From: Methylomonas sp. LW13
GTDB taxonomy: Bacteria > Pseudomonadota > Gammaproteobacteria > Methylococcales > Methylomonadaceae
Assembly (NCBI RefSeq): GCF_016865255.1
Contig: NZ_CP033381.1
Coordinates: forward strand, 4,154,001-4,218,000
DNA: 64,000 nucleotides
Direction: 5' to 3'
Made by a program: the position numbers and the translations under genes. Shown here one piece after another: positions 1-64,000 of this stretch (its first letter is position 1; the number at the start of each line of letters is the position of its first letter). The notes under the pieces are model-generated. The model was not told where the DNA came from. It did no database searches and saw only the letters and a program-made list of their open reading frames with translations.

Positions 1-364
1 GTTTGCCGGCCTTGATGAATAGCTCAGCGCCACCCATGCGCTCGATTTCTTGCACGGTAAGCTGTAACAGTTCTTTTTTGGATAGGGCGTTAATCGCTTC
101 CAGTTTGGCCTGATGGCGGATTGCAAACAGATCGATACCCAACTGCTTGAAAAGATCCTCGCCACCCAAGGCGCAAATTTCATCCTCTGAAAGCGCCATT
201 AATTGCGCCTGATCCAGGTTCAAAATAGTCTTGATGCCTTTCTCGATGTTATCGGCCCAAGCTAGTGCGAGACTTTCCGTTGGGAAGGTTTTGTTTTTAA
301 CGATGCCTTTTAAGCGGACATCGGCGCGGAAGTTGCCGTTGGCTAGAGGTCGGATATATGCCAT
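1..364 (-). CDS. Tyrosine integrase of element A, N-terminal part only (runs off left edge)
   Basis: The reverse strand begins MAYIRPLANGNFRADVRL and continues in frame to the window edge, giving about 121 residues. This is the N-terminal arm-binding and linker region of a tyrosine recombinase; the catalytic domain lies outside the window. It is nearly identical, about 95% by eye, to the first 120 residues of the complete integrase at 50055-51308, and the small upstream gene and tRNA-like flank are duplicated too. The ATG shares one base with the TAA stop of the preceding small gene. It should catalyse site-specific recombination at the tRNA-Lys 3' end. Confidence 0.88.
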   Translation of the reverse strand, partial: MAYIRPLANGNFRADVRLKGIVKNKTFPTESLALAWADNIEKGIKTILNLDQAQLMALSEDEICALGGEDLFKQLGIDLFAIRHQAKLEAINALSKKELLQLTVQEIERMGGAELFIKAGK

Positions 365-756
365 TACACGCCCTCGCCGTTTTGATTGAGTTGGATAGCG
401 ACGTCAGGCGCATTCCGTCGCCTTAGCAGCTCAAGCAGCTGGTCATATTCCGGGCCGGCACCCATGATTTCAGACAATAATTCTTGTCGGCCAGCATCTT
501 GTTCAGATCGGAAATAGGATTTTCGGTGTTCGCCGTGGGCGTTCGGAAAGGTTTGGCAGATATGTAGTAAGACAACATCGTTTTGCGCCTTGGTGGCAAA
601 TAACGGGCTGTGATACTTGCTCTCGGGATCGAACACGCAAAAATATTCGACGTGATAATTCGCGGAAGTTTCTTTGGACTTTTGAGATTCTTGAAAATGT
701 TGCTAGGACAAAACATCGTTTTGTGAGCTTTGAAGGGATAGATTTTGCTGGTTCAT
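364..756 (-). pseudogene. Small integrase-linked protein, broken by an early stop
   Basis: This is the counterpart of the intact 130-codon gene at 51308-51700. Translation from the ATG at 756 gives MNQQNLSLQSSQNDVLS and then meets TAG at 703-705 (codon 18), where the intact copy has GAG. The reading frame stays open afterwards, and a downstream GTG at 634-636 could restart an 90-residue product ending just before the integrase ATG. The function is unknown. Its fixed position next to the integrase in both copies suggests a role in recombination control, which is inference only. The intact copy shows which residue was lost. Confidence 0.75.
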
Positions 757-786
757 TACGCCACCTCATTGGAGCAAATAATGCAG

Positions 787-808
787 AGTGCGCCTAAATT
801 TGCGCCTT
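787..808 (+). repeat. Arm-type integrase site candidate (GCGCC-N7-GCGCC), element A end
   Basis: A 22-bp sequence with two GCGCC half-sites seven bases apart. It recurs almost unchanged at 28237-28258 and 51731-51752, always 70-105 bp from a copy of the tRNA-Lys 3' sequence. This placement fits arm-type binding sites for the shared A/C integrase. It is upstream of the small integrase-linked gene and could also act as its operator. Confidence 0.55.
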
Positions 809-878
809 ACTGCGGTTATGTTGCTTCAACTCGACGGCAATCCAGTTGATAAGCTATTGATTAGCTTAAATTATTCAG

Positions 879-926
879 TGGTGGGTCGTGTGCGATTCGA
901 ACGCACGACCATCGCATTAAAAGTGC
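879..926. repeat. Attachment site copy 1 (48-bp duplicate of tRNA-Lys 3' part)
   Basis: These 48 bp match the 3' part of the tRNA-Lys gene at 51823-51870, covering the anticodon-loop 3' side, T-arm, acceptor and CCA. The sequence diverges immediately after AAAAGTGC, so no complete tRNA is present. It marks the junction of element A (left) and element B (right). Confidence 0.9.
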
Positions 927-1015
927 AATTACGGAATCATAACCAATTGATTTTATTGTAATTTCAATTATCAAATGTCGCGTAATATCCGTACAGCTCA
1001 CAACGAGTCAGAACT

Positions 1016-1036
1016 AAGTCGCGTAAATCTCGCGTA
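1016..1036. repeat. Element B end repeat, left copy
   Basis: A 21-bp sequence containing two CGCGTA half-sites 11 bp apart is repeated exactly at 27994-28014, inside the other end of element B. A further TCGCGTAAT lies at 978-986. Their positions 70-110 bp from the two att copies fit arm-type binding sites of the element B integrase. The rest of 927-1146 shows no gene. Confidence 0.5.
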
Positions 1037-1146
1037 AGATTTTTGCATATTCCTCTATCAAAATTGCAGCAGCACAGCCTGTAGTGCTCGTTCTCATCAT
1101 GAAAATCGTGATATAATATCAATTTTAAAATATATATTTTGTCGAC

Positions 1147-1407
1147 ATGCAACTAACAGCCTCACAACTTCAGTCGAAGCATAAAGTGCTCATTGATGCG
1201 CTCAAACGTGGAGAAACCGTTGAGATCACTTACCACGGCCAAACCCTGGGTATCGTTCATCCCGCTACTCTTACTGTCAATTCACAAGAGCAAGAAGCGG
1301 CAATGAATGAGTTTTTTGGTATGCACCAAGGTTTAGGTATTGCCGATGTGGAAGATGAATTACGCCTTATTCGCAAAGGTCGGCGGAGCCTTTTGAGTGA
1401 TCTTTGA
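1147..1407 (+). CDS. Type II antitoxin, Phd/YefM-like, partner of VapC
   Basis: An 86-residue protein beginning MQLTASQLQSKHKVLIDALK. The N-terminal half has the pattern of Phd/YefM-type antitoxins, including GETVEITYHGQTLGIV, a strand-helix segment that binds DNA. The C-terminal acidic, charged tail (ADVEDELRLIRKGRRS) would wrap the toxin. Its stop overlaps the toxin start at 1397, so the pair is translationally coupled. Such antitoxins neutralise the toxin and repress their own promoter. The subfamily is not certain, but the toxin pairing is clear. Confidence 0.8.
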   Translation: MQLTASQLQSKHKVLIDALKRGETVEITYHGQTLGIVHPATLTVNSQEQEAAMNEFFGMHQGLGIADVEDELRLIRKGRRSLLSDL

Positions 1408-1783
1408 TACCAACATTTTGATTTATGCGGACCGAGGCGTGGCATCAGCCAAAGAGCTGATTATGAGCACACAGCATCGATCAATTTCAGCCGTCACCTA
1501 CATGGAATATGTGCCGTTTTGCCGAAACAAAAAGGAATTGGCAACGTTTGAAAAAATGCTTCAGGCTCTACAGTTCACCATCCGTGAAATTGATCATGGA
1601 ATTTCTTACCATGCTCGGCAATTGGTTCGACAATTTGCACTAAGCCATAGCATGGAGATGGGCGATGCTTTAATTGCCGCAACTGCTATGGCGCACAATG
1701 AATTGTTATGCACCGGCAACATTAAGCACTTCTCGCAAATCACTGGCTTGTTGCTTGACCACTTTCAACCAAACGAGCCCTAA
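1397..1783 (+). CDS. vapC: PIN-domain ribonuclease toxin, VapC family
   Basis: A 128-residue protein starting at GTG 1397, inside the end of the antitoxin gene. It has the PIN-domain signature: an N-terminal FDTNILIYA with the first catalytic Asp, a central Glu in VTYMEYV, and MGDALIAATA with the C-terminal Asp. VapC toxins are Mg-dependent endoribonucleases, many of which cut tRNA or rRNA. Length is normal for the family (about 130). It sits right inside the left end of element B, where a toxin-antitoxin pair could stabilise the island. Confidence 0.88.
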   Translation: MIFDTNILIYADRGVASAKELIMSTQHRSISAVTYMEYVPFCRNKKELATFEKMLQALQFTIREIDHGISYHARQLVRQFALSHSMEMGDALIAATAMAHNELLCTGNIKHFSQITGLLLDHFQPNEP

Positions 1784-2165
1784 ATCGCTCATTTTCAGCT
1801 GTTTCTCTGCCTTTCCGATAGCTCCTTTGTTTTCCACGCATCAGCTATTGCTCATCATGCCGCAGGTCTAACCAGACGCGACGGCCAATTCCAAACAGGC
1901 ATCCGGAGACTGGCCGATAAATCCTGCAGCACGTTAACAGCCAAAGATTCCTAATCCACTATCACCGGCCCAATAAGGTCATTAGTGTCAAGGACGTAAA
2001 ATCAGGGGCTCTCATTGAGCCTGAAACTGATTGAGCCACCTAGAATCAGCAAAATTGCATCAAATTATGAGTAACTGCAAAAAAAGCATTCAGTCTTTTA
2101 ATCGATCAGCCGATAACAACGGCTATATCGCTTTCATTACTTCATAGCCCATCAGAGAGAAACCA
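1784..2165. other. Gap of 382 bp with no recognisable gene
   Basis: No frame on either strand gives a convincing product, and I see no strong terminator or repeat. The segment precedes the lipoprotein gene and presumably holds its promoter. Confidence 0.5.
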
Positions 2166-2636
2166 ATGACCTTTGTACACGCTTTACATACCCTGCTGAC
2201 GTTGACCTTGATTGGCTGTAGTTCCACCCACATGCTCCAGCCGAGCGCACCAATTGATTATCGCGCTGATGCCAGCGTGACAGCTGACCTTGATGTCGGA
2301 AGCAAAATTCAAGGTGAGGCGCAATCAACGCAAATTCTCTGGTTCATTACCTTGGGGCCCAATAAATTCGCAGATGGGGTCAATTTCACCGCTAATGGCA
2401 CTGACCCAATCAGTCAGGTGTTCCGATTCGATCCATTTTTCGCCGTCAAATCTGCCGCAGCCTACGATGCTGTCTCACAAGCCAATGCCGATGTGATTGT
2501 GGGTCCACGCTATATTATTGAAATCGAGGATTACTTCATCTTCAGCAAGACCAAAGCCACGGTAAATGGATACAAAGGTACGATCAAAAAATTTAACAAC
2601 TCATTTCATTTTGATCCATCTAAGCTCGTACGCTGA
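2166..2636 (+). CDS. Predicted lipoprotein of unknown function
   Basis: A 156-residue protein with a short N-terminal signal, LLTLTLIGCSSTHM, whose LIGC looks like a lipobox with lipidated Cys near residue 18. The mature part has no domain I recognise. Centrally it has ITLGPNKFADGVNF, then VGPRYIIEIEDYFIFSKTKATVNGYKGTI near the C-terminus. This resembles small outer-membrane or periplasmic lipoproteins that handle envelope stress, but I cannot assign a family. The ATG follows a GAGAGAAACC ribosome-binding stretch. It stands alone between the toxin-antitoxin genes. Confidence 0.65.
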   Translation: MTFVHALHTLLTLTLIGCSSTHMLQPSAPIDYRADASVTADLDVGSKIQGEAQSTQILWFITLGPNKFADGVNFTANGTDPISQVFRFDPFFAVKSAAAYDAVSQANADVIVGPRYIIEIEDYFIFSKTKATVNGYKGTIKKFNNSFHFDPSKLVR

Positions 2637-2734
2637 ACGCTTTGAAAACAATTACGCAAGGCCTCTACCGGCTTCTTGGATACAGCGTTTCACAAAAGCC
2701 GACGTATCAAAAAAACACGCATGAACTTACCCGG

Positions 2735-2887
2735 TTATGCGTTTGACTCGCGCTCTTGCAGGATCAATTGGCTGACCACCACTCCATCCTGCACTAAAGG
2801 TTGAGCCTTTCGTCGTTTCCATGAAGGCACATCCACCATCACCGGAACGATGTCAGCGATGGGTTTGCCATTGCGAATAAGCCAGAC
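2735..2887 (-). pseudogene. C-terminal remnant of a Phd-type antitoxin
   Basis: In the reverse frame ending at TAA 2735-2737 the reading is VWLIRNGKPIADIVPVM, then a basic PSWKRRKA and QLILQERESNA. The RNGKPIADIVPV segment is the standard core of Phd antitoxins (NGKPVAVIVP). The N-terminal third is missing: upstream sequence switches to a DUF1993 gene in another frame. It is a truncated antitoxin joined by recombination to the end of that gene. Confidence 0.65.
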
Positions 2888-3272
2888 CTTTAAATTCCAC
2901 CGTTTTATCGTGCATCAGCAGAACAATGATCTTCCCTTCAGTCTCGTCAATTTGCTCGGCTTTAAAGGATTTAAGGAGGGCAATTGTCTTATCGATTCGG
3001 GCCAACAACTCAGCAAAGGTTGATTCATTATCGTCGTACTTGGGCGGTTCTAAACCGGCCAGACGCGACACCGCCCCCTTGGCTACATCGGTGGGTATTT
3101 GCACCTGCCGTGATAGTGGAAACATATCCGAGTAAAGCCTGGCATGGACCAACACGGACGGATCAATTTTCTTGGCTTCTGCATGGCTCGCCGCTTTTTC
3201 GAGGATGACTCGTAAATTGGTCAAGCTGTGAATAATGGGCGGAACAGTCACTGCATACATTGAGTTGGACAT
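2853..3272 (-). CDS. DUF1993 family protein, C-terminally truncated
   Basis: The protein starts at ATG 3272 (MSNSMYAVTVPPIIHSL), preceded by AGGAG at good spacing; longer upstream starts lack this. The first about 115 residues follow DUF1993, a four-helix DinB-like fold of unknown function, including PSVLVHARLYSDMFPLSRQVQ and a QI-xx-A helix. The family is usually about 170 residues and ends in a histidine-containing helix, which is missing here. The last residues (GLAYSQWQTHR) come from antitoxin DNA read out of frame. It is therefore a hybrid 3' end and perhaps non-functional. Confidence 0.7.
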   Translation of the reverse strand: MSNSMYAVTVPPIIHSLTNLRVILEKAASHAEAKKIDPSVLVHARLYSDMFPLSRQVQIPTDVAKGAVSRLAGLEPPKYDDNESTFAELLARIDKTIALLKSFKAEQIDETEGKIIVLLMHDKTVEFKGLAYSQWQTHR

Positions 3273-3553
3273 GATCATTTCTCCTGAAAGCATTGTTCCA
3301 ACCAGAGTAACCGAAGAGACGACAGGCGATCTGGATTTGGCATTTTGCGAAGCGTTCAGCTGTTTTTTCAACAACCAATACATAGTGAATTACCGGAATG
3401 CAACAGAGCATGACGAAGCACCACCAAAACGCGTTAATTTCACGCAAGAACTCCAGGTCATACTGCCAAAAATGCCTGGTCAAATTCATGGCGTTGACAA
3501 TAATTGGCAAATATTGTCATGATGTCCTGTCAGATTTTTATTGAGACCGCGTC

Positions 3554-3805
3554 ATGGCAACTATGAATATTTCACTACCCGACCCTATGCGTGATTGGGT
3601 TCAAACTCAGATTCAAGACGGCAAATACTCTAGCAGCAGTGATTATGTGCGAGACCTGATACGCCGAGACCAAGAGACACGCCAACAACAACAAGTCCTA
3701 CAAGCCGCCATCACCGAAGGCTTAAAAAGCGGTATCAGCAACCGCTCAATGGATGATGTATTGAGAGAGGCCCAAGCGAGACTGGCTGCTCTGAATGCAA
3801 ATTAA
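3554..3805 (+). CDS. parD: ParD-like antitoxin
   Basis: An 83-residue protein with an N-terminal ribbon-helix-helix, MNISLPDPMRDWVQTQIQDG followed by YSSSSDYVRDLIRRDQE. This is the classic ParD/CopG arrangement for dimeric DNA binding. The C-terminal helix would mask the toxin. Its end overlaps the ParE start by 11 bases, which couples their translation. It should repress its own promoter and neutralise ParE. Confidence 0.92.
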   Translation: MATMNISLPDPMRDWVQTQIQDGKYSSSSDYVRDLIRRDQETRQQQQVLQAAITEGLKSGISNRSMDDVLREAQARLAALNAN

Positions 3806-4082
3806 AAAAACTGTTCTTGCCGATGAAGACCTCATCGACATCTACTTGTATGGCAGTCAAAACTTTGGACAATCTCAAGCAGAAAGTTACTTTGCTGAAC
3901 TCAATCAAGCATTTTCATTCTTAGCTGACAATCCCTGGGTAGCAAACGAGCGTCCGGAATTCGTACCACCTGTTCGCATTCATCCTCATGGCAAACATCT
4001 AATTGTTTACACTGTCGAAGACGACTTTCTATTGATTGTTCGCGTTTTACACCAACGTATGGATATTAAACAGCACATCTAG
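3795..4082 (+). CDS. parE: ParE-like toxin
   Basis: A 95-residue RelE/ParE-superfamily toxin. The N-terminus (ADEDLIDIYLYGSQNFGQSQAE cut short here) is the two-helix hairpin of ParE, followed by FLADNPWVANERPEF and the C-terminal strand block VRIHPHGKHLIVYTVEDD and VLHQRMD. Members of this branch usually poison DNA gyrase rather than cleave mRNA. The final HQRMDIKQHI matches family ends, so it looks intact. It pairs with the upstream ParD. Confidence 0.92.
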   Translation: MQIKKTVLADEDLIDIYLYGSQNFGQSQAESYFAELNQAFSFLADNPWVANERPEFVPPVRIHPHGKHLIVYTVEDDFLLIVRVLHQRMDIKQHI

Positions 4083-4197
4083 CTGACTAGACTTGGTTAG
4101 CTCCCTCAGTTAATCTGGATTTCAGCCGAAATAACTGCTTCTTGATTACAGCGAATCGCACCGACATTGGCACCAACCCTGGATCGTTATATTGTCG

Positions 4198-4328
4198 TTA
4201 TAGATTTCGCCCATAATCCATACGCTCGTGGAGCATGCGGGAAACGAGGATGGCATTTACAGCAATTCGGTAAATAATGATGTGCCGTCCAGCCGGAAAT
4301 ATTCGATGCTCTTGCGAAAGCTCAACCA
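4198..4328 (-). pseudogene. Degenerate ParE toxin, C-terminal fragment
   Basis: The reverse frame ending at TAA 4198-4200 reads PAGRHIIIYRIAVNAILV and then RMLHERMDYGRNL, the C-terminal strands of a ParE toxin. In another frame just upstream NPQMGIAW, typical of the middle of ParE, is visible, so the gene was frameshifted. Recognisable traces extend to about 4440. It is unrelated in sequence detail to the intact ParE next door, so it is not a simple duplication. Confidence 0.6.
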
Positions 4329-4456
4329 TGCTATGCCCATCTGCGGATTTTGTTGGAGGTCGGCAAGGCTTCATCGATTACAGCCCTATACGCGTACAGC
4401 ATTTTCTCGATGAGTATCATTGATGATGAGTCGAAGGAAAAATAGCTCAGCCAATT

Positions 4457-5731
4457 TTATTTGAAAATGGAGGTTTGCTTTGATGGCTCAATTATATCCG
4501 AAAGCTTATAAACTTTATTTGTTCGCTTTTTAACACCGTCTTTGGACTGGATAATGACATCTTTTGAAGAATGTAACTGCCGTACAGCCTCCATTAAATG
4601 GTATTCTGCAGCTGTAGAATTTGTAACGCAGCTTTGAAACAACTCAGCTAACTGTATTGGCTTGTCTTGTTGAAATACAATTTGACCAAAATGCTCACTT
4701 ACACCTTCAATGCAGGCTTCTTTTGATCCTGCCCCTGAAAATTCAAAAGTCTGTTGCCCAGTATAATTACTATCATTGTTCGCGTCATAACCTAGGACAA
4801 ATACTCCAGGCTCTAATTCATGTCCGAATTCTGTAGCGTGTGCCCAGTGCAAGGATTTCATAACTGCATGAGCTCGATATGTATTTGAAAGATGGATTAG
4901 CCAATAACCCCAAGTATTTTCTCCAAACGGCTTTACGAAAAATAGCGTCATAAATTTCGCGCCAGTCTCGTGTTTGATTCCGTTAGCAAGATACTTCTGA
5001 AGAATCCTCCGCCATTCGCGACGATGAGTGGCTTTAAGCGATTTCAAATCTTCCCAAGGAATATATTTATCAAGACCAATATTCATCAGTGCTTTACGGT
5101 TGGATGAATGGTCTGACAAATACGTGGTCAAGTTATCGACATTAAAAGTCATGACAACTTCAGCCCCTTTAACACTAGTTAGGATGTTAGATACATCAGT
5201 TAAAGGAACGTCCTTATAACTATATTGATCTAGTATAAAGAGCGCCCGCTCTCCTCTTTTTTGTTCCTTAATATTTTGAACAATAGATGGAAGCGATTTT
5301 AGGAATTCATTTGTGATAATTTTAGTTTTTTGATAATCTTCCGAATCAATTTTATTTTCTTCGCACTTTGCCTTCAGCCAATGCTGCAAATGATTGGTTG
5401 TATCAGGCAAAATATCAACGAAGTAATAATTAACATTGACATGACGTGGATTCCGTCTTCCTAGATTAAGTTGCATACGAGCTTCACGAACTGCTCGCAT
5501 CACCAATACTGGCGAACCATCTGCCAACATTTCGCCTTCAGTCCGGTAACATCCTCCACCACAAAAGCCATCAATAATGGATAGCCTCAATTCGGGTATA
5601 TTTGCCTGAGCCATGAGTGTCAAAATATATTGTTTGACATACTCTTCGACAATTAAATGTTTTGTTTGGCTATGCCTATCAAGCAATGGTGGTGGAGAGC
5701 CAATTTGCCAAAAATATTTTTCGTCTGTCAT
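4457..5731 (-). CDS. tcmP: Three-Cys-motif partner protein TcmP
   Basis: A 424-residue protein from ATG 5731 (MTDEKYFWQIGSPPPLLDRH). It matches the TcmP family, named for regular co-occurrence with the Gp37/Gp68 (DUF5131) three-Cys-motif protein. Near residue 50 it has IIDGFCGGGCY, like a methyltransferase motif I loop, then ADGSPVLVMRAV and FILDQYSY. The reaction is unknown. A longer start would use bases from the adjacent IS. Removing the IS restores the partner stop TAG, eight bases, then this ATG, so the pair was originally coupled. The IS now separates it from its upstream promoter. The region is AT-rich relative to neighbours. Confidence 0.85.
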   Translation of the reverse strand: MTDEKYFWQIGSPPPLLDRHSQTKHLIVEEYVKQYILTLMAQANIPELRLSIIDGFCGGGCYRTEGEMLADGSPVLVMRAVREARMQLNLGRRNPRHVNVNYYFVDILPDTTNHLQHWLKAKCEENKIDSEDYQKTKIITNEFLKSLPSIVQNIKEQKRGERALFILDQYSYKDVPLTDVSNILTSVKGAEVVMTFNVDNLTTYLSDHSSNRKALMNIGLDKYIPWEDLKSLKATHRREWRRILQKYLANGIKHETGAKFMTLFFVKPFGENTWGYWLIHLSNTYRAHAVMKSLHWAHATEFGHELEPGVFVLGYDANNDSNYTGQQTFEFSGAGSKEACIEGVSEHFGQIVFQQDKPIQLAELFQSCVTNSTAAEYHLMEAVRQLHSSKDVIIQSKDGVKKRTNKVYKLSDIIEPSKQTSIFK

Positions 5732-5742
5732 TACACTGACTA

Positions 5743-6594
5743 GGGGCTGTTGCCGTTTTACATGGGTAACCAAATAAAAGCGCAGGCCAAAGCGACAACG
5801 CCTTCAAAATTGCGTTTCAATTTGTCATATCGCGTCGCGATGGCTCTGAAATGTTTCAATCGCGCAAAGACATTTTCAACGAGGTGGCGATATTGGTAGA
5901 GGCACCAATCCATTCCGTCATTCCCGACGATTGAATTTTGTTTTCTAGGAATGATAGGGACACTCCCTTTCTCTCGAATTTGAATCCGTAGAGGTTCACT
6001 GTCATAGCCTTTGTCAGCGACCGTGTAGTCAGCCAAAGGCAGTTTAGCCACTAATTCCGGCGCTTCTTTGCAGTCATGGACTTCACCACCGGTGATCGAG
6101 AAATGAATAGGCAGCCCACAGGCATCAACGGCCATATGGATTTTCGTGGTGTTACCCGCAACGGATTTCCCAATCGCGGCATCCTGTTCATGAGCCGCAC
6201 CACTACTATGCTGATGCGCTTTCACGATACTGCCGTCAATAAAGGTCCATTCCAAATCCGGTGCCACAACCAGGCCTCGAAAGATGCCCATCAGTTTTTC
6301 TTGCAGTGACCACGCATTAAACCGTTTGTAGACTGCATTCCACTTACCAAACGTGGCAGGCAGGTCTCGCCAGGGGCAGCCGACTCGCATGCGATAAAAA
6401 ATCCCTTCTACCGTTTGCCTGAGCGAAGGCTTGTCATAAATCCCCAGGCTTAACAGGATGGCTTTGAATTTATTCCAGTATGCGTCCGTAAACATTTGTC
6501 GCGGCATAGCTCACTTGTCTTCTGATTGAAAAATCAATCAATGAGGCAGAGCCGTTCGATTTCAAGGCTATCGTTTCAAAATGGCAACAGCCCC
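5743..6594 (-). mobile_element. IS5-family insertion sequence (IS427-like group), 852 bp
   Basis: The ends are imperfect inverted repeats, GGGGCTGTTGCCGTTTT at the left and the complement of GGGGCTGTTGCCATTTT at the right. It is flanked by a 2-bp TA target duplication (5741-5742 and 6595-6596). The element carries a single transposase gene. It landed in the short gap between the DUF5131 and tcmP genes without changing either coding sequence: the DUF5131 stop TAG is re-created at the junction. Confidence 0.9.
5758..6507 (-). CDS. IS5-family DDE transposase
   Basis: A 249-residue single-frame transposase. The N-terminal domain has FYRMRVGCPWRDLP, typical of the DUF4096 region of IS5 relatives. 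The DDE residues are visible as FIDGSIVKAHQ (D), VADKGYDSEPLR (D) and RHLVENVFARLKHFR (E with the downstream K/R). Length and motifs look complete, so the copy may be active. It moves the surrounding IS by cut-and-paste or copy-out. Confidence 0.93.
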   Translation of the reverse strand: MPRQMFTDAYWNKFKAILLSLGIYDKPSLRQTVEGIFYRMRVGCPWRDLPATFGKWNAVYKRFNAWSLQEKLMGIFRGLVVAPDLEWTFIDGSIVKAHQHSSGAAHEQDAAIGKSVAGNTTKIHMAVDACGLPIHFSITGGEVHDCKEAPELVAKLPLADYTVADKGYDSEPLRIQIREKGSVPIIPRKQNSIVGNDGMDWCLYQYRHLVENVFARLKHFRAIATRYDKLKRNFEGVVALACAFIWLPM

Positions 6595-7331
6595 TATTGG
6601 ATTACTGGCATAGCATCCCATGTGCGGCCATTTAGCTCTCGGCCATTCTCTTTTTTGGCTCTTTTTTTTCCATCGACGCCCCATCCACCCCATTGTTTAA
6701 AAAAGAAGGCAACATTTTCCGCTTCACATTTCACTCTGATTTCATCAACCCATTCTTTTTTCATAGGGCGAGCTTTCGGCCCGGATTCACCACCTACAAT
6801 TACCCAATGAATCCCTCTAAGGTCAATATCACTTACACTTTCAAGTAATGGTTCGACGGATAAAAAACGTATATTAGCATCCACTTGGCGCAAACTATCA
6901 ATTCTAGGGAGGCCAAAAGAGCGATCTTCAACGGAAACACCTAGCCATACATTTTCAGGACATAACCTGTCAGAAAAATATCTTGGTAGCCTGTCTGCTC
7001 TTTTGGTCAAGATTTGAAAAGTATGTTGAGGTGATTTACGTATGACCGAAAATACTTCATCGAGAAAATCATCTGAAATATCCTCGTGAAAAAGATCGCT
7101 CATAGAATTAACAAAGTAGACAGTTGGTTTTTTTCTTTTTAGTGGCTGCGATAATCTATAAGGGTGAGTTGTAAGCTGAAAGCCGTTCGCATACCCCTGA
7201 GCTCCCATTGCTTTTAATCTACCGGCCATAAGTTCTGCATAACAGTGCTTGCAACCGGGCGATATTTTTGTGCACCCGGAAGTTGGGTTCCAAGTTTGTT
7301 CTGTCCATTCTATGCGTGATTTAGCACTCAT
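6594..7331 (-). CDS. DUF5131 (phage Gp37/Gp68) family protein with three-Cys motif
   Basis: A 245-residue protein starting at ATG 7331 (MSAKSRIEWTEQTWNP). The N-terminus carries GCTKISPGCKHCYAE, a C-x6-C-x2-C cluster that resembles a radical-SAM iron-sulfur site. Later parts include YFVNSMSDLFHE, ILTKRADR, NVWLGVSVED and WVIVGGESGP, all conserved in Gp37/Gp68 proteins. The activity has not been established to my knowledge. Its regular partner TcmP follows downstream beyond an IS. The stop TAG uses the first bases at the IS boundary, matching the original stop. It sits about 320 bp downstream of the Res-like gene. Confidence 0.85.
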   Translation of the reverse strand: MSAKSRIEWTEQTWNPTSGCTKISPGCKHCYAELMAGRLKAMGAQGYANGFQLTTHPYRLSQPLKRKKPTVYFVNSMSDLFHEDISDDFLDEVFSVIRKSPQHTFQILTKRADRLPRYFSDRLCPENVWLGVSVEDRSFGLPRIDSLRQVDANIRFLSVEPLLESVSDIDLRGIHWVIVGGESGPKARPMKKEWVDEIRVKCEAENVAFFFKQWGGWGVDGKKRAKKENGRELNGRTWDAMPVIQ

Positions 7332-7375
7332 TCTCTTTGTCAAAAACCAATCAATGCGATAAAGTATAACAGCGT

Positions 7376-7614
7376 CAGGTACTGAGTTTAGCAATTGCCT
7401 TCTGCCAAGTCGAAATCGAACCAACGTTAACACCTAGTTTTCGGCTTTCAAAAAGCCAATACAACACATAACAGCTATCGACAGTCCACCAGATCGCCAC
7501 CAGCATCAACGGGAACTATTTCCACCTACGTTCGACCATGAAATGCATCAACCAACTGGCGGTTAAATAAGCAAACAGCGCGATAATCAGGCTGATTGCA
7601 ATCAGCCTAATCAC
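7376..7614 (-). pseudogene. Small two-helix membrane protein interrupted by an in-frame TAG
   Basis: From GTG 7614 the reverse frame reads a hydrophobic helix, IRLIAISLIIALFAYLTASW, then MVERRWK and TAG at 7516-7518. The same frame continues with a second hydrophobic stretch, FPLMLVAIWWTVDSCYVLYW, and FESRKLGVNV before TGA near 7376. The whole would be a two-transmembrane protein of about 79 residues. Either it is a pseudogene with a nonsense mutation or only the first half is made. Confidence 0.4.
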
Positions 7615-7648
7615 TCTCTAACTGCTAAGGTATCCGTTGTTTTTCGTC

Positions 7649-10384
7649 TTATTGATTCAAGTTAACTTTTGTCGATTGAAATCTTTGAAAATCTACCAAT
7701 CTTTTGGATTCCACAACTTCATCGTGTGGCAAAAGCAAGTAAGTCCAGGGCTTGGTACCGGTTTCAATTGCGTGTTCTGATGCGTTTTGACACCAACGCG
7801 CCGCTGCCGCTGCTTTTGCTTGCACTTCCTGAGAATCGATATCGCCGCGAGCTTTGGTCTCAACCATGTAAATTTGCCTATCGGTTTCCGCGACGAAATC
7901 CGGCACGTATTCGGGTTGCTCAGCACCTAGTTTGTAGTAAATCTGGAATTGGCCTTTAGCGGGTTTAAACCACTTTAGCGCATCTCTTTCCAAGATGATG
8001 GCAAAACGACGTTCGGTGTCGGAATCGAACTTTTGCAACGGATATAAACAGCGCGCAAACCCGCCAAACAACATTTGTTTGATTCGGCTGGTTTCGGTTA
8101 CCGTTTCGCGATAATGTTGTGAAGTTTGACCAGCTGTCGCCGTATAGTTACACGGTTTCAATTCGGTAAAGCCACGACTGACCTTAACTTCATATTCTGT
8201 GGCTTCCTCCCAGAAATGTGCCATCATCTGGGCATGGATTTCGCGGGCAATCAGCCGTCGGTCACGATCCAATACACTCAGCACTTCCGCTTCCGATAAA
8301 TAGCTGGAAAAGTGTCGCACCATCTGACCAGCAAGGTCATACAGTAACTCGGCGTGAGTAAAGTAATCGATGTCGTCAAAGTCCACCAACGCATGCACAA
8401 TGTAATCCTCTAAACGCTGTTCAGTCAGTCCTATTTCCGCCGCCAGCGTGAACTGTTCGTTGGTGCGTAACATCTGTCCAACTATTTCACGTTCACCGGG
8501 TTGAAGGTGTAATTGATCGACATCAAGTTTGAAAGGATGAAAACCGGTAGTGACCTCGCCATTCGGCACCACAGTAATACGAGGTATGTCGATGGTTTGC
8601 TGGACAACTACTTCAGTTGTCTTTGCTACCACGTCGGCCAAGTTAAAGCTTTCGTCGGCAAATAATTCCGATTGCATAGGCTTCAGCCGCTCGGCCACTT
8701 CCCGCAAGATTTCTTGTTGCACGTCTGGCTTAAGCAACGCAGCAATATTCGGAACCAAATCGCGATTGACCTCATATTTCCCAATGACTTCCATCACCAT
8801 GCGTGCAGCTTGCAGTTCGGGTTCACGGGTAAACAAAGGTGCTGGATTGGTAGTTTCAACATTACCACTGTTAGAACTTCCCCCAAGGCCAATTTGAGTT
8901 CTGATTGTCGACGTCGGACCCAAGCCCAGTCGAGACATTGCCCCCGAGAGCACTTGCACGCTGACCATTTTATCGTCGCTATTGGGCGCTTCCAGAATTA
9001 ACTGCTTCAGCCTGATCGGCGAATCACCGCGATTGGCTTCATCGATTATCTCCTGAAACTTGTCGTGTGCGACGATGTTCAGGCGGTCCACCGCCGCCAC
9101 GCCGGTACGTTTACCATACGGCAAGCGCAAACCACGCCCAATCGATTGTTCAATCAACGTTCTCGCATTGGCGGCGCGAAGCGGCACGATCGTATATAGG
9201 TTGGTTACGTCCCAGCCTTCTTTAAGCATATTGACGTGAATCACGATTTCCGTCGGCTCCTCCACGCTCTCGACCGCCAATAACCGAGTGATCATCGCTT
9301 CCTCTTCGGCGCCGGAACGGCTGGAATCGACCTGAATCACCTTGCCGTGATAACGCCCTTCGAAAAGCACTTCCTCAAGCATTGTCTTAAGGGATGCTGC
9401 ATGTGTGGTATCCCTCGCAATCACCAACATAAACGGCTTAACTACTTTCACACCGTTCTCGCGGGCATAGGTCAATAGTTCCACTTTGGTCGATTCGTGT
9501 AAACGGACACCGTCTTCCAGCTTAATCTTTTCCAGCTCTTCGGGCGTGTGCGCTTTGGGGTCGAAATTGCGTTGTGTGACGACAGCAGGCTCCTTCACAA
9601 AGCCATCTTCCATCGCCCGTGCCAAAGGATAATCCATCACCACGTTCTTAAATGCCACTGGCCCGCGTGTCGATTCCACAAACGGCGTTGCAGTCAGTTC
9701 CAAGCCAAACAAGGGTTTTAACTCATTGATCGAACGTACCCCTGCACTGGCTCGGTAACGGTGCGACTCGTCCATCAACAACACCAAGTCGGGCAGATCA
9801 GCCAGATAGTTGAAATAACTGTCACCCAACACTTCACGCATACGCTTGATGCGCGGTTCCTTGCCGCCACGCACTTCAGAATTGATTTTCGAGATATTGA
9901 AAATGTTGATCCGAATTTCCGTGAATACGTCACTGGTCACATCAAACCCGGTCTGATCGTAGTTATCGCCGGTAATAATGCGTGGCGCATTGATAGCAAA
10001 ATCGCCAATACCTTTAAACACATACTTCGATGTATTCGGTGTAAAGTCCGCGATCAGCTTGTTATAAATCGTTAGATTCGGTGCCAGTACAAAGAAATTA
10101 TTGATGCCATGCGCTAAATGCAGATAGGCGATAAACGCCCCCATCAAACGGGTTTTACCTACGCCCGTTGCCAAGGCGAAACACAGGGAAGGGAAGTCGC
10201 GCTCGAAATCTTCCAGCGTCGGAAACAACGACTTCAAGCTGGACAATATCGCAGACACATCTTTTTCATGTTGCAGCATCTCAGGCGTAATTTCCAAAGC
10301 TCGTACTAAGCGCGCCAGTGATTCGGCTTGTGGTGGACGCAACGACAAACGTCCAGTGACGGCATTCAATACCCTTTGACTCAT
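7649..10384 (-). CDS. Type III restriction Res-like helicase-nuclease
   Basis: A 911-residue protein. The start ATG 10384 overlaps the HepT stop in an ATGA, better supported than a TTG two codons upstream. The N-terminal half is an SF2 helicase: Walker A ATGVGKTR near residue 72, MDESHRY as DEAD box, ELTATPF as motif III, and ARTLIEQSIGRGLRLP as motif VI. The C-terminus has YVPDFVAETD and MVETKARG, a PD-(D/E)XK nuclease arrangement. This is the architecture of type III Res subunits, which translocate or switch along DNA and cut when paired with Mod. Its likely Mod is the methyltransferase at 11154-12860, with MntA-HepT lodged between them. Confidence 0.85.
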   Translation of the reverse strand: MSQRVLNAVTGRLSLRPPQAESLARLVRALEITPEMLQHEKDVSAILSSLKSLFPTLEDFERDFPSLCFALATGVGKTRLMGAFIAYLHLAHGINNFFVLAPNLTIYNKLIADFTPNTSKYVFKGIGDFAINAPRIITGDNYDQTGFDVTSDVFTEIRINIFNISKINSEVRGGKEPRIKRMREVLGDSYFNYLADLPDLVLLMDESHRYRASAGVRSINELKPLFGLELTATPFVESTRGPVAFKNVVMDYPLARAMEDGFVKEPAVVTQRNFDPKAHTPEELEKIKLEDGVRLHESTKVELLTYARENGVKVVKPFMLVIARDTTHAASLKTMLEEVLFEGRYHGKVIQVDSSRSGAEEEAMITRLLAVESVEEPTEIVIHVNMLKEGWDVTNLYTIVPLRAANARTLIEQSIGRGLRLPYGKRTGVAAVDRLNIVAHDKFQEIIDEANRGDSPIRLKQLILEAPNSDDKMVSVQVLSGAMSRLGLGPTSTIRTQIGLGGSSNSGNVETTNPAPLFTREPELQAARMVMEVIGKYEVNRDLVPNIAALLKPDVQQEILREVAERLKPMQSELFADESFNLADVVAKTTEVVVQQTIDIPRITVVPNGEVTTGFHPFKLDVDQLHLQPGEREIVGQMLRTNEQFTLAAEIGLTEQRLEDYIVHALVDFDDIDYFTHAELLYDLAGQMVRHFSSYLSEAEVLSVLDRDRRLIAREIHAQMMAHFWEEATEYEVKVSRGFTELKPCNYTATAGQTSQHYRETVTETSRIKQMLFGGFARCLYPLQKFDSDTERRFAIILERDALKWFKPAKGQFQIYYKLGAEQPEYVPDFVAETDRQIYMVETKARGDIDSQEVQAKAAAAARWCQNASEHAIETGTKPWTYLLLPHDEVVESKRLVDFQRFQSTKVNLNQ

Positions 10385-10734
10385 GAACAATGATCCTTCA
10401 ATACAGTAAGCTGCTGAATTAAGCCCGGCACGTCATCATGGATAATGCTCCACAAGGTATCGTTATCAATACCCAGATAACCATGAATGAGCCGATTGCG
10501 GGTGGCGATCACTTGTCGCCAGGGAATGTGGGCATGCGCTTGCCTTACGGCCTCTGGAATATGCGTTGCTGCCTCGCCAATCAGCTCCAGATTACGCACC
10601 GTCGCATCATAATTAAGCCCGCTATCGATAAACGCCTGCTGGTCCAGACCGTCGGAATACACCATGACCTTTTCGGCAAAAACAATCATATCGTCCAGAT
10701 AAAACCGCCATTCGCGTTGACCGGTTTCAGACAT
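10381..10734 (-). CDS. hepT: HepT-like HEPN ribonuclease toxin
   Basis: A 117-residue DUF86/HepT protein. The motif TRNRLIHGYLGID gives R-x4-H-x-Y, the catalytic site plus the Tyr that the partner antitoxin modifies with AMP. The helical pattern NLELIGEAATHIPE before it is typical. HepT cleaves RNA when released from MntA. Its start overlaps the MntA stop by 8 bases and its stop overlaps the Res start (ATGA). The pair is thus embedded in the restriction operon, suggesting a guard or addiction role for the island (inference). Confidence 0.92.
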   Translation of the reverse strand: MSETGQREWRFYLDDMIVFAEKVMVYSDGLDQQAFIDSGLNYDATVRNLELIGEAATHIPEAVRQAHAHIPWRQVIATRNRLIHGYLGIDNDTLWSIIHDDVPGLIQQLTVLKDHCS

Positions 10735-11017
10735 AGTAGGCCTCCTGCTCGATAAACGGCCGCAACTCAGCTCGAAGCGCCTTTTCGGTCACCAAATCAA
10801 CCGAACAACCCAGCACATCCTCCAAATAAAACTGCACGCCAAAATAACGTGCCGAGGTAGCCGGGCCGTCGAACTCAACCAAAATATCGACATCGCTATC
10901 GTCTCTTGCCGCGTCACGTACCGTAGAGCCAAATAACGCCAAGCGGGTCACGCCGAAACGCTCCACCAGTGCCGATTTATTGCCAGCCAGTAATCGTAAA
11001 GCTTGATCGCGCTTCAT
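10727..11017 (-). CDS. mntA: MntA-like minimal nucleotidyltransferase antitoxin
   Basis: A 96-residue minimal nucleotidyltransferase. It has LFGSTVRDAARDDSDVDILVEF, the GS-x10-D-x-D signature that binds metal and nucleotide. In characterised pairs MntA transfers AMP to the HepT tyrosine and so blocks the RNase. It is followed directly by HepT. A 136-bp gap separates it from the upstream methyltransferase, the largest gap in the run, and may hold a separate promoter. Confidence 0.92.
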   Translation of the reverse strand: MKRDQALRLLAGNKSALVERFGVTRLALFGSTVRDAARDDSDVDILVEFDGPATSARYFGVQFYLEDVLGCSVDLVTEKALRAELRPFIEQEAYYV

Positions 11018-11153
11018 ACTGCTACCTCTCTTGCCTGAGCTGTTCCAACGCTTAATGAATTATTTGTTAATCGCGCAACACGACAGTAGTAGTTCCTATT
11101 TGAATTGCCTACGGACATACCAAGGCAACGACCAATACCAAAAGCTATGATGA

Positions 11154-12860
11154 TCATGCTTCTTCATCCTCAGCAAACAAGCTTTGCTGAGCGGGATTGG
11201 ACGCGCGGCTTTTGGCTCGGACAGGTTTAGTGTTGTCTGGTACCGGCTCGACCTCTGCCATCGGCAGATTCGCCACGTTTAAACTGTAATCGTCATGCCC
11301 CCATTCGCAACGTGCCAACACCATTTTGGGTATTTTCTTCAGCGTTAGATTCGGCCAGCGTTCGTTAGCTTGCGCCGCCGTAATGCCGTGGAATGCCGAA
11401 CAGCACAGCAGCAGACTGAATTCAACACCTACTTCATTAGCCAACGCCTGCAACTGTTCAGAGGACAGGTTTTGCGTGGTGACGTAGATAAAATCGCGTT
11501 CGCTGGAGTGGCCGTGCTGCCACCAGCGACTTTCCGACGGTGCATAGACAAAGCCTTCCAGCTTGCACAAGGCTTCCGCCAGCATCGCTGCATTGTATTC
11601 GGGGTTGACCACCGGATTGCCCCAGCGGTCGTTGATGATCAAGCTGGGAGCCAGTTTGTAATAACGAAAACCGCCGCCGCCCTGCCAGTTGACGGCTTTG
11701 CTGATACCGCCCTGATCTTCACCTTCGATCACTTTTTGCAGGCGCGGGATAACGTGGGTCTGGCAGTGCTCGCCCAGCTCGATCATGATCCAGCGGCGGC
11801 CCAATTTATGAGCAACCGCGCCGGTGGTGCCAGAACCAGCGAAGGAATCGAGGACGAGGTCGTTGGGGTGGGTGGCGATTTCAATAACTCGTTGTATTAG
11901 ACTTTCTGGTTTTGGCGTTGCAAAAGGATCGTTATTATTAAAAGCAATAACTTCTCTTTTGGCTGCTTGGTTGTTTCCAACATCTTCATGTCCCCAAACT
12001 GTTGTGGGAACGGTACCTTCTCTAACTTTATCAGCAAATTTTTTTAGTCTTGGAACTGGATTTTTTCCACTCTTTCCCCACCAGATTAGATTATTTGAAA
12101 CATTTCTCTCATGCGATTGTTTATCAAAAGCCCAAACACGAATAGGATTTGGCCATACTTCTTCACCGGTATTAGGGTTTAATATCGGGTAATATAGATT
12201 AGGTCTTTCATCTTTAGATTTCGCGCATGTGTAATCTGCTGATGACCAAGGCCCACGAGGATCGTCATCAGGATTTTTAAAGTTCTTCTCTTGTTTCTGA
12301 CTTCTGGCTAATAAATTTGGTCGCCATATATCCTTATTTCTCGCAAATACCAAAATATGGTCATGGTTTTGGCTGAGCCACTTTGCGTCATTTTGGGGAG
12401 AAAACTTTTTTTCCCACATAACATTTGCAACAAAATTTCCTCTGCCAAACACCTCATCACATAACACCTTCAAATAATGGCATTCGTTGTCGTCGATGGT
12501 GATCCACAACGAACCATCTTCCGCCAACAAGCGACGGATGATTTCCAGCCGGTCACGCATCAAACTCAGCCAAATCGAATGCTCCAGCCCGTCGTCATAA
12601 TGGGTAAACGCGCTGCCGGTGTTGTACGGCGGATCGATAAACACGCATTTAACCTTGCCGCTAAACTCCTGCTCTAGCGCCTTCAATGCCAACAGGTTGT
12701 CGCCGAAAATCAGCCGATTATCAAAAATATCGCTGTCCGTCACCCGTTGCTTGGCGTGATACGACTTTTCCTCATCCTCCAACAAAATCCGCGGCTCCAA
12801 CCGAGGCCGCTTGTCTTTACCAATCCAGGTTAGTTCTAGTTTTTGTTTATTTACCGGCAT
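11154..12860 (-). CDS. Beta-class DNA methyltransferase, type III Mod-like
   Basis: A 568-residue site-specific methyltransferase. The catalytic DPPY lies at residues 76-79 and the SAM-binding FAGSGTT at 340-346, an order that defines the beta class of N6-adenine/N4-cytosine enzymes. Between and after them lies a target-recognition region. The C-terminal third contains FIYVTTQNLSSEQLQALA and ends in an acidic tail. It would methylate host DNA and give recognition to a Res partner. It starts four bases after the ATPase stop, so the two are probably co-translated. The target sequence cannot be predicted. Confidence 0.88.
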   Translation of the reverse strand: MPVNKQKLELTWIGKDKRPRLEPRILLEDEEKSYHAKQRVTDSDIFDNRLIFGDNLLALKALEQEFSGKVKCVFIDPPYNTGSAFTHYDDGLEHSIWLSLMRDRLEIIRRLLAEDGSLWITIDDNECHYLKVLCDEVFGRGNFVANVMWEKKFSPQNDAKWLSQNHDHILVFARNKDIWRPNLLARSQKQEKNFKNPDDDPRGPWSSADYTCAKSKDERPNLYYPILNPNTGEEVWPNPIRVWAFDKQSHERNVSNNLIWWGKSGKNPVPRLKKFADKVREGTVPTTVWGHEDVGNNQAAKREVIAFNNNDPFATPKPESLIQRVIEIATHPNDLVLDSFAGSGTTGAVAHKLGRRWIMIELGEHCQTHVIPRLQKVIEGEDQGGISKAVNWQGGGGFRYYKLAPSLIINDRWGNPVVNPEYNAAMLAEALCKLEGFVYAPSESRWWQHGHSSERDFIYVTTQNLSSEQLQALANEVGVEFSLLLCCSAFHGITAAQANERWPNLTLKKIPKMVLARCEWGHDDYSLNVANLPMAEVEPVPDNTKPVRAKSRASNPAQQSLFAEDEEA

Positions 12861-12864
12861 ATCT

Positions 12865-15186
12865 TCAACTTGGCTTTTTCAACGGATGAAGACGACGAGT
12901 GTCTCCGCCATTCTTCCAATAACTGCCTGTATCCTTCGTAGGCCAGCCGTGATCAGGACACACCAGTGTGTCGGACAGCTGCTCGATAAGTCGGGCAAAT
13001 CTAATACCATCGTTAGGATAGAGATCGAAAGCCAACGCATTGAAATGCGCACCCAAAACATTTCTAGCTTGGGCTATATCCTTGATGTCATCAATAATTT
13101 GTTTTATCACTATTGTCGTGACAGTCTCTAGTCCTGACGTATCTCTTTTTACCAACTCGACTTTCAAAGCATTTAATAACGATCCATTTACGGCGCTAAG
13201 CAAATCATTCAATACATACGTATTACTTGGCCGACGCGGCACTGCACAACCATATTTCAGGGTCAAAAAGTCTAGGAGAGCCTCCAAAATGACACCAGCT
13301 TTACCAGTGATTGCTTGCACATCAGGATCAGACTCCGCCAACAGTTTTTTTAATCGAACAATTTCCGGCGTAGACCCCGTCAAAGCCATGCCATCACTAA
13401 GTGACCATTGTTTCAATTCAACGAACTGACAAACCTGATCCGGTTTCAAGATTCCCCAGCGGAACTTCTCTCGCCATGGGCGGTAGTGTGTGGTAACGAT
13501 GGCATGTTGGAAATTCTGGCTAATGTCATAAATCAACCCAATCACTCTCTCGACATGAGGCTCATCTACGCTGCCGAGTACGTCATCAAGCACAAGAATT
13601 TTTTGTTCTGGCGACTCTCGCTCCGCAAGAGCCAGGAATACACACAAGCCCAGTGTATCCAGATGTGAATCGCTGAAGTATGCCTGTGGAGGTGTGTCCT
13701 GCCTTCCTGCAAATTCGGTAGCAATTTCCAATGATCCACGTTTTGCGGCATCCAGTGCTAAGACAATCTTGTTTAAGCCTTCACCAGGGTGAATGGCTTC
13801 ATAAAACTCCCCAATACGAGTAGAAATATCGCAAAGAATCGAATCCGTGTACTTTTTCCGCTCGCCTTCTACTACATGCAAGACCTTATCAAGTTTAGGG
13901 AGAACCGCCTCCAAGTCTTTCGCAGCAGCATCGCTATCTTCGTAATCACTCAATGAGTGACGCAGGGTTTCTACAAAGTTCTTGCTGTCAACACAAGCAT
14001 CGGCTGCCTTTTTCCAGCCATCTCGCTTATCTTTGGTTTCCTCAATCCAATTGGCCCAATGCTCTGGCTCAATAGATATAGGAAACTCCGGAAGTTCTAA
14101 CCCGATAAGCTCTTCGCAGTTATCGCAGTATGCTTTCAACGCTGAAAAATCATTTTTAGCTCTCGTTAGAAAATCATCCACTCGCTGATTTTCTCTCTGA
14201 ACATTAGCTTCTTGGTTTGCGACAGAATTTTTAGCCGCGTCCAATTTTGCGTGAAGCCCATGGGCTTGAATACGCCGATTGACTTCCGCAACCAACCCTT
14301 CTGTCTTCTCGCTACTTTCACAAAGCGGGCAGAATGTTGGATGTGGATGCTTAATGAAATGCTGCTGCGCGGCCCTAAGAATTTCCAAGACTTCCAAATA
14401 GTCATCGGCAGCATCTTTGGTTATGGTTTCCAAATGTGTAGTGGCCCTTTCCAAGGCGTCTTCGGCTACCTTTAGTTCACTTACATGTTCATTCCACTTT
14501 TTGGGGTGCGGAACAATTTTGTCCCAATACGAAATCAGCTCGTCAATTATTGCTTTCCTTTGATCAAAGGCTTGCTGGTCCTTTTGGGTTTCTGCCTTTG
14601 CCCAAGAAAATGCATCCGATCCAGGACTTCCGGCTTGTTTCCAGAAATGTTCGATCGTGGTTCTGTTTGTACCGAGGCGAGTTACTGCTGTTTCGTATTC
14701 TCTTTTCTTGTCACTGATTAACCTCCGCAGGGCCGCCTCAGAAGTTTCGACACCAGAGACGTCAACGAATTTGCTGATCTCCTTATAGCGTTCTGCTGGT
14801 TGAGCCGCAATCATGTTTAATATCTGGCTGCGGCGCAAGATGGCGACCTGAGGTTTTAAATGCTCAAAATCAACCACTACATTTGTCTTATTCAACGACA
14901 AAGTGCATGTGCCTGCCGAGGTTTTAAGTGCGACGTTGACATCACCGTGTACTTTCCCGACAGACGGCCAAAAAGATCTAGTGACTCCACCAACTCCACG
15001 TTTTTCCAGAGAACCAACGTTGCCATTACCTAGAAGATCAAACGCATCTGAAATTGTAGACTTCCCGGTTCCATTTTCGCCGTAAACAATTGTTAGCTTT
15101 CGCCCCTTCTCGAATACCAGGTTAAATGGTGTCACTGCTCCCCTAAGATTCTCGATTTGCAAGCTCGTGAGTGGGGGTGCTGTCAT
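12865..15186 (-). CDS. SMC/RloC-like ATPase with zinc-hook motif and C-terminal R-x5-H motif
   Basis: A 773-residue AAA/ABC-type ATPase. Walker A is GENGTGKST at residues 36-44 and Walker B LVLDDV at 531-536, separated by a long, charged, coiled-coil-like region. In its middle sits CPLC at 286-289, a possible zinc hook as in Rad50 and RloC. After the ATPase core lies about 190 extra residues with ARNVLGAHFN (R708-x5-H714), reminiscent of HEPN RNase motifs. I cannot prove the latter by eye. It overlaps the 66-aa gene stop (ATGA) and precedes the methyltransferase by four bases. A role as DNA-end sensor or effector of the restriction island is inferred. Confidence 0.8.
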   Translation of the reverse strand: MTAPPLTSLQIENLRGAVTPFNLVFEKGRKLTIVYGENGTGKSTISDAFDLLGNGNVGSLEKRGVGGVTRSFWPSVGKVHGDVNVALKTSAGTCTLSLNKTNVVVDFEHLKPQVAILRRSQILNMIAAQPAERYKEISKFVDVSGVETSEAALRRLISDKKREYETAVTRLGTNRTTIEHFWKQAGSPGSDAFSWAKAETQKDQQAFDQRKAIIDELISYWDKIVPHPKKWNEHVSELKVAEDALERATTHLETITKDAADDYLEVLEILRAAQQHFIKHPHPTFCPLCESSEKTEGLVAEVNRRIQAHGLHAKLDAAKNSVANQEANVQRENQRVDDFLTRAKNDFSALKAYCDNCEELIGLELPEFPISIEPEHWANWIEETKDKRDGWKKAADACVDSKNFVETLRHSLSDYEDSDAAAKDLEAVLPKLDKVLHVVEGERKKYTDSILCDISTRIGEFYEAIHPGEGLNKIVLALDAAKRGSLEIATEFAGRQDTPPQAYFSDSHLDTLGLCVFLALAERESPEQKILVLDDVLGSVDEPHVERVIGLIYDISQNFQHAIVTTHYRPWREKFRWGILKPDQVCQFVELKQWSLSDGMALTGSTPEIVRLKKLLAESDPDVQAITGKAGVILEALLDFLTLKYGCAVPRRPSNTYVLNDLLSAVNGSLLNALKVELVKRDTSGLETVTTIVIKQIIDDIKDIAQARNVLGAHFNALAFDLYPNDGIRFARLIEQLSDTLVCPDHGWPTKDTGSYWKNGGDTRRLHPLKKPS

Positions 15187-15383
15187 TGACTTTCTCCTTT
15201 ACCAAATGCTTTATCAGCTAAAACAGACCAATCTTCAGCCTTCATCGTGCCAGCAGCAATCTTGGCTTTGGACTTTTCTACATCCTCTGGTAACAGCAAA
15301 CCATCCTTTACCAGCATGGGAGCAATCAATTCGACTAATTCTTCAGAAGGCGTTTTCATAAATGTTTCACCATTTCTTTGCAT
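15183..15383 (-). CDS. Small protein of the restriction island, 66 residues
   Basis: The start at ATG 15383 has AAGGA seven bases upstream and overlaps the KTSC gene by 17 bases; a second in-frame ATG is at 15359. The protein is mostly helical, KTPSEELVELIAPMLVKDG followed by LLPEDVEKSKAKIAAGTMKAEDW and VLADKAFGKGESQ. I recognise no family. Its stop overlaps the ATPase start in ATGA, so it belongs to the operon and may be a small adaptor of the ATPase. Confidence 0.7.
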   Translation of the reverse strand: MQRNGETFMKTPSEELVELIAPMLVKDGLLLPEDVEKSKAKIAAGTMKAEDWSVLADKAFGKGESQ

Positions 15384-15597
15384 ATCTATCCTTCACCTCT
15401 AAAGAAATGTAAGAGTTCAGACCGTATCCTTGAACCGCAAGAGATTTCATTCTCTCAACGACAGCAATACCGGGACGTACAGAGTTGTAGAGATAATTTC
15501 GATACTTCCCAGACTTAAAGATGACTTGAATCGAATCTTCATTAGCCTCATAAGCAACGACATTGGAATTGCCTCCTAGATTACGATACGGTGTCAT
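15367..15597 (-). CDS. KTSC-domain protein
   Basis: A 76-residue protein from ATG 15597, whose ATGA overlaps the SNF2 gene stop. It is essentially one KTSC domain: SNVVAYEANEDSIQVIFKSG, then YRNYLYNSVRPGIAVVERM and GYGLNSYISLEVKDRY. KTSC is named for a C-terminal lysyl-tRNA-synthetase-associated domain and is also found as a stand-alone phage or mobile-element protein of unknown role. Here it sits between two DNA-acting enzymes and is likely an accessory subunit. Confidence 0.85.
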   Translation of the reverse strand: MTPYRNLGGNSNVVAYEANEDSIQVIFKSGKYRNYLYNSVRPGIAVVERMKSLAVQGYGLNSYISLEVKDRYAKKW

Positions 15598-18500
15598 TTC
15601 AGTTTCCACTCAATAACAAACAAAATACGATCTTGAACATGCTGTTGAAGCTGTTGTTCCAATTGCTCAATCAAGTCATTCCGTTCCAATTCGATTTCAT
15701 CCTGCCGATCAAACAATTCTCGCCGCAGCTTATTGCGCTTGGTTTCCAGTTCGCGCTGGCGTTTTTGCCATTGCAGTTTTTCTTCCAGTGTTGCTGAGGT
15801 TGCGGCAGTCCGGCGAATCTCCTTAACTTCTCGGTCGATTTCTTTGATTTCCTGTTCCAGTCCAAGTTTTAGATCGTCTGCCCAGGCATCGAGCTTTTCG
15901 ACTTCTTGTTGGAAGTAGCCGAGGTTGCGTTGGTTGATTTCGCGGAGTAGAGCCTGCTTGCGGCTTTCCAGGTCTTCGCTCAGTACTGTAGGCAAATGGC
16001 CTTGAGTTTCGGAGGTCTCTGGAGCGACGAGCGCAGGAAAACGCAATAACTTTTCAGGATCGTCTTCGATCAAAACTTGGCTATCCGCTGTGCTGGCCGC
16101 AACAATCAGATACTGCTCCAGACTACCCAAAGCCTCAACACTGAGCAGCTTGACCACCAAAAAGCCGCTCTGTCCTCGATAGGCTTTGAGTGTACTAACT
16201 TGGGTACCGTAGGCGTCGTAATCGAAGCTCAAGCGGGCAGTTGGCAATACCCGGCTTTTTGCCAGCGTGGTCACCCATTCGGCTAATGGATGGCCGACTC
16301 GATACAGATGAGCATCACCGCTGCGCCTGGGTAATTCGTAGCGCCCTAGTGAAATATGCCCATCTCCCCCGGCCCCTCTCCCTGATGGCGAGAGGAGTAG
16401 ATCGGCGGGGATGCGTAGTAATTTAAAGCCGCCGTCATCGAATTCGGCGTAGTCGCTCAGTTCAGCCCGGCTAATATCGAGCAACATTTTTTCGTAGCGA
16501 TTACGTGTTGCGACGCTGTCTTCAGCGCGAACTCGCAGCTTTTCCTGAACTTCTTCGTCAAAGTTTTCCAACAGCAGTTGTCGAGTCTTGACCATTGCTT
16601 CGTTGATCTCATTGGAGAGATCGTTTTGTAATTGCTGGAAACTGGCCTGAATGGTTTCCGTTTCACGGCAGTTTTGGTAAATGTCGGCAATACGGCGTTC
16701 AAAGTCTACACCGGAACCAATGGCGCCAAGCACTTCGTCGCTAGCGCCAAAGACACCTTCAAAGAGTTGAAATTTCTGCGCCAATAGTTCGTAAACGCGG
16801 GCGTCTGCTTCATTACTGCGATCCACAAAGTTAACCACCACGACATCGAATTTTTGACCGTAACGATGGCAGCGGCCAATGCGCTGTTCGATGCGTTGCG
16901 GGTTCCACGGCAGATCGTAGTTGATCACTAACGAACAGAACTGTAAATTGATACCTTCGGCCCCAGCTTCGGTAGCAATCATGATGGTGCCGTGCTCTTT
17001 GAACTGTTCAACCAAGGCAGCACGAGTATCGGCGGTTTTGGAGCCGGTAATTCGGTCGGTACCTTGGTGGCGGCTGAGCCATTCTTTATAAGTGGTTTGC
17101 GCGCGCGCATCTCTGTTGGTACCGTTAAATAACACGATGCCATGGCCGTAGTCAGTTTCGGTCAATAGCGAGAGTAGATAATCCTGGGTGCGTTTGGATT
17201 CGGTAAAAATGATGGCTTTTTTCGGCGCGCCTAGTCTGTCCAATTCAGCGAAAGCGCGTTCCAATGCGGTTAGCAAAGCCTTGCCTTTGGCGTTGTCACG
17301 AATGTTGGTTGCCAGCTTTTTGAAGTGGCGGAGCTCTTCGATTTCTCTAGCAATCGCAGTCTGCTCGTCAGTATGTGAATGCTCATTTACCGCTCCTGAT
17401 TCGTCCCATTCGTCGGCGGTTTCTTCCAGCGACTCGTAATCGGCATCCAATTCGTCAGCCAGCTCAGTTAACTCTTGAGCGGGTTCTAGTAAGCGTTGAA
17501 GACGATTGGCCATGGTATCCAGCGCCCCGGCAATCGCATGTGTAGATGACGCAAGCAGTTTCCACAGAACTAGGGAAATCAACTGGCGTTGGCCGTCTGG
17601 CAGCGCTTTTAAATTGGGGCGGCGCAAATAATCTGCCACCAGTGCCGATAATTCGCGCTCTTCGGTTGAGGGGGTGAATTCCTGAACGATGGCCCGTCGA
17701 GCGGTGTACGAAACATAAGGCTGTACTTGCCGTCGCAGGGTGCGTTTGCAGATAGGAGCCAATCGAGCGCGTAAGCCAGCAAACGCGGTGTCACGGGCCT
17801 GGCTACTGAATTGCGCTCTAAAGCTATCCAGATCACCGAACACGCGGTCATCAATGATGCTGACCAAACCGTACAATTCCAGTAATGAATTCTGCAACGG
17901 CGTTGCGGTTAGTAATACCTTCGAGTGTACCCGCTCGAACGCTTCTTTCAGCGCCTTGCCGATTACGTTGCTGGGTTTGTAGACATTGCGTAAACGGTGC
18001 GCTTCGTCGAGCACCACCAAATCCCAATTGACCCGCCGCACATCATCTACCTTGGCTTTGGCAAATTGGTAAGAACAAAGTACTGGCCCTTGGTCGTATT
18101 CAAATGGATTGCGGGTGCCTTGTTTGCGTAATGCGTTGTAATTATTGGCCTCCAAGATAATTCCTTGTAAACCGAATTTGTCTTGTAACTCTTGATGCCA
18201 TTGCTTACGCAGGTTTGCGGGAACGGTAATTAGAATGCGCCGGCGGCGTTCGGCCCAGTGCTGGGAAATCACCAAACCGGCTTCGATGGTTTTCCCCAAG
18301 CCAACTTCATCGGCCAGAATCACGCCACGAGAAAGTGGGTTCTTGCAAGCAAACAACGCAGCCTCGACCTGATGCGGATTGAGGTCTACTTGTGCATCTA
18401 CCAATGTAGACGCTAACGACTCCACGCTGTCGCCCGCTGAGCGACGAGTCAGCAGCCATGCGTAGTATTGAGATTGATAGACAGTGAGGCCTTGGAACAC
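15594..18500 (-). CDS. SNF2-family helicase/translocase (DrmD/HepA-like)
   Basis: A 968-residue protein with GTG start 18500 and GGAAA eight bases upstream. The SF2/SNF2 core has ILADEVGLGKTIEAG (Walker A around 61-75), VVLDEAHRLRN (DEAH 165-168), LLTATPLQN, and C-terminal motifs ATEAGAEGINLQF and NPQRIEQRIGRCHRYGQ. The C-terminal about 150 residues are coiled coil. Similar proteins occur as DrmD in DISARM and as RapA/HepA relatives. No DrmA, DrmB (DUF1998) or DrmC is nearby, so this is not DISARM as defined. It is the first gene of the leftward run and may remodel or translocate along DNA for the methyltransferase/Res pair. Confidence 0.88.
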   Translation of the reverse strand: MFQGLTVYQSQYYAWLLTRRSAGDSVESLASTLVDAQVDLNPHQVEAALFACKNPLSRGVILADEVGLGKTIEAGLVISQHWAERRRRILITVPANLRKQWHQELQDKFGLQGIILEANNYNALRKQGTRNPFEYDQGPVLCSYQFAKAKVDDVRRVNWDLVVLDEAHRLRNVYKPSNVIGKALKEAFERVHSKVLLTATPLQNSLLELYGLVSIIDDRVFGDLDSFRAQFSSQARDTAFAGLRARLAPICKRTLRRQVQPYVSYTARRAIVQEFTPSTEERELSALVADYLRRPNLKALPDGQRQLISLVLWKLLASSTHAIAGALDTMANRLQRLLEPAQELTELADELDADYESLEETADEWDESGAVNEHSHTDEQTAIAREIEELRHFKKLATNIRDNAKGKALLTALERAFAELDRLGAPKKAIIFTESKRTQDYLLSLLTETDYGHGIVLFNGTNRDARAQTTYKEWLSRHQGTDRITGSKTADTRAALVEQFKEHGTIMIATEAGAEGINLQFCSLVINYDLPWNPQRIEQRIGRCHRYGQKFDVVVVNFVDRSNEADARVYELLAQKFQLFEGVFGASDEVLGAIGSGVDFERRIADIYQNCRETETIQASFQQLQNDLSNEINEAMVKTRQLLLENFDEEVQEKLRVRAEDSVATRNRYEKMLLDISRAELSDYAEFDDGGFKLLRIPADLLLSPSGRGAGGDGHISLGRYELPRRSGDAHLYRVGHPLAEWVTTLAKSRVLPTARLSFDYDAYGTQVSTLKAYRGQSGFLVVKLLSVEALGSLEQYLIVAASTADSQVLIEDDPEKLLRFPALVAPETSETQGHLPTVLSEDLESRKQALLREINQRNLGYFQQEVEKLDAWADDLKLGLEQEIKEIDREVKEIRRTAATSATLEEKLQWQKRQRELETKRNKLRRELFDRQDEIELERNDLIEQLEQQLQQHVQDRILFVIEWKLK

Positions 18501-18691
18501 AGCCGGTATTTCCTTATTTTTTAATGTGTACAGCTACTAATTATTGGCGTTGAGTCCGGTTAATTCACTGCGCCGCTGGTGATGAAGGCCGATTGTAACA
18601 GCAACGTTGAAATTAGTTTGCTATCGGAAAGGTTGTCAGCATTAGAGCTCCCGATCTGAAAATCCGATCAACATGGACACCGGAGTTATTC

Positions 18692-18994
18692 ATGGTTGTT
18701 GGAGAAGTTTTATTTACGACCCTATTGCTGTTTGCAACAACAGGCCTTGCAGCCATAGGGGATGGTGACAAATTTGATTTTCTTCCGGTCCCAGGCGAAT
18801 TCTGCAATTCAACGAGTGACCAAAAGCAGCGTGACCTTTTTAAACACTACCCCGATGACGAGGGTATCATCAACCTTTACGCGCATTATTTAGGCTTATG
18901 CCAATTGGTACATAACGGCAGCATTGCCGAACAGGCGGCAAGCGTTTTATGGTTAGAGCAACGTAACAGCCTGATTGAAAAGCGCAAGAAATAA
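18692..18994 (+). CDS. Small secreted protein of unknown function
   Basis: A 100-residue protein with an N-terminal hydrophobic signal (VLFTTLLLFATTGLAAIGDGD) likely cleaved after LAA, and a good GGAG seven bases before the ATG. The mature part has two Cys (FCNST and GLCQLV) that could form a disulfide. It runs divergently from the SNF2 gene. I recognise no family; the product is supported mainly by the signal peptide and ribosome-binding site. Confidence 0.5.
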   Translation: MVVGEVLFTTLLLFATTGLAAIGDGDKFDFLPVPGEFCNSTSDQKQRDLFKHYPDDEGIINLYAHYLGLCQLVHNGSIAEQAASVLWLEQRNSLIEKRKK

Positions 18995-19176
18995 GTGGTT
19001 ACAAATCGTTAGCATCGATTAGGCGAAGCCCGATAGCAGACACCTACAGGCTAAATGCTTCACCTCGTCTGGCAGAGCAACTACGGCCAATAAGAGACGA
19101 TCAGATAATTGACGTATATGGAAAGTGAAAGCCTCAGAGCAGACGATCACAGACAAGTTTAAACAATGAGAGAGCG

Positions 19177-20506
19177 GAGGGTGTCCTGAATTTTGTGTAA
19201 ACGGGTTTTGGTTTAGTGGCTTGGCATCCTTTCTTGGAATTGAATGCTAAACCGATTTAAAGCGGCTTTCCAGTCATGCAAGGGCATGGTCCATTTTTTA
19301 CTAATATTAATCAGTGCCAGATAAAACAGTTTCGATAGTGCCTCGTCATTGGGGAAAGAGCCGCGATTCTTGGTGATTTTCCTCAGGCTCATATTGACCG
19401 ACTCGATGGCGTTGGTGGTGTAGATGATACGGCGTATTTCGGGCGGATAGTCGAAAAATGGGATGATGCGGCTCCAATTACGCCGCCATATTTGGGCAAT
19501 CGAGGGATAATCGCCGTTCCATTGCGCCTCGAACGCAGCCAATTGTTGCTCAGCCTCCGCCACGGTAGCCGCTTGATAAATCCGCTTGAGGTCAGCGGCG
19601 ATCTGTTTGCGCATTTTCCAACCGACATAGTTCAGACTGTTACGCACCAGGTGGACGATGCATAACTGAACGGTGGCTTGCGGAAACACGGCTTCGATGG
19701 CTTCCGGAAAGCCTTTCAGCCCATCGACACAGGCGATGAAAATATCCTGCACGCCGCGATTTTTCAGTTCGGTGACCACCTGTAGCCAAAACTTGGCCCC
19801 TTCGGTTTGGGCGATCCACAGCCCCAGGACTTCCTTTTCGCCATTCAGATTGATGCCAATCGCCAAATAGACGGCCTTGACCCGCACGGCGCCAGTGTCG
19901 CGCACTTTGACGTGTATACAATCGAGATAGACAATGGGATAAATCGGTTCCAGCGGCCGTGATTGCCAAGCTTTGACTTCATCGGCTACCGCATCGGTGA
20001 CCGAGGAAATCAACGAAGGCGACACCTCGGCGCCATACATCTCTTCCAGATGGCTCTGGATTTCCCGTACCGTCATACCACGGGCATACAGCGAAATGAT
20101 CTTGTCGTCGAAACCTGTCCACCGCGTTTGATGTTTTGCGACGATTTGCGGCTCGAAACTGCCGTGCCGGTCTCGCGGAATCTCAAGCTGCAATTCGCCG
20201 AAGTCACCTTTGAGATTTTTTCGGCTCTTGCCATTACGTGCATTGCCGCTGGGATTAGTGACGGCTTCATGCTTGGCGTGGCCCAGATGTTCAGTCATTT
20301 CTGCCTCTAAAGCACGCTCAACCAAAGCCTTGGTCAATTGCTTCAGCAGGCCATTTTCGCCAATCAGGTCTTCGGGTTTCTGATAACCGGACAACAAGGA
20401 ATCGAGCAACTCGGTAGGGATGGATTTTGATACGGTCATTTTTTCTCCTCTAAGGAACGGCAGTTTCCTGCCTAATGGCCGTTTACACAAAAATTCTTAC
20501 ACCCTC
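19177..20506 (-). mobile_element. IS256-family insertion sequence, about 1330 bp
   Basis: Imperfect terminal inverted repeats of about 26 bp begin GAGGGTGT at both ends and converge on TTTGTGTAAACGG. One transposase gene fills the element. The flanking 8 bases (AGAGAGCG on the left, GTGTTCGT on the right) do not match, so the usual target duplication is absent. This suggests a rearrangement after insertion, such as a deletion or recombination between two copies. Confidence 0.85.
19213..20439 (-). CDS. IS256-family (Mutator-type) transposase
   Basis: A 408-residue transposase from ATG 20439 (MTVSKSIPTELLDSLLSGYQ) with GAGGAG upstream. The DDE residues are visible as VYLDCIHVKV, ACVDGLKGFPEAIEAVFP and TNAIESVN, with the family-typical CIVHLVRN between. 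Length is normal for the family (about 400), so it appears intact. Confidence 0.95.
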   Translation of the reverse strand: MTVSKSIPTELLDSLLSGYQKPEDLIGENGLLKQLTKALVERALEAEMTEHLGHAKHEAVTNPSGNARNGKSRKNLKGDFGELQLEIPRDRHGSFEPQIVAKHQTRWTGFDDKIISLYARGMTVREIQSHLEEMYGAEVSPSLISSVTDAVADEVKAWQSRPLEPIYPIVYLDCIHVKVRDTGAVRVKAVYLAIGINLNGEKEVLGLWIAQTEGAKFWLQVVTELKNRGVQDIFIACVDGLKGFPEAIEAVFPQATVQLCIVHLVRNSLNYVGWKMRKQIAADLKRIYQAATVAEAEQQLAAFEAQWNGDYPSIAQIWRRNWSRIIPFFDYPPEIRRIIYTTNAIESVNMSLRKITKNRGSFPNDEALSKLFYLALINISKKWTMPLHDWKAALNRFSIQFQERMPSH

Positions 20507-20599
20507 GTGTTCGTGCGCCTGTCGTTTTGTGTGGGTTAGTCTGAGGTCCGGCGGGATTTGCTTGTTTATTGTTGTTTACTTCATAACAGGAGACATCTG

Positions 20600-20869
20600 A
20601 TGTCAATTACCACCCTTGATAACGCCAGTCCGTCGCTACAGGTGTTAGCCGATGGTTTAAAAGCCGCTTGCCGCGATTACACGCAGACGGTGTAACAGCC
20701 CGCGTCTTATGCTCTCACCCTGGAACTGGGTCATACCGTGCGCTATTTAGCCCGCTGTGTCACGTTGGTGTTATACGCGGCACTGGGTGAGCACGATCCC
20801 GATTTAGACGAGTTGGACAATCTGAGTCTGACTGACCTCAGCGGTGAAGACGATGACGAACAGGAATAA
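20600..20869 (+). pseudogene. Small acidic-tailed protein gene broken by TAA
   Basis: From ATG 20600, preceded by CAGGAGA, the frame reads MSITTLDNASPSLQVLADGL and meets TAA at 20693-20695 (codon 32). It then continues with ALTLELGHTVRYLARCVTLV and ends in an acidic LSGEDDDEQE at 20869. A CAG-to-TAA-type change would explain the break. It heads the block of small genes next to RadC; the function is unknown. Confidence 0.6.
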
Positions 20870-20964
20870 GCGCAATCGCTTAGGTCTCGTTATTCTCTTG
20901 GCTTTAAGGCGGATTACTTTAAGAGCTAGTCCGTTTTTTCGCGTCGCCGAGGGAGGACACAACT

Positions 20965-21315
20965 ATGTCCAGTGAGGCTGAGCGCGAAGGCACTGGCGTT
21001 CAATTGTGTCTGCCGCAGCCGCGATTCGAGTCTGGGGAGTTGGTCGCGACGCCGGGCGCTTTGGATGTACTGGAACGCTTAGGCCTAAGCCCGTTCGATT
21101 TACTGCACCGTCATATCCGCGGGGATTGGGGCGATGTCTGTGCCGAGGATGCCAAGGCCAATGAAGACGCCTTACGCAGTGGCTCACGACTCCTGTCAGC
21201 CTATTACATTCCCACCCCAGCAGCGGATAGCTCCGCAACAGGGTCAGTCAAGCTCTGGTTGATAACCGAGGCAGACCGTAGCGTGACCACCATTCTGTTG
21301 CCTGAGGACTATTGA
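20965..21315 (+). CDS. Conserved plasmid/island-associated protein of unknown function
   Basis: A 116-residue protein with the conserved pattern of a family common on plasmids and integrative elements: FESGELVATPGALDVLERL, then LLHRHIRGDWGDVCAEDAKA and a C-terminal WLITEADRSVTTILLPEDY. I recall it only as a plasmid-related hypothetical. The start ATG has GAGGGAGGA upstream. It lies with RadC and other island genes on the plus strand, which fits an element-maintenance role (inference). Confidence 0.7.
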   Translation: MSSEAEREGTGVQLCLPQPRFESGELVATPGALDVLERLGLSPFDLLHRHIRGDWGDVCAEDAKANEDALRSGSRLLSAYYIPTPAADSSATGSVKLWLITEADRSVTTILLPEDY

Positions 21316-21393
21316 ACAGCATCTGCCTGTTCGTTATCTCGTGCCATTTTTTTTAACACTGATTGATTTCGTAAATACTTTGGAGAACTTCTC

Positions 21394-21966
21394 ATGACAC
21401 AAAAAACTACCCAACCCGCATTAGAGTCTAATACTCCCGCTAAAGCCGCTGCAGAGACTGGCACAACCGATAGTGCAACTACCGGCACGGCCACTGCTAA
21501 AGGCGCGACAACCACTGCTGGTAAAACCGTGTCGGTCAAACCTGCGAAAAATCAACCGCTGGCAGAGCAAGTCAAGGCATCGGCTATGACTTCCGATGAC
21601 CTCACTAGCCAAGATAACGGCGCTGGCGGTGGTACTGGCACGGATGCTAATGGTGACGGTGATGGTGATACTGATCAGGCTGGAGTGGACGGTGTGGGTG
21701 TTAGTGCCCATGCAACGCTTACTACAGATGCTGATGCAGAAACCAACATTGGGCGCACACGTACACCGGGAGGCAAAAACACCGGCAAAGCCTCTGACAC
21801 CAAAGGTGAACTCTCGCCGGAAATCGTGGAACTGGTGACGGAGTTGCGCGATACGGTCAAGCAACTTGCCCCCAACCGGCATACGCCTAAGACCTTGAAA
21901 CGAGCGTTGTCTAATGTCGCCGCGATTCTGCAGGACATCGACAGCCTCTATCAACAAGCCGAATAA
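21394..21966 (+). CDS. Thr/Ala-rich low-complexity protein
   Basis: A 190-residue protein. Residues 1-130 are low complexity, rich in Thr, Ala, Gly and Asp, with a GDGDGDTDQAG stretch, and probably disordered. The last about 55 residues look folded: SPEIVELVTELRDTVKQLAP then TPKTLKRALSNVAAILQDID. Clear GGAGA precedes the ATG. The function is unknown. The helical tail may bind a partner encoded by the adjoining genes. Confidence 0.6.
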   Translation: MTQKTTQPALESNTPAKAAAETGTTDSATTGTATAKGATTTAGKTVSVKPAKNQPLAEQVKASAMTSDDLTSQDNGAGGGTGTDANGDGDGDTDQAGVDGVGVSAHATLTTDADAETNIGRTRTPGGKNTGKASDTKGELSPEIVELVTELRDTVKQLAPNRHTPKTLKRALSNVAAILQDIDSLYQQAE

Positions 21967-22102
21967 TCGCTATTCGCCGTGACAAGCGCTTGTCAGTTTT
22001 ACTAGTTCTGAACTGACACCTTTTTTTTAGATCCCGACGTGACTTTTCCGAATGGGCTTCACCGCTCAGGCTAAGTCACGTCTATTGATCGGAGAACACA
22101 TC

Positions 22103-22597
22103 ATGAATAACCCTTTTCAAGTACACGAACTGCCTGGCCATTTCCTGATAGTACGTCCCGTTACTGAAGCGGAAATAGTGGCGATGGCCAAGCATTTAAT
22201 CGCGCAGCAGTTCATCCGTGGTCAGGCGTTAACCTCACCTGACGATGCGCGTGAGTTTCTGATGCTGGAATTAGCCCACTTAGAGCATGAGGTGTTCTAT
22301 TGCATTTTCCTCGATAACCAATACCGCATTATTGAGGCTGAGGCCTGTTTCCAGGGCACGATAGATAGCGCCAATGTCTATCCGCGTGAACTGGTGAAAC
22401 GAACCTTGCAATTGAATGCCCGCGCGGTGATTTTGGCGCATAACCATCCCTCGGGATTGGCGGAACCCAGCGAAGCAGACCGTGCGATTACGCGTAAATT
22501 AATCGACGCCCTCAATCTGGTCGAAGTAAGAGTGTTGGATCATTTCATTATTGCCGGCATCGAGCAATTTTCCTTCGCGGAACGGGGCTTGTTATGA
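22103..22597 (+). CDS. radC: RadC-like JAB/MPN domain protein
   Basis: A 164-residue protein from ATG 22103 with GGAGAAC upstream. It carries the JAMM metal site AHNHPSGLAEPSEADRAIT (H-x-H-x7-S-x2-D) and an upstream EVFYCIFLDNQYRI. It lacks the N-terminal helix-hairpin-helix of chromosomal RadC and matches the short RadC-like proteins of genomic islands. Despite the name, a DNA-repair role is doubtful; a metalloprotease or nuclease role in mobile elements is possible. Its stop overlaps the next start (ATGA). Confidence 0.88.
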   Translation: MNNPFQVHELPGHFLIVRPVTEAEIVAMAKHLIAQQFIRGQALTSPDDAREFLMLELAHLEHEVFYCIFLDNQYRIIEAEACFQGTIDSANVYPRELVKRTLQLNARAVILAHNHPSGLAEPSEADRAITRKLIDALNLVEVRVLDHFIIAGIEQFSFAERGLL

Positions 22598-23109
22598 GCG
22601 GGAATGCACTATTGGCCGACAGAAAGTTTCGCGTTGTGGTGTTGACCTGTTTGACGTTTATCCGCTTGCCATGGATCGGCGTGAACACCCGTGTTGGTAA
22701 CAGCCGTGCCGGCAACCCTGAACCAGTCGCCAATTGGCGACAAACCTCACCCGTGTATCCACGATGGGGCTTACGGCGTCTATTGCCATCATACCTTCGG
22801 AACGCTGCACATCGTTTAGGCATGTTAATGCACATTAACATGCCTATGCGGGCATTTATGATCAGCGATGTAGCAATGAATGCGGACATTAGCGACGTGA
22901 GCGACATGGCTGTCGCGGACCGGATCGACTTCACTAGCATCGGTGTCCTTGATGTCCTTATCAACGTCTTTTGTGACGTCGATGTACTTGCTACCGTTGC
23001 GGCCTTTTTTGCCCCTGATGTCCTCAATGATGTTGATGTGATTGATGTCGTTAATGACATCAATGCGATTCATCGAGGCGCGGTAGATCACGAGGAGGCT
23101 GCGGTATGA
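22594..23109 (+). CDS. Unusual Asp/Val/Ile-rich reading frame coupled to RadC and a recombinase
   Basis: The 171-codon frame begins with an ATGA overlap with radC and ends with an ATGA overlap with the recombinase start, strong signs of a translated link. The product is odd: an N-terminal part with VVVLTCLTFIRLPWIGV, then a second half dominated by D, V and I (VLNDVDVIDVVNDINAI). The DNA is full of GATGTC/GACATC steps and contains a 30-bp near-perfect palindrome and a second hairpin. It may be a real but low-complexity protein, or a structured spacer that keeps ribosomes moving into the recombinase. No family recognised. Confidence 0.45.
   Translation: MSGNALLADRKFRVVVLTCLTFIRLPWIGVNTRVGNSRAGNPEPVANWRQTSPVYPRWGLRRLLPSYLRNAAHRLGMLMHINMPMRAFMISDVAMNADISDVSDMAVADRIDFTSIGVLDVLINVFCDVDVLATVAAFFAPDVLNDVDVIDVVNDINAIHRGAVDHEEAAV
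22817..22846. repeat. 14-bp perfect inverted repeat with 2-nt loop
   Basis: The arm TAGGCATGTTAATG is followed by CA and its exact complement. It could form a cruciform or RNA hairpin, or bind a dimeric protein. It lies within the coupled frame between radC and the recombinase. A second hairpin, ATTGATGTC with a 6-nt loop, lies at 23041-23064. Confidence 0.8.
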
Positions 23110-24092
23110 CCAACGACTCGTCATTACCCATGACACATGATCATGCAGTCCGCAGTCGTGTCGCGCTGATGGTGTATCTCGATAATCTGGCACCCAGCGG
23201 TCGCCGTTCGATGCGGTCCTTGTTACAACGCGCGGGTCGGTTGTTGGCTTGGTCAGGGACAGTGGAGGACATGCCCTGGCTGTCGTTACGTTATCAGCAG
23301 CTGATGCAGTTGCGGGCGGCGTTACGCCAAGCGGATTTGTCGATCAATACCGTGAATACCTGTCTCGCGGCGATACGCGGAGTGTTGAAAGCCGGCTTTT
23401 TGCTGGGTGACTATCCCGCAGAGGACTGGCAACGGATTCAGGCGCTAAACAGTGTGCGCGATAAAGTGCTGCCAGCCGGTCGCCAGTTGGCGACACGGGA
23501 AATCCACCGGCTGTTGGCGGTGTGCGAACAAGACCAAGCCGCCCTGATCGGCCAACGCGATGCTGCCATTCTAGCCTTGTTGGTGTTTGCCGGCCTGCGG
23601 CGCAGTGAAGTCGCTAGTCTCCGTGTCAACGATTATGCGCCCCGCAACGGCTTGCTGCTAATTTGTGAAGGTAAAGGGCAGAAGCCGCGTGAGTTGCAGT
23701 TGCCGGCCCAGGCCAGGCAGGCATTAAAGCGCTGGCTGCATCAACGCGGCTGTGTGCCGGGGCCGTTGTTTTGCCAATTGGCGAAAACCCAGCGCTGTTC
23801 TGATCAAGAGCATGTCGAGCGAAACCGAAGCAGTCAGGGTTGTTTACCGACCGAATCGATCAACGCCCACCAGGTGTATGCGCTGCTCAGGCGGCGTTGC
23901 CGACAGGCGAAGCTCAAGCCCTGTACACCGCACGATTTACGTCGCACGTTTATCAGCAAGCTGTTGGAACAAGGTGTGGACTTTAACACCACCCGGCAAT
24001 TGGCCGGCCATGAGCACTTGCAAACCACGACCTTGTATGACCGCCGTACAGTGAAAACGCAACGACAAGCTATGGCGAATTTTCGCTTGTAA
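23106..24092 (+). CDS. Tyrosine recombinase (XerC/D-like)
   Basis: A 328-residue recombinase. The N-terminal SAM-like core-binding domain spans about residues 15-110. Catalytic residues are visible: R in FAGLRRSEVASL, then HDLRRTF (H, R), GHEHLQTTTLYDRR (H and the nucleophile Y). An insertion-like stretch CSDQEHVERNRSSQGC precedes the catalytic C-terminus. It is not next to an att copy, unlike the integrase at 25174, so it may serve cassette resolution or rearrangement rather than island integration. Coupled by ATGA to the preceding frame. Confidence 0.88.
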   Translation: MTNDSSLPMTHDHAVRSRVALMVYLDNLAPSGRRSMRSLLQRAGRLLAWSGTVEDMPWLSLRYQQLMQLRAALRQADLSINTVNTCLAAIRGVLKAGFLLGDYPAEDWQRIQALNSVRDKVLPAGRQLATREIHRLLAVCEQDQAALIGQRDAAILALLVFAGLRRSEVASLRVNDYAPRNGLLLICEGKGQKPRELQLPAQARQALKRWLHQRGCVPGPLFCQLAKTQRCSDQEHVERNRSSQGCLPTESINAHQVYALLRRRCRQAKLKPCTPHDLRRTFISKLLEQGVDFNTTRQLAGHEHLQTTTLYDRRTVKTQRQAMANFRL

Positions 24093-24245
24093 CAAGCTAA
24101 CAGCACGCTGCTGGTTGGCACAGCCCAACCGCGTTATTCACAAAACTGTCAATCAACGATGCCGGTATGCCGCTCCCAATTTGGGCGGGATGCTGTGCGT
24201 TTAAATCACCCCACCGAATTATCTCTGTTATCTGGAGGATTTTTT

Positions 24246-24662
24246 ATGCCTGCACTAATTGAACACATCGATACCATTGCTCGCCAAAAACAACGGGCGG
24301 TGTTGTATCTGGAATTTCATCCGCAATCGGCCTCCGCAGACTCGTCCGCTTACGACTATGAAGCCGATAACAAACGCCAAGCATTTTTAGACTGGCTGCA
24401 ACAACACGGCATCGCCTGGCAGCCTAGCGCGCCGATAGCCTCAGGCAGTGGTTTCGGCGCCTATCTCGGCCAGATCTATATCGATTTGCGGATGGACGAT
24501 GACGATCCACTGTATTGCCGTTTACGTGATCACTTGGAATATCCCGATGGCTCGATGCGCGATCCTAACCAACGTTTTTTCTATCTGCCGTTGGAGATTG
24601 CTATGCGTAATGCTCATCACGACGAGCCGGGATTTTGGGAGAAATGGGCCGAGGATTTTTAG
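24246..24662 (+). CDS. Conserved hypothetical island protein
   Basis: A 138-residue protein from ATG 24246 with GGAGG eight bases upstream. It reads ALIEHIDTIARQKQRAVLYL, DWLQQHGIAWQPSAPIASGS, YIDLRMDDDDPLYCRLRDHL and ends EPGFWEKWAEDF. The pattern resembles small conserved proteins found alongside RadC in islands, but I can assign no function. After it, 24663-24934 is AT-rich and gene-free, with A-tracts, before the excisionase. Confidence 0.6.
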   Translation: MPALIEHIDTIARQKQRAVLYLEFHPQSASADSSAYDYEADNKRQAFLDWLQQHGIAWQPSAPIASGSGFGAYLGQIYIDLRMDDDDPLYCRLRDHLEYPDGSMRDPNQRFFYLPLEIAMRNAHHDEPGFWEKWAEDF

Positions 24663-24934
24663 TCACGTTGCAAGTCATGCCTTCGCGATTTTTTCGGGAA
24701 GGTTCATGCACAAAACTATTTTGCAAAGATAACAAAGTCGGCAATACCGATGCCGTTTTTTCAAATTATTTTTTAACCAAAAAGGACACCCAAAACTAAC
24801 GAATATCACGCAGTGAAAAATGCGCGAATTTTTGCGAAAAAAACACACTGCAAAAAACACCGCAAAAACGCGGGAAAAACCGCGATTTTCAAAACTGTAA
24901 ATGAGTTGCACCTCAACAAACCGTGGTGCCAATC

Positions 24935-25300
24935 ATGTCCGAAAAAAACCATTCACAACTGCCATTTGTACCGAGATTTATCCGCATTCGCGATGCGCCG
25001 TTTTATCTCGGTATGGACAAAAACCGCTTTAACGCAGAGGTCAGACCGGCGCTCACCGAAATCAAAATCGGTACGCAAGGTATTGCCTTTGATCGCAACG
25101 AACTTGATGCCTGGGCCGACGATTACGTGCGTCGTGTCGGTACGCCGGGTAACCAAAAACTGGAGAAAGAAACATGGCAAAAAAATCAACAGGGCTTACC
25201 AAAAGGAACGGTGTCTGGCACATCAATAAAGTTATCAAAGGAAAAAGACTTTATGAAAGCACTGGCACAAGTGACCTCGAAGAAGCGGAGCGCTACTTAA
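24935..25300 (+). CDS. Excisionase-like (AlpA/MerR-type) DNA-binding protein
   Basis: A 121-residue protein from ATG 24935. Residues 15-60 read RFIRIRDAPFYLGMDKNRFN and IKIGTQGIAFDRNELDAWAD, the winged-helix pattern of AlpA/Xis-type proteins. The C-terminus extends about 127 bases into the integrase gene in another frame, an overlap common in xis-int pairs. It would bias the integrase towards excision or repress it. Confidence 0.75.
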   Translation: MSEKNHSQLPFVPRFIRIRDAPFYLGMDKNRFNAEVRPALTEIKIGTQGIAFDRNELDAWADDYVRRVGTPGNQKLEKETWQKNQQGLPKGTVSGTSIKLSKEKDFMKALAQVTSKKRSAT

Positions 25301-26187
25301 CGCAACGCATCACTGAATATCGGGGACAACTGATCTATGGCGAAAGAAAGTCCTATACCTTTATTGAGGCGGCAACGAAATACCTGAAAGAAGTCGAGAA
25401 GAAAAGTCTGGATCGGGATGCCGTCACGTTGAAGGCGGCGATACCTTTTATCGGTGATACGCCATTGGAAAAACTCCACATGGGCACGCTGGATAAGTTT
25501 ATCGCCGCGAGGAAAAAGTCCGGCCTGAAAAATGCCACCATAAATCGTGATTTGGCGATTATTCGCCGGATCTTAACCTTGGCGGCACGACTATGGCGGG
25601 ATGAGTTCGGTAATTCATGGCTCAGTGAACCGCCGCTTCTTCAGCCTTTAAAATCCGATTTACGCAAACCGTATCCTATCGATAGCGAAGAAGAGCAGCG
25701 CTTATTGACTGAATTACCGGAACATCTACAAGCGATGGTGACATTCGCCTTACATACCGGGCTACGCGAACAAGAACTGACTCAACTGCAATGGTCTGAA
25801 GAAAATCGCAAACTGGGGGTGTTTGTGTTGCCTGGCGACAGGACTAAAAATAATGAGGATCGAATTGTGCCGTTAAATAGCAAGGCGCTGGCAATTATCA
25901 ATGCACAACGCGGTAAGCATGATGACTATGTCTTTACCTTTAAAGGCGAGCCCGTGCAACGCATCAACGGTCACGCCTGGCGTAAAGCCAGAAAACGAGC
26001 AGGCCTGGAGCAATGCCGCGTACACGATCTGCGCCATACGTTTGGTCGACGGCTACGTGCAGCTGGCGTCAGCTTTGAAAATAGGCAAGATTTGTTGGGT
26101 CACAAGTCCAATCGAATTACGGATCACTATTGTAAGGCGGAACTGGAAGAGCTGCAGGCTGCCGTTGAACGATTATGTAGCCTTTAG
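25174..26187 (+). CDS. Tyrosine integrase of element B
   Basis: A 337-residue integrase. The N-terminus KNGVWHINKVIKGKRLYEST (with preceding TKR) is an arm-binding domain, followed by the core-binding domain and a catalytic domain with HTGLREQELTQLQWSE (R), VHDLRHTFGRRL (H, R) and LLGHKSNRITDHYCKAE (H, Y). It is the integrase closest to the att copy at 28085, so I assign it to element B. Sequence is clearly different from the A/C integrases though the same tRNA is used. Confidence 0.9.
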   Translation: MAKKSTGLTKRNGVWHINKVIKGKRLYESTGTSDLEEAERYLTQRITEYRGQLIYGERKSYTFIEAATKYLKEVEKKSLDRDAVTLKAAIPFIGDTPLEKLHMGTLDKFIAARKKSGLKNATINRDLAIIRRILTLAARLWRDEFGNSWLSEPPLLQPLKSDLRKPYPIDSEEEQRLLTELPEHLQAMVTFALHTGLREQELTQLQWSEENRKLGVFVLPGDRTKNNEDRIVPLNSKALAIINAQRGKHDDYVFTFKGEPVQRINGHAWRKARKRAGLEQCRVHDLRHTFGRRLRAAGVSFENRQDLLGHKSNRITDHYCKAELEELQAAVERLCSL

Positions 26188-26332
26188 ACCGTTACGCCCA
26201 TGAAGGATTGTCTGCATTCATGGGCACTACTCTCCCCATTCAATACAGAGCCAACCAGCCGCAGGCTCAAAGCTGTGAAATCGAATGACCCCATTTCAAT
26301 CCCAAAACAAAACCATAGAGAGGAATACCCTA

Positions 26333-27088
26333 ATGTTCAATGACCGCTTAATCCAAACCCTACGCGATGCCCGGCATCTGGTTATTTTGACCGGCGCCGG
26401 GGTGTCCGCTGAATCGGGCATTCCGACGTTTCGCGATGCCATGACCGGACTGTGAGCGCGATACGATCCCCAGCAATTAGCCAGTGAGGCCGGTTTTCGT
26501 GCTGATCCAGCCTTAGTCTGGGGTTGGTATGAATGGCGTCACGCCAAGGTCATGCACTCGTCACCGAATCCGGCACATCGGGCAATTGCACAGCTTCAGC
26601 AAATGGTCCCGAAGCTAACGCTGATTACCCAAAATGTCGATGACTTGCATGAACGCGCCGGTAGTAAGTTCGTCATCCATCTGCACGGCAGTTTACATAC
26701 CGCGCAGTGTATTGCCTGTGCCACGCCGTTTGAGCTAATCGCAGTCCCAACAAGCTTATCTGAATCAAAGCGGGTTGAACCGCCTCGCTGTCCGGCTTGC
26801 GGTGATTACATTCGTCCCGGCGTGGTGTGGTTCGGTGAATCGTTGCCCTTAGACAGCTGGCATGCTGCCGAAGATGCCGCTCAGCATTGCGACGTATTGA
26901 TGAGCATCGGCACATCGGCGTTGGTTTATCCCGCGGCCAGTTTGCCGCTCGTTGCCCTCAATGCAGGTGCCAAGGTGATTCAACTCAATCCAGATAAAAC
27001 CAACCTGGATGCCAAAGCCCACTTTAATCTACACGGTAAGGCGGGTGATCTATTGCCCGCACTGCTGCAAGCCGCGTATACCCAGTAA
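26333..27088 (+). pseudogene. Sir2-type NAD-dependent deacylase gene with one in-frame TGA
   Basis: From ATG 26333 the frame reads LVILTGAGVSAESGIPTFRD, the NAD-binding start of sirtuins, then AMTGL and TGA at 26453-26455 where the family has a Trp (GLWxxYDP). The frame continues intact: TQNVDDLHERAGS, HLHGSL with the catalytic His, four zinc Cys in CIACATPF and PRCPACGDYIRP, VVWFGESLP. So a single Trp codon has become TGA. Internal initiation would lack the NAD site. Intact Sir2 proteins deacylate proteins or, in defence systems, consume NAD. Confidence 0.85.
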
Positions 27089-27133
27089 AGCGATGGGTGC
27101 CGACAAAAACCCAGAGAACGGACAGGCGGAACG

Positions 27134-27772
27134 ATGAACCTAAAACAACGCGAACAGCTTGCCAGTCTGCAACATTCAATTGACGAGTTGGAACAGCATC
27201 TGAATCAAATACAACGCAAGATGCGTCGACTGGCGAGATTGGCGTCTCCCTCCGATGTAAAAAACGACGCCGAGTATAGCGAAGCCGAAATCGAGGGCTT
27301 ATTGCGCTTTAACCAGCGGTTGATGACTGTTGAAGACCATTTAAGGACTTTTGCGGAAACCCAAAACCAGTGGATGAGCGCACAAGTCGCCGATAGCCGC
27401 ACGGTGTTGGACGATTACGAAATTGACGTTAAGCTGTGTTTTGTGCTGTGCTCGGACGATCCTGAATTTGACGAGGACTCGGATAATTTCTTAGCCACCC
27501 GCGAGATCAGTCTCAAGGGGCTGGATGTCGATAATCGGCATGCCGACGGCCAAGACCACCGTAATCCCCTGCGATCCTTTCCCGAGCCACTACGCCAAGT
27601 TATTCTGTGCCGGTTATTTTATGACTTGATCAGTTATAACTACAGTTTTGCACAACCCGAGCTGAGCCTGCGGGACTGCTTACGCATAGACAACATCTGG
27701 GTCAATGTGGCCGTAAGGCATCAGGCGACTTTGGATATTGAAACCGGTGAGTGGGAAAAGCCGACTGCTTGA
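27134..27772 (+). CDS. Conserved hypothetical protein with N-terminal coiled coil
   Basis: A 212-residue protein. Residues 5-40 are a heptad-rich helix, LASLQHSIDELEQHLNQIQ followed by RKMRRLARLA. The rest has DDYEIDVKLCFVLCSDDPEF, LRQVILCRLFYDLISYNY and LSLRDCLRIDNIWVNVAVRH. It resembles small cytosolic proteins of integrative elements but I recognise no family. It is the last gene of element B before the att site; the 312-bp stretch to 28084 holds only the end repeat and a short hairpin-poor spacer. Confidence 0.6.
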   Translation: MNLKQREQLASLQHSIDELEQHLNQIQRKMRRLARLASPSDVKNDAEYSEAEIEGLLRFNQRLMTVEDHLRTFAETQNQWMSAQVADSRTVLDDYEIDVKLCFVLCSDDPEFDEDSDNFLATREISLKGLDVDNRHADGQDHRNPLRSFPEPLRQVILCRLFYDLISYNYSFAQPELSLRDCLRIDNIWVNVAVRHQATLDIETGEWEKPTA

Positions 27773-27993
27773 GAGATTCATGAAGTGACGAGTTGAAGGG
27801 CAAAAACGGGGCTTGGGGGTTTGCCTCTGGATAACACAAAATCCAGTGGGCTTGCTCGCAGGCAAGTATCGACCGCGCCTGTGATACAAGTTGGATTTTT
27901 GGCTGGCAGCTAGTCCGCAGAAGATCGAACGTGCTCTATCAGAATTGAAGGGGCGACAATCCGTCACTACGAAGCTGGACGAAGCATAACGCC

Positions 27994-28014
27994 AAGTCGC
28001 GTAAATCTCGCGTA
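27994..28014. repeat. Element B end repeat, right copy
   Basis: Exact second copy of the 21-bp sequence at 1016-1036, with two CGCGTA half-sites. It lies 71 bp left of att copy 2, inside element B. Confidence 0.5.
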
Positions 28015-28084
28015 CTCAAATTTCAGGCATAAAAAAAGCAGGTATCGAATTAACGATAACAGCTTGATTTTTATAGTCATTCGA

Positions 28085-28132
28085 TGGTGGGTCGTGTGCG
28101 ATTCGAACGCACGACCATCGCATTAAAAGTGC
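28085..28132. repeat. Attachment site copy 2 (48-bp duplicate of tRNA-Lys 3' part)
   Basis: Identical over 48 bp to the tRNA-Lys 3' part at 51823-51870. Flanks differ on both sides. It is the junction of element B (left) and element C (right). Confidence 0.9.
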
Positions 28133-28236
28133 ATCACCAACGAATTGAAACAACGTGAAACTGTAGTGTATTCCTTATATAGCGGTAGTTTCAAGTTGTT
28201 TCAATCTGAGTCGATTTTGTATCAGTTTGTTTGACC

Positions 28237-28258
28237 AGTGCGCCTAAATTTACGCCTT
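28237..28258 (+). repeat. Arm-type site candidate, left end of element C
   Basis: Differs by one base (A for G) from the 22-bp sequences at 787-808 and 51731-51752, with GCGCC-N7-CGCC half-sites. Its position 105 bp inside element C matches the arm site at the other end. Confidence 0.55.
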
Positions 28259-28282
28259 GCAGTGCAAGTGCGCTCGATAAAA

Positions 28283-28423
28283 TCATATAGCCAAATTATT
28301 ATCATGATTTTGCCTAACTTCTGAAAGCCACTCTGCAAAAATGGTAAACACAAAATTAAGACCTACGATCAAAACTGACGTGACGAAAAAAATTAAAGCA
28401 ACCAGATCCGCGACATATTTCAT
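28283..28423 (-). CDS. 46-residue single-span membrane protein
   Basis: From ATG 28423 the reverse frame reads MKYVADLVALIFFVTSVLIV followed by GLNFVFTIFAEWLSEVRQNH and a short tail. It has one long hydrophobic helix and a polar C-terminus. GGGGAA lies six bases upstream. Small phage membrane proteins of this kind act in lysis or superinfection control, but no family is recognised. Confidence 0.4.
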   Translation of the reverse strand: MKYVADLVALIFFVTSVLIVGLNFVFTIFAEWLSEVRQNHDNNLAI

Positions 28424-28661
28424 AGGAGTTCCCCATTAATTTAATTTCCTTGAGTTCGATTATCCAGTTATCAGAGAATCATGCCGTGCAGGGCTTCGCA
28501 GTTTTGACCGCACCGACGCCGGTTAATTGCGGATATGTAGCGCAATTCACACTTCCTAAATTGCTAACAATAAACACCGAAAACCTGCCGGGTTATTAAC
28601 GGAATTGCGTCCATCCATCGTATAAATTTGGTCGGCAAAATACATTACATGGAGAGGGAAT

Positions 28662-28859
28662 ATGCACGATCACCGGCCAAGCAAAACAAACATTAAACCC
28701 GCGATTGATCGCTGTGGTCACGATTCATTTTTGACAGAATTTAAGCATGGCGAGCCGACCGGCAATTATATTTGTGCGGGATGTGGGCGTCATCTTTCGG
28801 AGATTTTGCAAACGTCAGATTCACAAATGTCATATCCCCCCGTTCATTCGTTGAAATAA
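28662..28859 (+). CDS. Small zinc-ribbon-like protein, 65 residues
   Basis: The ATG follows GGAGAGGG. The protein has a Cys-His start, IDRCGHDSFLTEF, and a C-terminal YICAGCGRHLSEIL with a C-x2-C pair, plausibly binding one zinc ion. The function is unknown. It lies alone at the left end of element C, upstream of a terminator at 29098. Confidence 0.55.
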   Translation: MHDHRPSKTNIKPAIDRCGHDSFLTEFKHGEPTGNYICAGCGRHLSEILQTSDSQMSYPPVHSLK

Positions 28860-29097
28860 ACCAGCGGTCGCGGAACACCTAAATACCAATCGGTAACAGT
28901 TACCGACTGCTCGTGATCGGTTGCACTTGAAAAGATAGACGAATCGCTAAGAACGAACTTCGGAAACCGCAACACTAATGCCATTTTCCCCTCGATATAC
29001 TTACCTTGCGTTCAATGGCGATTGATCGCAGCCGGCCCGAGTTACCCAAATGCCCGGGTCGGCATCTTGTCAGTTCATGAGATTGCAAGGATGCATC

Positions 29098-29136
29098 AGC
29101 CGGCAAGCCTTATACGGGGGCTTTGCCGGCTTTTTT
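29098..29136 (+). terminator. Rho-independent terminator
   Basis: The stem AGCCGGCAAGCC pairs with GGCTTTGCCGGCT (one bulged T) around a 9-nt loop and is followed by TTTTTT. It would end plus-strand transcription from the 65-residue gene about 240 bp upstream. Confidence 0.8.
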
Positions 29137-29225
29137 ATGGGTGATGAATTTTTGATGGTACAATTTTTTCAAGTTGGCAACTGGCTAAACCGGAAGGATT
29201 AGTTCCCCGGTCGTTGGAAGTAGTT

Positions 29226-29721
29226 GCAAGAAAAGGCTGCGATTCGTCGTGGCCTTTTCTTTTTGTGGCCGATTGTATCGATTGGGCTTTTGGGCTATAT
29301 TCAAACCGTCGGCAACCCCAGCTTTGGCTGCTGGGATCGATGTCGGCGCAAGCAAAGGATGCGATTATTATTCGTGTCCTTTGTTTTTTGCGCGACATTT
29401 CATTATCGACGCGGCCTAGATTCAATCTATGGTTATTTCCACCGATGCCGAGAAATTCCTAAGGCCTTGCAAAATAAAGGTAACGCAAAATTTGCGTTAC
29501 TGATGTGGTGCAGCTTTTGCACCCCATCGGCAGTGATACTTTATCCGCTTAAAACGGTTTGCTTGCTCCCCGATATTGGGGAGCGATCACAATTCCGACT
29601 AATTATCGGAATTCATTGGCGCTGAACCATCTTTCAAGACCGATAGCGGATTTACGCTATCGCGTTCAGATGTGAAAGGATCGGATTTCAAATCCGACCC
29701 TTCCGACGTCTTCCAGGTCGG
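29226..29721. repeat. Chain of consecutive perfect hairpins, no clear gene
   Basis: In about 500 bp I count at least nine separate inverted repeats with different sequences. Arms: AAGAAAAGGC (29229-29262, with T-run), an 18-bp interrupted stem built on CAAAGGA (29340-29398), TAGATT (29417-29429), GTAACGCAAA (29480-29500), GGTGCA extended by GATG (29502-29528), GCTCCCC (29565-29584), AATTCCGA (29591-29613), CGATAGCG (29641-29662), TCGGATTT (29681-29697), CCGAC (29703-29721). The last two share bases, so alternative folds exist. Frames across the region are open but show no protein-like composition. It lies downstream of the Rha gene on the minus strand. Confidence 0.75.
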
Positions 29722-29851
29722 ATTTGAATTTTCTAGCAAGCTTGATTGTACTCTCGTGTTTTACTTTGCACTGTTCAGCAATAATCAAGGTGGTAGTTGT
29801 CAATTTCTGTCCATGAACTTCGACCAGCTTCAATTTTGCATCGGTGCTCAT
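29666..29851 (-). CDS. Rha-family regulator, short form
   Basis: A 61-residue protein matching the N-terminal part of phage Rha (pRha) regulators: VHGQKLTTTTLIIAEQCKVK followed by HESTIKLARKFKSDLEDVGR and VGFEI. Full Rha proteins are longer, with a further DNA-binding or antirepressor part, so this copy is short or truncated; its last codons enter the hairpin chain. Its ATG overlaps the AlpA stop (ATGA). Rha proteins modulate lysogeny in several phages. Confidence 0.75.
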   Translation of the reverse strand: MSTDAKLKLVEVHGQKLTTTTLIIAEQCKVKHESTIKLARKFKSDLEDVGRVGFEIRSFHI

Positions 29852-30105
29852 GCTGCCTCCACGTCGATAGCTAAGTCGAAACTTTCAAGCAGAGCCAGAA
29901 TGTCCGATTTTCGCCAGGCAGTTGTCCGCTTACCAAGCTTGATCGGTTGCGGGTATTCGCCCGATGCTACGCGGGCCAGGAACGTTGATCGACCAATCGG
30001 CAGCAATGGATCAATGCCGCGCTTTTCGTCGCCTGTGATATGCCAGACGCGCAAATAGCCTAACGCTACTGCCGCCATTCTGTGTGGGCTTGGTTTGCTT
30101 GCCAT
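29848..30105 (-). CDS. alpA: AlpA-family regulator
   Basis: An 85-residue AlpA-type winged-helix protein: GIDPLLPIGRSTFLARVASG then EYPQPIKLGKRTTAWRKSDI and LALLES. The pattern IGRSTF...G.YP.PIKLG.R...W is diagnostic. GGAGG lies six bases before the ATG. AlpA proteins of P4-like satellites and CP4 prophages activate integrase or act as excisionase. It heads a two-gene leftward operon with Rha. Confidence 0.9.
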   Translation of the reverse strand: MASKPSPHRMAAVALGYLRVWHITGDEKRGIDPLLPIGRSTFLARVASGEYPQPIKLGKRTTAWRKSDILALLESFDLAIDVEAA

Positions 30106-30277
30106 CGTGACCTCCTAAATAGGTCTAGTGAACGATGGTGATATGTTGATGGATGATTTCGGGCCTATTTGCGCCGTTTTCCGAATTTGAAATAGGGCCA
30201 CACGAACCACTGCGCATTGACCGTCGCAGTGCTATCGGCTACTTTTGGGCTGACTTTTACTGTTGGAGGAAATGGGT

Positions 30278-30676
30278 ATGTGTAAGGGAATGATGTTTTT
30301 GGTTTTCGTTTTGGCGGCTTTTCCGGTTGTTGTATTAGCGGATGATGTTAATTTATCTGATCAGTACAAAAAATGCGTGGCTGATTCTGGTGGCGTCACC
30401 AACGAATTACTCGGTTGCATTTCAACGGAAACCGAAATTCAAGATGCACGACTGAATAAAGCCTACAAGTCAGCAATGACCGGAATCGAAAAGCAGAGAG
30501 TTAAAGCGCTACAAGAAGCCCAAAGAGCATGGTTGAAATATCGGGACGCAAATTGCGGATTTTATGCAGATCCAGACGGCGGCACATCGGCGGCTATCAA
30601 TTCTAACGAATGTATTGTTTCTGAAACAGGGAATAGAGCAAAAGAGCTTGAAATTATTGCGGGAAGCAGACCATGA
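30278..30676 (+). CDS. LprI/DUF1311 family periplasmic protein
   Basis: A 132-residue protein from ATG 30278 (GGAGGA seven bases upstream; the TTG at 30263 is less likely). A signal peptide ends near VVLADD. The mature part has the DUF1311 pattern: CISTETEIQDARLNKAYKSA, then LQEAQRAWLKYRDANCGFYA and ECIVSETGNRAKEL, with paired cysteines. One member, LprI, inhibits lysozyme. Base composition is AT-rich compared with neighbours. Divergent from alpA. The stop overlaps the next start (ATGA). Confidence 0.8.
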   Translation: MCKGMMFLVFVLAAFPVVVLADDVNLSDQYKKCVADSGGVTNELLGCISTETEIQDARLNKAYKSAMTGIEKQRVKALQEAQRAWLKYRDANCGFYADPDGGTSAAINSNECIVSETGNRAKELEIIAGSRP

Positions 30677-31467
30677 TCAGAAAAATTATATTTTACCCGA
30701 TTCTATTTTTATCAACATGCGCAACTATTGATGATTCTGTTTATTCACCATTCTATTTTGGGCCAGACAATATTTCAATCGGAGACGCCAGATTAAAGGT
30801 AAGGCAATTCGTAAGAGAAAATCCAAATAATTTTTCAGTATCAAGAATGGCTTGCGATTCTTTGGGTATTTATGCTCAGAATTCTAAGCCTATCAATTAT
30901 CCTTTGAGTACGTGTGAAAAAGAGGCTCAAGAATATTACGCCGAAATTAGGTCTGAAATTAAAGCAAAGTCCTATTCGGCAAACAAAGATAATTTAGCGC
31001 GTCAGCAAGAAAGAATTGATGAGGAAATACGCCAAATAGCGGCAAAAAAAACAGCGGAAGAAGAGGATAAAAAGCGAAAGAAAGATGAGTTAAAAATATT
31101 ACTAAAAACAGGAAAAAAGCAACCAGAATCAGTCGAGGAAGCATCAATTTTTTATGATGCAAAGCAAGGAGAAGCATTAGCAAACTCGCCAAAAATAAAA
31201 CCTGATAACCAATTTTATTCAATGGTTGGAATGATTAATCGTATGGATGGCGACAATATTTTTGTTGCGCAGCTACTAACTAGCAGAAGTTATTTTAAGG
31301 TTCGCATACCTGAAAAATTAAAAGATGAATTCGAGAAAACAGCAAAAGTAAATGGATGGTTTGGCATTGTTGGGAAATACACCGAAAACAGCGAAGTGCT
31401 ATTGGTGCTACTTCAATCGGTGCCTGTTCCTATTTTTGATGCAGTTTATTTTCAATCTTTAAATTGA
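30673..31467 (+). CDS. Predicted lipoprotein with coiled coil
   Basis: A 264-residue protein. The N-terminus IIFYPILFLSTCATIDDS is a short signal with lipobox LSTC. Residues about 100-145 are a charged coiled coil (KTAEEEDKKRKKDELKILLK). The C-terminal part forms strands (QFYSMVGMINRMDGDNIFV onward). The gene is very AT-rich, pointing to recent transfer. Co-transcribed with the LprI-like gene, so both may alter the cell envelope of the lysogen. No family recognised. Confidence 0.6.
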   Translation: MIRKIIFYPILFLSTCATIDDSVYSPFYFGPDNISIGDARLKVRQFVRENPNNFSVSRMACDSLGIYAQNSKPINYPLSTCEKEAQEYYAEIRSEIKAKSYSANKDNLARQQERIDEEIRQIAAKKTAEEEDKKRKKDELKILLKTGKKQPESVEEASIFYDAKQGEALANSPKIKPDNQFYSMVGMINRMDGDNIFVAQLLTSRSYFKVRIPEKLKDEFEKTAKVNGWFGIVGKYTENSEVLLVLLQSVPVPIFDAVYFQSLN

Positions 31468-31613
31468 AATTGGAGAAAAAAGGGCAATACAAAACTAAGT
31501 CGTTCGCCTATCGTTTTCCGGTGGGTTAATAGGTCATTAACCGCTAATAACGTCCAATAAATAGCAAAAAGCCGCGACGGTGTGCGGCCTTCAAAAATGT
31601 CACCAGCAATGAC

Positions 31614-31955
31614 TTAACGCCACTCGCCCGTTACCGGGTCTTGGATGAATAAATTAAGGACAAATGGCTCGTCTCGCTCAAAGCGACCGGATTCAACGTA
31701 ATCGAAGGCCATATCAACGGTATAGTCGCCTTCCCAGCTTTCAATCCATTGGCATTCCAGGTCGGCTGAGCCTTCGGGTGGTAGTACCAAAAAACGATCT
31801 GTCGCATTCGCATGCCAAGCCAGCCAGTAACCGTTGCTGGTTTTAGCGTAAGTAGCGGTACCAAGCCACCTTGATAGCTCCTTGTCACCGTTTGCCATCT
31901 GCATCGCGATACGTGGGCGGTAGCCCTTGAATAACATTGCCATGACGTCAAACAC
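31614..31955 (-). CDS. Hypothetical phage-element protein, start uncertain
   Basis: From GTG 31955 the frame gives 113 residues: MAMLFKGYRPRIAMQMANGD, RWLGTATYAKTSNGYWLAWH, DRFLVLPPEGSADLECQWIE and ending FIQDPVTGEWR. The frame stays open upstream to about 32045 (FLNLVKQVRAALDHSLTILA) without a good start codon, so the 5' end may have been lost. No function recognised. Confidence 0.45.
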   Translation of the reverse strand: MFDVMAMLFKGYRPRIAMQMANGDKELSRWLGTATYAKTSNGYWLAWHANATDRFLVLPPEGSADLECQWIESWEGDYTVDMAFDYVESGRFERDEPFVLNLFIQDPVTGEWR

Positions 31956-32454
31956 CGCGTAATGATTGAGTTGATAAAAGGCCAGGATTGTTAGCGAGTG
32001 GTCAAGAGCCGCTCGAACCTGCTTAACCAGATTGAGAAACCAGCTAACCCGCTACCGTGGTCAAGAGCCACGGACGAATTAGCCGGTAAACTTCTTTTTT
32101 GGGATGCTGCGCTATCACATCTCGCTGATACTGGCATACAGCCTGCCTTGCAATCCGATCACCATAAAGCCAGTGATGAAAGAACGAGCGCCGATCAGAA
32201 CTTCAATTTACCATAATCCAGAGACATATCAACACAAAGGGAGCCCTGGATTGGTCGATTGCTGGTTTCTTCTTTATGCATTCCGGCTGTAAAAAGCGGC
32301 TCAGTCAACAATCTCCTGGCTATCGCCCTGTTACAGCCTTAATGCGTCGTGGGTGCGACGGTGGTGTGAGCTGTATCTTGACTGTTGTATTCATTGGGGC
32401 CTATTCTTACGATGCCTTGATGCCAAGAATGGTTGTCTTGGGAACGTCAAGGCG
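31956..32454. other. Gap of about 500 bp with hairpins, no gene
   Basis: Two hairpins share the loop TCAAGAG on different stems: GAGTGG/CCGCTC (about 31997-32015) and CCGTGG/CCACGG (about 32055-32073). Further along, GGCTGTAA (32285-32292) pairs with TTACAGCC (32331-32338), and a nested stem GCCTTGA..CCAAG pairs at 32413-32453, just after the 40-residue gene on the minus strand, where it could serve as terminator. No convincing frame. Confidence 0.5.
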
Positions 32455-32577
32455 TTAATAAGGCTCATCCTCGCCGAGCAGTCCACGCTCAACCAGGACT
32501 TTCCGCTGTCTCTCCCTCGCCATAGCCATTCGATCAACGAAATCGGTTTTTAGTCGCTCAATCAATTCTTTGTCCAT
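32455..32577 (-). CDS. 40-residue protein downstream of terminase
   Basis: From ATG 32577, with AGGGTGA upstream, the frame reads MDKELIERLKTDFVDRMAMA followed by RERQRKVLVERGLLGEDEPY. It is one charged amphipathic helix. It starts 40 bases after the large-terminase stop on the same strand. Small helical proteins in this place occur in phage packaging operons, but no homologue is recognised. Confidence 0.5.
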   Translation of the reverse strand: MDKELIERLKTDFVDRMAMARERQRKVLVERGLLGEDEPY

Positions 32578-32616
32578 TTTGCCGATCACCCTACCGACAT
32601 CTCCATTCAAAAATCC

Positions 32617-34182
32617 TCACTCCACATCCGAAAACATATCCTCAGCCTCGGCTATCGCTTTAGCCACCGCTGAATTAACGCCGCTGCCGGCGTTATCCGA
32701 CACCATATAAATCGCATCTTCCAGCCACGCGAACGACTTGGCATCAAATATGTCGGGCGACTTGATGCCGTTCTTACGCATGACCTCTTTCTTTTCCATC
32801 ACGTACCGCAGTCCGCCCGCCTCGGCGAAGTGGTAAGGCAACCGCGCCCCCTGTAGCAGTATCTTTTCCTTCATCTTGCGGTCGATGTTCATTCGAAACG
32901 ACACCCGGCCCGACTTGATGCCGTCACGCATCCGCACCATAGCGCATGCCCGCTGGTTGTAGAATCGGTCCTGGTATTCTTTCTTGAAACATGGCTTGCC
33001 CCAATTCACCTTGACGACCGGAACCCCCATGGCCTCGATCAGTTTGTTCACCGTCGCGCCAACGCCGCCGTTATCGACCATCAGCGTGGCGTTTGATAGC
33101 TTGCCAACCAGATTAGCCAGATCCCCGGCGAAAATGATTTCGTTTTTTCTATTGGTGCAGTACGGGATTTCGATGTACTCGACTCGCCGCGCATCCGGGC
33201 CAAAGTCACCATAGCCAATCACTTTGGCAATAATGGCGACCGATTCGTCGCGGTATTCGCCCAAGCCAACGTCCGACAGCACCAACAAACCATACGGTTC
33301 GTCATCGCGGATAATTTGCCCGCGCTCGAACGCTCTTTCCAGTTCGACCCGGGTAAGCAGGTTGCTGCCGGAATCCTCAGCGAACAGACCGAGAACCCGG
33401 ATTCGGTACTCAATCGATTCTCGCCCGCCCGTTTCGTCGTCACGATCCTTGAGCCATTGCATCGTGACAAATGGCGACCGCTCCGAGCTGAAGCGTAACG
33501 AGATCCACGATCCACCACCGTTACGGGATAAATTGTGGTGCGACTCGTAAAACCTGCCGGCGTTGCGCACCCCCTGGGATGCCATCAACGTGCGGTTTCC
33601 AGGCTGGGTTTGGGTGCCGTCAATTACATCGAAATGCTCATCCGAGACACCAGCCGCTTCGTCAATGATGATCAGCTGCCAATACCTGTGTTTGCCGGCC
33701 ACACCGATGGCTTGTCCTTGTTGCATGGCAACCTGGGTGATAAACCACTGGTCTTCAAAGCCCTTGACCGCTACTCGGGTTTTGGTAATCTCGTAGTAGT
33801 CATTGATCCAGCCATACGGCCCGTTGGCGATGGCAAGATAAACGTCGTTCATCTCTTTCCAAACACCGTCGGCTACCTGATTTATCCTTGGGGCTCCGAT
33901 GTAGGTGTTCGAGCCGATTTCGACCTTGCCCTCATACACCGCGACCGGATGACAAAGCAGGTGCCACAAGGCTATCCGTCCGAATGCCGCCGTCTTGCCG
34001 GTTGACGTGCCGGACACCACCGACACCTTGGCATTGGGCGGGGAAATAGCGAAAAGCAGGTCTTCCTGGTCGAACGATGGCGACATGCCGCACACGCTGA
34101 CCGCAAAACGTAGCGGGTCAGCGTGGAAGCGTTCAACGAATTCGAGGTACCTGGGATCTTGGAAGATCGAAGCCTTCGCCAT
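32617..34182 (-). CDS. terL: Terminase large subunit
   Basis: A 521-residue packaging ATPase-nuclease. Walker A is VVSGTSTGKTAAFGRIALWH near residue 55 and Walker B LIIIDEAAG near 167. The C-terminal nuclease shows LLVLSDVGLGE (D), ATLMVDNGGVGAT (D) and DAKSFAWLED (D), fitting the RNase H-like fold. TerL powers DNA translocation into procapsids and cuts concatemers. It follows the small subunit by eight bases. No portal or capsid gene follows, which is unusual for a complete phage. Confidence 0.85.
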   Translation of the reverse strand: MAKASIFQDPRYLEFVERFHADPLRFAVSVCGMSPSFDQEDLLFAISPPNAKVSVVSGTSTGKTAAFGRIALWHLLCHPVAVYEGKVEIGSNTYIGAPRINQVADGVWKEMNDVYLAIANGPYGWINDYYEITKTRVAVKGFEDQWFITQVAMQQGQAIGVAGKHRYWQLIIIDEAAGVSDEHFDVIDGTQTQPGNRTLMASQGVRNAGRFYESHHNLSRNGGGSWISLRFSSERSPFVTMQWLKDRDDETGGRESIEYRIRVLGLFAEDSGSNLLTRVELERAFERGQIIRDDEPYGLLVLSDVGLGEYRDESVAIIAKVIGYGDFGPDARRVEYIEIPYCTNRKNEIIFAGDLANLVGKLSNATLMVDNGGVGATVNKLIEAMGVPVVKVNWGKPCFKKEYQDRFYNQRACAMVRMRDGIKSGRVSFRMNIDRKMKEKILLQGARLPYHFAEAGGLRYVMEKKEVMRKNGIKSPDIFDAKSFAWLEDAIYMVSDNAGSGVNSAVAKAIAEAEDMFSDVE

Positions 34183-34190
34183 AAGCCTTA

Positions 34191-34715
34191 TTACTCCGCT
34201 TCGGGCCTTGCCTCACGTTCAGCCAACACCGCTTTTTGGCGTTCATGTGCGGCTGCCATTTTGGTGACAAACTGGGTTTCGATCATATCCAGTGTTTCTT
34301 TGTCCAGTTTCAACGATCCATTGACCTCGATCTTATCGCGCCATTTATCAGGCTGACGGTTTTTCATCCAGAATATCGCCGCAGTCGTTTCGGGCGGGTA
34401 GTGCTTGGTTACATCGGTCAAAATGACCTGACCATCTGCAATGTTTACTTTGGTTTCAGGGCAGCTGTAACCGGTCGCGCGCTGGAACAATGAATTGGCA
34501 ACTTTAGCGTCGGCAAGCGTTTTGCCGCGCTTGAGGGAATCGGCAAACTCCGGGGCCTGCTTTTTCCATGTGTTGATCGTCTTCTCGCTCACACCGAAAA
34601 ATCCGGCCAGCTGCGCATCGGTGGCGCCAAGCAGGCAATAGTTGTAAGCCTGGTCAATGAACTCCGGCTTTAACGCGGTGGGCCGACCACCAGCGTGTTT
34701 TTTGGTATTTGGCAT
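34191..34715 (-). CDS. terS: Terminase small subunit
   Basis: A 174-residue protein. The N-terminal helix-turn-helix is ALKPEFIDQAYNYCLLGATD, AQLAGFFGVSEKTINTWKKQ, the usual DNA-recognition part of TerS. The centre has FQRATGYSCPETKVNIADGQ and AIFWMKNRQPDKWRDKIE, strongly typical of small terminases. It selects the packaging site and presents DNA to TerL. A 28-bp gap separates it from the repressor-like gene upstream. Confidence 0.85.
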   Translation of the reverse strand: MPNTKKHAGGRPTALKPEFIDQAYNYCLLGATDAQLAGFFGVSEKTINTWKKQAPEFADSLKRGKTLADAKVANSLFQRATGYSCPETKVNIADGQVILTDVTKHYPPETTAAIFWMKNRQPDKWRDKIEVNGSLKLDKETLDMIETQFVTKMAAAHERQKAVLAEREARPEAE

Positions 34716-34743
34716 AGGGTTTACCCTTTAGGGGCTGAAGAAA

Positions 34744-35313
34744 CTACGTTTTGGATTGGGTTGATGCATGATACCCCGCCAATTTTCGCCCAATTGCCGC
34801 GACTTCCGAACTCGCTTCATCGACCACTCTGAGCAGTTTTGCCCCCAGTTTCAGCTCATCGAATTCCGGATTGATTTCGCGGAAGCGGTTGACGATCTTC
34901 TTGATTTCGCCGAATCGGTTGAAGGCGACCTCTGCCGCCTGTTCGACCACCGACAGCTGATCAAACAGATTCCGGATAGCGTTGTTCTCTTCGGCGCTGA
35001 CTTGTTCGAGAGCCCTTTGAATTTGGCATTGTTGGGAAATTAGTGGGTCGCGCTGCCAGTCGTCCGACAAGGCAAAAAGAAAATCAAGGCTGACCTGATA
35101 CACAATAGACGCTTTGTATGGTAGAAAAGCAGGAATTGCCAGCGGATCGCTGGCATGCTCTATCTTGCTCAACTTGGAGGAATTGGCGTATCCCAGCCGC
35201 TCAGCCGCTTCCAGACCGCTCAGTCCGCACATTTCGCGCGCAATTATCATGCGCTGACCGAATGTTTTAACGATTTTTTGCTTTTCTTCTGTGTCGATGA
35301 TTACCGGCTGCAT
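34744..35313 (-). CDS. Helix-turn-helix regulator (Cro/CI-type)
   Basis: A 189-residue protein. Residues about 15-60 form the HTH: FGQRMIIAREMCGLSGLEAA, ERLGYANSSKLSKIEHASDP. The remainder is helical and lacks a Ser-Lys peptidase site. It resembles the other HTH protein at 39280-39996 in organisation (HTH plus long helical region with VSLDFLFALSDDW versus ACWILGLVADDW), so the two look like distant paralogues. Probably a regulator of element C genes. Confidence 0.75.
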   Translation of the reverse strand: MQPVIIDTEEKQKIVKTFGQRMIIAREMCGLSGLEAAERLGYANSSKLSKIEHASDPLAIPAFLPYKASIVYQVSLDFLFALSDDWQRDPLISQQCQIQRALEQVSAEENNAIRNLFDQLSVVEQAAEVAFNRFGEIKKIVNRFREINPEFDELKLGAKLLRVVDEASSEVAAIGRKLAGYHASTQSKT

Positions 35314-35400
35314 GTTTTCCCCGCGTCTTGGAAGTTGGGAAATTTAAGCACGTTGAAAAGTTGATTTTGATTGAGGTTTCCGAGTTGATATACGCTAGGT

Positions 35401-36696
35401 TTATTTGCAGCTGACGCAGACCAGCTCGCGCCAGTCGGTGGTGTAGCGCTGAGACATTTTCTCTGCTTTAGGTTTCCAGGTTTGATCGATACGAGCCGTG
35501 GCGATGGCAATGCCCTTAGGGAAACGTTGGTTGATGTGATCTACCGTTTTCATCAAGGCGCGGTTTTCTGCCGGTAAACCCGAGTTGTTAAAGTCGAATA
35601 GCTCAGTTTGTCCCGGTGCGGTTTCCGACTGAATATGACTGAGTTGTACGCCGCATTTGTAATACCCGTAGCCAGTTTGGTAAATGGCACGGAGTAAGCG
35701 ATCCACAACAGCCAGAATCACCCGAGTATCTTGGCTGTGTTGATCCAGCTTAGCACTGGCACTGCGCTGGTATTGCGGTTCGCGTTCGGCAAAGCCATTG
35801 GTCCGAATGAAGATTGTCACGCTGCCGGCTACCGACTGTTGTTGCCTGAGTTTCTCGGTGGCTCGACTGGTGAACTCGGCCAGCGCAGCAGATAACTCGT
35901 GGTAGTGGGTTAAGCGTCGGCTGAAACTGCGGGAACAGACAATTTGCTGTTTATTCGGGGCAATTTCTTCCAGGTCCAAGCAGGCAATACCGTTCAATTC
36001 CATCACCGTCCGAGCTACCACGATACTGAATTGCTGCTGGATTTTCTCCGGCGGTTGGCAGGCCAACTCCCAGATGGTCTTAATCCCAAGTTGATCCAGT
36101 TTGCGCGAGATTTGCGGGCCAATACCCCAAACCTCGTTGACAGGGACGAGACGCATCAGCTTTTCCCGGCGTAGCGGGTCCGACAGATCCAATACGCCGT
36201 TGGTTTGTTTCCACTTCTTCGCGGCAAAGTTTGCCAGTTTAGCCAAGGTCTTGGTGGGCCCCATACCGACACAGACCGGAATACCCGTCGCGCGGAACAC
36301 GGCATGCTTGATTTGCTGTCCGTAAGCAATCGGGTCGGATTGACACGGATAGACGCCGGTCAAATCAAGAAACGCCTCGTCAATCGAATACACCTCCATG
36401 CATGGGGAAAAGGCTTCCAAAGTCGCCATGACCCTGGCTGACATTTCGGCATAATGCGAATAATTGGATGAAAAAACGTGAATGTTGTGCTGCTCAACAA
36501 GGTGCCGAACCTGAAACAGTGGGACGCCCATTTTGATGCCAAACGCTTTCACTTCGGCACTTCTGGCCACCACACAGCCATCGTTGTTACTCAAGACAAT
36601 CACCGGTTTGCCGTTCAGATCGGGTCTGAATACCCGCTCACAACTAACGTAAAAATTGTTGGCGTCCACCAAGGCGATGCGAGCCTGTTCCTGCAT
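35401..36696 (-). CDS. umuC: DNA polymerase V catalytic subunit UmuC
   Basis: A 431-residue Y-family polymerase from ATG 36696, two bases after the umuD stop. Catalytic acidic residues are in [17 protein letters not shown] and [13 protein letters not shown]; helix-hairpin-helix is [16 protein letters not shown]. The C-terminal little-finger and UmuC-specific tail (RTTDW-like [12 protein letters not shown]) are present, so it is full length. With cleaved UmuD it performs error-prone translesion synthesis. Mobile umuDC copies are common on phages and plasmids. Confidence 0.93.
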
Positions 36697-36698
36697 AA

Positions 36699-37211
36699 TT
36701 AAACAGCATGAATAACATTGGTCACGACGCCCCACACCACCAGATCCAAATCATCAGTGAGAACAATGTCAGGATAATCCGGGTTTTCTGCTTTTAGTGT
36801 CCACTGTTCGTTTTCACACGTAAGGCGCTTAACCGTCAGTTCGCCGTTGAGTGCACAAATCACTACCTTACCCGCGACCGGCTCCAGGGATCTATCGACG
36901 ACTAAGATGTCGTTGGGGTGAATGCCGGCCCCAAGCATCGATTCACCTTGTGCCCTAACAAAGTACGTCGCGGCAGGTTTTTGGATCAGCAATTCATTTA
37001 AGTCCAGGTTTTTTTCGATGTGGTCGGCTGCTGGCGAAGGGAAACCCGCAGAGACTTTGCCAGCGAACAACGGTAGGCGAAGTCGTTGTAGCCATTGAGA
37101 CGGCTTGGACACGGCGAGTCGATCTGCCAAAATCACTACATCTTCGACGACATTACGTTTAAAAGGCATTACAGGCATGGCATGACAATTAGTCTGATGA
37201 ACGGGTGGCAT
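36699..37211 (-). CDS. umuD: UmuD-type mutagenesis peptidase
   Basis: A 170-residue S24 protein. The self-cleavage site is [11 protein letters not shown] (Ala-Gly), the nucleophile Ser in [11 protein letters not shown], and the general-base Lys in [13 protein letters not shown]. It is about 30 residues longer than E. coli UmuD; a later start at 37178 or 37169 would give the usual length, and the 37211 start is only weakly supported. An SOS-like operator lies at 37235-37249 just upstream. RecA filaments trigger cleavage, activating UmuC. Confidence 0.9.
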
Positions 37212-37234
37212 AGCCTACCATCGAAAAGGCCATT

Positions 37235-37249
37235 GTTCTATATTTGTTC
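37235..37249. promoter_or_regulatory. Candidate LexA operator of GTTC-N7-GTTC type
   Basis: GTTCTATATTTGTTC matches the direct-repeat LexA box known from alphaproteobacteria rather than the CTG-N10-CAG box of enterics. It lies in the 110-bp divergent gap between umuD (minus) and the SRAP gene (plus), both typical SOS genes. Confidence 0.6.
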
Positions 37250-37321
37250 TTAGTGACGGTATTGTGCAACTCCTGGACATTCGGGTTTAATGCATCCCAG
37301 TAATCAGCGTGAGGCAAGGGT

Positions 37322-37978
37322 ATGTGTGGCCGCTACAGTTTGACGACAAAGCCGGACATCATCATTGAGCATTTTCAGTTACTTCGCCAGGTAAAGTTTC
37401 AACCGAGCTACAACATCACACCCGGCAGAAAAATACTGAACATCGTTGAACTCGATGACGGATCACTAAAGCCGGTAAATCTGTATTGGGGCTTGGTGCC
37501 ATCCTGGGCCAAAGACACCAAAAACAGCGGGCACCTGATCAACGCCAGAGCAGAAACGGTGAAGGAAAAGCCGTCGTTCCGGTCTGCATTCAAACACCGC
37601 CGCTGCCTGATCCCGGCCACCGGTTTTTATGAGTGGGAGCGGAAAAACGGCAAACAGCCTTTTCACATTCACCGTCCGGACAACAGCCTGTTCGCCTTCG
37701 CCGGCCTTTGGGAACAATGGCAACATGAAACAGAAACTCTGTATTCCTGCACGATTATTACCACATCTGCATCTGAGCTAATGCAACCCATCCACGACCG
37801 AATGCCGGTCATCATAACGCCGGGCTACTACCGGCAATGGCTGAATAAAGCCGCTGGCGCCGACGAGGCCCTTGAATTACTGGATAACCACGCCTATGCC
37901 GAAATGACCGCTACACCAGTAGGCGATTGGGTGAACAATCCAAAGCACGATGATGAGCGTTGTGTTGCCCCTGTTTAA
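37322..37978 (+). CDS. yedK: SRAP/HMCES family abasic-site protein (YedK-like)
   Basis: A 218-residue protein with Cys2 at the exposed N-terminus (MCGRYSLTT), the abasic-site crosslinking residue once Met is removed. Other active residues are visible in INARAETVKEKP (Asn), GFYEWERK (Glu) and PIHDRMPVII (His). SRAP proteins shield abasic sites in single-stranded DNA. It is divergent from umuDC and shares the operator region, fitting joint SOS induction. Length is typical. Confidence 0.93.
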   Translation: MCGRYSLTTKPDIIIEHFQLLRQVKFQPSYNITPGRKILNIVELDDGSLKPVNLYWGLVPSWAKDTKNSGHLINARAETVKEKPSFRSAFKHRRCLIPATGFYEWERKNGKQPFHIHRPDNSLFAFAGLWEQWQHETETLYSCTIITTSASELMQPIHDRMPVIITPGYYRQWLNKAAGADEALELLDNHAYAEMTATPVGDWVNNPKHDDERCVAPV

Positions 37979-38051
37979 ATAAATTGCAGTCGATTAAGGA
38001 ACGTCGGAGGATAATCGTCTGCAACAGAGAAATCCAACAACAGGAGGATTT

Positions 38052-38471
38052 ATGCGCGGACCAGTAACGATTTTGGTACTTAGCCTGTTTCTATCGGGTA
38101 CGGCTTTCGGCGATCAGGATGATTGGGTCTACATGCCTCGTCAACAGCAACAGAAACAAAGGCAATACGAACAGCAGCAGCGTGCCCAACAACAGCAATT
38201 CCAGCGCCGGGATGATTACCGGGATGACTATAACCAGAGCGAGGGTAACCAAGGCTATCAAGGTTACCAGGGCTATCAAGGTTACCAGGGCTATCAGGGC
38301 TATCAGGGCTATCAAGGCGGCTATAGGGGATATAATCAGCAGCCTCCGACCGGTTATCAGGCCCCGGCCGATTATTACGGGTTGCCACCGGTTAGAGGCT
38401 TTGTTTATCCTCAGCAGCAGCAACCGCAACAAATGCCAAGGATCGAGCAACGTCACCGGGGGCGCTGGTAA
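38052..38471 (+). CDS. Secreted Gln-rich protein with GYQ tandem repeats
   Basis: A 139-residue protein with an AGGAGG ribosome site and signal peptide (TILVLSLFLSGTAFGDQDD). The mature part is rich in Gln, Tyr, Arg and Gly, with seven GYQ repeats followed by GGYRGY, a Gln-run QQQQPQQ near the end and basic RHRGRW at the C-terminus. It looks disordered and adhesive or RNA-binding, like small envelope proteins of free-living bacteria. It is an unusual passenger in a phage-like element. Confidence 0.6.
   Translation: MRGPVTILVLSLFLSGTAFGDQDDWVYMPRQQQQKQRQYEQQQRAQQQQFQRRDDYRDDYNQSEGNQGYQGYQGYQGYQGYQGYQGYQGGYRGYNQQPPTGYQAPADYYGLPPVRGFVYPQQQQPQQMPRIEQRHRGRW
38253..38315 (+). repeat. 9-bp tandem repeat, seven units
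   Basis: Seven copies of GGCTATCAA/GGTTACCAG-type units in frame, encoding Gly-Tyr-Gln each. Alternating synonymous forms suggest duplication of an 18-bp pair. Copy number could vary by slippage. Confidence 0.85.
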
Positions 38472-38496
38472 GCATCAACAATACCGTGCCCGCGTA

Positions 38497-39261
38497 TTAC
38501 CGTCTTTGGCCTGAATTTACACCGATATTGTTATCCAGGTACCGACTCCAGTCTGCTCGGTCAATCGCAGCAAGCGTGGTCAATTTCATGGGAACTGTCA
38601 GCTCGACAAATTTGCCATGTTTATCAACCGGGGAATTTGTATCCTTGCTGATCGATTCGATGACCAGTGGCCAGTAGGTGGCATCCTTGTACTTCACTGC
38701 CAGAAGAACCGGAGCGATTGACGGGAAAGTTGTGGCGTACTTAAATCCGTCTTGTAATAGCCTGGCCGCGAGGCTACCTTCTTCGGATAGCTCGACTGGC
38801 AGCACCCACTTCATTAGCTGATCGAAGGGTTTATGCACCTCTTCGACCGGATTTTTCCAGGCGCGGAATAGTGCCGTGACATTAAACGTGGCCGGCGCAG
38901 CACCGACAAATACTTGGGTGCTATTGAGCTTTGTTATTGCGGTTCGGCCTTCAAGGCCGTGAGCGAGGCGCTGTAGGTCGCTTCCGAACACGCTGTCGGC
39001 TTTGCCAACTAAACCTTCAATGCTGCCGCTTTGTACCATTTGCTGGAGAGTGGGCGTGATGTTTTGCGCGCCCTGGTTTTCGAACGGGCTTGACCAGTTT
39101 AATGACATTTCCAGATTGGATTCCGTAATAGCCGCTTTAACCGTAATATCCTCAATGCGCTTGCCTTTGCGATCCACCGGCCAGAAAGATGCTATTAGGT
39201 GGGGGGACAAGTTGCCCCAGTCTGAGCTTAATACAACGGGTTTATCTGGTGCTGTTGCCAT
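38497..39261 (-). CDS. Hypothetical phage-element protein, 254 residues
   Basis: The protein begins MATAPDKPVVLSSDWGNLSP and contains LEMSLNWSSPFENQGAQNIT, LQQMVQSGSIEGLVGKADSV and FNVTALFRAWKNPVEEVHKP, ending with KFVELTVPMKLTTLAAIDRA. It is soluble and strand-rich. Its place beside the tape-measure-like gene suggests a virion or baseplate component, but I recognise no family. Confidence 0.55.
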   Translation of the reverse strand: MATAPDKPVVLSSDWGNLSPHLIASFWPVDRKGKRIEDITVKAAITESNLEMSLNWSSPFENQGAQNITPTLQQMVQSGSIEGLVGKADSVFGSDLQRLAHGLEGRTAITKLNSTQVFVGAAPATFNVTALFRAWKNPVEEVHKPFDQLMKWVLPVELSEEGSLAARLLQDGFKYATTFPSIAPVLLAVKYKDATYWPLVIESISKDTNSPVDKHGKFVELTVPMKLTTLAAIDRADWSRYLDNNIGVNSGQRR

Positions 39262-39279
39262 TTTTATTCCTGTTTTGGG

Positions 39280-39996
39280 CTATGATGCGAGTGCAGCCGG
39301 GGTTAATGAGGCGTGATTGCGTTGGCTGGTGGCGCGCGGATTACTTTCGGCTATCGGTAAGACTGGTTGCGGCAACTGCGCTGGTGCAGGTCTCTTCCAG
39401 ACTTTCATCGTTGGCTTTGGCTGCGGTAACGCGGCTAGCGCGTGAATCGGCAAGATTTTTGCTCGAACAAGGCTTAACGTTGCGGCGCGCGCTGCGGCTT
39501 GTCCTTGGTCGATTCGGCCAAGGACGGATGAACCACCAGCCATGTCTGTGAACTCTTCGTTTTTTGCCCAGAACGCCATAAATGAATCATCAATCGCCTG
39601 GACAGCCTGTGAAAGCAAGGTGACAGCTTCCGACAGGGCGGCAAGCTTGTTGTCCTGTTCGACCTGCTTGGCGACTTGCTGGGCCCGGCTTTCAAGGTGC
39701 AATTTCTCCAAGGCGACGAGAAAGTCACGCTCTCGCCTTGTTTCTATATCCAGTTCCCAGTCATCAGCGACCAAACCTAGAATCCAACAGGCACTAATAG
39801 CAAAGGCTTCTGCCGCCTTTTTGATCAGGCTGAGAGGCACAAGCGAAAGCCCTTCCTCCATAGCCCGGAGTTGATCAGGATGTATGCCGAGCAATTCAGC
39901 AGCTTGTTGCTGCGACAATTTACAGAACTCTTTTCGGGCCTCAGCCAACCGCAACCCAACTTGCTTTGATAGCAAAACCTCGTCCTTATCGATCAT
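39280..39996 (-). CDS. Helix-turn-helix protein
   Basis: A 238-residue protein from ATG 39996, chosen because AGAGGG precedes it; an upstream in-frame start at 40044 is possible. The HTH is VGLRLAEARKEFCKLSQQQA, AELLGIHPDQLRAMEEGLS. A helical segment follows with a Gln/Ala-rich stretch, and the C-terminus is Pro/Ala-rich and likely disordered. Distant similarity in layout to 34744-35313. Role unknown; regulator is the simplest guess. Confidence 0.65.
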   Translation of the reverse strand: MIDKDEVLLSKQVGLRLAEARKEFCKLSQQQAAELLGIHPDQLRAMEEGLSLVPLSLIKKAAEAFAISACWILGLVADDWELDIETRRERDFLVALEKLHLESRAQQVAKQVEQDNKLAALSEAVTLLSQAVQAIDDSFMAFWAKNEEFTDMAGGSSVLGRIDQGQAAARAATLSLVRAKILPIHALAALPQPKPTMKVWKRPAPAQLPQPVLPIAESNPRATSQRNHASLTPAALAS

Positions 39997-40070
39997 TCTA
40001 TGGCCCTCTTTGTCAAAAATTAGTTGCGGAATGGGGTTCAGCATAAGGCGGAACCCACTCGACTACTTAC

Positions 40071-42092
40071 CTACCATTGCCTCCACCCAATGCCGCCCGT
40101 AGCCAGGTGCGACGACGCCCTGTCTGATAGGTTTTGGCCGACGTCGCTGTTATCTTCAATTCGAACCACTTGCACCTTGTCGTTCTGCGCATTTAGCGGC
40201 TCGATTACCGTTGGTGCGTCCGCTACCTTAGGCGTGGATGGCATAGGTGGTGTTTTTAATGATGGTGCGTTAACCGACACCGCCCGGACAGCCGCAGCGC
40301 CTTGTTTGGCATATGTTGACATGAAGGTATTGCCGTCCGATTTGTCGATGCCGCGCAAAAAATAATCACTGGCACCAGTGGCGCCGCCAAGGTGTGCGGC
40401 TTTCAAGTAGGCGGCGACTTGCTCTGGGCTTGCGGCCATGCTGATTGCCCCGGACTTCACACCTTGAGTGAAGTTGAGTTTTTGCATGTCGGAAAAGGAT
40501 TTGTCTTGCAACGCTGAATCACTGAGATAGGCATCTTTGCCGCCGGCGATAGTCCAGTTTGCGGGATCGGCAAGGAACGATTTTTGATCGTATCGACCGG
40601 ATTTCTGGGCTGATTTAAGTTTGGCGAGATTGACTAGACCTGTATCGGCCAGCGTTTCCGCGCCCATTTGGTACTTGCCGATGAATCCTTTCGGATTTTC
40701 GGCGCGCGGGTCTCCACCGGAGGATTCGGTCCGCATGACCTCCGCAGCATACGCAGCGGCCTGAGCATCAGACAGGCCCGGTATTGATCCACCGAACGAG
40801 CCGAACGCTTTTTTACCGGCCTTGCCGAAGGTGGTGTTATCGAGTAACCACGATGGTGTACCCTTAATCGTGTCCCATGCGCCAGAAAGGTTGTTTTGGG
40901 TACGATCAAGCCACAGACCGCCTAATTCTTTCAGGTTAACGCCGGTATTCTTGTCGACGAATGTGTTGAAATCGTTGAGCTGCTCACCAACAACATTGCC
41001 GGCTTGGGTGAAATTGTTTTTTGTGCGCTCAAGCCACAGCTCGAAACCTTTTTGGAAATCAAAGCCGCCGGTCCAGCTTTCAAACGCGCTTACGAGCTTG
41101 CCGGGCACATCGGCTTGTCTGAGATCGGCCACCCAGGTTCCGAACTTCTCCCCAATAATTTGCCCAGCCTGGTCGCCAACCACGCCGCCAACCACGCCGC
41201 CTACGATAGTGCCGACCGGGCCAGCCGCCGAACCTGCCAATGCGCCGGCACCGATACCGGCTAGACTGCCAGTCCATCCACCGATTGACTTTCCCGCCGC
41301 CGCATCTTTCTGCGCGCGGGACAGATTAGGATCTGACTCACTGCCAAACACATCAACAGCAGCGCCACCAGCGGCAAACAGTGTGCCCAGAATAGGGATG
41401 CGTCTCAGGAGGCCTTTAGCACCTCGGCCCACCTTAGAAAGCAATCCGCCGAGCATTCCGCCGCCCAACATCCCACGTAGCAAGCCACCAATACCACCGC
41501 CACCGGCGGCGATCGTAGTGTTGCTACCGCCATTAGTGCCGTTTGGCTTTTCCTCAATAGCCTTGAGACTTTTCTTTGCGGCCTTGTTGTAAACGCTTTC
41601 TTCGCGGTGGAAAACATCAAGTTTCCTGAAAATCTTGCGAAGTAATCCTTCCTGCTTGCTATCAGCGCGATTGAACAGGCTTAAACCTCGCCGCATGGGC
41701 TCAGCCACTTCCTGGAATGCTTTTGCAGCCGGATCGACATCGCCGGCAGCACTAAGACCACCTCGAGAGGCATTGGCAAGGCGCGCCGCTAAGGCTGCAA
41801 TTTCCGCCGACGCCGCTTTGGTTTTGGGTGGCTCGGCAGCTTTGCCATTAAATGACGACGGCAAAAATTGTCCATTGGAACCGCGTAACGGGCTTGCCAC
41901 CTGCCGGCGGTTGGCCACTGGCGCCAACTGAGCAGGCTTAGCTGCTTGCCGGGTACTGTTCGGTCCGGCGCCGATAGCTGCTTTCCTGATCGCTGCCACA
42001 TCGTTTTTAATGTCGCGCAAATATCCCGGCATGCGGCCAAGGTCAATGGGGTCGCCGATTAGGAACCCCTGGCTATCACTTTGCAAAGCCAT
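40071..42092 (-). CDS. Tape-measure-like protein with lytic-transglycosylase-like segment
   Basis: A 673-residue protein. The first 160 residues are Ala-rich helical. Residues about 195-310 are Gly/Ala-rich and hydrophobic (GIGGLLRGMLGGGMLGGLLS, GAGALAGSAAGPVGTIVGGV), as in tail tape measures that cross membranes. Around residue 445-470 is EVMRTESSGGDPRAENPKGF then IGKYQMGAETLADTG, a lysozyme/transglycosylase-like active region with Glu. Such proteins open the cell wall during DNA entry. No other tail gene is clear, so it is either a tail remnant or a dedicated ejection protein. Confidence 0.65.
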   Translation of the reverse strand: MALQSDSQGFLIGDPIDLGRMPGYLRDIKNDVAAIRKAAIGAGPNSTRQAAKPAQLAPVANRRQVASPLRGSNGQFLPSSFNGKAAEPPKTKAASAEIAALAARLANASRGGLSAAGDVDPAAKAFQEVAEPMRRGLSLFNRADSKQEGLLRKIFRKLDVFHREESVYNKAAKKSLKAIEEKPNGTNGGSNTTIAAGGGGIGGLLRGMLGGGMLGGLLSKVGRGAKGLLRRIPILGTLFAAGGAAVDVFGSESDPNLSRAQKDAAAGKSIGGWTGSLAGIGAGALAGSAAGPVGTIVGGVVGGVVGDQAGQIIGEKFGTWVADLRQADVPGKLVSAFESWTGGFDFQKGFELWLERTKNNFTQAGNVVGEQLNDFNTFVDKNTGVNLKELGGLWLDRTQNNLSGAWDTIKGTPSWLLDNTTFGKAGKKAFGSFGGSIPGLSDAQAAAYAAEVMRTESSGGDPRAENPKGFIGKYQMGAETLADTGLVNLAKLKSAQKSGRYDQKSFLADPANWTIAGGKDAYLSDSALQDKSFSDMQKLNFTQGVKSGAISMAASPEQVAAYLKAAHLGGATGASDYFLRGIDKSDGNTFMSTYAKQGAAAVRAVSVNAPSLKTPPMPSTPKVADAPTVIEPLNAQNDKVQVVRIEDNSDVGQNLSDRASSHLATGGIGWRQW

Positions 42093-42101
42093 GGTTGCCG
42101 C

Positions 42102-42626
42102 CTATGGATAGCTGATGGCGGTATTTACCAGCCAGTCGACATCGTACATTCTCGGATAATCGGGGTATGGCCCTGATTTGAGAAAGCTGCGCAACTTATC
42201 GGCTTCTGTCTGAGCGGTGGCAATGGCAGCGGTTTCTATGTCGAAATTTGGCTCAGGGTACAGTGTGGAAAACTCCGCCTCAGTTAACGATCTTTCAGGC
42301 TTTGCGGCATTACGGAAATAGTTGTCAAGTTCCAGAAAATCGGCTGCAATTTCCGGGCTTTCGTTTGCTGGCGAAAGTTGGTCGGCACCGGTTTTTACTG
42401 CGTTATACAGCGTCAAATTTGTTCCTGAAACTGGCGGATTTGGAAATAATTCGACAAATTCTGCCGGCGTCATTCGATTTTTCATTGCCGCATTAAACCG
42501 ATTTGCGAGCTGCATGCGCTCGTAACCTATTTTGTCATCTTGGTTGAACCGAACAATCTCTTGAAGCGCCTGGATTCTGGCTTTTACTTCGCCTAATTTT
42601 TCGCCGGTTACTATCTGCATATTCAT
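42102..42626 (-). CDS. Paralogue family member 1, unknown function
   Basis: A 174-residue helical protein. Its C-terminal half, ERSLTEAEFSTLYPEPNFDI, then TAAIATAQTEADKLRSFLKS and GPYPDYPRMYDVDWL, aligns with the ends of the next three upstream genes. It has no signal or membrane segment. The gene is ten bases upstream of the tape-measure-like gene on the same strand. Confidence 0.6.
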   Translation of the reverse strand: MNMQIVTGEKLGEVKARIQALQEIVRFNQDDKIGYERMQLANRFNAAMKNRMTPAEFVELFPNPPVSGTNLTLYNAVKTGADQLSPANESPEIAADFLELDNYFRNAAKPERSLTEAEFSTLYPEPNFDIETAAIATAQTEADKLRSFLKSGPYPDYPRMYDVDWLVNTAISYP

Positions 42627-42653
42627 GATTATTTATTCCCTATCTGTTTGAGT

Positions 42654-43175
42654 TTAATGTGAAACTGGCTCGGCTTGCTCGAACTCTGTGCCGACGAGCA
42701 GTCGCACGTCATAGCCGGGTGACGCCAAAAACGCCTCCAACTTTCCGCGCTCAGCAGCTAGGTCGGCGATATTTGCGGAAAAGGCGTCTACATTGGCTTG
42801 CGGAAATGGCATCAGGCTTACAGCCTCATCGCTGGTGTAACCTTGCCGGATAAGCTCGGTAACTTTTTCTGTGTGGGTGCTGATAAACAACTGACCGAGG
42901 CGTTGCTCGCGTTCGATCTCAGCACCGAGCGAGAAAGCCCGTAAGGCAACCCTCCCGACCAAGCCTTGATCCATCATGGCGATTTCGGCGGCGTTGACCG
43001 GCTTGGTAACACCGTTGACTTCATCCAGAATTGCTTCGGCCCAACACAACGATTGTGCAAAGTGCTCCACAGCGTCCCTATCGTATTCCAGGGCCTGGGC
43101 GGATAACCCGCGCAAGGCGGCGATTGTGGCTTCCAACTGCTGCCGTGCTTGCGGCTTATTGAACGGGGGCAACAT
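42654..43175 (-). CDS. Paralogue family member 2, unknown function
   Basis: A 173-residue helical protein. The shared C-terminal block reads VTELIRQGYTSDEAVSLMPF, NIADLAAERGKLEAFLASPG and YDVRLLVGTEFEQ. The N-terminal half (LSAQALEYDRDAVEHFAQSL) follows the same helix spacing as member 3. Stop and start of adjacent members abut, so the array is one transcript. Confidence 0.6.
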   Translation of the reverse strand: MLPPFNKPQARQQLEATIAALRGLSAQALEYDRDAVEHFAQSLCWAEAILDEVNGVTKPVNAAEIAMMDQGLVGRVALRAFSLGAEIEREQRLGQLFISTHTEKVTELIRQGYTSDEAVSLMPFPQANVDAFSANIADLAAERGKLEAFLASPGYDVRLLVGTEFEQAEPVSH

Positions 43176-43727
43176 TTAAGCGGCCTCGACTTGATTCAAG
43201 CCGCCGTCGAATTGGGTGCCAGCAAGGTGGTGCATCTCATAAACCGGCGCGCTTTCAAGGAATTGATTTAGTTTGCTCTGCTCGATTTTCAGTGCTTCGA
43301 CGGCTTCTGCATGGCCGGCCAATTCTTCTGCGGGATATGGCTCGATAGTGGCTATCTGTTTCTCGCTAAAGCCGGAATGTTTCAGCTCGCCAACTCGGTA
43401 ATCATGCGCTTGGCGCAAAAGCTCTGCCGTGCGCTGACGCAGGGTGATTTCGCCTGGAATTGCCAACGTGCGACCGGCCACTCGTTTAAGCAGTTCATTT
43501 CCCCCGGCCGCCTCAAAATCATCAGCAGCTTTTTTAAAAACTCGGTCAGCATCTTTGATGTGGGCCTCTAAACAACTAACGGCTCTACCAATTACCTTGG
43601 CGGTGTAGCTGTTGTTGGAGATCTCACGGTTTCCTATTCTCTTTAGCTCGCGTATGGCCGGCAGAATGGTTTGCTTGGCGTGAGCCGCCTCCAAGAAATC
43701 AGTTTTCGTGATGGTTTTGGTTTTCAT
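43176..43727 (-). CDS. Paralogue family member 3, unknown function
   Basis: A 183-residue protein from ATG 43727, with AGGA upstream. Its C-terminal block reads ELKHSGFSEKQIATIEPYPA, VEALKIEQSKLNQFLESAPV and YEMHHLAGTQFDGG, closest to member 2. It is helical and soluble. It ends one base before member 2 begins. Confidence 0.6.
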   Translation of the reverse strand: MKTKTITKTDFLEAAHAKQTILPAIRELKRIGNREISNNSYTAKVIGRAVSCLEAHIKDADRVFKKAADDFEAAGGNELLKRVAGRTLAIPGEITLRQRTAELLRQAHDYRVGELKHSGFSEKQIATIEPYPAEELAGHAEAVEALKIEQSKLNQFLESAPVYEMHHLAGTQFDGGLNQVEAA

Positions 43728-43857
43728 GAAATTTTTCCTGTTTTGATGCAATGGCGATTTGGTGTAATAAGAGTAACGCCGCCCAGACAGGCGGAGCGGC
43801 GAACTTTCCGAATCCGGATTTTCTACTCGGCGGACTCAGGTACAGGGACGAAACGGG

Positions 43858-44376
43858 CTAATTTGGTGCCGGATGGCACGCCGAGATCATTTGAGTCGCG
43901 GCGATAAACCTCTCGATTTTTTCAAGCTCGGGCTTTAACACCCTTAACGCATCGAAATGGGGCGTGTACTGAATACCCTCGTCCGGCAAAATCCCTTCGA
44001 TTTCGAATAAGGAGAATCCCTTGTGCATCAGCAGTTCAACGTTTGTGCCATGTATTTTCGCTAAATTTTCCAACGCCCAATCGTGTAAAAATATTTCGTT
44101 TTTCAGCTTTTCAATCTTAGCGACAGCGGCGGAAATGGCGTCGGGTTGATAGGTGTGTGGACGAGACACGCTGTCTAGAATGGATTGATGTCTTTCAACT
44201 TCAGACTCAAGCCATTTTTGGAACTCGTTAATTTTCAGCGTTGAGTCATCGTCGTCGAAGTCGAGCTCCAATTCTTCCGTAATGCCTTTCAAGGCAGAAA
44301 TGACAGGACCAATGTGGCAAACAAAGCGTTGCGCCACATTCAAGTCATCACGATCTAGCGTTTTTTCTTCTTTCAT
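43858..44376 (-). CDS. Paralogue family member 4, probably frameshifted at its end
   Basis: A 172-residue protein from ATG 44376, with GGGG upstream. It has the family block LLMHKGFSLFEIEGILPDEG, FDALRVLKPELEKIERFIAA. In frame it ends SACHPAPN at 43858. In the next frame the sequence reads DLGVPSGTKLARFVPVPESA to TAG at 43823-43825, which resembles the L-x-GT-x-F ends of the other members. A frameshift near 43885, mutational or programmed, would explain this. Confidence 0.6.
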   Translation of the reverse strand: MKEEKTLDRDDLNVAQRFVCHIGPVISALKGITEELELDFDDDDSTLKINEFQKWLESEVERHQSILDSVSRPHTYQPDAISAAVAKIEKLKNEIFLHDWALENLAKIHGTNVELLMHKGFSLFEIEGILPDEGIQYTPHFDALRVLKPELEKIERFIAATQMISACHPAPN

Positions 44377-44420
44377 GGTTTTTCCCCTTTTGGGTTTTAA
44401 AAAAATGGTTTTGAACTCGT

Positions 44421-44717
44421 TTATTCCGGAGCCGGGTTCCAACGCCCTAAGTTGGTGGCATGCTCCGCCGAGTTAGCCTTGACAAAAAAACTTTTGCCGA
44501 GCGGCGTCCAGACTTCAATTGATTGAGGATATTCATCGACTAACTGTCGAGGTGAATTTCCGGCGATGCAGGCCAATATCTCCGGCTTGTGTTGCCGGAT
44601 GTAGTCACGCTCATCGCCGGAAAGCTGGGACGCGGGATTGATCACAAGCGAATCGCCTTGGGCGGCGAAAGTGAATCCCGATGACTGAAGGCTGGTAACG
44701 AAGTGCAAGACGCTCAC
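44421..44717 (-). CDS. TubC-type docking-domain-like small protein
   Basis: A 98-residue protein from GTG 44717, which overlaps the primase-helicase stop by one base. The first 50 residues, LQSSGFTFAAQGDSLVINPA, QLSGDERDYIRQHKPEILAC, match the fold pattern of TubC N-terminal docking domains, often seen next to phage primases. The rest contains VWTPLGKSFFVKANSAEHAT. Likely an accessory of the replication protein. Confidence 0.65.
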   Translation of the reverse strand: MSVLHFVTSLQSSGFTFAAQGDSLVINPASQLSGDERDYIRQHKPEILACIAGNSPRQLVDEYPQSIEVWTPLGKSFFVKANSAEHATNLGRWNPAPE

Positions 44718-46561
44718 TAGAACACCTCCGCGTCAATGCCAGCTAAGTCGGTGTTGGGTTGTTCAGCGGTCGAGTAGTGAACGTACTTGCGCGGTGCAAT
44801 ACCGGGGGCGCCGAGGAACTGGTGAGAGGGTTTGTGGAACCAGAGCGCAATTCGAGGCTCGTCTTCGCCGTTGCGTTGCTTTTCGCACAGGCAAAGTGCG
44901 TCTGGCTCTTTCTGGATTTGGGCGACTTCAATATCGTCAAGGTTTGGCTGTTTCAGTTTTTCCTCTTTCTTTCGGTTTCGCCACCAAATGAGCACAGTAT
45001 CGGCCAGATTGGTAGTAGAGCCGCCGCCTAACACATCGAACTTGCCGCCGGGCTTTTCATCGTTGTCGCCTTTGCGCAAGTGCGCGACCAGGATAATGTG
45101 AACATCATGGTCCTTAGCAAAGTCAGTCAATTTGTCAACAAAATCCCGCTGCCTGTTGAAATCGTCAGGATTGATGTCGAGCTTTGACATATTATCGATG
45201 ACGAATAAATTGATACCGTAGCGCTGGCGGGCGTAGCCGAACACCTCCAGCATCCGCTCTCCCTTGGCTGTTTTGGATATATCAAAAACCCACAGGCTAT
45301 TGCCTAGCCACTCCATGATTTTACCGATGTACTGGTCGGCGGGTTGCTCAACACAGGAGGCTTGCCTGACCAATCGTTGCAGCCACCGCTGAGGTTTGAA
45401 CTCCATGGATGCGACACAGGCGCGTCGGCCCTGAGCGATGGCGTCGAGGGTAATGTGTCCAACCCCTTCGCTTTTACCATGGCCGTTCACGCCCGCCACA
45501 ATCGTGAGTTCGCCCGGACGGAACTGGAGGGTTTTGCACTTACCCCAAGGAGTGCTGAACCCGATTTCGGTCTGAGTGGGGTTGAATGCCGCGATAACGC
45601 CATCTACATATTCGGCGGCGTTGCGCAGTTCTGACGGGTCGAGGGTTTTAGCTTTGCTCAACAACTCTTGCATCTGGGCCAGCGACAAACCGGCCCGCAG
45701 GCAGTCATTGGCATCCTTGTGCGGCAACTCGACAACTCGACACCGGTGCCGCCCCAGTCTGTCGATAATCTCGGCTGCGGCTTGTCGGCCCACATCATCG
45801 TTATCCATCGCGATGTAGATGACATCGCACCGTTCCAGGTTGTCGAATTCGTGCTCGATCCAATCGTGCTTTGCGCCGGTGCCGCCGCCGAACGGTACCG
45901 ACAAGGCCGGTATTTGATATTCGAACAGCGACATGGCGTCGATTTCACCCTCGGTGATGGCGACGAATCGCGCTTCCGGCGGGATCGCCTGCCAACCGAA
46001 CAAGGCCGGACGCATGTCGGCTTCGGTCACACCGAATTTTTTGCCGGCGACATGGCGCCATTTAGTCATGACCAGTTCGCCAGTTGGGTTATAACAGGGA
46101 AACAATACCGATTTTGGCGTTTGGCCCACGCGGTACGCCTTGAGTGTGGCTTCGGAAAGCTTTCGCTCTTGCGTCAAGTATTGCCATACCGGCGAACCGG
46201 CAACAGCCTCAGCAGGCTTGATTGACGGTTTTTTGAAAGCCTTCTGCTGGCGAACGAATGTCGGTTTCTTGGCGCCAGGATTTAAGCCCAACCAAGTTGC
46301 GGCTTGGGCCATAGCTTCCGGCATGGAGATATTGCGCACCTCGCGCCATAAGTCCAGCAAGTCACCGGTTTGACCCGTTGCAAAATCAGACCAGATGCCG
46401 GCTTTATCCCCGTGGAGGCGAACACCAAGGCTTTTACCGGCTTCTCCCGAGATTGAACCGCAGCGCCACTCCCGACTATCCAACTTGCCATTGGGCAGCA
46501 GGTGTTTAGCAACTTCCCCGGCGCTACGGGATAACAAGTCCGCTATCTCGTTTGGCCTCAT
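44717..46561 (-). CDS. Phage primase-helicase (Toprim plus DnaB-like)
   Basis: A 614-residue protein similar in plan to T7 gp4. The N-terminus includes SGEAGKSLGVRLHGDKAGIW. The Toprim domain shows VAITEGEIDAMSLFEYQ (Glu) and VIYIAMDNDDVGRQAAAEII (DxD). The helicase domain has LTIVAGVNGHGKSEGVGHIT (Walker A near 370), LFVIDNMSKL (Walker B) and HIILVAHLRKGDNDEKPGGK. It would unwind and prime the element's DNA. The gene overlaps the initiator gene by four bases (ATGA). Confidence 0.88.
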   Translation of the reverse strand: MRPNEIADLLSRSAGEVAKHLLPNGKLDSREWRCGSISGEAGKSLGVRLHGDKAGIWSDFATGQTGDLLDLWREVRNISMPEAMAQAATWLGLNPGAKKPTFVRQQKAFKKPSIKPAEAVAGSPVWQYLTQERKLSEATLKAYRVGQTPKSVLFPCYNPTGELVMTKWRHVAGKKFGVTEADMRPALFGWQAIPPEARFVAITEGEIDAMSLFEYQIPALSVPFGGGTGAKHDWIEHEFDNLERCDVIYIAMDNDDVGRQAAAEIIDRLGRHRCRVVELPHKDANDCLRAGLSLAQMQELLSKAKTLDPSELRNAAEYVDGVIAAFNPTQTEIGFSTPWGKCKTLQFRPGELTIVAGVNGHGKSEGVGHITLDAIAQGRRACVASMEFKPQRWLQRLVRQASCVEQPADQYIGKIMEWLGNSLWVFDISKTAKGERMLEVFGYARQRYGINLFVIDNMSKLDINPDDFNRQRDFVDKLTDFAKDHDVHIILVAHLRKGDNDEKPGGKFDVLGGGSTTNLADTVLIWWRNRKKEEKLKQPNLDDIEVAQIQKEPDALCLCEKQRNGEDEPRIALWFHKPSHQFLGAPGIAPRKYVHYSTAEQPNTDLAGIDAEVF

Positions 46562-47358
46562 ATCATCCCCGCGATGCCAAGGAAGCAGTTTGTGGTTGGT
46601 CCGCTGGCATCAGTTGCCGATGGCGACGAATTGATTTCGTCTTCCCAACAACGACCATTTAGCCAAGTTGCTGGATAGGGGATGTACTGGCCGTCATCTT
46701 TCAACCAATCCCGCGATTTTTTCGCTAGATCCAGGCCGGACATAATTTCCGCCAACAGCATTTCGTCTGGGTTGATCTTCTTCCAGGCAGATTCAGCCTT
46801 CTGGCGACTCTTCTTTCTCGGATATGCCGAATAAAACTCTGAAAACGCATTTGGCGCTGATGAAGATTTTTTGTCTTTGCGCTTAATGGTTTTATTTACT
46901 GGTTCTATTTCCTGGTTAGTGTCGGTGTTTACCGACTGGTTGGGGTCGGTAATTGTCGACTGGTTTGGGTCGGCGTTTACCGACTGGTCGATATTTGTCG
47001 ACTGGTTTTCAGGGCTCAAGTGGTCGGCATCTGCCGACTGCTTCCTGTCGGTATCTATCGACTGGTCTGCATTATCCGACTGGTTTTTATAGTTAAATCC
47101 AATAAACTTGTACGATGACCCGGCGCCGCACTTTCGGGTAACAGAAATAATATTGCTCGCTTCAAGCTGCTTTATTGCCTCCATTACAGTTTCCCTGTGC
47201 ATGCCGGTATCGTTACTGAGACAGGCGATACCTGGATTGCACCGTTTATAGTCATCGTTATAGCGGTCAGTTAGCGTCAGCAATACGAGCCTTGCTCGAA
47301 ACGGCAAACTGCCGGCTCGAATTTGAGCCCATGCCCATTTGGTGGCATCAAAACTCAT
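46558..47358 (-). CDS. Replication initiator with HTH and internal iterons (lambda O-like)
   Basis: A 266-residue protein. Residues 15-75 form a winged helix: LPFRARLVLLTLTDRYNDDY, GIACLSNDTGMHRETVMEAI, KQLEASNIISVTRK. A central region, about 90-150, consists of NQS/DQS-x3-D repeats encoded by the iterons. The C-terminus, FSEFYSAYPRKKSRQKAESA followed by WKKINPDEMLLAEIM and IPYPATWLNGRCWED, matches the helicase-loading end of phage initiators. Protein and binding sites are thus in one gene, as in lambda O. Confidence 0.82.
   Translation of the reverse strand: MSFDATKWAWAQIRAGSLPFRARLVLLTLTDRYNDDYKRCNPGIACLSNDTGMHRETVMEAIKQLEASNIISVTRKCGAGSSYKFIGFNYKNQSDNADQSIDTDRKQSADADHLSPENQSTNIDQSVNADPNQSTITDPNQSVNTDTNQEIEPVNKTIKRKDKKSSSAPNAFSEFYSAYPRKKSRQKAESAWKKINPDEMLLAEIMSGLDLAKKSRDWLKDDGQYIPYPATWLNGRCWEDEINSSPSATDASGPTTNCFLGIAGMI
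46921..47080. repeat. Seven palindromic iterons, candidate replication origin
   Basis: Sixteen-base palindromes of form GTCGRYNTTTRYCGAC start at 46921, 46945, 46969, 46987, 47023, 47047 and 47065 (spacings 24, 24, 18, 36, 24, 18). Each is followed by TGGT or similar. They fall in the repeat-coding centre of the initiator gene, the layout of the lambda ori. The initiator HTH is the expected binder. Confidence 0.75.
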
Positions 47359-47367
47359 CTTGCTGCC

Positions 47368-47550
47368 TTATTCCTTCGGCCAACGCAAAATTGCTATGCG
47401 GTTGCCATTCTTATCTTTACAAACAGCAGTGCCATGTTTACGATTCGGGATTATTCGACCGATTATCGAGGCGGCAATATAATCACCGCTAATCGTTTGA
47501 AATAAACCATTTTCAAGTAAAATATCTTTGATTTTCTTTGGATCGCTCAC
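47368..47550 (-). CDS. Small conserved-looking protein, 60 residues
   Basis: The GTG at 47550 has GGGAGG eight bases upstream; longer starts lack such a site. The protein reads SDPKKIKDILLENGLFQTIS, YIAASIIGRIIPNRKHGTAV, KDKNGNRIAILRWPKE. It is a compact alpha/beta protein, perhaps DNA-binding. It lies just upstream of the replication initiator on the same strand. Confidence 0.55.
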   Translation of the reverse strand: MSDPKKIKDILLENGLFQTISGDYIAASIIGRIIPNRKHGTAVCKDKNGNRIAILRWPKE

Positions 47551-47670
47551 AGTAACCTCCCAACAATACCGCCCAAAAAGACGGAATAAATCCACATCGC
47601 ACGTTGGGCGCATTTCCGGTGTTTCTTCTATTGATTTGCCGTCGAGTTGAAGACTTTGATACCGGGAATT

Positions 47671-47690
47671 TGCGCCTTTTTCTGCGCCTA
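47671..47690 (+). promoter_or_regulatory. Internal GCGCC-N7-GCGCC site
   Basis: Two GCGCC half-sites with a 7-base spacer, the same geometry as the candidate arm sites at 787, 28237 and 51731, but with a T-rich spacer. It lies in the intergenic gap before the 60-residue gene and could link integrase binding with early gene control. Next to it, 47724-47742 is a hairpin with arm ACCGCAT. Confidence 0.35.
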
Positions 47691-47742
47691 ATTAAATGCA
47701 AGCCTCAAAACACAAGGCATTGCACCGCATTTAATATGCGGT

Positions 47743-47961
47743 TCAGGTTTCGACTTGTTCGTTAATGCACTCGGCCAAAACAGGGATAATCACAAAAAGT
47801 TTTTTGTTAACTTTGCGAAATGCTTTAGCCAGGCCGTTATGCTGGCGTTGCTTTACCGCCCAGTTCCAGCTTTTTTTGGAATATAAATGGGGGAATTTAT
47901 CAGGGACGTCCTGATAAGGGATGATGTCGTCTAGTGACGTTGTTGATTGTTGTGTTTGCAT
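47743..47961 (-). CDS. Small phage-type protein, probable DNA-binding or Cro-like
   Basis: A 72-residue protein from ATG 47961, with AGGTGAGG upstream. It reads SLDDIIPYQDVPDKFPHLYS, KKSWNWAVKQRQHNGLAKAF, RKVNKKLFVIIPVLAE. The pattern, in which W-x2-KQR-x2-NGLAKA precedes a basic wing, is seen in small phage regulators placed first in the replication operon. Two operator-like palindromes lie upstream at 48027-48060. Confidence 0.6.
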   Translation of the reverse strand: MQTQQSTTSLDDIIPYQDVPDKFPHLYSKKSWNWAVKQRQHNGLAKAFRKVNKKLFVIIPVLAECINEQVET

Positions 47962-48026
47962 TGCCTCACCTTTTTTCAGGTTGTTTGGAGTGGTGAGGCC
48001 ACAATACAAGATGATGATGACTTATT

Positions 48027-48060
48027 TTGCCAATTGACAAATTGAATTGCCAATCGGCAA
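48027..48060. promoter_or_regulatory. Pair of operator-like palindromes
   Basis: TTGCCAATTGACAA (48027-48040) and TTGCCAATCGGCAA (48047-48060) are near-identical 14-bp dyads starting 20 bp apart. They sit between the 393-residue gene and the small regulator gene. They look like tandem repressor binding sites. Confidence 0.6.
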
Positions 48061-48063
48061 AAA

Positions 48064-49245
48064 CTATTCAGATTCAGTTATGAGCTTGATTCCTTTGCTA
48101 ATACTTTCTCTAATATTTGTTTTACCTAGCCCATATTTGTTTGCATTTGGAAGCAAATCAATTATTTCAATAACTGATTCAGCAACGGCGTTTGCACTCA
48201 CTGAATCACCTTTTTTATAACGACTATTTTTTTCCGCTAATACTAAGGCTATTCCTGCGACTTGTTTTAGCAGGTTGTTACGTTCAGTTTCTGAGATAAC
48301 GTTGTTATTTTTTGTTATGTCTTCATTAAGAATATTTTCAAATTCGAGCAAGGCTTGAGTACGAACAAGTAACTCGCTATCCTTTGGTAAGGTGCTAGCC
48401 AGTTTATATACTGGCAATATAGGCATTGACTCAAGCCTTTCTGATATTTCATTTCTTTTTAAAATTCCATCAATCATATGTTTTGCATTCCCAAGCACAT
48501 AAACATGATCCTTAAAAAGTTTTTCAATGTCCATCAGGTCATTTCTTGATGGATTATCACCAAGCATTTCTGCGTTTTCTTTAACTTTACGATTACTTTC
48601 ACTAATACTTTTTTGGATATTTATTATGTAATCATCTGGATAGGGAGTAAGGCTAGTTTTATCAACAATATCAACAAGCTTAAATAGAAATCCTTCATCA
48701 TCTTTGACAAAAACGCCATCACAAGGCGGTAGAGTTACGTCAATTCCGTTTTCAAGCTTTTGATACCTGCGATCTATATCTACCCTTTCCCCATCGATCA
48801 TTGGTAAATCATATATGCCTGGTAGCATTACAACCTTGTCATCAAATTCATAATAAGTGTCATTTTGAGTAAGAAGAGTATCATGACGAAAAGGAGGGTT
48901 TTTAGATTCATCAAGTAGATCTTTTATTCTTTCTAATGTTTCACTTTTTTCAGATTCTGAAGAATCCGGCAGCGGACATATCTCCATATCAAGCTTTTGT
49001 ATTTCCCTCGCAAGAAAACCGTAAATCCTATCTCGATCATCCCCAAAATGTCCCTGCACAGCAGTGGCTACATTCACAAAGTTAACGGATAAAATCAAAT
49101 GACCATCTAATGCAAATTTCAGAATATCTGTTTCTTTAACCTCTTCACCTAAACTAACGCTAAGGCGTTGAGCGGCTTCTGGCAAGGTCAGAAATTTTTT
49201 TAGTTTAAATAATTTTGATGACTTTAATTTTTCCACTACAACCAC
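48064..49245 (-). CDS. AT-rich hypothetical protein with N-terminal HTH-like segment
   Basis: A 393-residue protein from an AT-rich gene unlike its neighbours. The N-terminus LKKFLTLPEAAQRLSVSLGE, VKETDILKFALDGHLILSVN matches a domain seen at the start of many mobile-element proteins. The middle has MLPGIYDLPMIDGERVDIDR and the C-terminal part is helical (NLLKQVAGIALVLAEKNSRY). The function is unknown. It lies between HigBA and the operator pair and could be the element's repressor or a defence cargo. Confidence 0.6.
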   Translation of the reverse strand: MVVVEKLKSSKLFKLKKFLTLPEAAQRLSVSLGEEVKETDILKFALDGHLILSVNFVNVATAVQGHFGDDRDRIYGFLAREIQKLDMEICPLPDSSESEKSETLERIKDLLDESKNPPFRHDTLLTQNDTYYEFDDKVVMLPGIYDLPMIDGERVDIDRRYQKLENGIDVTLPPCDGVFVKDDEGFLFKLVDIVDKTSLTPYPDDYIINIQKSISESNRKVKENAEMLGDNPSRNDLMDIEKLFKDHVYVLGNAKHMIDGILKRNEISERLESMPILPVYKLASTLPKDSELLVRTQALLEFENILNEDITKNNNVISETERNNLLKQVAGIALVLAEKNSRYKKGDSVSANAVAESVIEIIDLLPNANKYGLGKTNIRESISKGIKLITESE

Positions 49246-49274
49246 CCCATTAAGTGCAAATCATTAAAAATGGA

Positions 49275-49330
49275 TAACCAGCCAGGCGGTTAATGACGCC
49301 GCTTTTCTCCCCGTCGGGATAGGCTGGTTA
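49275..49330. repeat. Folded repeat element E1 flanking higBA
   Basis: Outer arms TAACCAGCC and GGCTGGTTA enclose CGCCGCTTTTC and CCCCGTCGGG. The layout matches element E2 at 49994-50046 with different outer-stem bases that still pair. It may be a terminator for higBA. Confidence 0.5.
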
Positions 49331-49344
49331 ATTCGGATAATCGT

Positions 49345-49641
49345 TTATGCCGCGCGTGGCCGACCAATCGGTGTGACGTTGGGCTTGGGTTTCTGCCGGG
49401 CCTGCCATAAGTCGTATTCGGCTTGCATACGCACCCAGGTATCGGCGGTCGGGCCGTTCAGCCAGGCTTCGAGGCGAATTGCCATATCGGCGCTGATCGC
49501 CGCCCGGCCATTGACGACGCGCGATAATGCGACACGGGAGACGCCAAGCTGAGCAGCGGCTTCGGTGACGCCGATACCCAGCTCGGGTAACACGTCCTCT
49601 TTCAAAATGCTGCCGGGGTGTGGGGGATTGAACATAGTCAT
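49345..49641 (-). CDS. higA: HigA-type antitoxin
   Basis: A 98-residue protein of the HigA/VapI HTH family: [60 protein letters not shown]. All signature residues (HPG, RxxLSRxxNG, lIS.dmA.RL) are there. It lies 13 bases downstream of the toxin gene, the usual HigB-HigA order. It represses the operon and neutralises HigB. Confidence 0.95.
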
Positions 49642-49654
49642 GGGTATTTACCTG

Positions 49655-49933
49655 TCAGTGATAATCTTGATAATCGACCAATACGACGTCTTCACCTTCG
49701 AACATGAAGGTAAGGCGCCAGTTTCCGCTGACTTTGACGGTCCAATGCTCAACCAAGTCGCCTTTTAGCGGATGGAGCTTCCAGCCGGCGACATCCATTT
49801 CTTGCGGCGTTTTGGCGGCGTTGAGCAATAGTAATTGCCTGGACAACTTCAGGGCATGTTCGGCATTGATGCCCGATTTGGATCCGGCTTCAAAAAATTG
49901 CTGAATACCTTTATGGCGGAAACTTTTGATCAT
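49655..49933 (-). CDS. higB: HigB-type mRNA interferase toxin
   Basis: A 92-residue RelE-superfamily toxin: MIKSFRHKGIQQFFEAGSKS, LSRQLLLLNAAKTPQEMDVA, GWKLHPLKGDLVEHWTVKVS, NWRLTFMFEGEDVVLVDYQD. The pattern with FRHKGL and WRLTF.F is specific to HigB, which cleaves mRNA at the ribosome. It is the first gene of the pair. Confidence 0.95.
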   Translation of the reverse strand: MIKSFRHKGIQQFFEAGSKSGINAEHALKLSRQLLLLNAAKTPQEMDVAGWKLHPLKGDLVEHWTVKVSGNWRLTFMFEGEDVVLVDYQDYH

Positions 49934-49993
49934 GATTAAGTGTATCTCGACGCTTTACGCTTTACAATAAAAGACCCAAAAATATAGGAAGTA

Positions 49994-50046
49994 AGCCAAC
50001 CCAGCAGCCAATAGCGCCGCCTGTCCCCGACCGGGTAAGGTTGGCT
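49994..50046. repeat. Folded repeat element E2 between higB and integrase
   Basis: Arms AGCCAACC and GGTTGGCT enclose GCGCCGCC and CCCCGACCGGG. It aligns with E1 along its length, sharing the GCCGC and CCCCG..CGGG core, while the outer stem has changed on both sides. Confidence 0.5.
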
Positions 50047-50054
50047 CAACGGAT

Positions 50055-51308
50055 CTACAAGTTAAAGGCCTGAGCCAGTTCGTTGACGATCTGCCGCTTT
50101 TGGTCGCGTCCCTGATGTATATAGCGCATGGTGGTTTGAATACTCTTGTGGCCGGCCAGTTTGGCGATTTGATTGATCTCCTTGCCGGAGTCGGACAGCG
50201 CCGAGCAGAAGCCATGCCGTAGGCAATGGAAGGTAAATTTCTCCAGTTTGACACTGCCATCCGGGTTCAGGATGTCCCGGTCAGCGATATTGGCGGCTTT
50301 CAATACGTTTCGCCACGCCTTGCGAAAATCCATCGGTTGTTCGGGAAGTTCAACCGATGGGAAGATCAAACCGGTGCCGACTTCCTGATGGCGTTTCAGC
50401 TCGGTCATGACGACCGGCGCTAAATACAGCTCCCGACTGGTACCGTTCTTGGTGTCACCCAGAAAGGCACTGCTGTCCTTGAAGTTAACATCACTCCAGC
50501 GCAAGTTCATCAGCTCACCTTTACGGGCACCGGTAGTCATTGCCATCACAACCAACAAATACAGCTTATCCCAATGCGATTCCCGGCAGGCTTTCAGTAG
50601 TCGTTTGCGTTCGGCCTCGCTTAATACCCGGTCCCGGCGCTTAGTGTCATCATCGACCACCACGCTCCGAACTAGGTTTTCATCGACATAGCCGCGACTC
50701 AGGGCAAATTTGTAGACGCTGGACAAGACCGCCTTCTTGCGATTGATGGTCGTGGCGCGTTGACCCTCGTCGATCAAGTCGTCGATGTGTTCGCGAATGT
50801 CGAAAATATCGATGTCGGTCATGATGCGGTCACCGAAAAACTGGCACCAGTAATCAACCCGCTGCATCTGGCCTTGATAGTCCTTCTTACCCCAGCGAGA
50901 CAGGTATTCGTCGCAGACGTCGCGAAAAGTTTTGTAGCGGATGCGTTTGCCTGCTTTGATGAATAGTTCGGCGCCACCCATGCGCTCGATTTCTTGCACG
51001 GAAAGCTGTAACAGTTCTTTTTTGGATAGGGCGTTAATCGCTTCCAGTTTGGCCTGATGGTGGATTGCAAACAGATCGATACCCAACTGCTTGAAAAGAT
51101 CCTCGCCCCCCAAGGCGCAAATTTCATCCTCTGAAAGGGCTATCAATTGCGCCTGATCCAGGTTCAAAATAGTCTTGATGCCGTTCTCGATGTTATCGGC
51201 CCAAGCTTGTGCGAGGCTTTCCGTTGGGAAGGTTTTGTTTTTGACAATGCCTTTCAGGCGGACATCGGCGCGGAAGTTGCCGTTGGCTAAAGGTCGGATG
51301 TATGCCAT
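50055..51308 (-). CDS. Tyrosine integrase of element C (P4-type)
   Basis: A 417-residue integrase next to the intact tRNA-Lys. The N-terminus AYIRPLANGNFRADVRLKGI is the arm-binding domain; the core-binding domain spans about residues 125-215. Catalytic residues are in TTGARKGELMNLRWSDV (R), FHCLRHGFCSALS (H, R), LAGHKSIQTTMRYIHQ (H, Y). Nearly identical in its first 120 residues to the partial integrase at 1-364. Its ATG shares one base with the preceding small gene's stop. It is oriented away from the tRNA, as is common for tRNA-site integrases. Confidence 0.95.
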   Translation of the reverse strand: MAYIRPLANGNFRADVRLKGIVKNKTFPTESLAQAWADNIENGIKTILNLDQAQLIALSEDEICALGGEDLFKQLGIDLFAIHHQAKLEAINALSKKELLQLSVQEIERMGGAELFIKAGKRIRYKTFRDVCDEYLSRWGKKDYQGQMQRVDYWCQFFGDRIMTDIDIFDIREHIDDLIDEGQRATTINRKKAVLSSVYKFALSRGYVDENLVRSVVVDDDTKRRDRVLSEAERKRLLKACRESHWDKLYLLVVMAMTTGARKGELMNLRWSDVNFKDSSAFLGDTKNGTSRELYLAPVVMTELKRHQEVGTGLIFPSVELPEQPMDFRKAWRNVLKAANIADRDILNPDGSVKLEKFTFHCLRHGFCSALSDSGKEINQIAKLAGHKSIQTTMRYIHQGRDQKRQIVNELAQAFNL

Positions 51309-51700
51309 TACACGCCCTCGCCGATTTGATTAGTTTGGATAGCGACATCAGGCGCAAACCGTTGCCTTAGCAGCTCAAGCAGCTGGTCATATTCCGGGCC
51401 GGCACCCATGATTTCAGACAATAATTCTTGTCGGCCAGCATCTTGTTCAGATCGGAAATAGGATTTTCGGTGTTCGCCGTGGGCGTTCGGAAAGGTTTGG
51501 CGGATATGTAGTAAGACAACATCGTTTTGCGCCTTGGTGGCAAATAACGGGCTGTGATACTTGCTCTCGGGATCGGACACGCAAAAATATTCGACGTGAA
51601 AATCTGTGAGCGTTTCTTGCGAGTTTTGAGGTTCTTGAAAAGATTGCTCGGACAAAACATCGTTTTGTGAGCTTTTAAGGGATAGATTTTGCTGGTTCAT
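51308..51700 (-). CDS. Small integrase-linked protein, intact copy
   Basis: A 130-residue protein starting at ATG 51700. The N-terminal 45 residues are polar and probably disordered (QEPQNSQETLTDFHVEYFCV). The rest, SDPESKYHSPLFATKAQNDV, LLHIRQTFPNAHGEHRKSYF, RSEQDAGRQELLSEIMGAGP, looks folded. The same gene is found in the A copy with an early stop. The one-base overlap with the integrase start indicates co-expression. The function is unknown; a directionality factor is possible. Confidence 0.7.
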   Translation of the reverse strand: MNQQNLSLKSSQNDVLSEQSFQEPQNSQETLTDFHVEYFCVSDPESKYHSPLFATKAQNDVVLLHIRQTFPNAHGEHRKSYFRSEQDAGRQELLSEIMGAGPEYDQLLELLRQRFAPDVAIQTNQIGEGV

Positions 51701-51730
51701 TACGCCACCTCATTGGAGCAAATAATGCAG

Positions 51731-51752
51731 AGTGCGCCTAAATTTGCGCCTT
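51731..51752 (+). repeat. Arm-type site candidate, right end of element C
   Basis: Identical to the 22-bp sequence at 787-808 and one base different from 28237-28258. It lies 70 bp left of the att sequence in the tRNA gene and just upstream of the small integrase-linked gene. Confidence 0.55.
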
Positions 51753-51822
51753 ACTGCGGTTATGTTGCTTCAACTCGACGGCAATCCAGTTGATAAGCTA
51801 TTGATTAGCTTAAAGTATTCAG

Positions 51823-51898
51823 TGGTGGGTCGTGTGCGATTCGAACGCACGACCATCGCATTAAAAGTGCGGTGCTCTACCGGCTGAGCTAACGACCC
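51823..51898 (-). tRNA. tRNA-Lys (anticodon UUU); its 3' part is att copy 3
   Basis: The reverse complement begins GGGTCGTTAGCTCAGCCGGT, has the anticodon loop ACTTTTAATG (UUU) and the T-loop GTTCGAATC, and ends in an encoded CCA. All four stems pair. Length is 76 nt. Bases 51823-51870 are identical to the att copies at 879 and 28085, so this is the integration target and the only complete copy. The gene stays intact because each insertion restores its 3' end. Confidence 0.97.
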
Positions 51899-51999
51899 CC
51901 TGAATGAGCCGCCCATTATACTCAGAAATATTAGTTTTGCAACGATTAGTTGTAATAAATACGAAATAATATCTTCACTTCCTAAATAGTGCTGGTCGC

Positions 52000-52548
52000 C
52001 TACTCTTTTACCGGCCGTTTTTCCAGCTTTCTTTGCAAGGTCCTTCTGTGCATATTCAATGCTCTGGCGGCGGCTGAGATGTTACCGTCGTGCTGCATCA
52101 GCACCTTTTGCAAGTGCTCCCACTCCAAGCGCTTTACCGATAGCGGATTGTCACTGATGGCTACCGAGGCATCGCCTTCGTTCTTGTACAAAGCACTGAC
52201 AATCTCATCAGCGTTGGCCGGCTTGGTCAGATAATGAATCGCGCCCAATTTGATAGCCTCCACAGCGGTGGCGATACTGGCGAAACCGGTCAGCATGACG
52301 ATTTGGGTATTGTCATCTAAAGAAATCAATTTCTTGACCATTTCCAAACCGGAGTCAAAACCGATCCGCAAGTCGATTACCGCGTATTCAGGCTCGGTTT
52401 GTTCCGCCAGTTTCATCGCCGTATCAACATCATTGGCGACAGTCACTTGAAAATTGCGCTTTTCCAACGCCGGCTTCAACACCGAACAAAAGGTGACGTC
52501 ATCATCGACCAGCAATAAATTGGGCTTATCCATAGGTAATTGGTTCAT
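52000..52548 (-). CDS. regA: Response regulator RegA/PrrA/ActR family
   Basis: A 182-residue response regulator. The receiver has LLLVDDDVTFC, phospho-acceptor Asp in AVIDLRIGFDSGLEMV, and KP in YLTKPANADEI. The C-terminal Fis-type HTH reads HDGNISAAARALNMHRRTLQ, the RegA hallmark. The ATG 52548 has AAGGAG upstream and overlaps regB by 23 bases. RegA controls respiration, redox balance and fixation genes in response to the quinone pool. Confidence 0.93.
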   Translation of the reverse strand: MNQLPMDKPNLLLVDDDVTFCSVLKPALEKRNFQVTVANDVDTAMKLAEQTEPEYAVIDLRIGFDSGLEMVKKLISLDDNTQIVMLTGFASIATAVEAIKLGAIHYLTKPANADEIVSALYKNEGDASVAISDNPLSVKRLEWEHLQKVLMQHDGNISAAARALNMHRRTLQRKLEKRPVKE

Positions 52549-53899
52549 GCATACTCTCCTTAGCTAAAAGCGGCAAACTGATTTCAACGCAAGCACCGCC
52601 CGACTCTAAATTACTGAACTGTATTTTACCGCCGAGTCGCTTGATAGTGGTATAAGTCAAAAACAAGCCAACTCCCATACCTTGCTTATTGCTCTTGACC
52701 GGTTGGTGCCCGGCAAACTCGATAAATTCAGCCGGCAAGCCTGGACCGAAATCCCGGATTTTCAAGTTTAGCGTTGCTTCATCCCATTCCACATGAAACT
52801 CAATGCCCGCATCGACCGGCGATGCCTCGGCAGCGTTATTTAGGATATTAATGATGGAGTGAGTCACCGTACGTTCCGCAATCACACGCGCTTCCATATC
52901 CACATTCGGCGAAATAAATAGCTTGAGCCGGGTAGCGGCTTTATGCGTGCGCCACTGGCCTAATACTTCATCGATATATTCGCTCACCAGCATCACCTTG
53001 CCGGATTCCGCCCGCATCTCGCCGGCGGAGGCCGACATCACCGACAAAGCTTGTTTGCAGCGATCAATCTGCTGCTGCACAATCATCAGTTTCTGATGCA
53101 GATCCGGATAGCGATGCGCCGACAGCTCTTCCGCCATCTCATGCGTCAAAATGGCGATCGTGCCCAGCGGCGTACCCATATCATGCGCGGCGCTGGCCGC
53201 CAAGGTGCCTAGGGACACCACGCGCTCGTCGCGTAGCGCACTCTCGCGGGCATCCGCCAAATTGCGCTCCCGCTCTTTCAAGGTCTTGGACAGTTCGACC
53301 ACAAAAAAAGCGACTAAGCCGGCGCTAAACACAAAACCAAACCACATACCGAATACATGCAGATTGAAATAACGCCGGTCGTTCATCAAATGCATTTGCA
53401 GGCTCATTTCCGGCGTCATCTCCGTCATCGCCGGATGGGCCATGTGCGGCTCGACAGCCGGCAAGGGTACGTTGTAGGCAATCAGCACTGTATAAACACA
53501 GGATGTAATAATCACCATATTCCAGGCATAAGCCTGCGGCAGCATGATGGCAGTTACAATCAAAGGCAGCAGAAACACCCAAATGATCGGGTTTGACGCG
53601 CCGCCGGTCAAATAAAGTAAATAGGCCAACGCCAGTACATCCATGCATATTTGCGAAAAAATCTCGTGCTCGGTAACTTCTTCCGGCGTCCTCAGCCGTA
53701 GCCAGGTGTAAAGATTAAGTATGGAAATCGCAAAAATCGCCAGCCACAGCTGGTTTTGCGGCAAATTAATACCCAGGCCGTTTACCGCAATAAACACCGC
53801 CACCGTAACGGCAAACAGCATCAAATTTCTAAGAATGTATAACCAACGCAGGTTTTCGCGAATGGATATTTCGGCTTTAGGCAGAATGTGTGAAAGCAT
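52526..53899 (-). CDS. regB: Redox sensor histidine kinase RegB/PrrB family
   Basis: A 457-residue membrane kinase. Six hydrophobic segments cover about residues 20-215. The quinone-linked motif appears as GGASNPIIW. The H-box is SAAHDMGTPLGTIAILTHE with the RegB-specific AHxxGTPL, and a nearby DRCKQAL carries a Cys at the place of the redox Cys of RegB. The ATPase domain shows NILNNAAEAS (N) and IRDFGPGLP, MGVGLFLT (G boxes). It phosphorylates RegA. An extra Met/His-rich loop, PHMAHPAMTEMTPEMSLQMH, sits in the periplasmic side. Confidence 0.93.
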   Translation of the reverse strand: MLSHILPKAEISIRENLRWLYILRNLMLFAVTVAVFIAVNGLGINLPQNQLWLAIFAISILNLYTWLRLRTPEEVTEHEIFSQICMDVLALAYLLYLTGGASNPIIWVFLLPLIVTAIMLPQAYAWNMVIITSCVYTVLIAYNVPLPAVEPHMAHPAMTEMTPEMSLQMHLMNDRRYFNLHVFGMWFGFVFSAGLVAFFVVELSKTLKERERNLADARESALRDERVVSLGTLAASAAHDMGTPLGTIAILTHEMAEELSAHRYPDLHQKLMIVQQQIDRCKQALSVMSASAGEMRAESGKVMLVSEYIDEVLGQWRTHKAATRLKLFISPNVDMEARVIAERTVTHSIINILNNAAEASPVDAGIEFHVEWDEATLNLKIRDFGPGLPAEFIEFAGHQPVKSNKQGMGVGLFLTYTTIKRLGGKIQFSNLESGGACVEISLPLLAKESMHEPITYG

Positions 53900-54168
53900 A
53901 GAAACAACACTAAATTGAAGAAAGCATCGCCGCTAGATACTACCGCCGCTTGCTTAAGAAGGTGGAAAGCCGACCAAACCTGGAAGGCGGCCACCCAAGT
54001 ATTTAATCGACTTTTGATAGCAACCTTCACTCCAACCACTAGGTGCCAGAGCAAATACGGAATCAAGCTCGCCGCTTACAAGATCGAAAGATAATCTACG
54101 AGCTGATCTTTTAGGAACAAGCGTCACGATCTGACAAATCATGCCCTCCCAAAAAATAGTGCGGCATA

Positions 54169-54444
54169 TCACGCACCAGCCAAACGCCAGCCGCCGTTTT
54201 TATCCACCCATCTCATGCTCAGCCAGTACCAAAACGTCATAGGCAGCATCATCGCAAACCATTCCCAATCGTCGATCAAAAATAATTTGGCAACCCAGCC
54301 ATTGCCATCGAAATAGAGCGGCCAAGGCACACAGTAAAGAGTAAAAACAATACTACTCCAGATCAACAGTAACGCGCCTTTGCGGGTTTCTATACTGGAC
54401 AGGGCCAGGAACACCCACAGCGGGGTTTTATCGGTTTTTTGCAT
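54169..54444 (-). CDS. Small membrane protein, 91 residues
   Basis: From ATG 54444 (GGAGAG upstream). Two hydrophobic helices are seen: GALLLIWSSIVFTLYCVPWP and WFAMMLPMTFWYWLSMRWVD. No family recognised. It stands alone between regB and the sorted secreted proteins; about 270 bp to its right end side towards regB show no gene. Confidence 0.6.
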   Translation of the reverse strand: MQKTDKTPLWVFLALSSIETRKGALLLIWSSIVFTLYCVPWPLYFDGNGWVAKLFLIDDWEWFAMMLPMTFWYWLSMRWVDKNGGWRLAGA

Positions 54445-54474
54445 ACATCTCTCCACTGAAAAATCTCGTGCCAA

Positions 54475-55006
54475 CCCAATGAGCGGCGCAACAACCTAAC
54501 AATAAACGACTAGAAAAGAAAGAAATTCCTGATCAAATCCACCAAAACAAACTTCACCACCAAGCGGGGATTATTTCCCAGCAATTGAACTGTGTTATTT
54601 AAAATAAGCGTATGAGCTATTTCGCTGAATTTCGCCCGCAGCTCACTCATGCCATCCCAGGAAAAATAAGCAGCAATACAATGATATTTATATATTTTAT
54701 TAAGTTGGCCCACTATTCGCTGTAACTAGTGTACTTGCTTCGTGGTTTGCTTTCCGAAAGGCGGTTAGTAGGTCTCTATCCCTGCCATGTCTGCCGCCGG
54801 CGGAATGAGTAAATCTCTGAAAGCAAGCATTGCCACACCCGTCGTGAGGCGGGGCCGGAAAATCACGGTTCTTAAAAAACGATTTAAAGAAGGCCGGATT
54901 GCCCCCATGCGCGCCATGGGCGAGGGCAAAGTTTGGCTCGCTGCTGTTGGTCAAGTTTTGTCAGTTTCGCTGTTACCTTTAATTCCAATAACAAAAGAGG
55001 ACGATC
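54475..55006. promoter_or_regulatory. Intergenic region upstream of the first sorted protein
   Basis: About 530 bp with no convincing gene. It is AT-rich up to 54705 and then GC-richer. It must hold the promoter of the plus-strand secreted-protein gene, whose ribosome site AGAGGA lies at 54998-55003. I see no clear operator. Confidence 0.4.
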
Positions 55007-56119
55007 ATGATCTTTCATAAAACGGCTATAGCAGCTATTTTGACAACTGGCCTGGCGGCTGTTTCCAGCCAAGCGTTCGCGCACTCTTACTACAACCTGA
55101 CCGGCGCGGGCACAGTAGCCTCCGGTAACTCCGCTATCGGCTTCGGCATAGCCAACAGCATCAACGGCACAGACGGTGTATCTGCAAACTCCAACGGCAC
55201 CAATAGAGTCGCTAACGGTACCAACGTTTATACGGTCGGCGACTTAAACGCTAACACCTTAATTCCGGGCACAGGTACCGCGGCTGAGACAGCCACAGAA
55301 GTAGCAGGCAACCTGCCCTATATGTGGTATTCAGGTCAGCATACAACAGCTACAGGTTTCACCAAACGCGAATTACATACGGGCTCCAGCGCTACAGACA
55401 ACGATGGCGCACTGACAGCAAATCTTATTAACTCAAACCCTAGTTTCGGCACCAATACTATCGGTAGCTTGTGGAAAGCTTACTCGGACAAAAACGGCGG
55501 CACCAACGCCGCCACCTGGGGCACCATCATGGCCGATCTGCCAGCTGATGGCGACCATCCTTACTTAGCGGTAGCAGGCAATTCGGCATCAACCGGCCTG
55601 GGACTGGACTACGGCTTGATTCATATTAGCTGCGGCGCAAACACAGCAAGCGCTAACTGCGCCAGCGCGGGCAATATCAAAACCACCATTACCGTGAAAA
55701 ACGACGCCGATTACAGCCAATTTAACGGCTTATTGGACGTGGCCCTGTATCGCAATGTGGACAGCAGTTCCACATCTGACCGTAACGCAGCTGCCACAAT
55801 CGGCGAAACGGGCCTGCAAGGCTCAAGCTTGGGCGAAGCTATCTGGACAGCCAGCATGAGCAGCACTTCCGACACCTTGTTCTACTCGTTTGTGTTCGAC
55901 CAAGCCGAGTGGAATGCCACAGGCACACCCGGGCTGCACACCAATGGCTTTTATACCTTGGTGGTCGGCGCGCACGGTGGCGGCGCGCTCGATGGCGTAA
56001 CCTACGACGTACTGGTTACCACTTCGGCAGTGCCTGTTCCAGGCGCAGTCTGGCTGTTCGGCAGCGCGATGGCCGGCTTGATCGGTTTCGGCCGCCGCAA
56101 ACAAGCACTAGCGGCTTAA
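55007..56119 (+). CDS. Exported protein with PEP-CTERM-like sorting signal
   Basis: A 370-residue protein. The signal peptide (IAAILTTGLAAVSSQAFA) is predicted to be cut before His, giving a mature start HSYYNLTG. The body is rich in Asn, Thr, Gly and Ala with two Cys (ISCGANTASANCAS). The C-terminus is VPVPGAVWLFGSAMAGLIGF followed by GRRK: a PEP-CTERM variant motif, a transmembrane helix and basic tail, recognised by an exosortase. It would be processed and attached to the outer surface or exopolysaccharide. Paired with a similar gene downstream. Confidence 0.85.
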   Translation: MIFHKTAIAAILTTGLAAVSSQAFAHSYYNLTGAGTVASGNSAIGFGIANSINGTDGVSANSNGTNRVANGTNVYTVGDLNANTLIPGTGTAAETATEVAGNLPYMWYSGQHTTATGFTKRELHTGSSATDNDGALTANLINSNPSFGTNTIGSLWKAYSDKNGGTNAATWGTIMADLPADGDHPYLAVAGNSASTGLGLDYGLIHISCGANTASANCASAGNIKTTITVKNDADYSQFNGLLDVALYRNVDSSSTSDRNAAATIGETGLQGSSLGEAIWTASMSSTSDTLFYSFVFDQAEWNATGTPGLHTNGFYTLVVGAHGGGALDGVTYDVLVTTSAVPVPGAVWLFGSAMAGLIGFGRRKQALAA

Positions 56120-56128
56120 TTACCCAGC

Positions 56129-56157
56129 GGGGTTGCCGCCAAACAACGGCAATCCCC
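56129..56157. terminator. Hairpin between the two sorted-protein genes
   Basis: GGGGTTGCCG pairs with CGGCAATCCCC (one bulged base) around AAACAA-type loop. There is no long T-run, so it may attenuate or protect the upstream mRNA rather than fully terminate. Confidence 0.5.
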
Positions 56158-56218
56158 TCACCAAGCGCTGTTTAACAACAGGCTTTAGCTCATATATTTA
56201 ATTCGATAGAGATCCAAA

Positions 56219-56986
56219 ATGACTGCAAACTTAACCTTTAAGAAACTAGCATTAGCCGGCGCCATGGGCGCGTTAATGTCAATCAGCGGCATGGCTAGCG
56301 CTCACGTAACCTACAATTTAGCTTCCGGAGATCCCTTACCAGACGGTTCTGCCGCAGGCCCATGGTCGGCCGGCGATCCAGGCTATATTGGCAATTTGCC
56401 CGCCACCTGGGTAGCGATGATCCACAATGACGGCGGCGTTGCCAACTCGCAAACCGCCAGCGGCCACGGCATAGGCATGGGCGCCAAAGCTTATAAAGAC
56501 GGCGCGACAAACTGGGGGCATACCGCCGATTACGGTTTGTTTGAACTGCATGCCGACGCAGAAGTGACTATCACCGTATCGTCGGACGGCTCCAATCTGC
56601 GCCCGGCTTTTGGTTTGTGGAGCGGCTGGGATACCGCGGGTAGCAGCAGTCGTCATCAAGAATACCTGAACAACGGTGCTCTGAATCCCATGGCTGCCAG
56701 CCCACTTGGCACAACGCTGGCTTTGGTTGACGCAAACGCCTGGGCCTTCGCAGCCACTCAAGGCACCACCGCCAGCGCGACGCTGACCCGTTTCCTGACT
56801 GCCGGTACTTACACACTGATTTTGGGTGGTTACGACGGCACGGTAGGCGGCGCCAATCTGGCCTATACCGCTACCATCTCCGCCGCCGCATCACCAGTAC
56901 CCGTGCCGGGTGCGGTTTGGCTGTTCGGTAGCGCGATGGCGGGCTTAGTCGGTTTCGGCAAACGCAAAACCACAGAAAACGTCTGA
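56219..56986 (+). CDS. Exported protein with PEP-CTERM-like sorting signal, second copy
   Basis: A 255-residue protein with signal peptide ALAGAMGALMSISGMASA and predicted mature start HVTYNLASGD, again histidine first. The body contains DYGLFELHADAEVTITVSSD and AGTYTLILGGYDGTVGGANL, a jelly-roll-like pattern. The end is VPVPGAVWLFGSAMAGLVGF and GKRK. The C-terminal signal is almost identical to the previous protein while the bodies differ. Both are probably substrates of the same exosortase. Confidence 0.85.
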   Translation: MTANLTFKKLALAGAMGALMSISGMASAHVTYNLASGDPLPDGSAAGPWSAGDPGYIGNLPATWVAMIHNDGGVANSQTASGHGIGMGAKAYKDGATNWGHTADYGLFELHADAEVTITVSSDGSNLRPAFGLWSGWDTAGSSSRHQEYLNNGALNPMAASPLGTTLALVDANAWAFAATQGTTASATLTRFLTAGTYTLILGGYDGTVGGANLAYTATISAAASPVPVPGAVWLFGSAMAGLVGFGKRKTTENV

Positions 56987-57007
56987 GACGTATCTATGTC
57001 ACTTAAA

Positions 57008-57066
57008 GCTGATTTTTAACCCGGCGCCCTTAATTACCAGTGTGATCAAGGGCCGGGTTAATCAGC
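57008..57066. terminator. Long hairpin after the sorted-protein pair
   Basis: Arms GCTGA..TTAACCCGG..GCCCTT and AAGGGC..CGGGTTAA..TCAGC pair over about 19 bp with small bulges. It sits between the convergent genes ending at 56986 and 57182, as expected for a bidirectional terminator. Confidence 0.65.
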
Positions 57067-57181
57067 AAGAAATTGGATCGGTTTCGGTCAAGGATGACCG
57101 GGGGCACGGAAGCTCCATTTTTACATCCGTTTGATCGTAGTCTACTTGATCAAAAAGCTTGAACAACCCTGCCCATTCGCT

Positions 57182-58834
57182 TCATTCGTAACCGAACGCA
57201 TCGATATACGACGCTAAAATCGGTAATACGGGTTCGTAAAACTTTTCATAGTGCTGCCAACGCGCCACCGAGCGCGAATAAATCGGCTGAGCGACAGCGG
57301 CAAAACTCGGCGTGGCAATGTAACGGCCCTTAGCCTTCTCATGAAACGCGCTAACTTCGGCCACCCATTCCAAATCCAATAAGGTAAACACCCGGCGAAA
57401 ACTGGTTTCGAAATCGTTGACCGTGTCCTCGTAACGCAATTCCATATAACGCGGCTGCATCATCGGTTTAATGTAAAGCCACAGATCCATTACGGCCGCA
57501 TATTGCTTGGCCACACCTTCCCAGCTCAGTAGATTGACTGTCACGCTAGACGGCTTAAACGCCTGCTGGAAGCAACTCAAACACACATCGCGCGGATCGC
57601 GTAGCGCAAAGATAATCCTGGCCTCCGGAAATAGGCTGCTAATCAGGCCAATATCGATACTGTTCAGCGCTACTTTATCGATAAAACATTTATTCAAGGC
57701 ACCCGCGCCATATTCTTCGCTAACCCGCCGCCAATAGTAAGCGCGCAACTTTCGGACATCATCCAGACCAAGCTGGCGGAGGGCGGCCGGGATGTCTTCT
57801 CGCACACCGCTCAACCTTTGCAGCTCTTGGATCAAACCATGAATCAGATCATTTTCATCGGAGGTAAACACCTCGGGATGCGCCGCCAGCACTTGCTCGG
57901 TCAACGTCGTGCCGGACCTCAAAAAGCCCAGCAGAAACGTCGGGGCCGGCAAGTTATCGGCAAAGTCGCTGAGAGCCCATCGATGCAGTAACGCCTGATC
58001 AAAGCCCTGCTTGTTACGTTGAATCGCACGAAATACCTGTCCGGCGTCAAGTGAGCTGAGTTCAGGTAATTGCTTATACAAAGCCTTAGCTTGCTGGCAA
58101 GCCGCAAACGATGCATCGTATTCTTCCAATTTATCCAGCACGCCAACCAACTCCTGCCAGGCGCGTGCGGTCTGCTGCATATTGCGATTGGCGGCTATCA
58201 CAGCCTGAAAGCGCTGCTTGGCTGCCGGCAAACGGTTTAAATGCGCTTCCAGCACCGCCAGCATATTATTGCAGGCCGGATCATCCGGACGTAACTCGCA
58301 AACCTTGCTGGCAAAAGGCAAAGCCTCTTCGAATCGATTAACCCTTGTCAAATACAGGGCGCGATTATTCAGCGCGGCAGGGTTCTCAGGTTCCAGTTTG
58401 ACCGCCAATTCGGTTAATTTCAGCGCGGTATCCAGATCGCCCCAGTGATGCAATTGCTCGGCCAGTTCCAGCATAAAACGGATATTGCAGGTTTGCTGAG
58501 CGTCGATTTCCAGTTGAAGAGCGGCCTGCTGTAGATAGGCTAAGCCTTCCCGGCGCTGCTGCTGCCAACACAAAGCCTGTCCCAATCCGGCCAGTGCTTC
58601 TGCATGATTGGGTTGGATCGCTAACACTTGCCGAAACCCATGCAACGTACCCGCCATATCGCGCCGCGCCACGGCTTGCCAGGCTTGTTTTAAGGCGTCG
58701 TCCACACTGGGTTGAACCGGCCTCGCCGCCGCCTCGGCTTGCTTTAAACAACAGGCTTTGTATTTCTTGCCGCTGCCGCATGGGCACGGATCGTTACGGC
58801 CAAATTTACCGTTGACGGCTGCTGTATTTTTCAT
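57182..58834 (-). CDS. SEC-C / TPR / sulfotransferase fusion protein
   Basis: A 550-residue protein. Residues 13-30 are a SEC-C zinc motif, GRNDPCPCGSGKKYKACC. Residues about 45-260 are TPR-like helical repeats. The rest is a sulfotransferase: FLLGFLRSGTTLTEQVLAAH (5'-phosphosulfate loop) near 295 and IIFALRDPRDVCLSCFQQAF (3'-phosphate site) near 405. It should transfer sulfate from PAPS to an unknown acceptor, probably protein or glycan. Fusion of TPR with sulfotransferase is common in methanotrophs and planctomycetes; the SEC-C addition is less usual. Confidence 0.88.
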   Translation of the reverse strand: MKNTAAVNGKFGRNDPCPCGSGKKYKACCLKQAEAAARPVQPSVDDALKQAWQAVARRDMAGTLHGFRQVLAIQPNHAEALAGLGQALCWQQQRREGLAYLQQAALQLEIDAQQTCNIRFMLELAEQLHHWGDLDTALKLTELAVKLEPENPAALNNRALYLTRVNRFEEALPFASKVCELRPDDPACNNMLAVLEAHLNRLPAAKQRFQAVIAANRNMQQTARAWQELVGVLDKLEEYDASFAACQQAKALYKQLPELSSLDAGQVFRAIQRNKQGFDQALLHRWALSDFADNLPAPTFLLGFLRSGTTLTEQVLAAHPEVFTSDENDLIHGLIQELQRLSGVREDIPAALRQLGLDDVRKLRAYYWRRVSEEYGAGALNKCFIDKVALNSIDIGLISSLFPEARIIFALRDPRDVCLSCFQQAFKPSSVTVNLLSWEGVAKQYAAVMDLWLYIKPMMQPRYMELRYEDTVNDFETSFRRVFTLLDLEWVAEVSAFHEKAKGRYIATPSFAAVAQPIYSRSVARWQHYEKFYEPVLPILASYIDAFGYE

Positions 58835-58875
58835 ATCGTTCCCTGACGAAGTTTGGCATTGATTATGGGCAGCAA

Positions 58876-60243
58876 TTATAAATCCGCCAGCACGGCCAGC
58901 GCTTCTTGAATGTTACTGACTGCATGGATTTGCAAGTTTTTCACCGGATCCTTGGGTTTGTTGCTCTTAGGAATAATCGCCTTTTTGAAACCATGCTTGG
59001 CCGCCTCGTTGAGCCGAGCATGGCCGTTGGCGACCGGGCGTATCTCGCCGTTCAAGCCCACCTCGCCGAAAAACACCGTGTCGTAGGGAATGATCCGATC
59101 TCGTAAGCTGGACACCACCCCGACCAGAATCGCCAAATCGGTGCTGGTTTCGCTGACCTTGATGCCGCCGACCACGTTGGCGTAAATCTCGTCGTTGCCG
59201 GTGAAGATGCCGCCGTGGCGCGACAGCACCGCCAACAGCATTGCCAGCCGGTTTTGATCCAAACCCACCGCCAAGCGGCGCGGATTGCCGTACTGGCTTT
59301 CGGTGACCAAGGCCTGAATTTCCACCAGCAACGGCCGGGTGCCTTCCCACAGCACCGTCACCACGCTGCCCGGCGACGGCTTTTCGGCGCGCGACAAAAA
59401 CATTGCCGACGGATTTTTCACTTCCTTCAAGCCGCTGCTTTCCATCGCGAAAAATCCCAGTTCGCCGACGCTGCCGAAGCGGTTTTTATCCGCGCGCAAT
59501 ACTCTAAAGCGCGAATCGTCGGTGGACGACAACACCACCTGAGCATCGACGATATGGCTCAAGGTCATCGGCCCGGCCAGAGACTGGTCCTTGGTCACGT
59601 GGCCGACCATGAAAAACGACACACCGCTGCGCTTGGCGTATTGGGTCAGATAGCTGGCGGATTCGCGCACCTGCGATACTGAGCCCGGCGCCGAATCGGA
59701 GTCGGCGGTGTACATGACTTGAATCGAATCGATGATGACCACCTTGGGCTGTTCCTCGTCCAAGACCTGGCAAATCTGCTGCACCGAGGTCTCCGCCAGC
59801 ATCTTGATGCCGGCCGTGTTCAATTGCAGACGGTGGGCGCGCTCGGCGATCTGCTGCAACGATTCCTCGCCGGACACGTACAACACCGGTAAATGCCGGG
59901 CGATATGGGCGATGGCCTGCAGCAAAATCGTGCTCTTGCCGGCCCCCGGCGCACCGCCGATCAACACCACGCTACCGGTGACGATACCGCCGCCCAGCAC
60001 CCGGTCGAACTCGGCCAGGCCGCTGGAAATCCGCTCGGCCTGCGCCAAATTGACCTCGGACAACAAACGCACCTCGCTACGCGCCCCGGCATAGCCGGAT
60101 TTGTCGCGAGCGGTCTTGCCGCCACCCAACTGCACCTCCTTGATGCTGTTCCACGCCCCGCACTGATTGCACTGCCCGGACCAGCCGGGATAATCGGCGC
60201 CGCACTCGGTGCAGACGTAGGCGGATTTGGTTTTTTTAGCCAT
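58876..60243 (-). CDS. radA: DNA repair protein RadA/Sms
   Basis: A 455-residue protein of normal length. The N-terminal C4 zinc finger is CTECGADYPGWSGQCNQC. The RecA-like ATPase has LIGGAPGAGKSTILLQAIAH (Walker A) and VVIIDSIQVMYT (Walker B), with the RadA-specific KNRFGSVGELGFF. The C-terminal Lon-like domain follows (GLNGEIRPVANGHARLNEAA). RadA drives branch migration in recombination. It is a housekeeping gene and marks host backbone. Confidence 0.97.
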   Translation of the reverse strand: MAKKTKSAYVCTECGADYPGWSGQCNQCGAWNSIKEVQLGGGKTARDKSGYAGARSEVRLLSEVNLAQAERISSGLAEFDRVLGGGIVTGSVVLIGGAPGAGKSTILLQAIAHIARHLPVLYVSGEESLQQIAERAHRLQLNTAGIKMLAETSVQQICQVLDEEQPKVVIIDSIQVMYTADSDSAPGSVSQVRESASYLTQYAKRSGVSFFMVGHVTKDQSLAGPMTLSHIVDAQVVLSSTDDSRFRVLRADKNRFGSVGELGFFAMESSGLKEVKNPSAMFLSRAEKPSPGSVVTVLWEGTRPLLVEIQALVTESQYGNPRRLAVGLDQNRLAMLLAVLSRHGGIFTGNDEIYANVVGGIKVSETSTDLAILVGVVSSLRDRIIPYDTVFFGEVGLNGEIRPVANGHARLNEAAKHGFKKAIIPKSNKPKDPVKNLQIHAVSNIQEALAVLADL

Positions 60244-60255
60244 AGCGATAAAGGT

Positions 60256-60612
60256 TTAACGATTTAGCCACAAGCCAGCCAAATCATAGCTGAGTTGTTG
60301 GTAGTGTTTGATGGCGAGCAGATATACGGCGTCAGTCGGTAAGTACAACAGCAAATAGTCCTCTAAAACATATTCACGGACCGCCGGATAATGGTCGGCA
60401 ATTCGCCCGGTCGCGCTCAGCGCTTCCACCGAGTCTGGGTTATGGCGAGCAAATAACCGACCCATTTCCGGATAACGCTCGAGATTAGGGATAACGGAGT
60501 CCTCCAAACTATCAAGCAGCCGATCATAAGCCTGCGGAAAATTGTTTACTTGCCAATAGCCTTCTATGTCTTGCAAATTGGCGAGAAAGTTATCGGTAAA
60601 ACGTACCTGCAT
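60256..60612 (-). CDS. RelE/ParE-type toxin
   Basis: A 118-residue toxin of the RelE/ParE superfamily: VRFTDNFLANLQDIEGYWQV, LERYPEMGRLFARHNPDSVE, EYVLEDYLLLYLPTDAVYLL, AIKHYQQLSYDL. It is close to the ParE plan with a longer central loop. It starts three bases after the antitoxin stop, so it is second in the operon. Confidence 0.85.
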   Translation of the reverse strand: MQVRFTDNFLANLQDIEGYWQVNNFPQAYDRLLDSLEDSVIPNLERYPEMGRLFARHNPDSVEALSATGRIADHYPAVREYVLEDYLLLYLPTDAVYLLAIKHYQQLSYDLAGLWLNR

Positions 60613-60615
60613 GGG

Positions 60616-60918
60616 TCAGGTGGATACGGATTTAGCCCGGTCTTGCTTGATTTGCTTTAACGCTTCGCGGGCATCCTGGTGACGCCCTGCATCGAGATCA
60701 GCCAATCCGCGTTCGATTTCATGCAATAACAGTAAGTGGATATGCGCACGCTCCAGGCGATGGTAGTGATCTAAGCGTTCCGCGCCGATCAACGCGGCTA
60801 CGCCTTCACCGTTTTTGGTAATGATTTTTTCCTTACCGGTTTGCACCTCGCTCACCAAAGCGGATAACTGGGTCCTGGCCTCGGAAAACGGCACTATATC
60901 GGCCACGGCAATACTCAT
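60616..60918 (-). CDS. Phd/YefM-type antitoxin
   Basis: A 100-residue protein. The N-terminal domain IVPFSEARTQLSALVSEVQT, KIITKNGEGVAALIGAERL is a clear Phd/YefM fold. The C-terminal helices (LLHEIERGLADLDAGRHQDA) bind the toxin. It precedes the ParE-like toxin on the same strand. Confidence 0.9.
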   Translation of the reverse strand: MSIAVADIVPFSEARTQLSALVSEVQTGKEKIITKNGEGVAALIGAERLDHYHRLERAHIHLLLLHEIERGLADLDAGRHQDAREALKQIKQDRAKSVST

Positions 60919-61124
60919 AACAACTCCTGAATAGTTTGCTCAAAATTTCGCTCAATATTATGAGCTTTTTGCTGATTTGCATAGCGATACCTCCCGGTTT
61001 ATCTCATCTTCGGCTGCCTATCTTTGACGCGCCAGCTTGACCACACATTTGGCGCTGTAGTGATTGGTTATGTGCCGGAGCTTACGAGTGGTTAATTCTG
61101 CCTTGTCAGATTCTCGGTAGTGCT

Positions 61125-61199
61125 CGTCATTTCGGCAGGGATAGCCGAAATCCAGACACCACGGACGGATCGAAGCTTGCCATCCAGGCGGGCATGACG
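61125..61199. repeat. Palindromic intergenic repeat (REP doublet)
   Basis: The element starts CGTCATTTCGGC, has the hairpin ATTTCGGC..GCCGAAAT (61129-61151) and ends GCGGGCATGACG, so CGTCAT is inverted at the ends. This is the usual form of dispersed bacterial REP elements. It lies in the 533-bp gap 60919-61451, which otherwise holds only weak short frames. Confidence 0.65.
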
Positions 61200-61451
61200 G
61201 CGTTGCTTAAATCTGACAAAGTAGAATTAATGGCCGGGCTTTTTGAATCTGTTTCTATCGAGCCGTTGCGGACTATGGCTCGATCTGATTCAATGGCAAC
61301 AGTCTGGCCGTTACCGGTCATTATTTCTCCGCCGGATGATATACAGAAAGGAAGATCATATGCAGATCAATAAATTATCGTGCCAAAGATCATTTTTCGG
61401 TAGATATGCCGAGCCTCAGAACCACCTCCCAGACGCTCTACTGCACTCCTG

Positions 61452-62405
61452 ATGACCTCAATACACATGCTATTTCTGGCCGCATTCACGGCGGCCGCAT
61501 CCATTGGATTTGTCTACTACCAGTCCCCTCGCTGGAACTACGTTGACCTTGTGTACTACCCTCTAGCTGCGATCGGTGTGATCTTGCTATTCTCGTCAAA
61601 CGAAGTTCAGCGCAAGCTCTTTGCCCTAAATTCAGTGGCAGAGAACAGTCGAACGGCGCTTGAGACAATGCAGCGTGAGCGGCCGAACATTGAGATAGGA
61701 GAAACGGAAGCCGCATTCGACTCAAGTTTGCAGAGCATAAAGGTCATTCGTGACTCTGCCTCCGTCTGCGCGCAGCCACCTTCGAGCGCAACCGGTCAGT
61801 GCCTAGCAGCCGTCAGATTCGCCGAGCCTACTGCTGCATTTCTGTCGACCGCGCAAGCGGCGTACCCAAACTTTGAGGACAGACTGCTGGCCTCCTGCGC
61901 AGCAGCCGACAAGTTGATTGAGAGCCTCACTAAGGGCGACAGGATGTCGTCACTTGTTGCGGGTCCTATGGCTTCCCTTTACCTGTCCGCTGTCTCTTCA
62001 CGCACTTCGCTAGTATCCGACGCACTTTCGTTCAAGGAGAATATGCAGGTCGAGATCGACAAGTTGCATCAGCAAGCGTTCAAACCAACCCATCCCGGCA
62101 GCGCTCTACTTCACGAGATTCAATACGAAGAGGCGTCCCTGGCTCAATTGATTCTTTTCGGCATCTCCAAGTGCACGACTGCCCCCAGACAGCAACTAGA
62201 GCACCTCGGAAAATGGAAGGTTTCGACACGAACCAAACAGCAAGAACTTGTGGAGATTGAGAATCAGCGGTTGGCCTTGCGAGAGCAAACGGTCAGCGCC
62301 TCGACGTTTTCTTGGATCCAGTTGAACCTCTGGCCCTACGTGCTCATAGCAGCCCTGTCGCTGAAGTTTGGTAAGGGGGTAGCAGCAGTTCGCAAAGCAA
62401 GCTGA
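61452..62405 (+). CDS. Predicted membrane protein, possible integron cassette gene
   Basis: A 317-residue protein. Two N-terminal hydrophobic segments (MLFLAAFTAAASIGFVYY and LVYYPLAAIGVILLFSS), a long helical soluble part, and a C-terminal hydrophobic segment (LNLWPYVLIAALSLKFG). No family is recognised. The TGA stop is followed after one base by GCCTAAC, the start of an attC-like sequence, the arrangement of a mobile gene cassette. Codon choice is GC-rich and differs from the neighbouring genes. Confidence 0.65.
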   Translation: MTSIHMLFLAAFTAAASIGFVYYQSPRWNYVDLVYYPLAAIGVILLFSSNEVQRKLFALNSVAENSRTALETMQRERPNIEIGETEAAFDSSLQSIKVIRDSASVCAQPPSSATGQCLAAVRFAEPTAAFLSTAQAAYPNFEDRLLASCAAADKLIESLTKGDRMSSLVAGPMASLYLSAVSSRTSLVSDALSFKENMQVEIDKLHQQAFKPTHPGSALLHEIQYEEASLAQLILFGISKCTTAPRQQLEHLGKWKVSTRTKQQELVEIENQRLALREQTVSASTFSWIQLNLWPYVLIAALSLKFGKGVAAVRKAS

Positions 62406-62406
62406 G

Positions 62407-62521
62407 GCCTAACATGTTGGTCAAACGGTCCCGCCACGGCCAGGGCGCCTCGCCTCCGCGGGTCAGTTACCTCTACGCTAATCGTTCATTCAAAAATCCA
62501 CCACGATAGACAGCGTTAGGT
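62407..62521 (+). repeat. attC-like recombination site
   Basis: It begins GCCTAAC (fits RYYYAAC) and ends GCGTTAGGT containing GTTAGGT (fits GTTRRRY). Length is 115 bp, within the attC range, and it immediately follows a stop codon. The inner L boxes pair only poorly by eye. No integron integrase is seen in the window. Confidence 0.45.
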
Positions 62522-62571
62522 CGAAAACGTTATTCAGGAAGATCTGAGTCGTCGTATACCTGAAATGTTTG

Positions 62572-64000
62572 TCAGTAAAACACCCTAAACAAACGCTGAA
62601 TCTGCCCAAACTCGTAGAGATAGGGCTGGGCCACGTCGCGGTTGGCGGCGACGACGATCAAGTCGTGGGAGAACACCGAGGTGTTGTACCAGTTGAAACT
62701 ACCATCAATGACGATGTAATCGTCAATCACGCAATATTTGCTATGGATGGGCGAATACGGCACCGGCAAGTCGTCTTGGCCATAGACCAATCCCACTCGA
62801 ATCCCAGCATCGCGCAGACGTTGCACGGCCGGTAACAGTGGTCGTGCCAATTCGTCGGCCATACTGCGCTCGACGCCGATTTTGCCTTGACGGGCCAAGT
62901 GGCCGTTGAACAGCAGCTGCACATCAACACCACGGTCGCGGGCCTGGATCAAGGCGTTGACGACGCTATCGTGGTGATCGCCCAGCAAATCGCCGATCAA
63001 AAACAAACACAACTTCAAGGAGCGGCGCGCTCTATGAATTTCCGCCAATATCGCGTGATGCGGCCGGTAAACCCTGCCATTGGCCATGGTGTGGCGGCCA
63101 AAGGTGTATAGCAGATTGAACGGACTGAGCGGATCGACGCCATACTTTTGAATCACGCCGCCGCGCTGGCTCTGGAAGATGTTATCCAGCAAGCGGCACA
63201 CACCCTTGGAATGAAAACTCATCCCGGATTCCCAATTGGCCCACCAACGATCAAAGGTGATGTTAAACGAGCCGATAATGCAATCCTCGTCGTTGAAGAT
63301 CACGAACTTGGTGTGCATGTCCGGCTCGACTTCGATCAAGTGGTGTTTGGGCGTGCAAAACACCCCCACTAGTTCAATACCGGAGCGCTTCAAGCGCGCG
63401 TAATTCTGGCTATTGGTCAGCGTCATCTTCCGCCAATCGACAATGCATTGCACCCAAACACCCTGCTGGCTGGCATGAATCAAGTGATTAATAAAATCGC
63501 CGTCGTCTATGCAATCCACGCTGACTTTGATGGTGCATAAGCGGTCTGGCTGACTGTGTTTGGCCGCGATGACTTTATCGATATGATCGTGAATAAAACG
63601 CTTGGGGTGATACGGGTGAAATTGCTGGCCCTTGGTAAATTTGGGGGTCAGTTGCAGGGAATCGAAATGATGGTTGTACCAATCCACATCACTCTGCAAT
63701 TGACCTGGGTCCAGCTCATAACTGCGGAAATGGTTGGGCGTGGCCCAATGCTCGTTGATATGGCGCTGCTGCGGGTGGTTATCCCTTAACTGGTCGCCGT
63801 CCATGAAAATATACTCATGGCGCGAGGCGATGGAATGCTCACCCAAATGCACGATAAACGAGAACTTGATGCAGCTGATCTTGCCGAACTGCCCGGAATA
63901 CGGCATCACGTAAAAATCCCGCGTCGAGCGTTTGTGCTTGTCCCATTCCACGTCATAAGCATCGGTGTCGACGATATAGGTCTCGCAAATCGACTCCCGA
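62572..64000 (-). CDS. Phospholipase D-like protein, start beyond right edge
   Basis: The C-terminal about 475 residues are present; the frame continues in open sequence to the window edge, so the GTG at 63951 is not the real start. Two HxK-type PLD motifs are visible, DMHTKFVIFNDEDCIIGSFN and PIHSKYCVIDDYIVIDGSFN, forming one active site. Near the first is the bulky WWANWESGMSFHSKGV. PLD-family enzymes act on phospholipids or nucleic acid; which one applies here is unclear. No signal peptide can be judged because the N-terminus is missing. Confidence 0.85.
   Translation of the reverse strand, partial: RESICETYIVDTDAYDVEWDKHKRSTRDFYVMPYSGQFGKISCIKFSFIVHLGEHSIASRHEYIFMDGDQLRDNHPQQRHINEHWATPNHFRSYELDPGQLQSDVDWYNHHFDSLQLTPKFTKGQQFHPYHPKRFIHDHIDKVIAAKHSQPDRLCTIKVSVDCIDDGDFINHLIHASQQGVWVQCIVDWRKMTLTNSQNYARLKRSGIELVGVFCTPKHHLIEVEPDMHTKFVIFNDEDCIIGSFNITFDRWWANWESGMSFHSKGVCRLLDNIFQSQRGGVIQKYGVDPLSPFNLLYTFGRHTMANGRVYRPHHAILAEIHRARRSLKLCLFLIGDLLGDHHDSVVNALIQARDRGVDVQLLFNGHLARQGKIGVERSMADELARPLLPAVQRLRDAGIRVGLVYGQDDLPVPYSPIHSKYCVIDDYIVIDGSFNWYNTSVFSHDLIVVAANRDVAQPYLYEFGQIQRLFRVFY

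Follow-up and report, generated by a model that had tools for sequence, protein, structure and literature searches.

The window examined here, a 64,000-nucleotide stretch of the Methylomonas sp. LW13 genome (positions 4154001-4218000 of a single contig of 5.23 Mb), holds a hairpin-rich region in which 29226-29392 appears to comprise all of one candidate small-RNA gene, s3, preceded by the part of another, s2, that resembles its terminator. A further candidate, s1, lies upstream of s2, outside the box (29226-29721) that a first-pass annotation had marked as an array of hairpins. The reading that we favour, and hold to be somewhat probable, is that s1, s2 and s3 are separate small-RNA genes arranged in tandem on the plus strand of a prophage-like element, and that their products would act in trans. 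Every unit would have a promoter and an intrinsic terminator to itself, the head hairpin being the conserved part and the terminator hairpin interchangeable. Their most likely function would be that of regulatory RNAs of the prophage regulatory region, acting in trans through heads that some partner, RNA or protein, recognises, and the hairpin tract beyond s3 would be the space between this unit and a converging, truncated rha gene, holding a terminator-like site for rha. The three candidates are probably new small-RNA families of a known kind. The box had also been proposed to encode one long structured RNA; it was found instead to contain the end of s2 and the whole of s3, then a tract flanked by genes that converge, and finally coding sequence.

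Setting of the candidate RNAs

Copies of the exact repeat that bounds the element were located at 28085-28132 and 51823-51870, the second forming the 3' part of the tRNA-Lys, and s1 and the array sit 0.9-1.6 kb inside the tRNA-distal end (Table 1). Eight of the ten element proteins scanned against PHROG gave matches, which included the large and small terminase subunits, a PmgG-like head protein, a transcriptional regulator, a tail-lysozyme or tape-measure-like protein, a primase/helicase, a replication initiator and the truncated Rha-like regulator. No capsid gene was present among the element proteins scanned, which were some of those encoded (region 32617-51308). A degraded prophage and a satellite are both possible readings of the element. 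Between the element end and s1 lies an ORF of 65 aa (28662-28859, plus strand) that contains a CxxC motif; it had no match in Pfam or PHROG. Four adjacent ORFs of 173-194 aa on the minus strand (42102-44442) make up a paralogous set, with 31% over 96 aa for the best pair (E 3e-13); the one member of the four that was scanned, at 42654-43175, gave no PHROG match.

Table 1. Features of the element and of the candidate small-RNA units, in window coordinates.
Feature	Position	Strand	Remarks
Prophage-like integrated element, 23.8 kb	28085-51870		bounded by 48-bp exact direct repeats
s1, candidate small RNA	28996-29142	+	RNA about 29002-29142; -10-like TATACT at 28996-29001
s1 terminator-like hairpin, then T-run	29098-29131	+	from sequence and fold
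s2, candidate small RNA	29159-29266	+	RNA about 29167-29266; -10-like TACAAT at 29159-29164
s2 head, conserved hairpin domain	29171-29228	+	pairing kept; covariance model R2
s2 terminator-like hairpin, T-rich end	29228-29266	+	-20.1 kcal/mol; hairpin '29229' of the first-pass annotation
s3, candidate small-RNA unit	29273-29390	+	own head and terminator-like hairpin
s3 promoter-like site	29273-29301	+	TTGTAT - 17 - TATATT; 8/12 matches
s3 head, conserved hairpin	29302-29350	+	internal loop AAC / AUCGAU; pairing kept
s3 terminator-like hairpin	29350-29390	+	-18.9 kcal/mol; hairpin '29352' of the first-pass annotation
Tract of five perfect hairpins	29393-29665		between s3 and converging rha
Perfect hairpin, terminator-like for leftward rha transcription	29480-29500	-	followed by a T-rich stretch
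Hairpin just beyond the rha stop codon	29641-29662	-	
Truncated rha-like regulator gene, 61 aa	29666-29851	-	
int-alpA RNA (Rfam RF02996)	49262-49329		Rfam match, carried by the element
Integrase adjoining the tRNA	50055-51308		PHROG 1, E 1.3e-63
tRNA-Lys	51823-51898		

Hairpin content and folding

A comparison of fold energy with shuffled sequence had been proposed along with the first-pass annotation, and it bore out the presence of strong structure. The stretch 29200-29670 folded to -185.3 kcal/mol on the plus strand (z -8.43) and to -171.3 kcal/mol on the minus strand (z -6.94), and none of 100 dinucleotide shuffles was as low in either case. The single units were also more stable than shuffled sequence, with z scores of -4.22 for s1, -4.70 for s2 and -6.01 for s3 (0/200 shuffles as low for each).

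We counted as perfect any non-overlapping stem of at least 6 bp with a loop of 3-12 nt, using 200 shuffles as a control. The box contained seven such stems, not at least nine, against a shuffle mean of 1.23 and a maximum of 5. One stem lies in 29226-29392, five in 29393-29665 and two in 29666-29740. The hairpins at 29228-29261 and 29350-29386, with 15 pairs each, include G-U pairs and are therefore not perfect. An eighth perfect stem, 29702-29722, ends one base beyond the box within rha, and 29681-29697, which is among the seven, is likewise coding sequence of the truncated gene. Two ORFs that would make the array itself coding DNA (133 aa, 29224-29625; 96 aa, 29135-29425) had no Pfam match and were rejected.

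When stems of 7 bp or more were counted per 300 bp, the cluster that begins at 29480 had five, of which four belong to the tract and the fifth to the coding sequence of rha, and this was the highest count in 464 kb of the host genome (the window and 20 sampled 20-kb stretches). Twelve other clusters with three or four such stems per 300 bp were found in the same survey, and hairpin-rich stretches are therefore not unique to the array. Other perfect-hairpin clusters in the host genome are located at L100:934-1250, L097:18138-18450 and L102:4733-5050, and a recurring palindromic unit, GATACTTTCTTTTG...CAAAAGAAAGTATC, is common to those of L097 and L102. A REP/BIME or other dispersed palindromic repeat was rejected, as a search of the genome with 29090-29740 (a query that begins beyond 28996-29089) gave no copies: besides the query itself, the only hits were its own palindrome (E 0.85) and, at E >1, short matches spanning 16-41 bp.

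Conservation of the heads

Relatives of s2 and s3 were aligned, and the pairing of the two heads was monitored in each sequence. In the s3 head, 97.8% of cells were paired across six sequences and three pairs were changed on both sides, all three changes coming from the single row of genome G061. When 500 shuffles were scored in the same way, nine reached the paired percentage, five the number of double changes and none the covariation score. Sliding the alignment gave no double change at -2, -1, +1, +2 or +3, and one at -3. In the s2 head, where the identical row of G011 was counted once, 97.3% of cells were paired, compared to 22-53% when slid. One s2 pair had both sides changed (in two rows), a result also reached by 293/500 shuffles and by the +1 slide. 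The search for compensatory changes in relatives that had been suggested for this region yielded, for the heads, three double-changed pairs in s3, and one in s2 at chance level.

Both heads contain conserved G-U pairs. A U-G pair is present at columns 20/50 of the s2 head in all six distinct rows, and two pairs of the s3 head are U-G in four and G-U in five of the six rows, respectively. On the other strand these would be A-C mismatches, and the structure of s2 and s3 therefore points to an RNA of the plus strand. Taken with the compensatory changes, the G-U pairs support a fold of s3 that would have been kept by selection, in line with the selected structure proposed earlier; for the s2 fold, selection is more weakly supported. 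The s2 head is invariant at 45 of 58 positions in seven sequences from two genera, and this strong conservation makes a specific protein or RNA partner likely.

Candidate terminators and promoters

A GC-containing 3' hairpin followed by a U-run is present in s1, s2 and s3, and also in the alternative terminator-like hairpins of G011, G013 and G198. The T-runs of the s2 and s3 terminators are mostly paired within the stem as drawn, and a terminator scan of 28850-29760 flagged none of the plus-strand terminators of s1-s3. While the s3 head is constant, the terminator-like hairpin that follows it differs in G011 and in G013/G018; similarly, G198 carries a different terminator-like hairpin after a constant s2 head. 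Within the window, the terminators of s2 and s3 form a pair of copies that have diverged, contained in repeats that lie 122-125 bp apart and are 79% alike. Comparison of their 15 pairs revealed two changed on both sides, one changed on one side and none broken. The letters common to the two form the upper stem, including two conserved G-U pairs, and the loops are 4 nt (s2) and 7 nt (s3).

The first-pass annotation had noted that hairpins 29229 and 29352 share a loop-like sequence, TGCGATT...CGTG, on different stems. The sharing was confirmed as part of these repeats, and the sequence was found to be mostly upper stem rather than loop. It has four matches in the window (0.81 expected), two in the array and the others at 26722 and 50738. 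Upstream of an s2 relative, on the minus strand of stretch L075, a hairpin that ends in TTTTCTTTGCC looks similar, as judged by eye, to the alternative terminator of s3 in G013/G018, with CTYTTGA kept and the stem letters changed. The likeness is possibly another sign of module swapping.

Promoter-like sites were scored as matches out of 12 and compared with 1000 mononucleotide shuffles. The best site before the s3 head scored 8/12 in the window (92/1000 shuffles as good), in G024 (75/1000) and in G011 (66/1000), which is suggestive, and 7/12 in G013 (559/1000) and G018 (553/1000). Before s2, the best site scored 7/12 in both the window (561/1000) and G198 (674/1000), and before s1 in the window it scored 6/12 (849/1000). 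Promoter-like sites clearly exceeded shuffles only in two distant relatives, before the s3 head of G061 (9/12; 5/1000) and before the s2 head of G206 (10/12; 3/1000). A scan of 28850-29760 with a threshold of 9/12 found no site (1.3 expected). The promoter evidence is weak, and we therefore infer transcription of s1-s3 rather than show it.

The tract between s3 and rha

The tract contains five perfect stems of at least 6 bp, compared to a mean of 0.48 and a maximum of 3 in 200 shuffles, and its fold has z scores of -5.0 on the plus and -5.7 on the minus strand. The hairpin at 29480-29500 was the sole terminator-like site detected on either strand of 28850-29760, where about 1.2 would be expected by chance; it would suit rha as a terminator. 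When the hairpin just beyond the rha stop codon was compared with its counterpart in G024, two of the seven pairs had changed on both sides with pairing kept, and one was broken. The truncated rha product matched PHROG 2657 (E 7.5e-7) and the Rha-like PHROG 518 (E 3.2e-4), and a Pfam scan gave no match. In G031 (L026:5851-6644), a stretch that is transposase-like by eye splits the hairpin tract, between s1 and the remaining hairpins.

Distribution of relatives

A blastn search of 151 genomes gave matches in 11, including the host itself. A search of DNA across the bacterial family with 28960-29270 gave matches in 12 of 237 genomes, of which G029, G162 and G250 (matches of 24-28 bp) were left out unread. 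After inspection, s2 was present in 7/237 genomes and s3 in 6/237, the host included in each. Relatives of s1 were found by blastn at 74-81% identity in G013, G018, G024 and G031; blastn aligned the upstream part and about 34 nt of s1 alone in G025, and in G011, which was aligned by hand, the second hairpin of s1 is absent. Relatives of s2 at 94-99% identity are present in G011, G013, G018 and G024, and the s2 head alone occurs in G198 and G206, which belong to a second genus of the family. The s3 relatives are those of G011, G013, G018 and G024, together with that of G061, from a third genus, detected with covariance model R1 (E 2.3e-6).

Model R1 gave matches at E <= 0.1 in 38/237 genomes, and six were accepted (the host, G011, G013, G018, G024 and G061). 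Among the other 32, 24 with a locus were rejected by eye as protein-like sequence, plain terminators or other palindromes, and eight are unread. The s3 sequence pattern was found in 5/311 genomes, where the match in G220 was dropped by eye from the matched string. When the search was widened to the class, model R2 for s2 matched 1/369 genomes, the host itself, and model R3 for s3 (E <= 0.01) matched 11/369. Nine of the ten matches in genomes other than the host were rejected by eye and one (L123) is unread; the best of the nine (L118, E 2.5e-5) lies inside a 474-aa ORF. A second, weak R3 match in the host genome (L128) was also rejected.

No match to the s1 or s2 pattern was found in viral contigs. 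The stems of six viral-contig matches to the s3 pattern are not paired as in s3, and the six reached at best 16.0 bits with R3, compared to 59-79 bits for the members of the model, with no match to R2. Distant blastn of phage and plasmid records gave no match to the array. The s2 pattern was found in four stretches of a contig collection, two of which are G198 and G206; those in Ammonifex and Sphingobacteriia were rejected by eye. Because no class-wide, viral-contig, phage or plasmid match was accepted, the s1-s3 families would seem, as far as these searches reach, to be confined so far to this bacterial family. The array had no match in Rfam; the three weak hits obtained with 28900-29760 scored 15.5-17.1 bits, where the gathering thresholds of the families are 33-57.

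Discussion

The possibility that the array acts in cis only, with stacked terminators and RNA-stabilising hairpins insulating the element end and separating converging transcription, and with no RNA acting in trans, is doubtful but deserves attention. In its favour, s1, s2 and s3 each finish in a terminator-like hairpin, a further hairpin (29480-29500) looks like a terminator on the minus strand, the array is situated close to the element edge between converging units, and the promoters in the window are weak. However, an arrangement of this kind would leave unexplained an s2 head that is nearly invariant in two genera while the terminators change. The candidate genes could also belong to a modular small-RNA system of methanotroph prophages, in which conserved heads with their own promoters swap terminators, tandem cassettes lie at element ends, and the heads, by binding a factor of the phage or the host, control lysogeny or exclude rival phages. 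We regard a system of this breadth as improbable.

We also considered whether s1-s3 might control antirepressor genes as antisense RNAs, in the manner of P22 sar or of c4 in P1 and P7, and find this quite unlikely. Converging on the array are a Rha-like gene in the window and an anti-repressor Ant-like gene in G024, and in G018 a Rha/anti-repressor-like gene lies one gene back; the genes adjoining the array in G011 and G018 had no PHROG match. C4, an antisense RNA of phage immunity regions, has a neighbouring copy in four loci: in L022, L024 and L025 it is at most 5 kb away from the array, and in L035 just 260 bp separate it from the s3 relative. This proximity also speaks for the favoured reading of regulatory RNAs. 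However, C4 RNA was absent from the other stretches searched, namely the element of the window, 12-kb stretches of G011, G031 and G025, and the 8-kb stretches around s2 relatives in L074 and L075. Complementarity was measured for 15 RNA-gene combinations in four loci, with five start regions (three antirepressor-type, two of neighbours with no PHROG match). The longest accessible complementarity was 5-8 nt, no better than in mononucleotide shuffles, which reached it in 11/100 in the best case.

Hairpins that work as DNA, as signals for recombination, packaging or single-strand replication, appear highly unlikely. The stems of the tract are perfect Watson-Crick stems of about equal strength on both strands, and the element has terminase genes. 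Against this, the G-U pairs of s2 and s3 work only in plus-strand RNA, the stems differ in sequence and therefore offer no common recognition site, and the survey of 464 kb of the same genome detected 12 other clusters of at least three perfect hairpins per 300 bp.

That these RNAs serve as a CsrA decoy, or as an RNA anti-CRISPR imitating a repeat, is scarcely credible. GGA occurs in the conserved s2 hairpin, but with six GGA in 327 nt against a shuffled mean of 5.1, the array shows no enrichment of the CsrB/RsmZ type, and the sponge for a regulator suggested by the first-pass annotation is disfavoured in this CsrA-decoy form only. Cas1 is present in eight of the nine genomes that carry s1-s3-type RNAs, and 14 of the 15 stretches surrounding Cas1 contain CRISPR-like repeats. 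However, the longest word shared with CRISPR repeats, as would matter for an RNA of the Racr kind, was 7 nt for s1, 8 for s2, 6 for s3 and 9 for the tract, in a comparison that used repeat words found around Cas1 and excluded the arrays of G198 and G206. A put-type antiterminator RNA makes polymerase read through terminators, and this role is unlikely for s1-s3 because the next downstream gene, rha, runs the opposite way.

If the favoured cluster of separate small-RNA genes is transcribed, s1-s3 would add to the prophages of methane-oxidising bacteria new families of small RNA that Rfam lacks. The exchange of terminators while the head stays constant would illustrate clearly, in a natural case, how RNA genes evolve by modules. 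Among the matches listed in our literature search, from which subscription journals are largely absent, there was no description of prophage small RNAs in methanotrophs. The small RNAs named in two transcriptome papers on methanotrophs are different ones, and neither accessible text contains the word phage (PMC12403871, PMC6373157).

Prophage-encoded small RNAs are well known as a kind, c4, sar and AsxR being examples in the accessible part of one account (PMC12197685). C4 (Rfam RF01695) and sar of P22 resemble s1-s3 in being small structured RNAs from phage regulatory regions where antirepressor-like genes are also located (PMC12197685); s1-s3 differ from them in having no Rfam match to C4, and complementarity to antirepressor start regions at chance. 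The int-alpA RNA (RF02996) is structured and is carried by the same element as the array, but it occupies another locus, and the array has no match to its model. AgvB is an anti-sRNA. Like s1-s3, AgvB and AsxR of E. coli prophages are short prophage-encoded RNAs, according to the portions of the sources available (AsxR, PMC12197685; AgvB, PMC13192938), and s1-s3 have no Rfam match. The Pas small RNAs of E. coli prophages are base-pairing RNAs encoded mostly near capsid or tail genes, whereas the neighbour of s1-s3 is a rha-like gene; the two are set apart by description in the available text rather than by sequence comparison (PMC13192938). In the same available text, Pas RNAs resemble s1-s3 in that they are prophage-borne, sometimes two to a prophage region, have tRNA and other structured RNAs nearby, and are diversified by recombination (PMC13192938).
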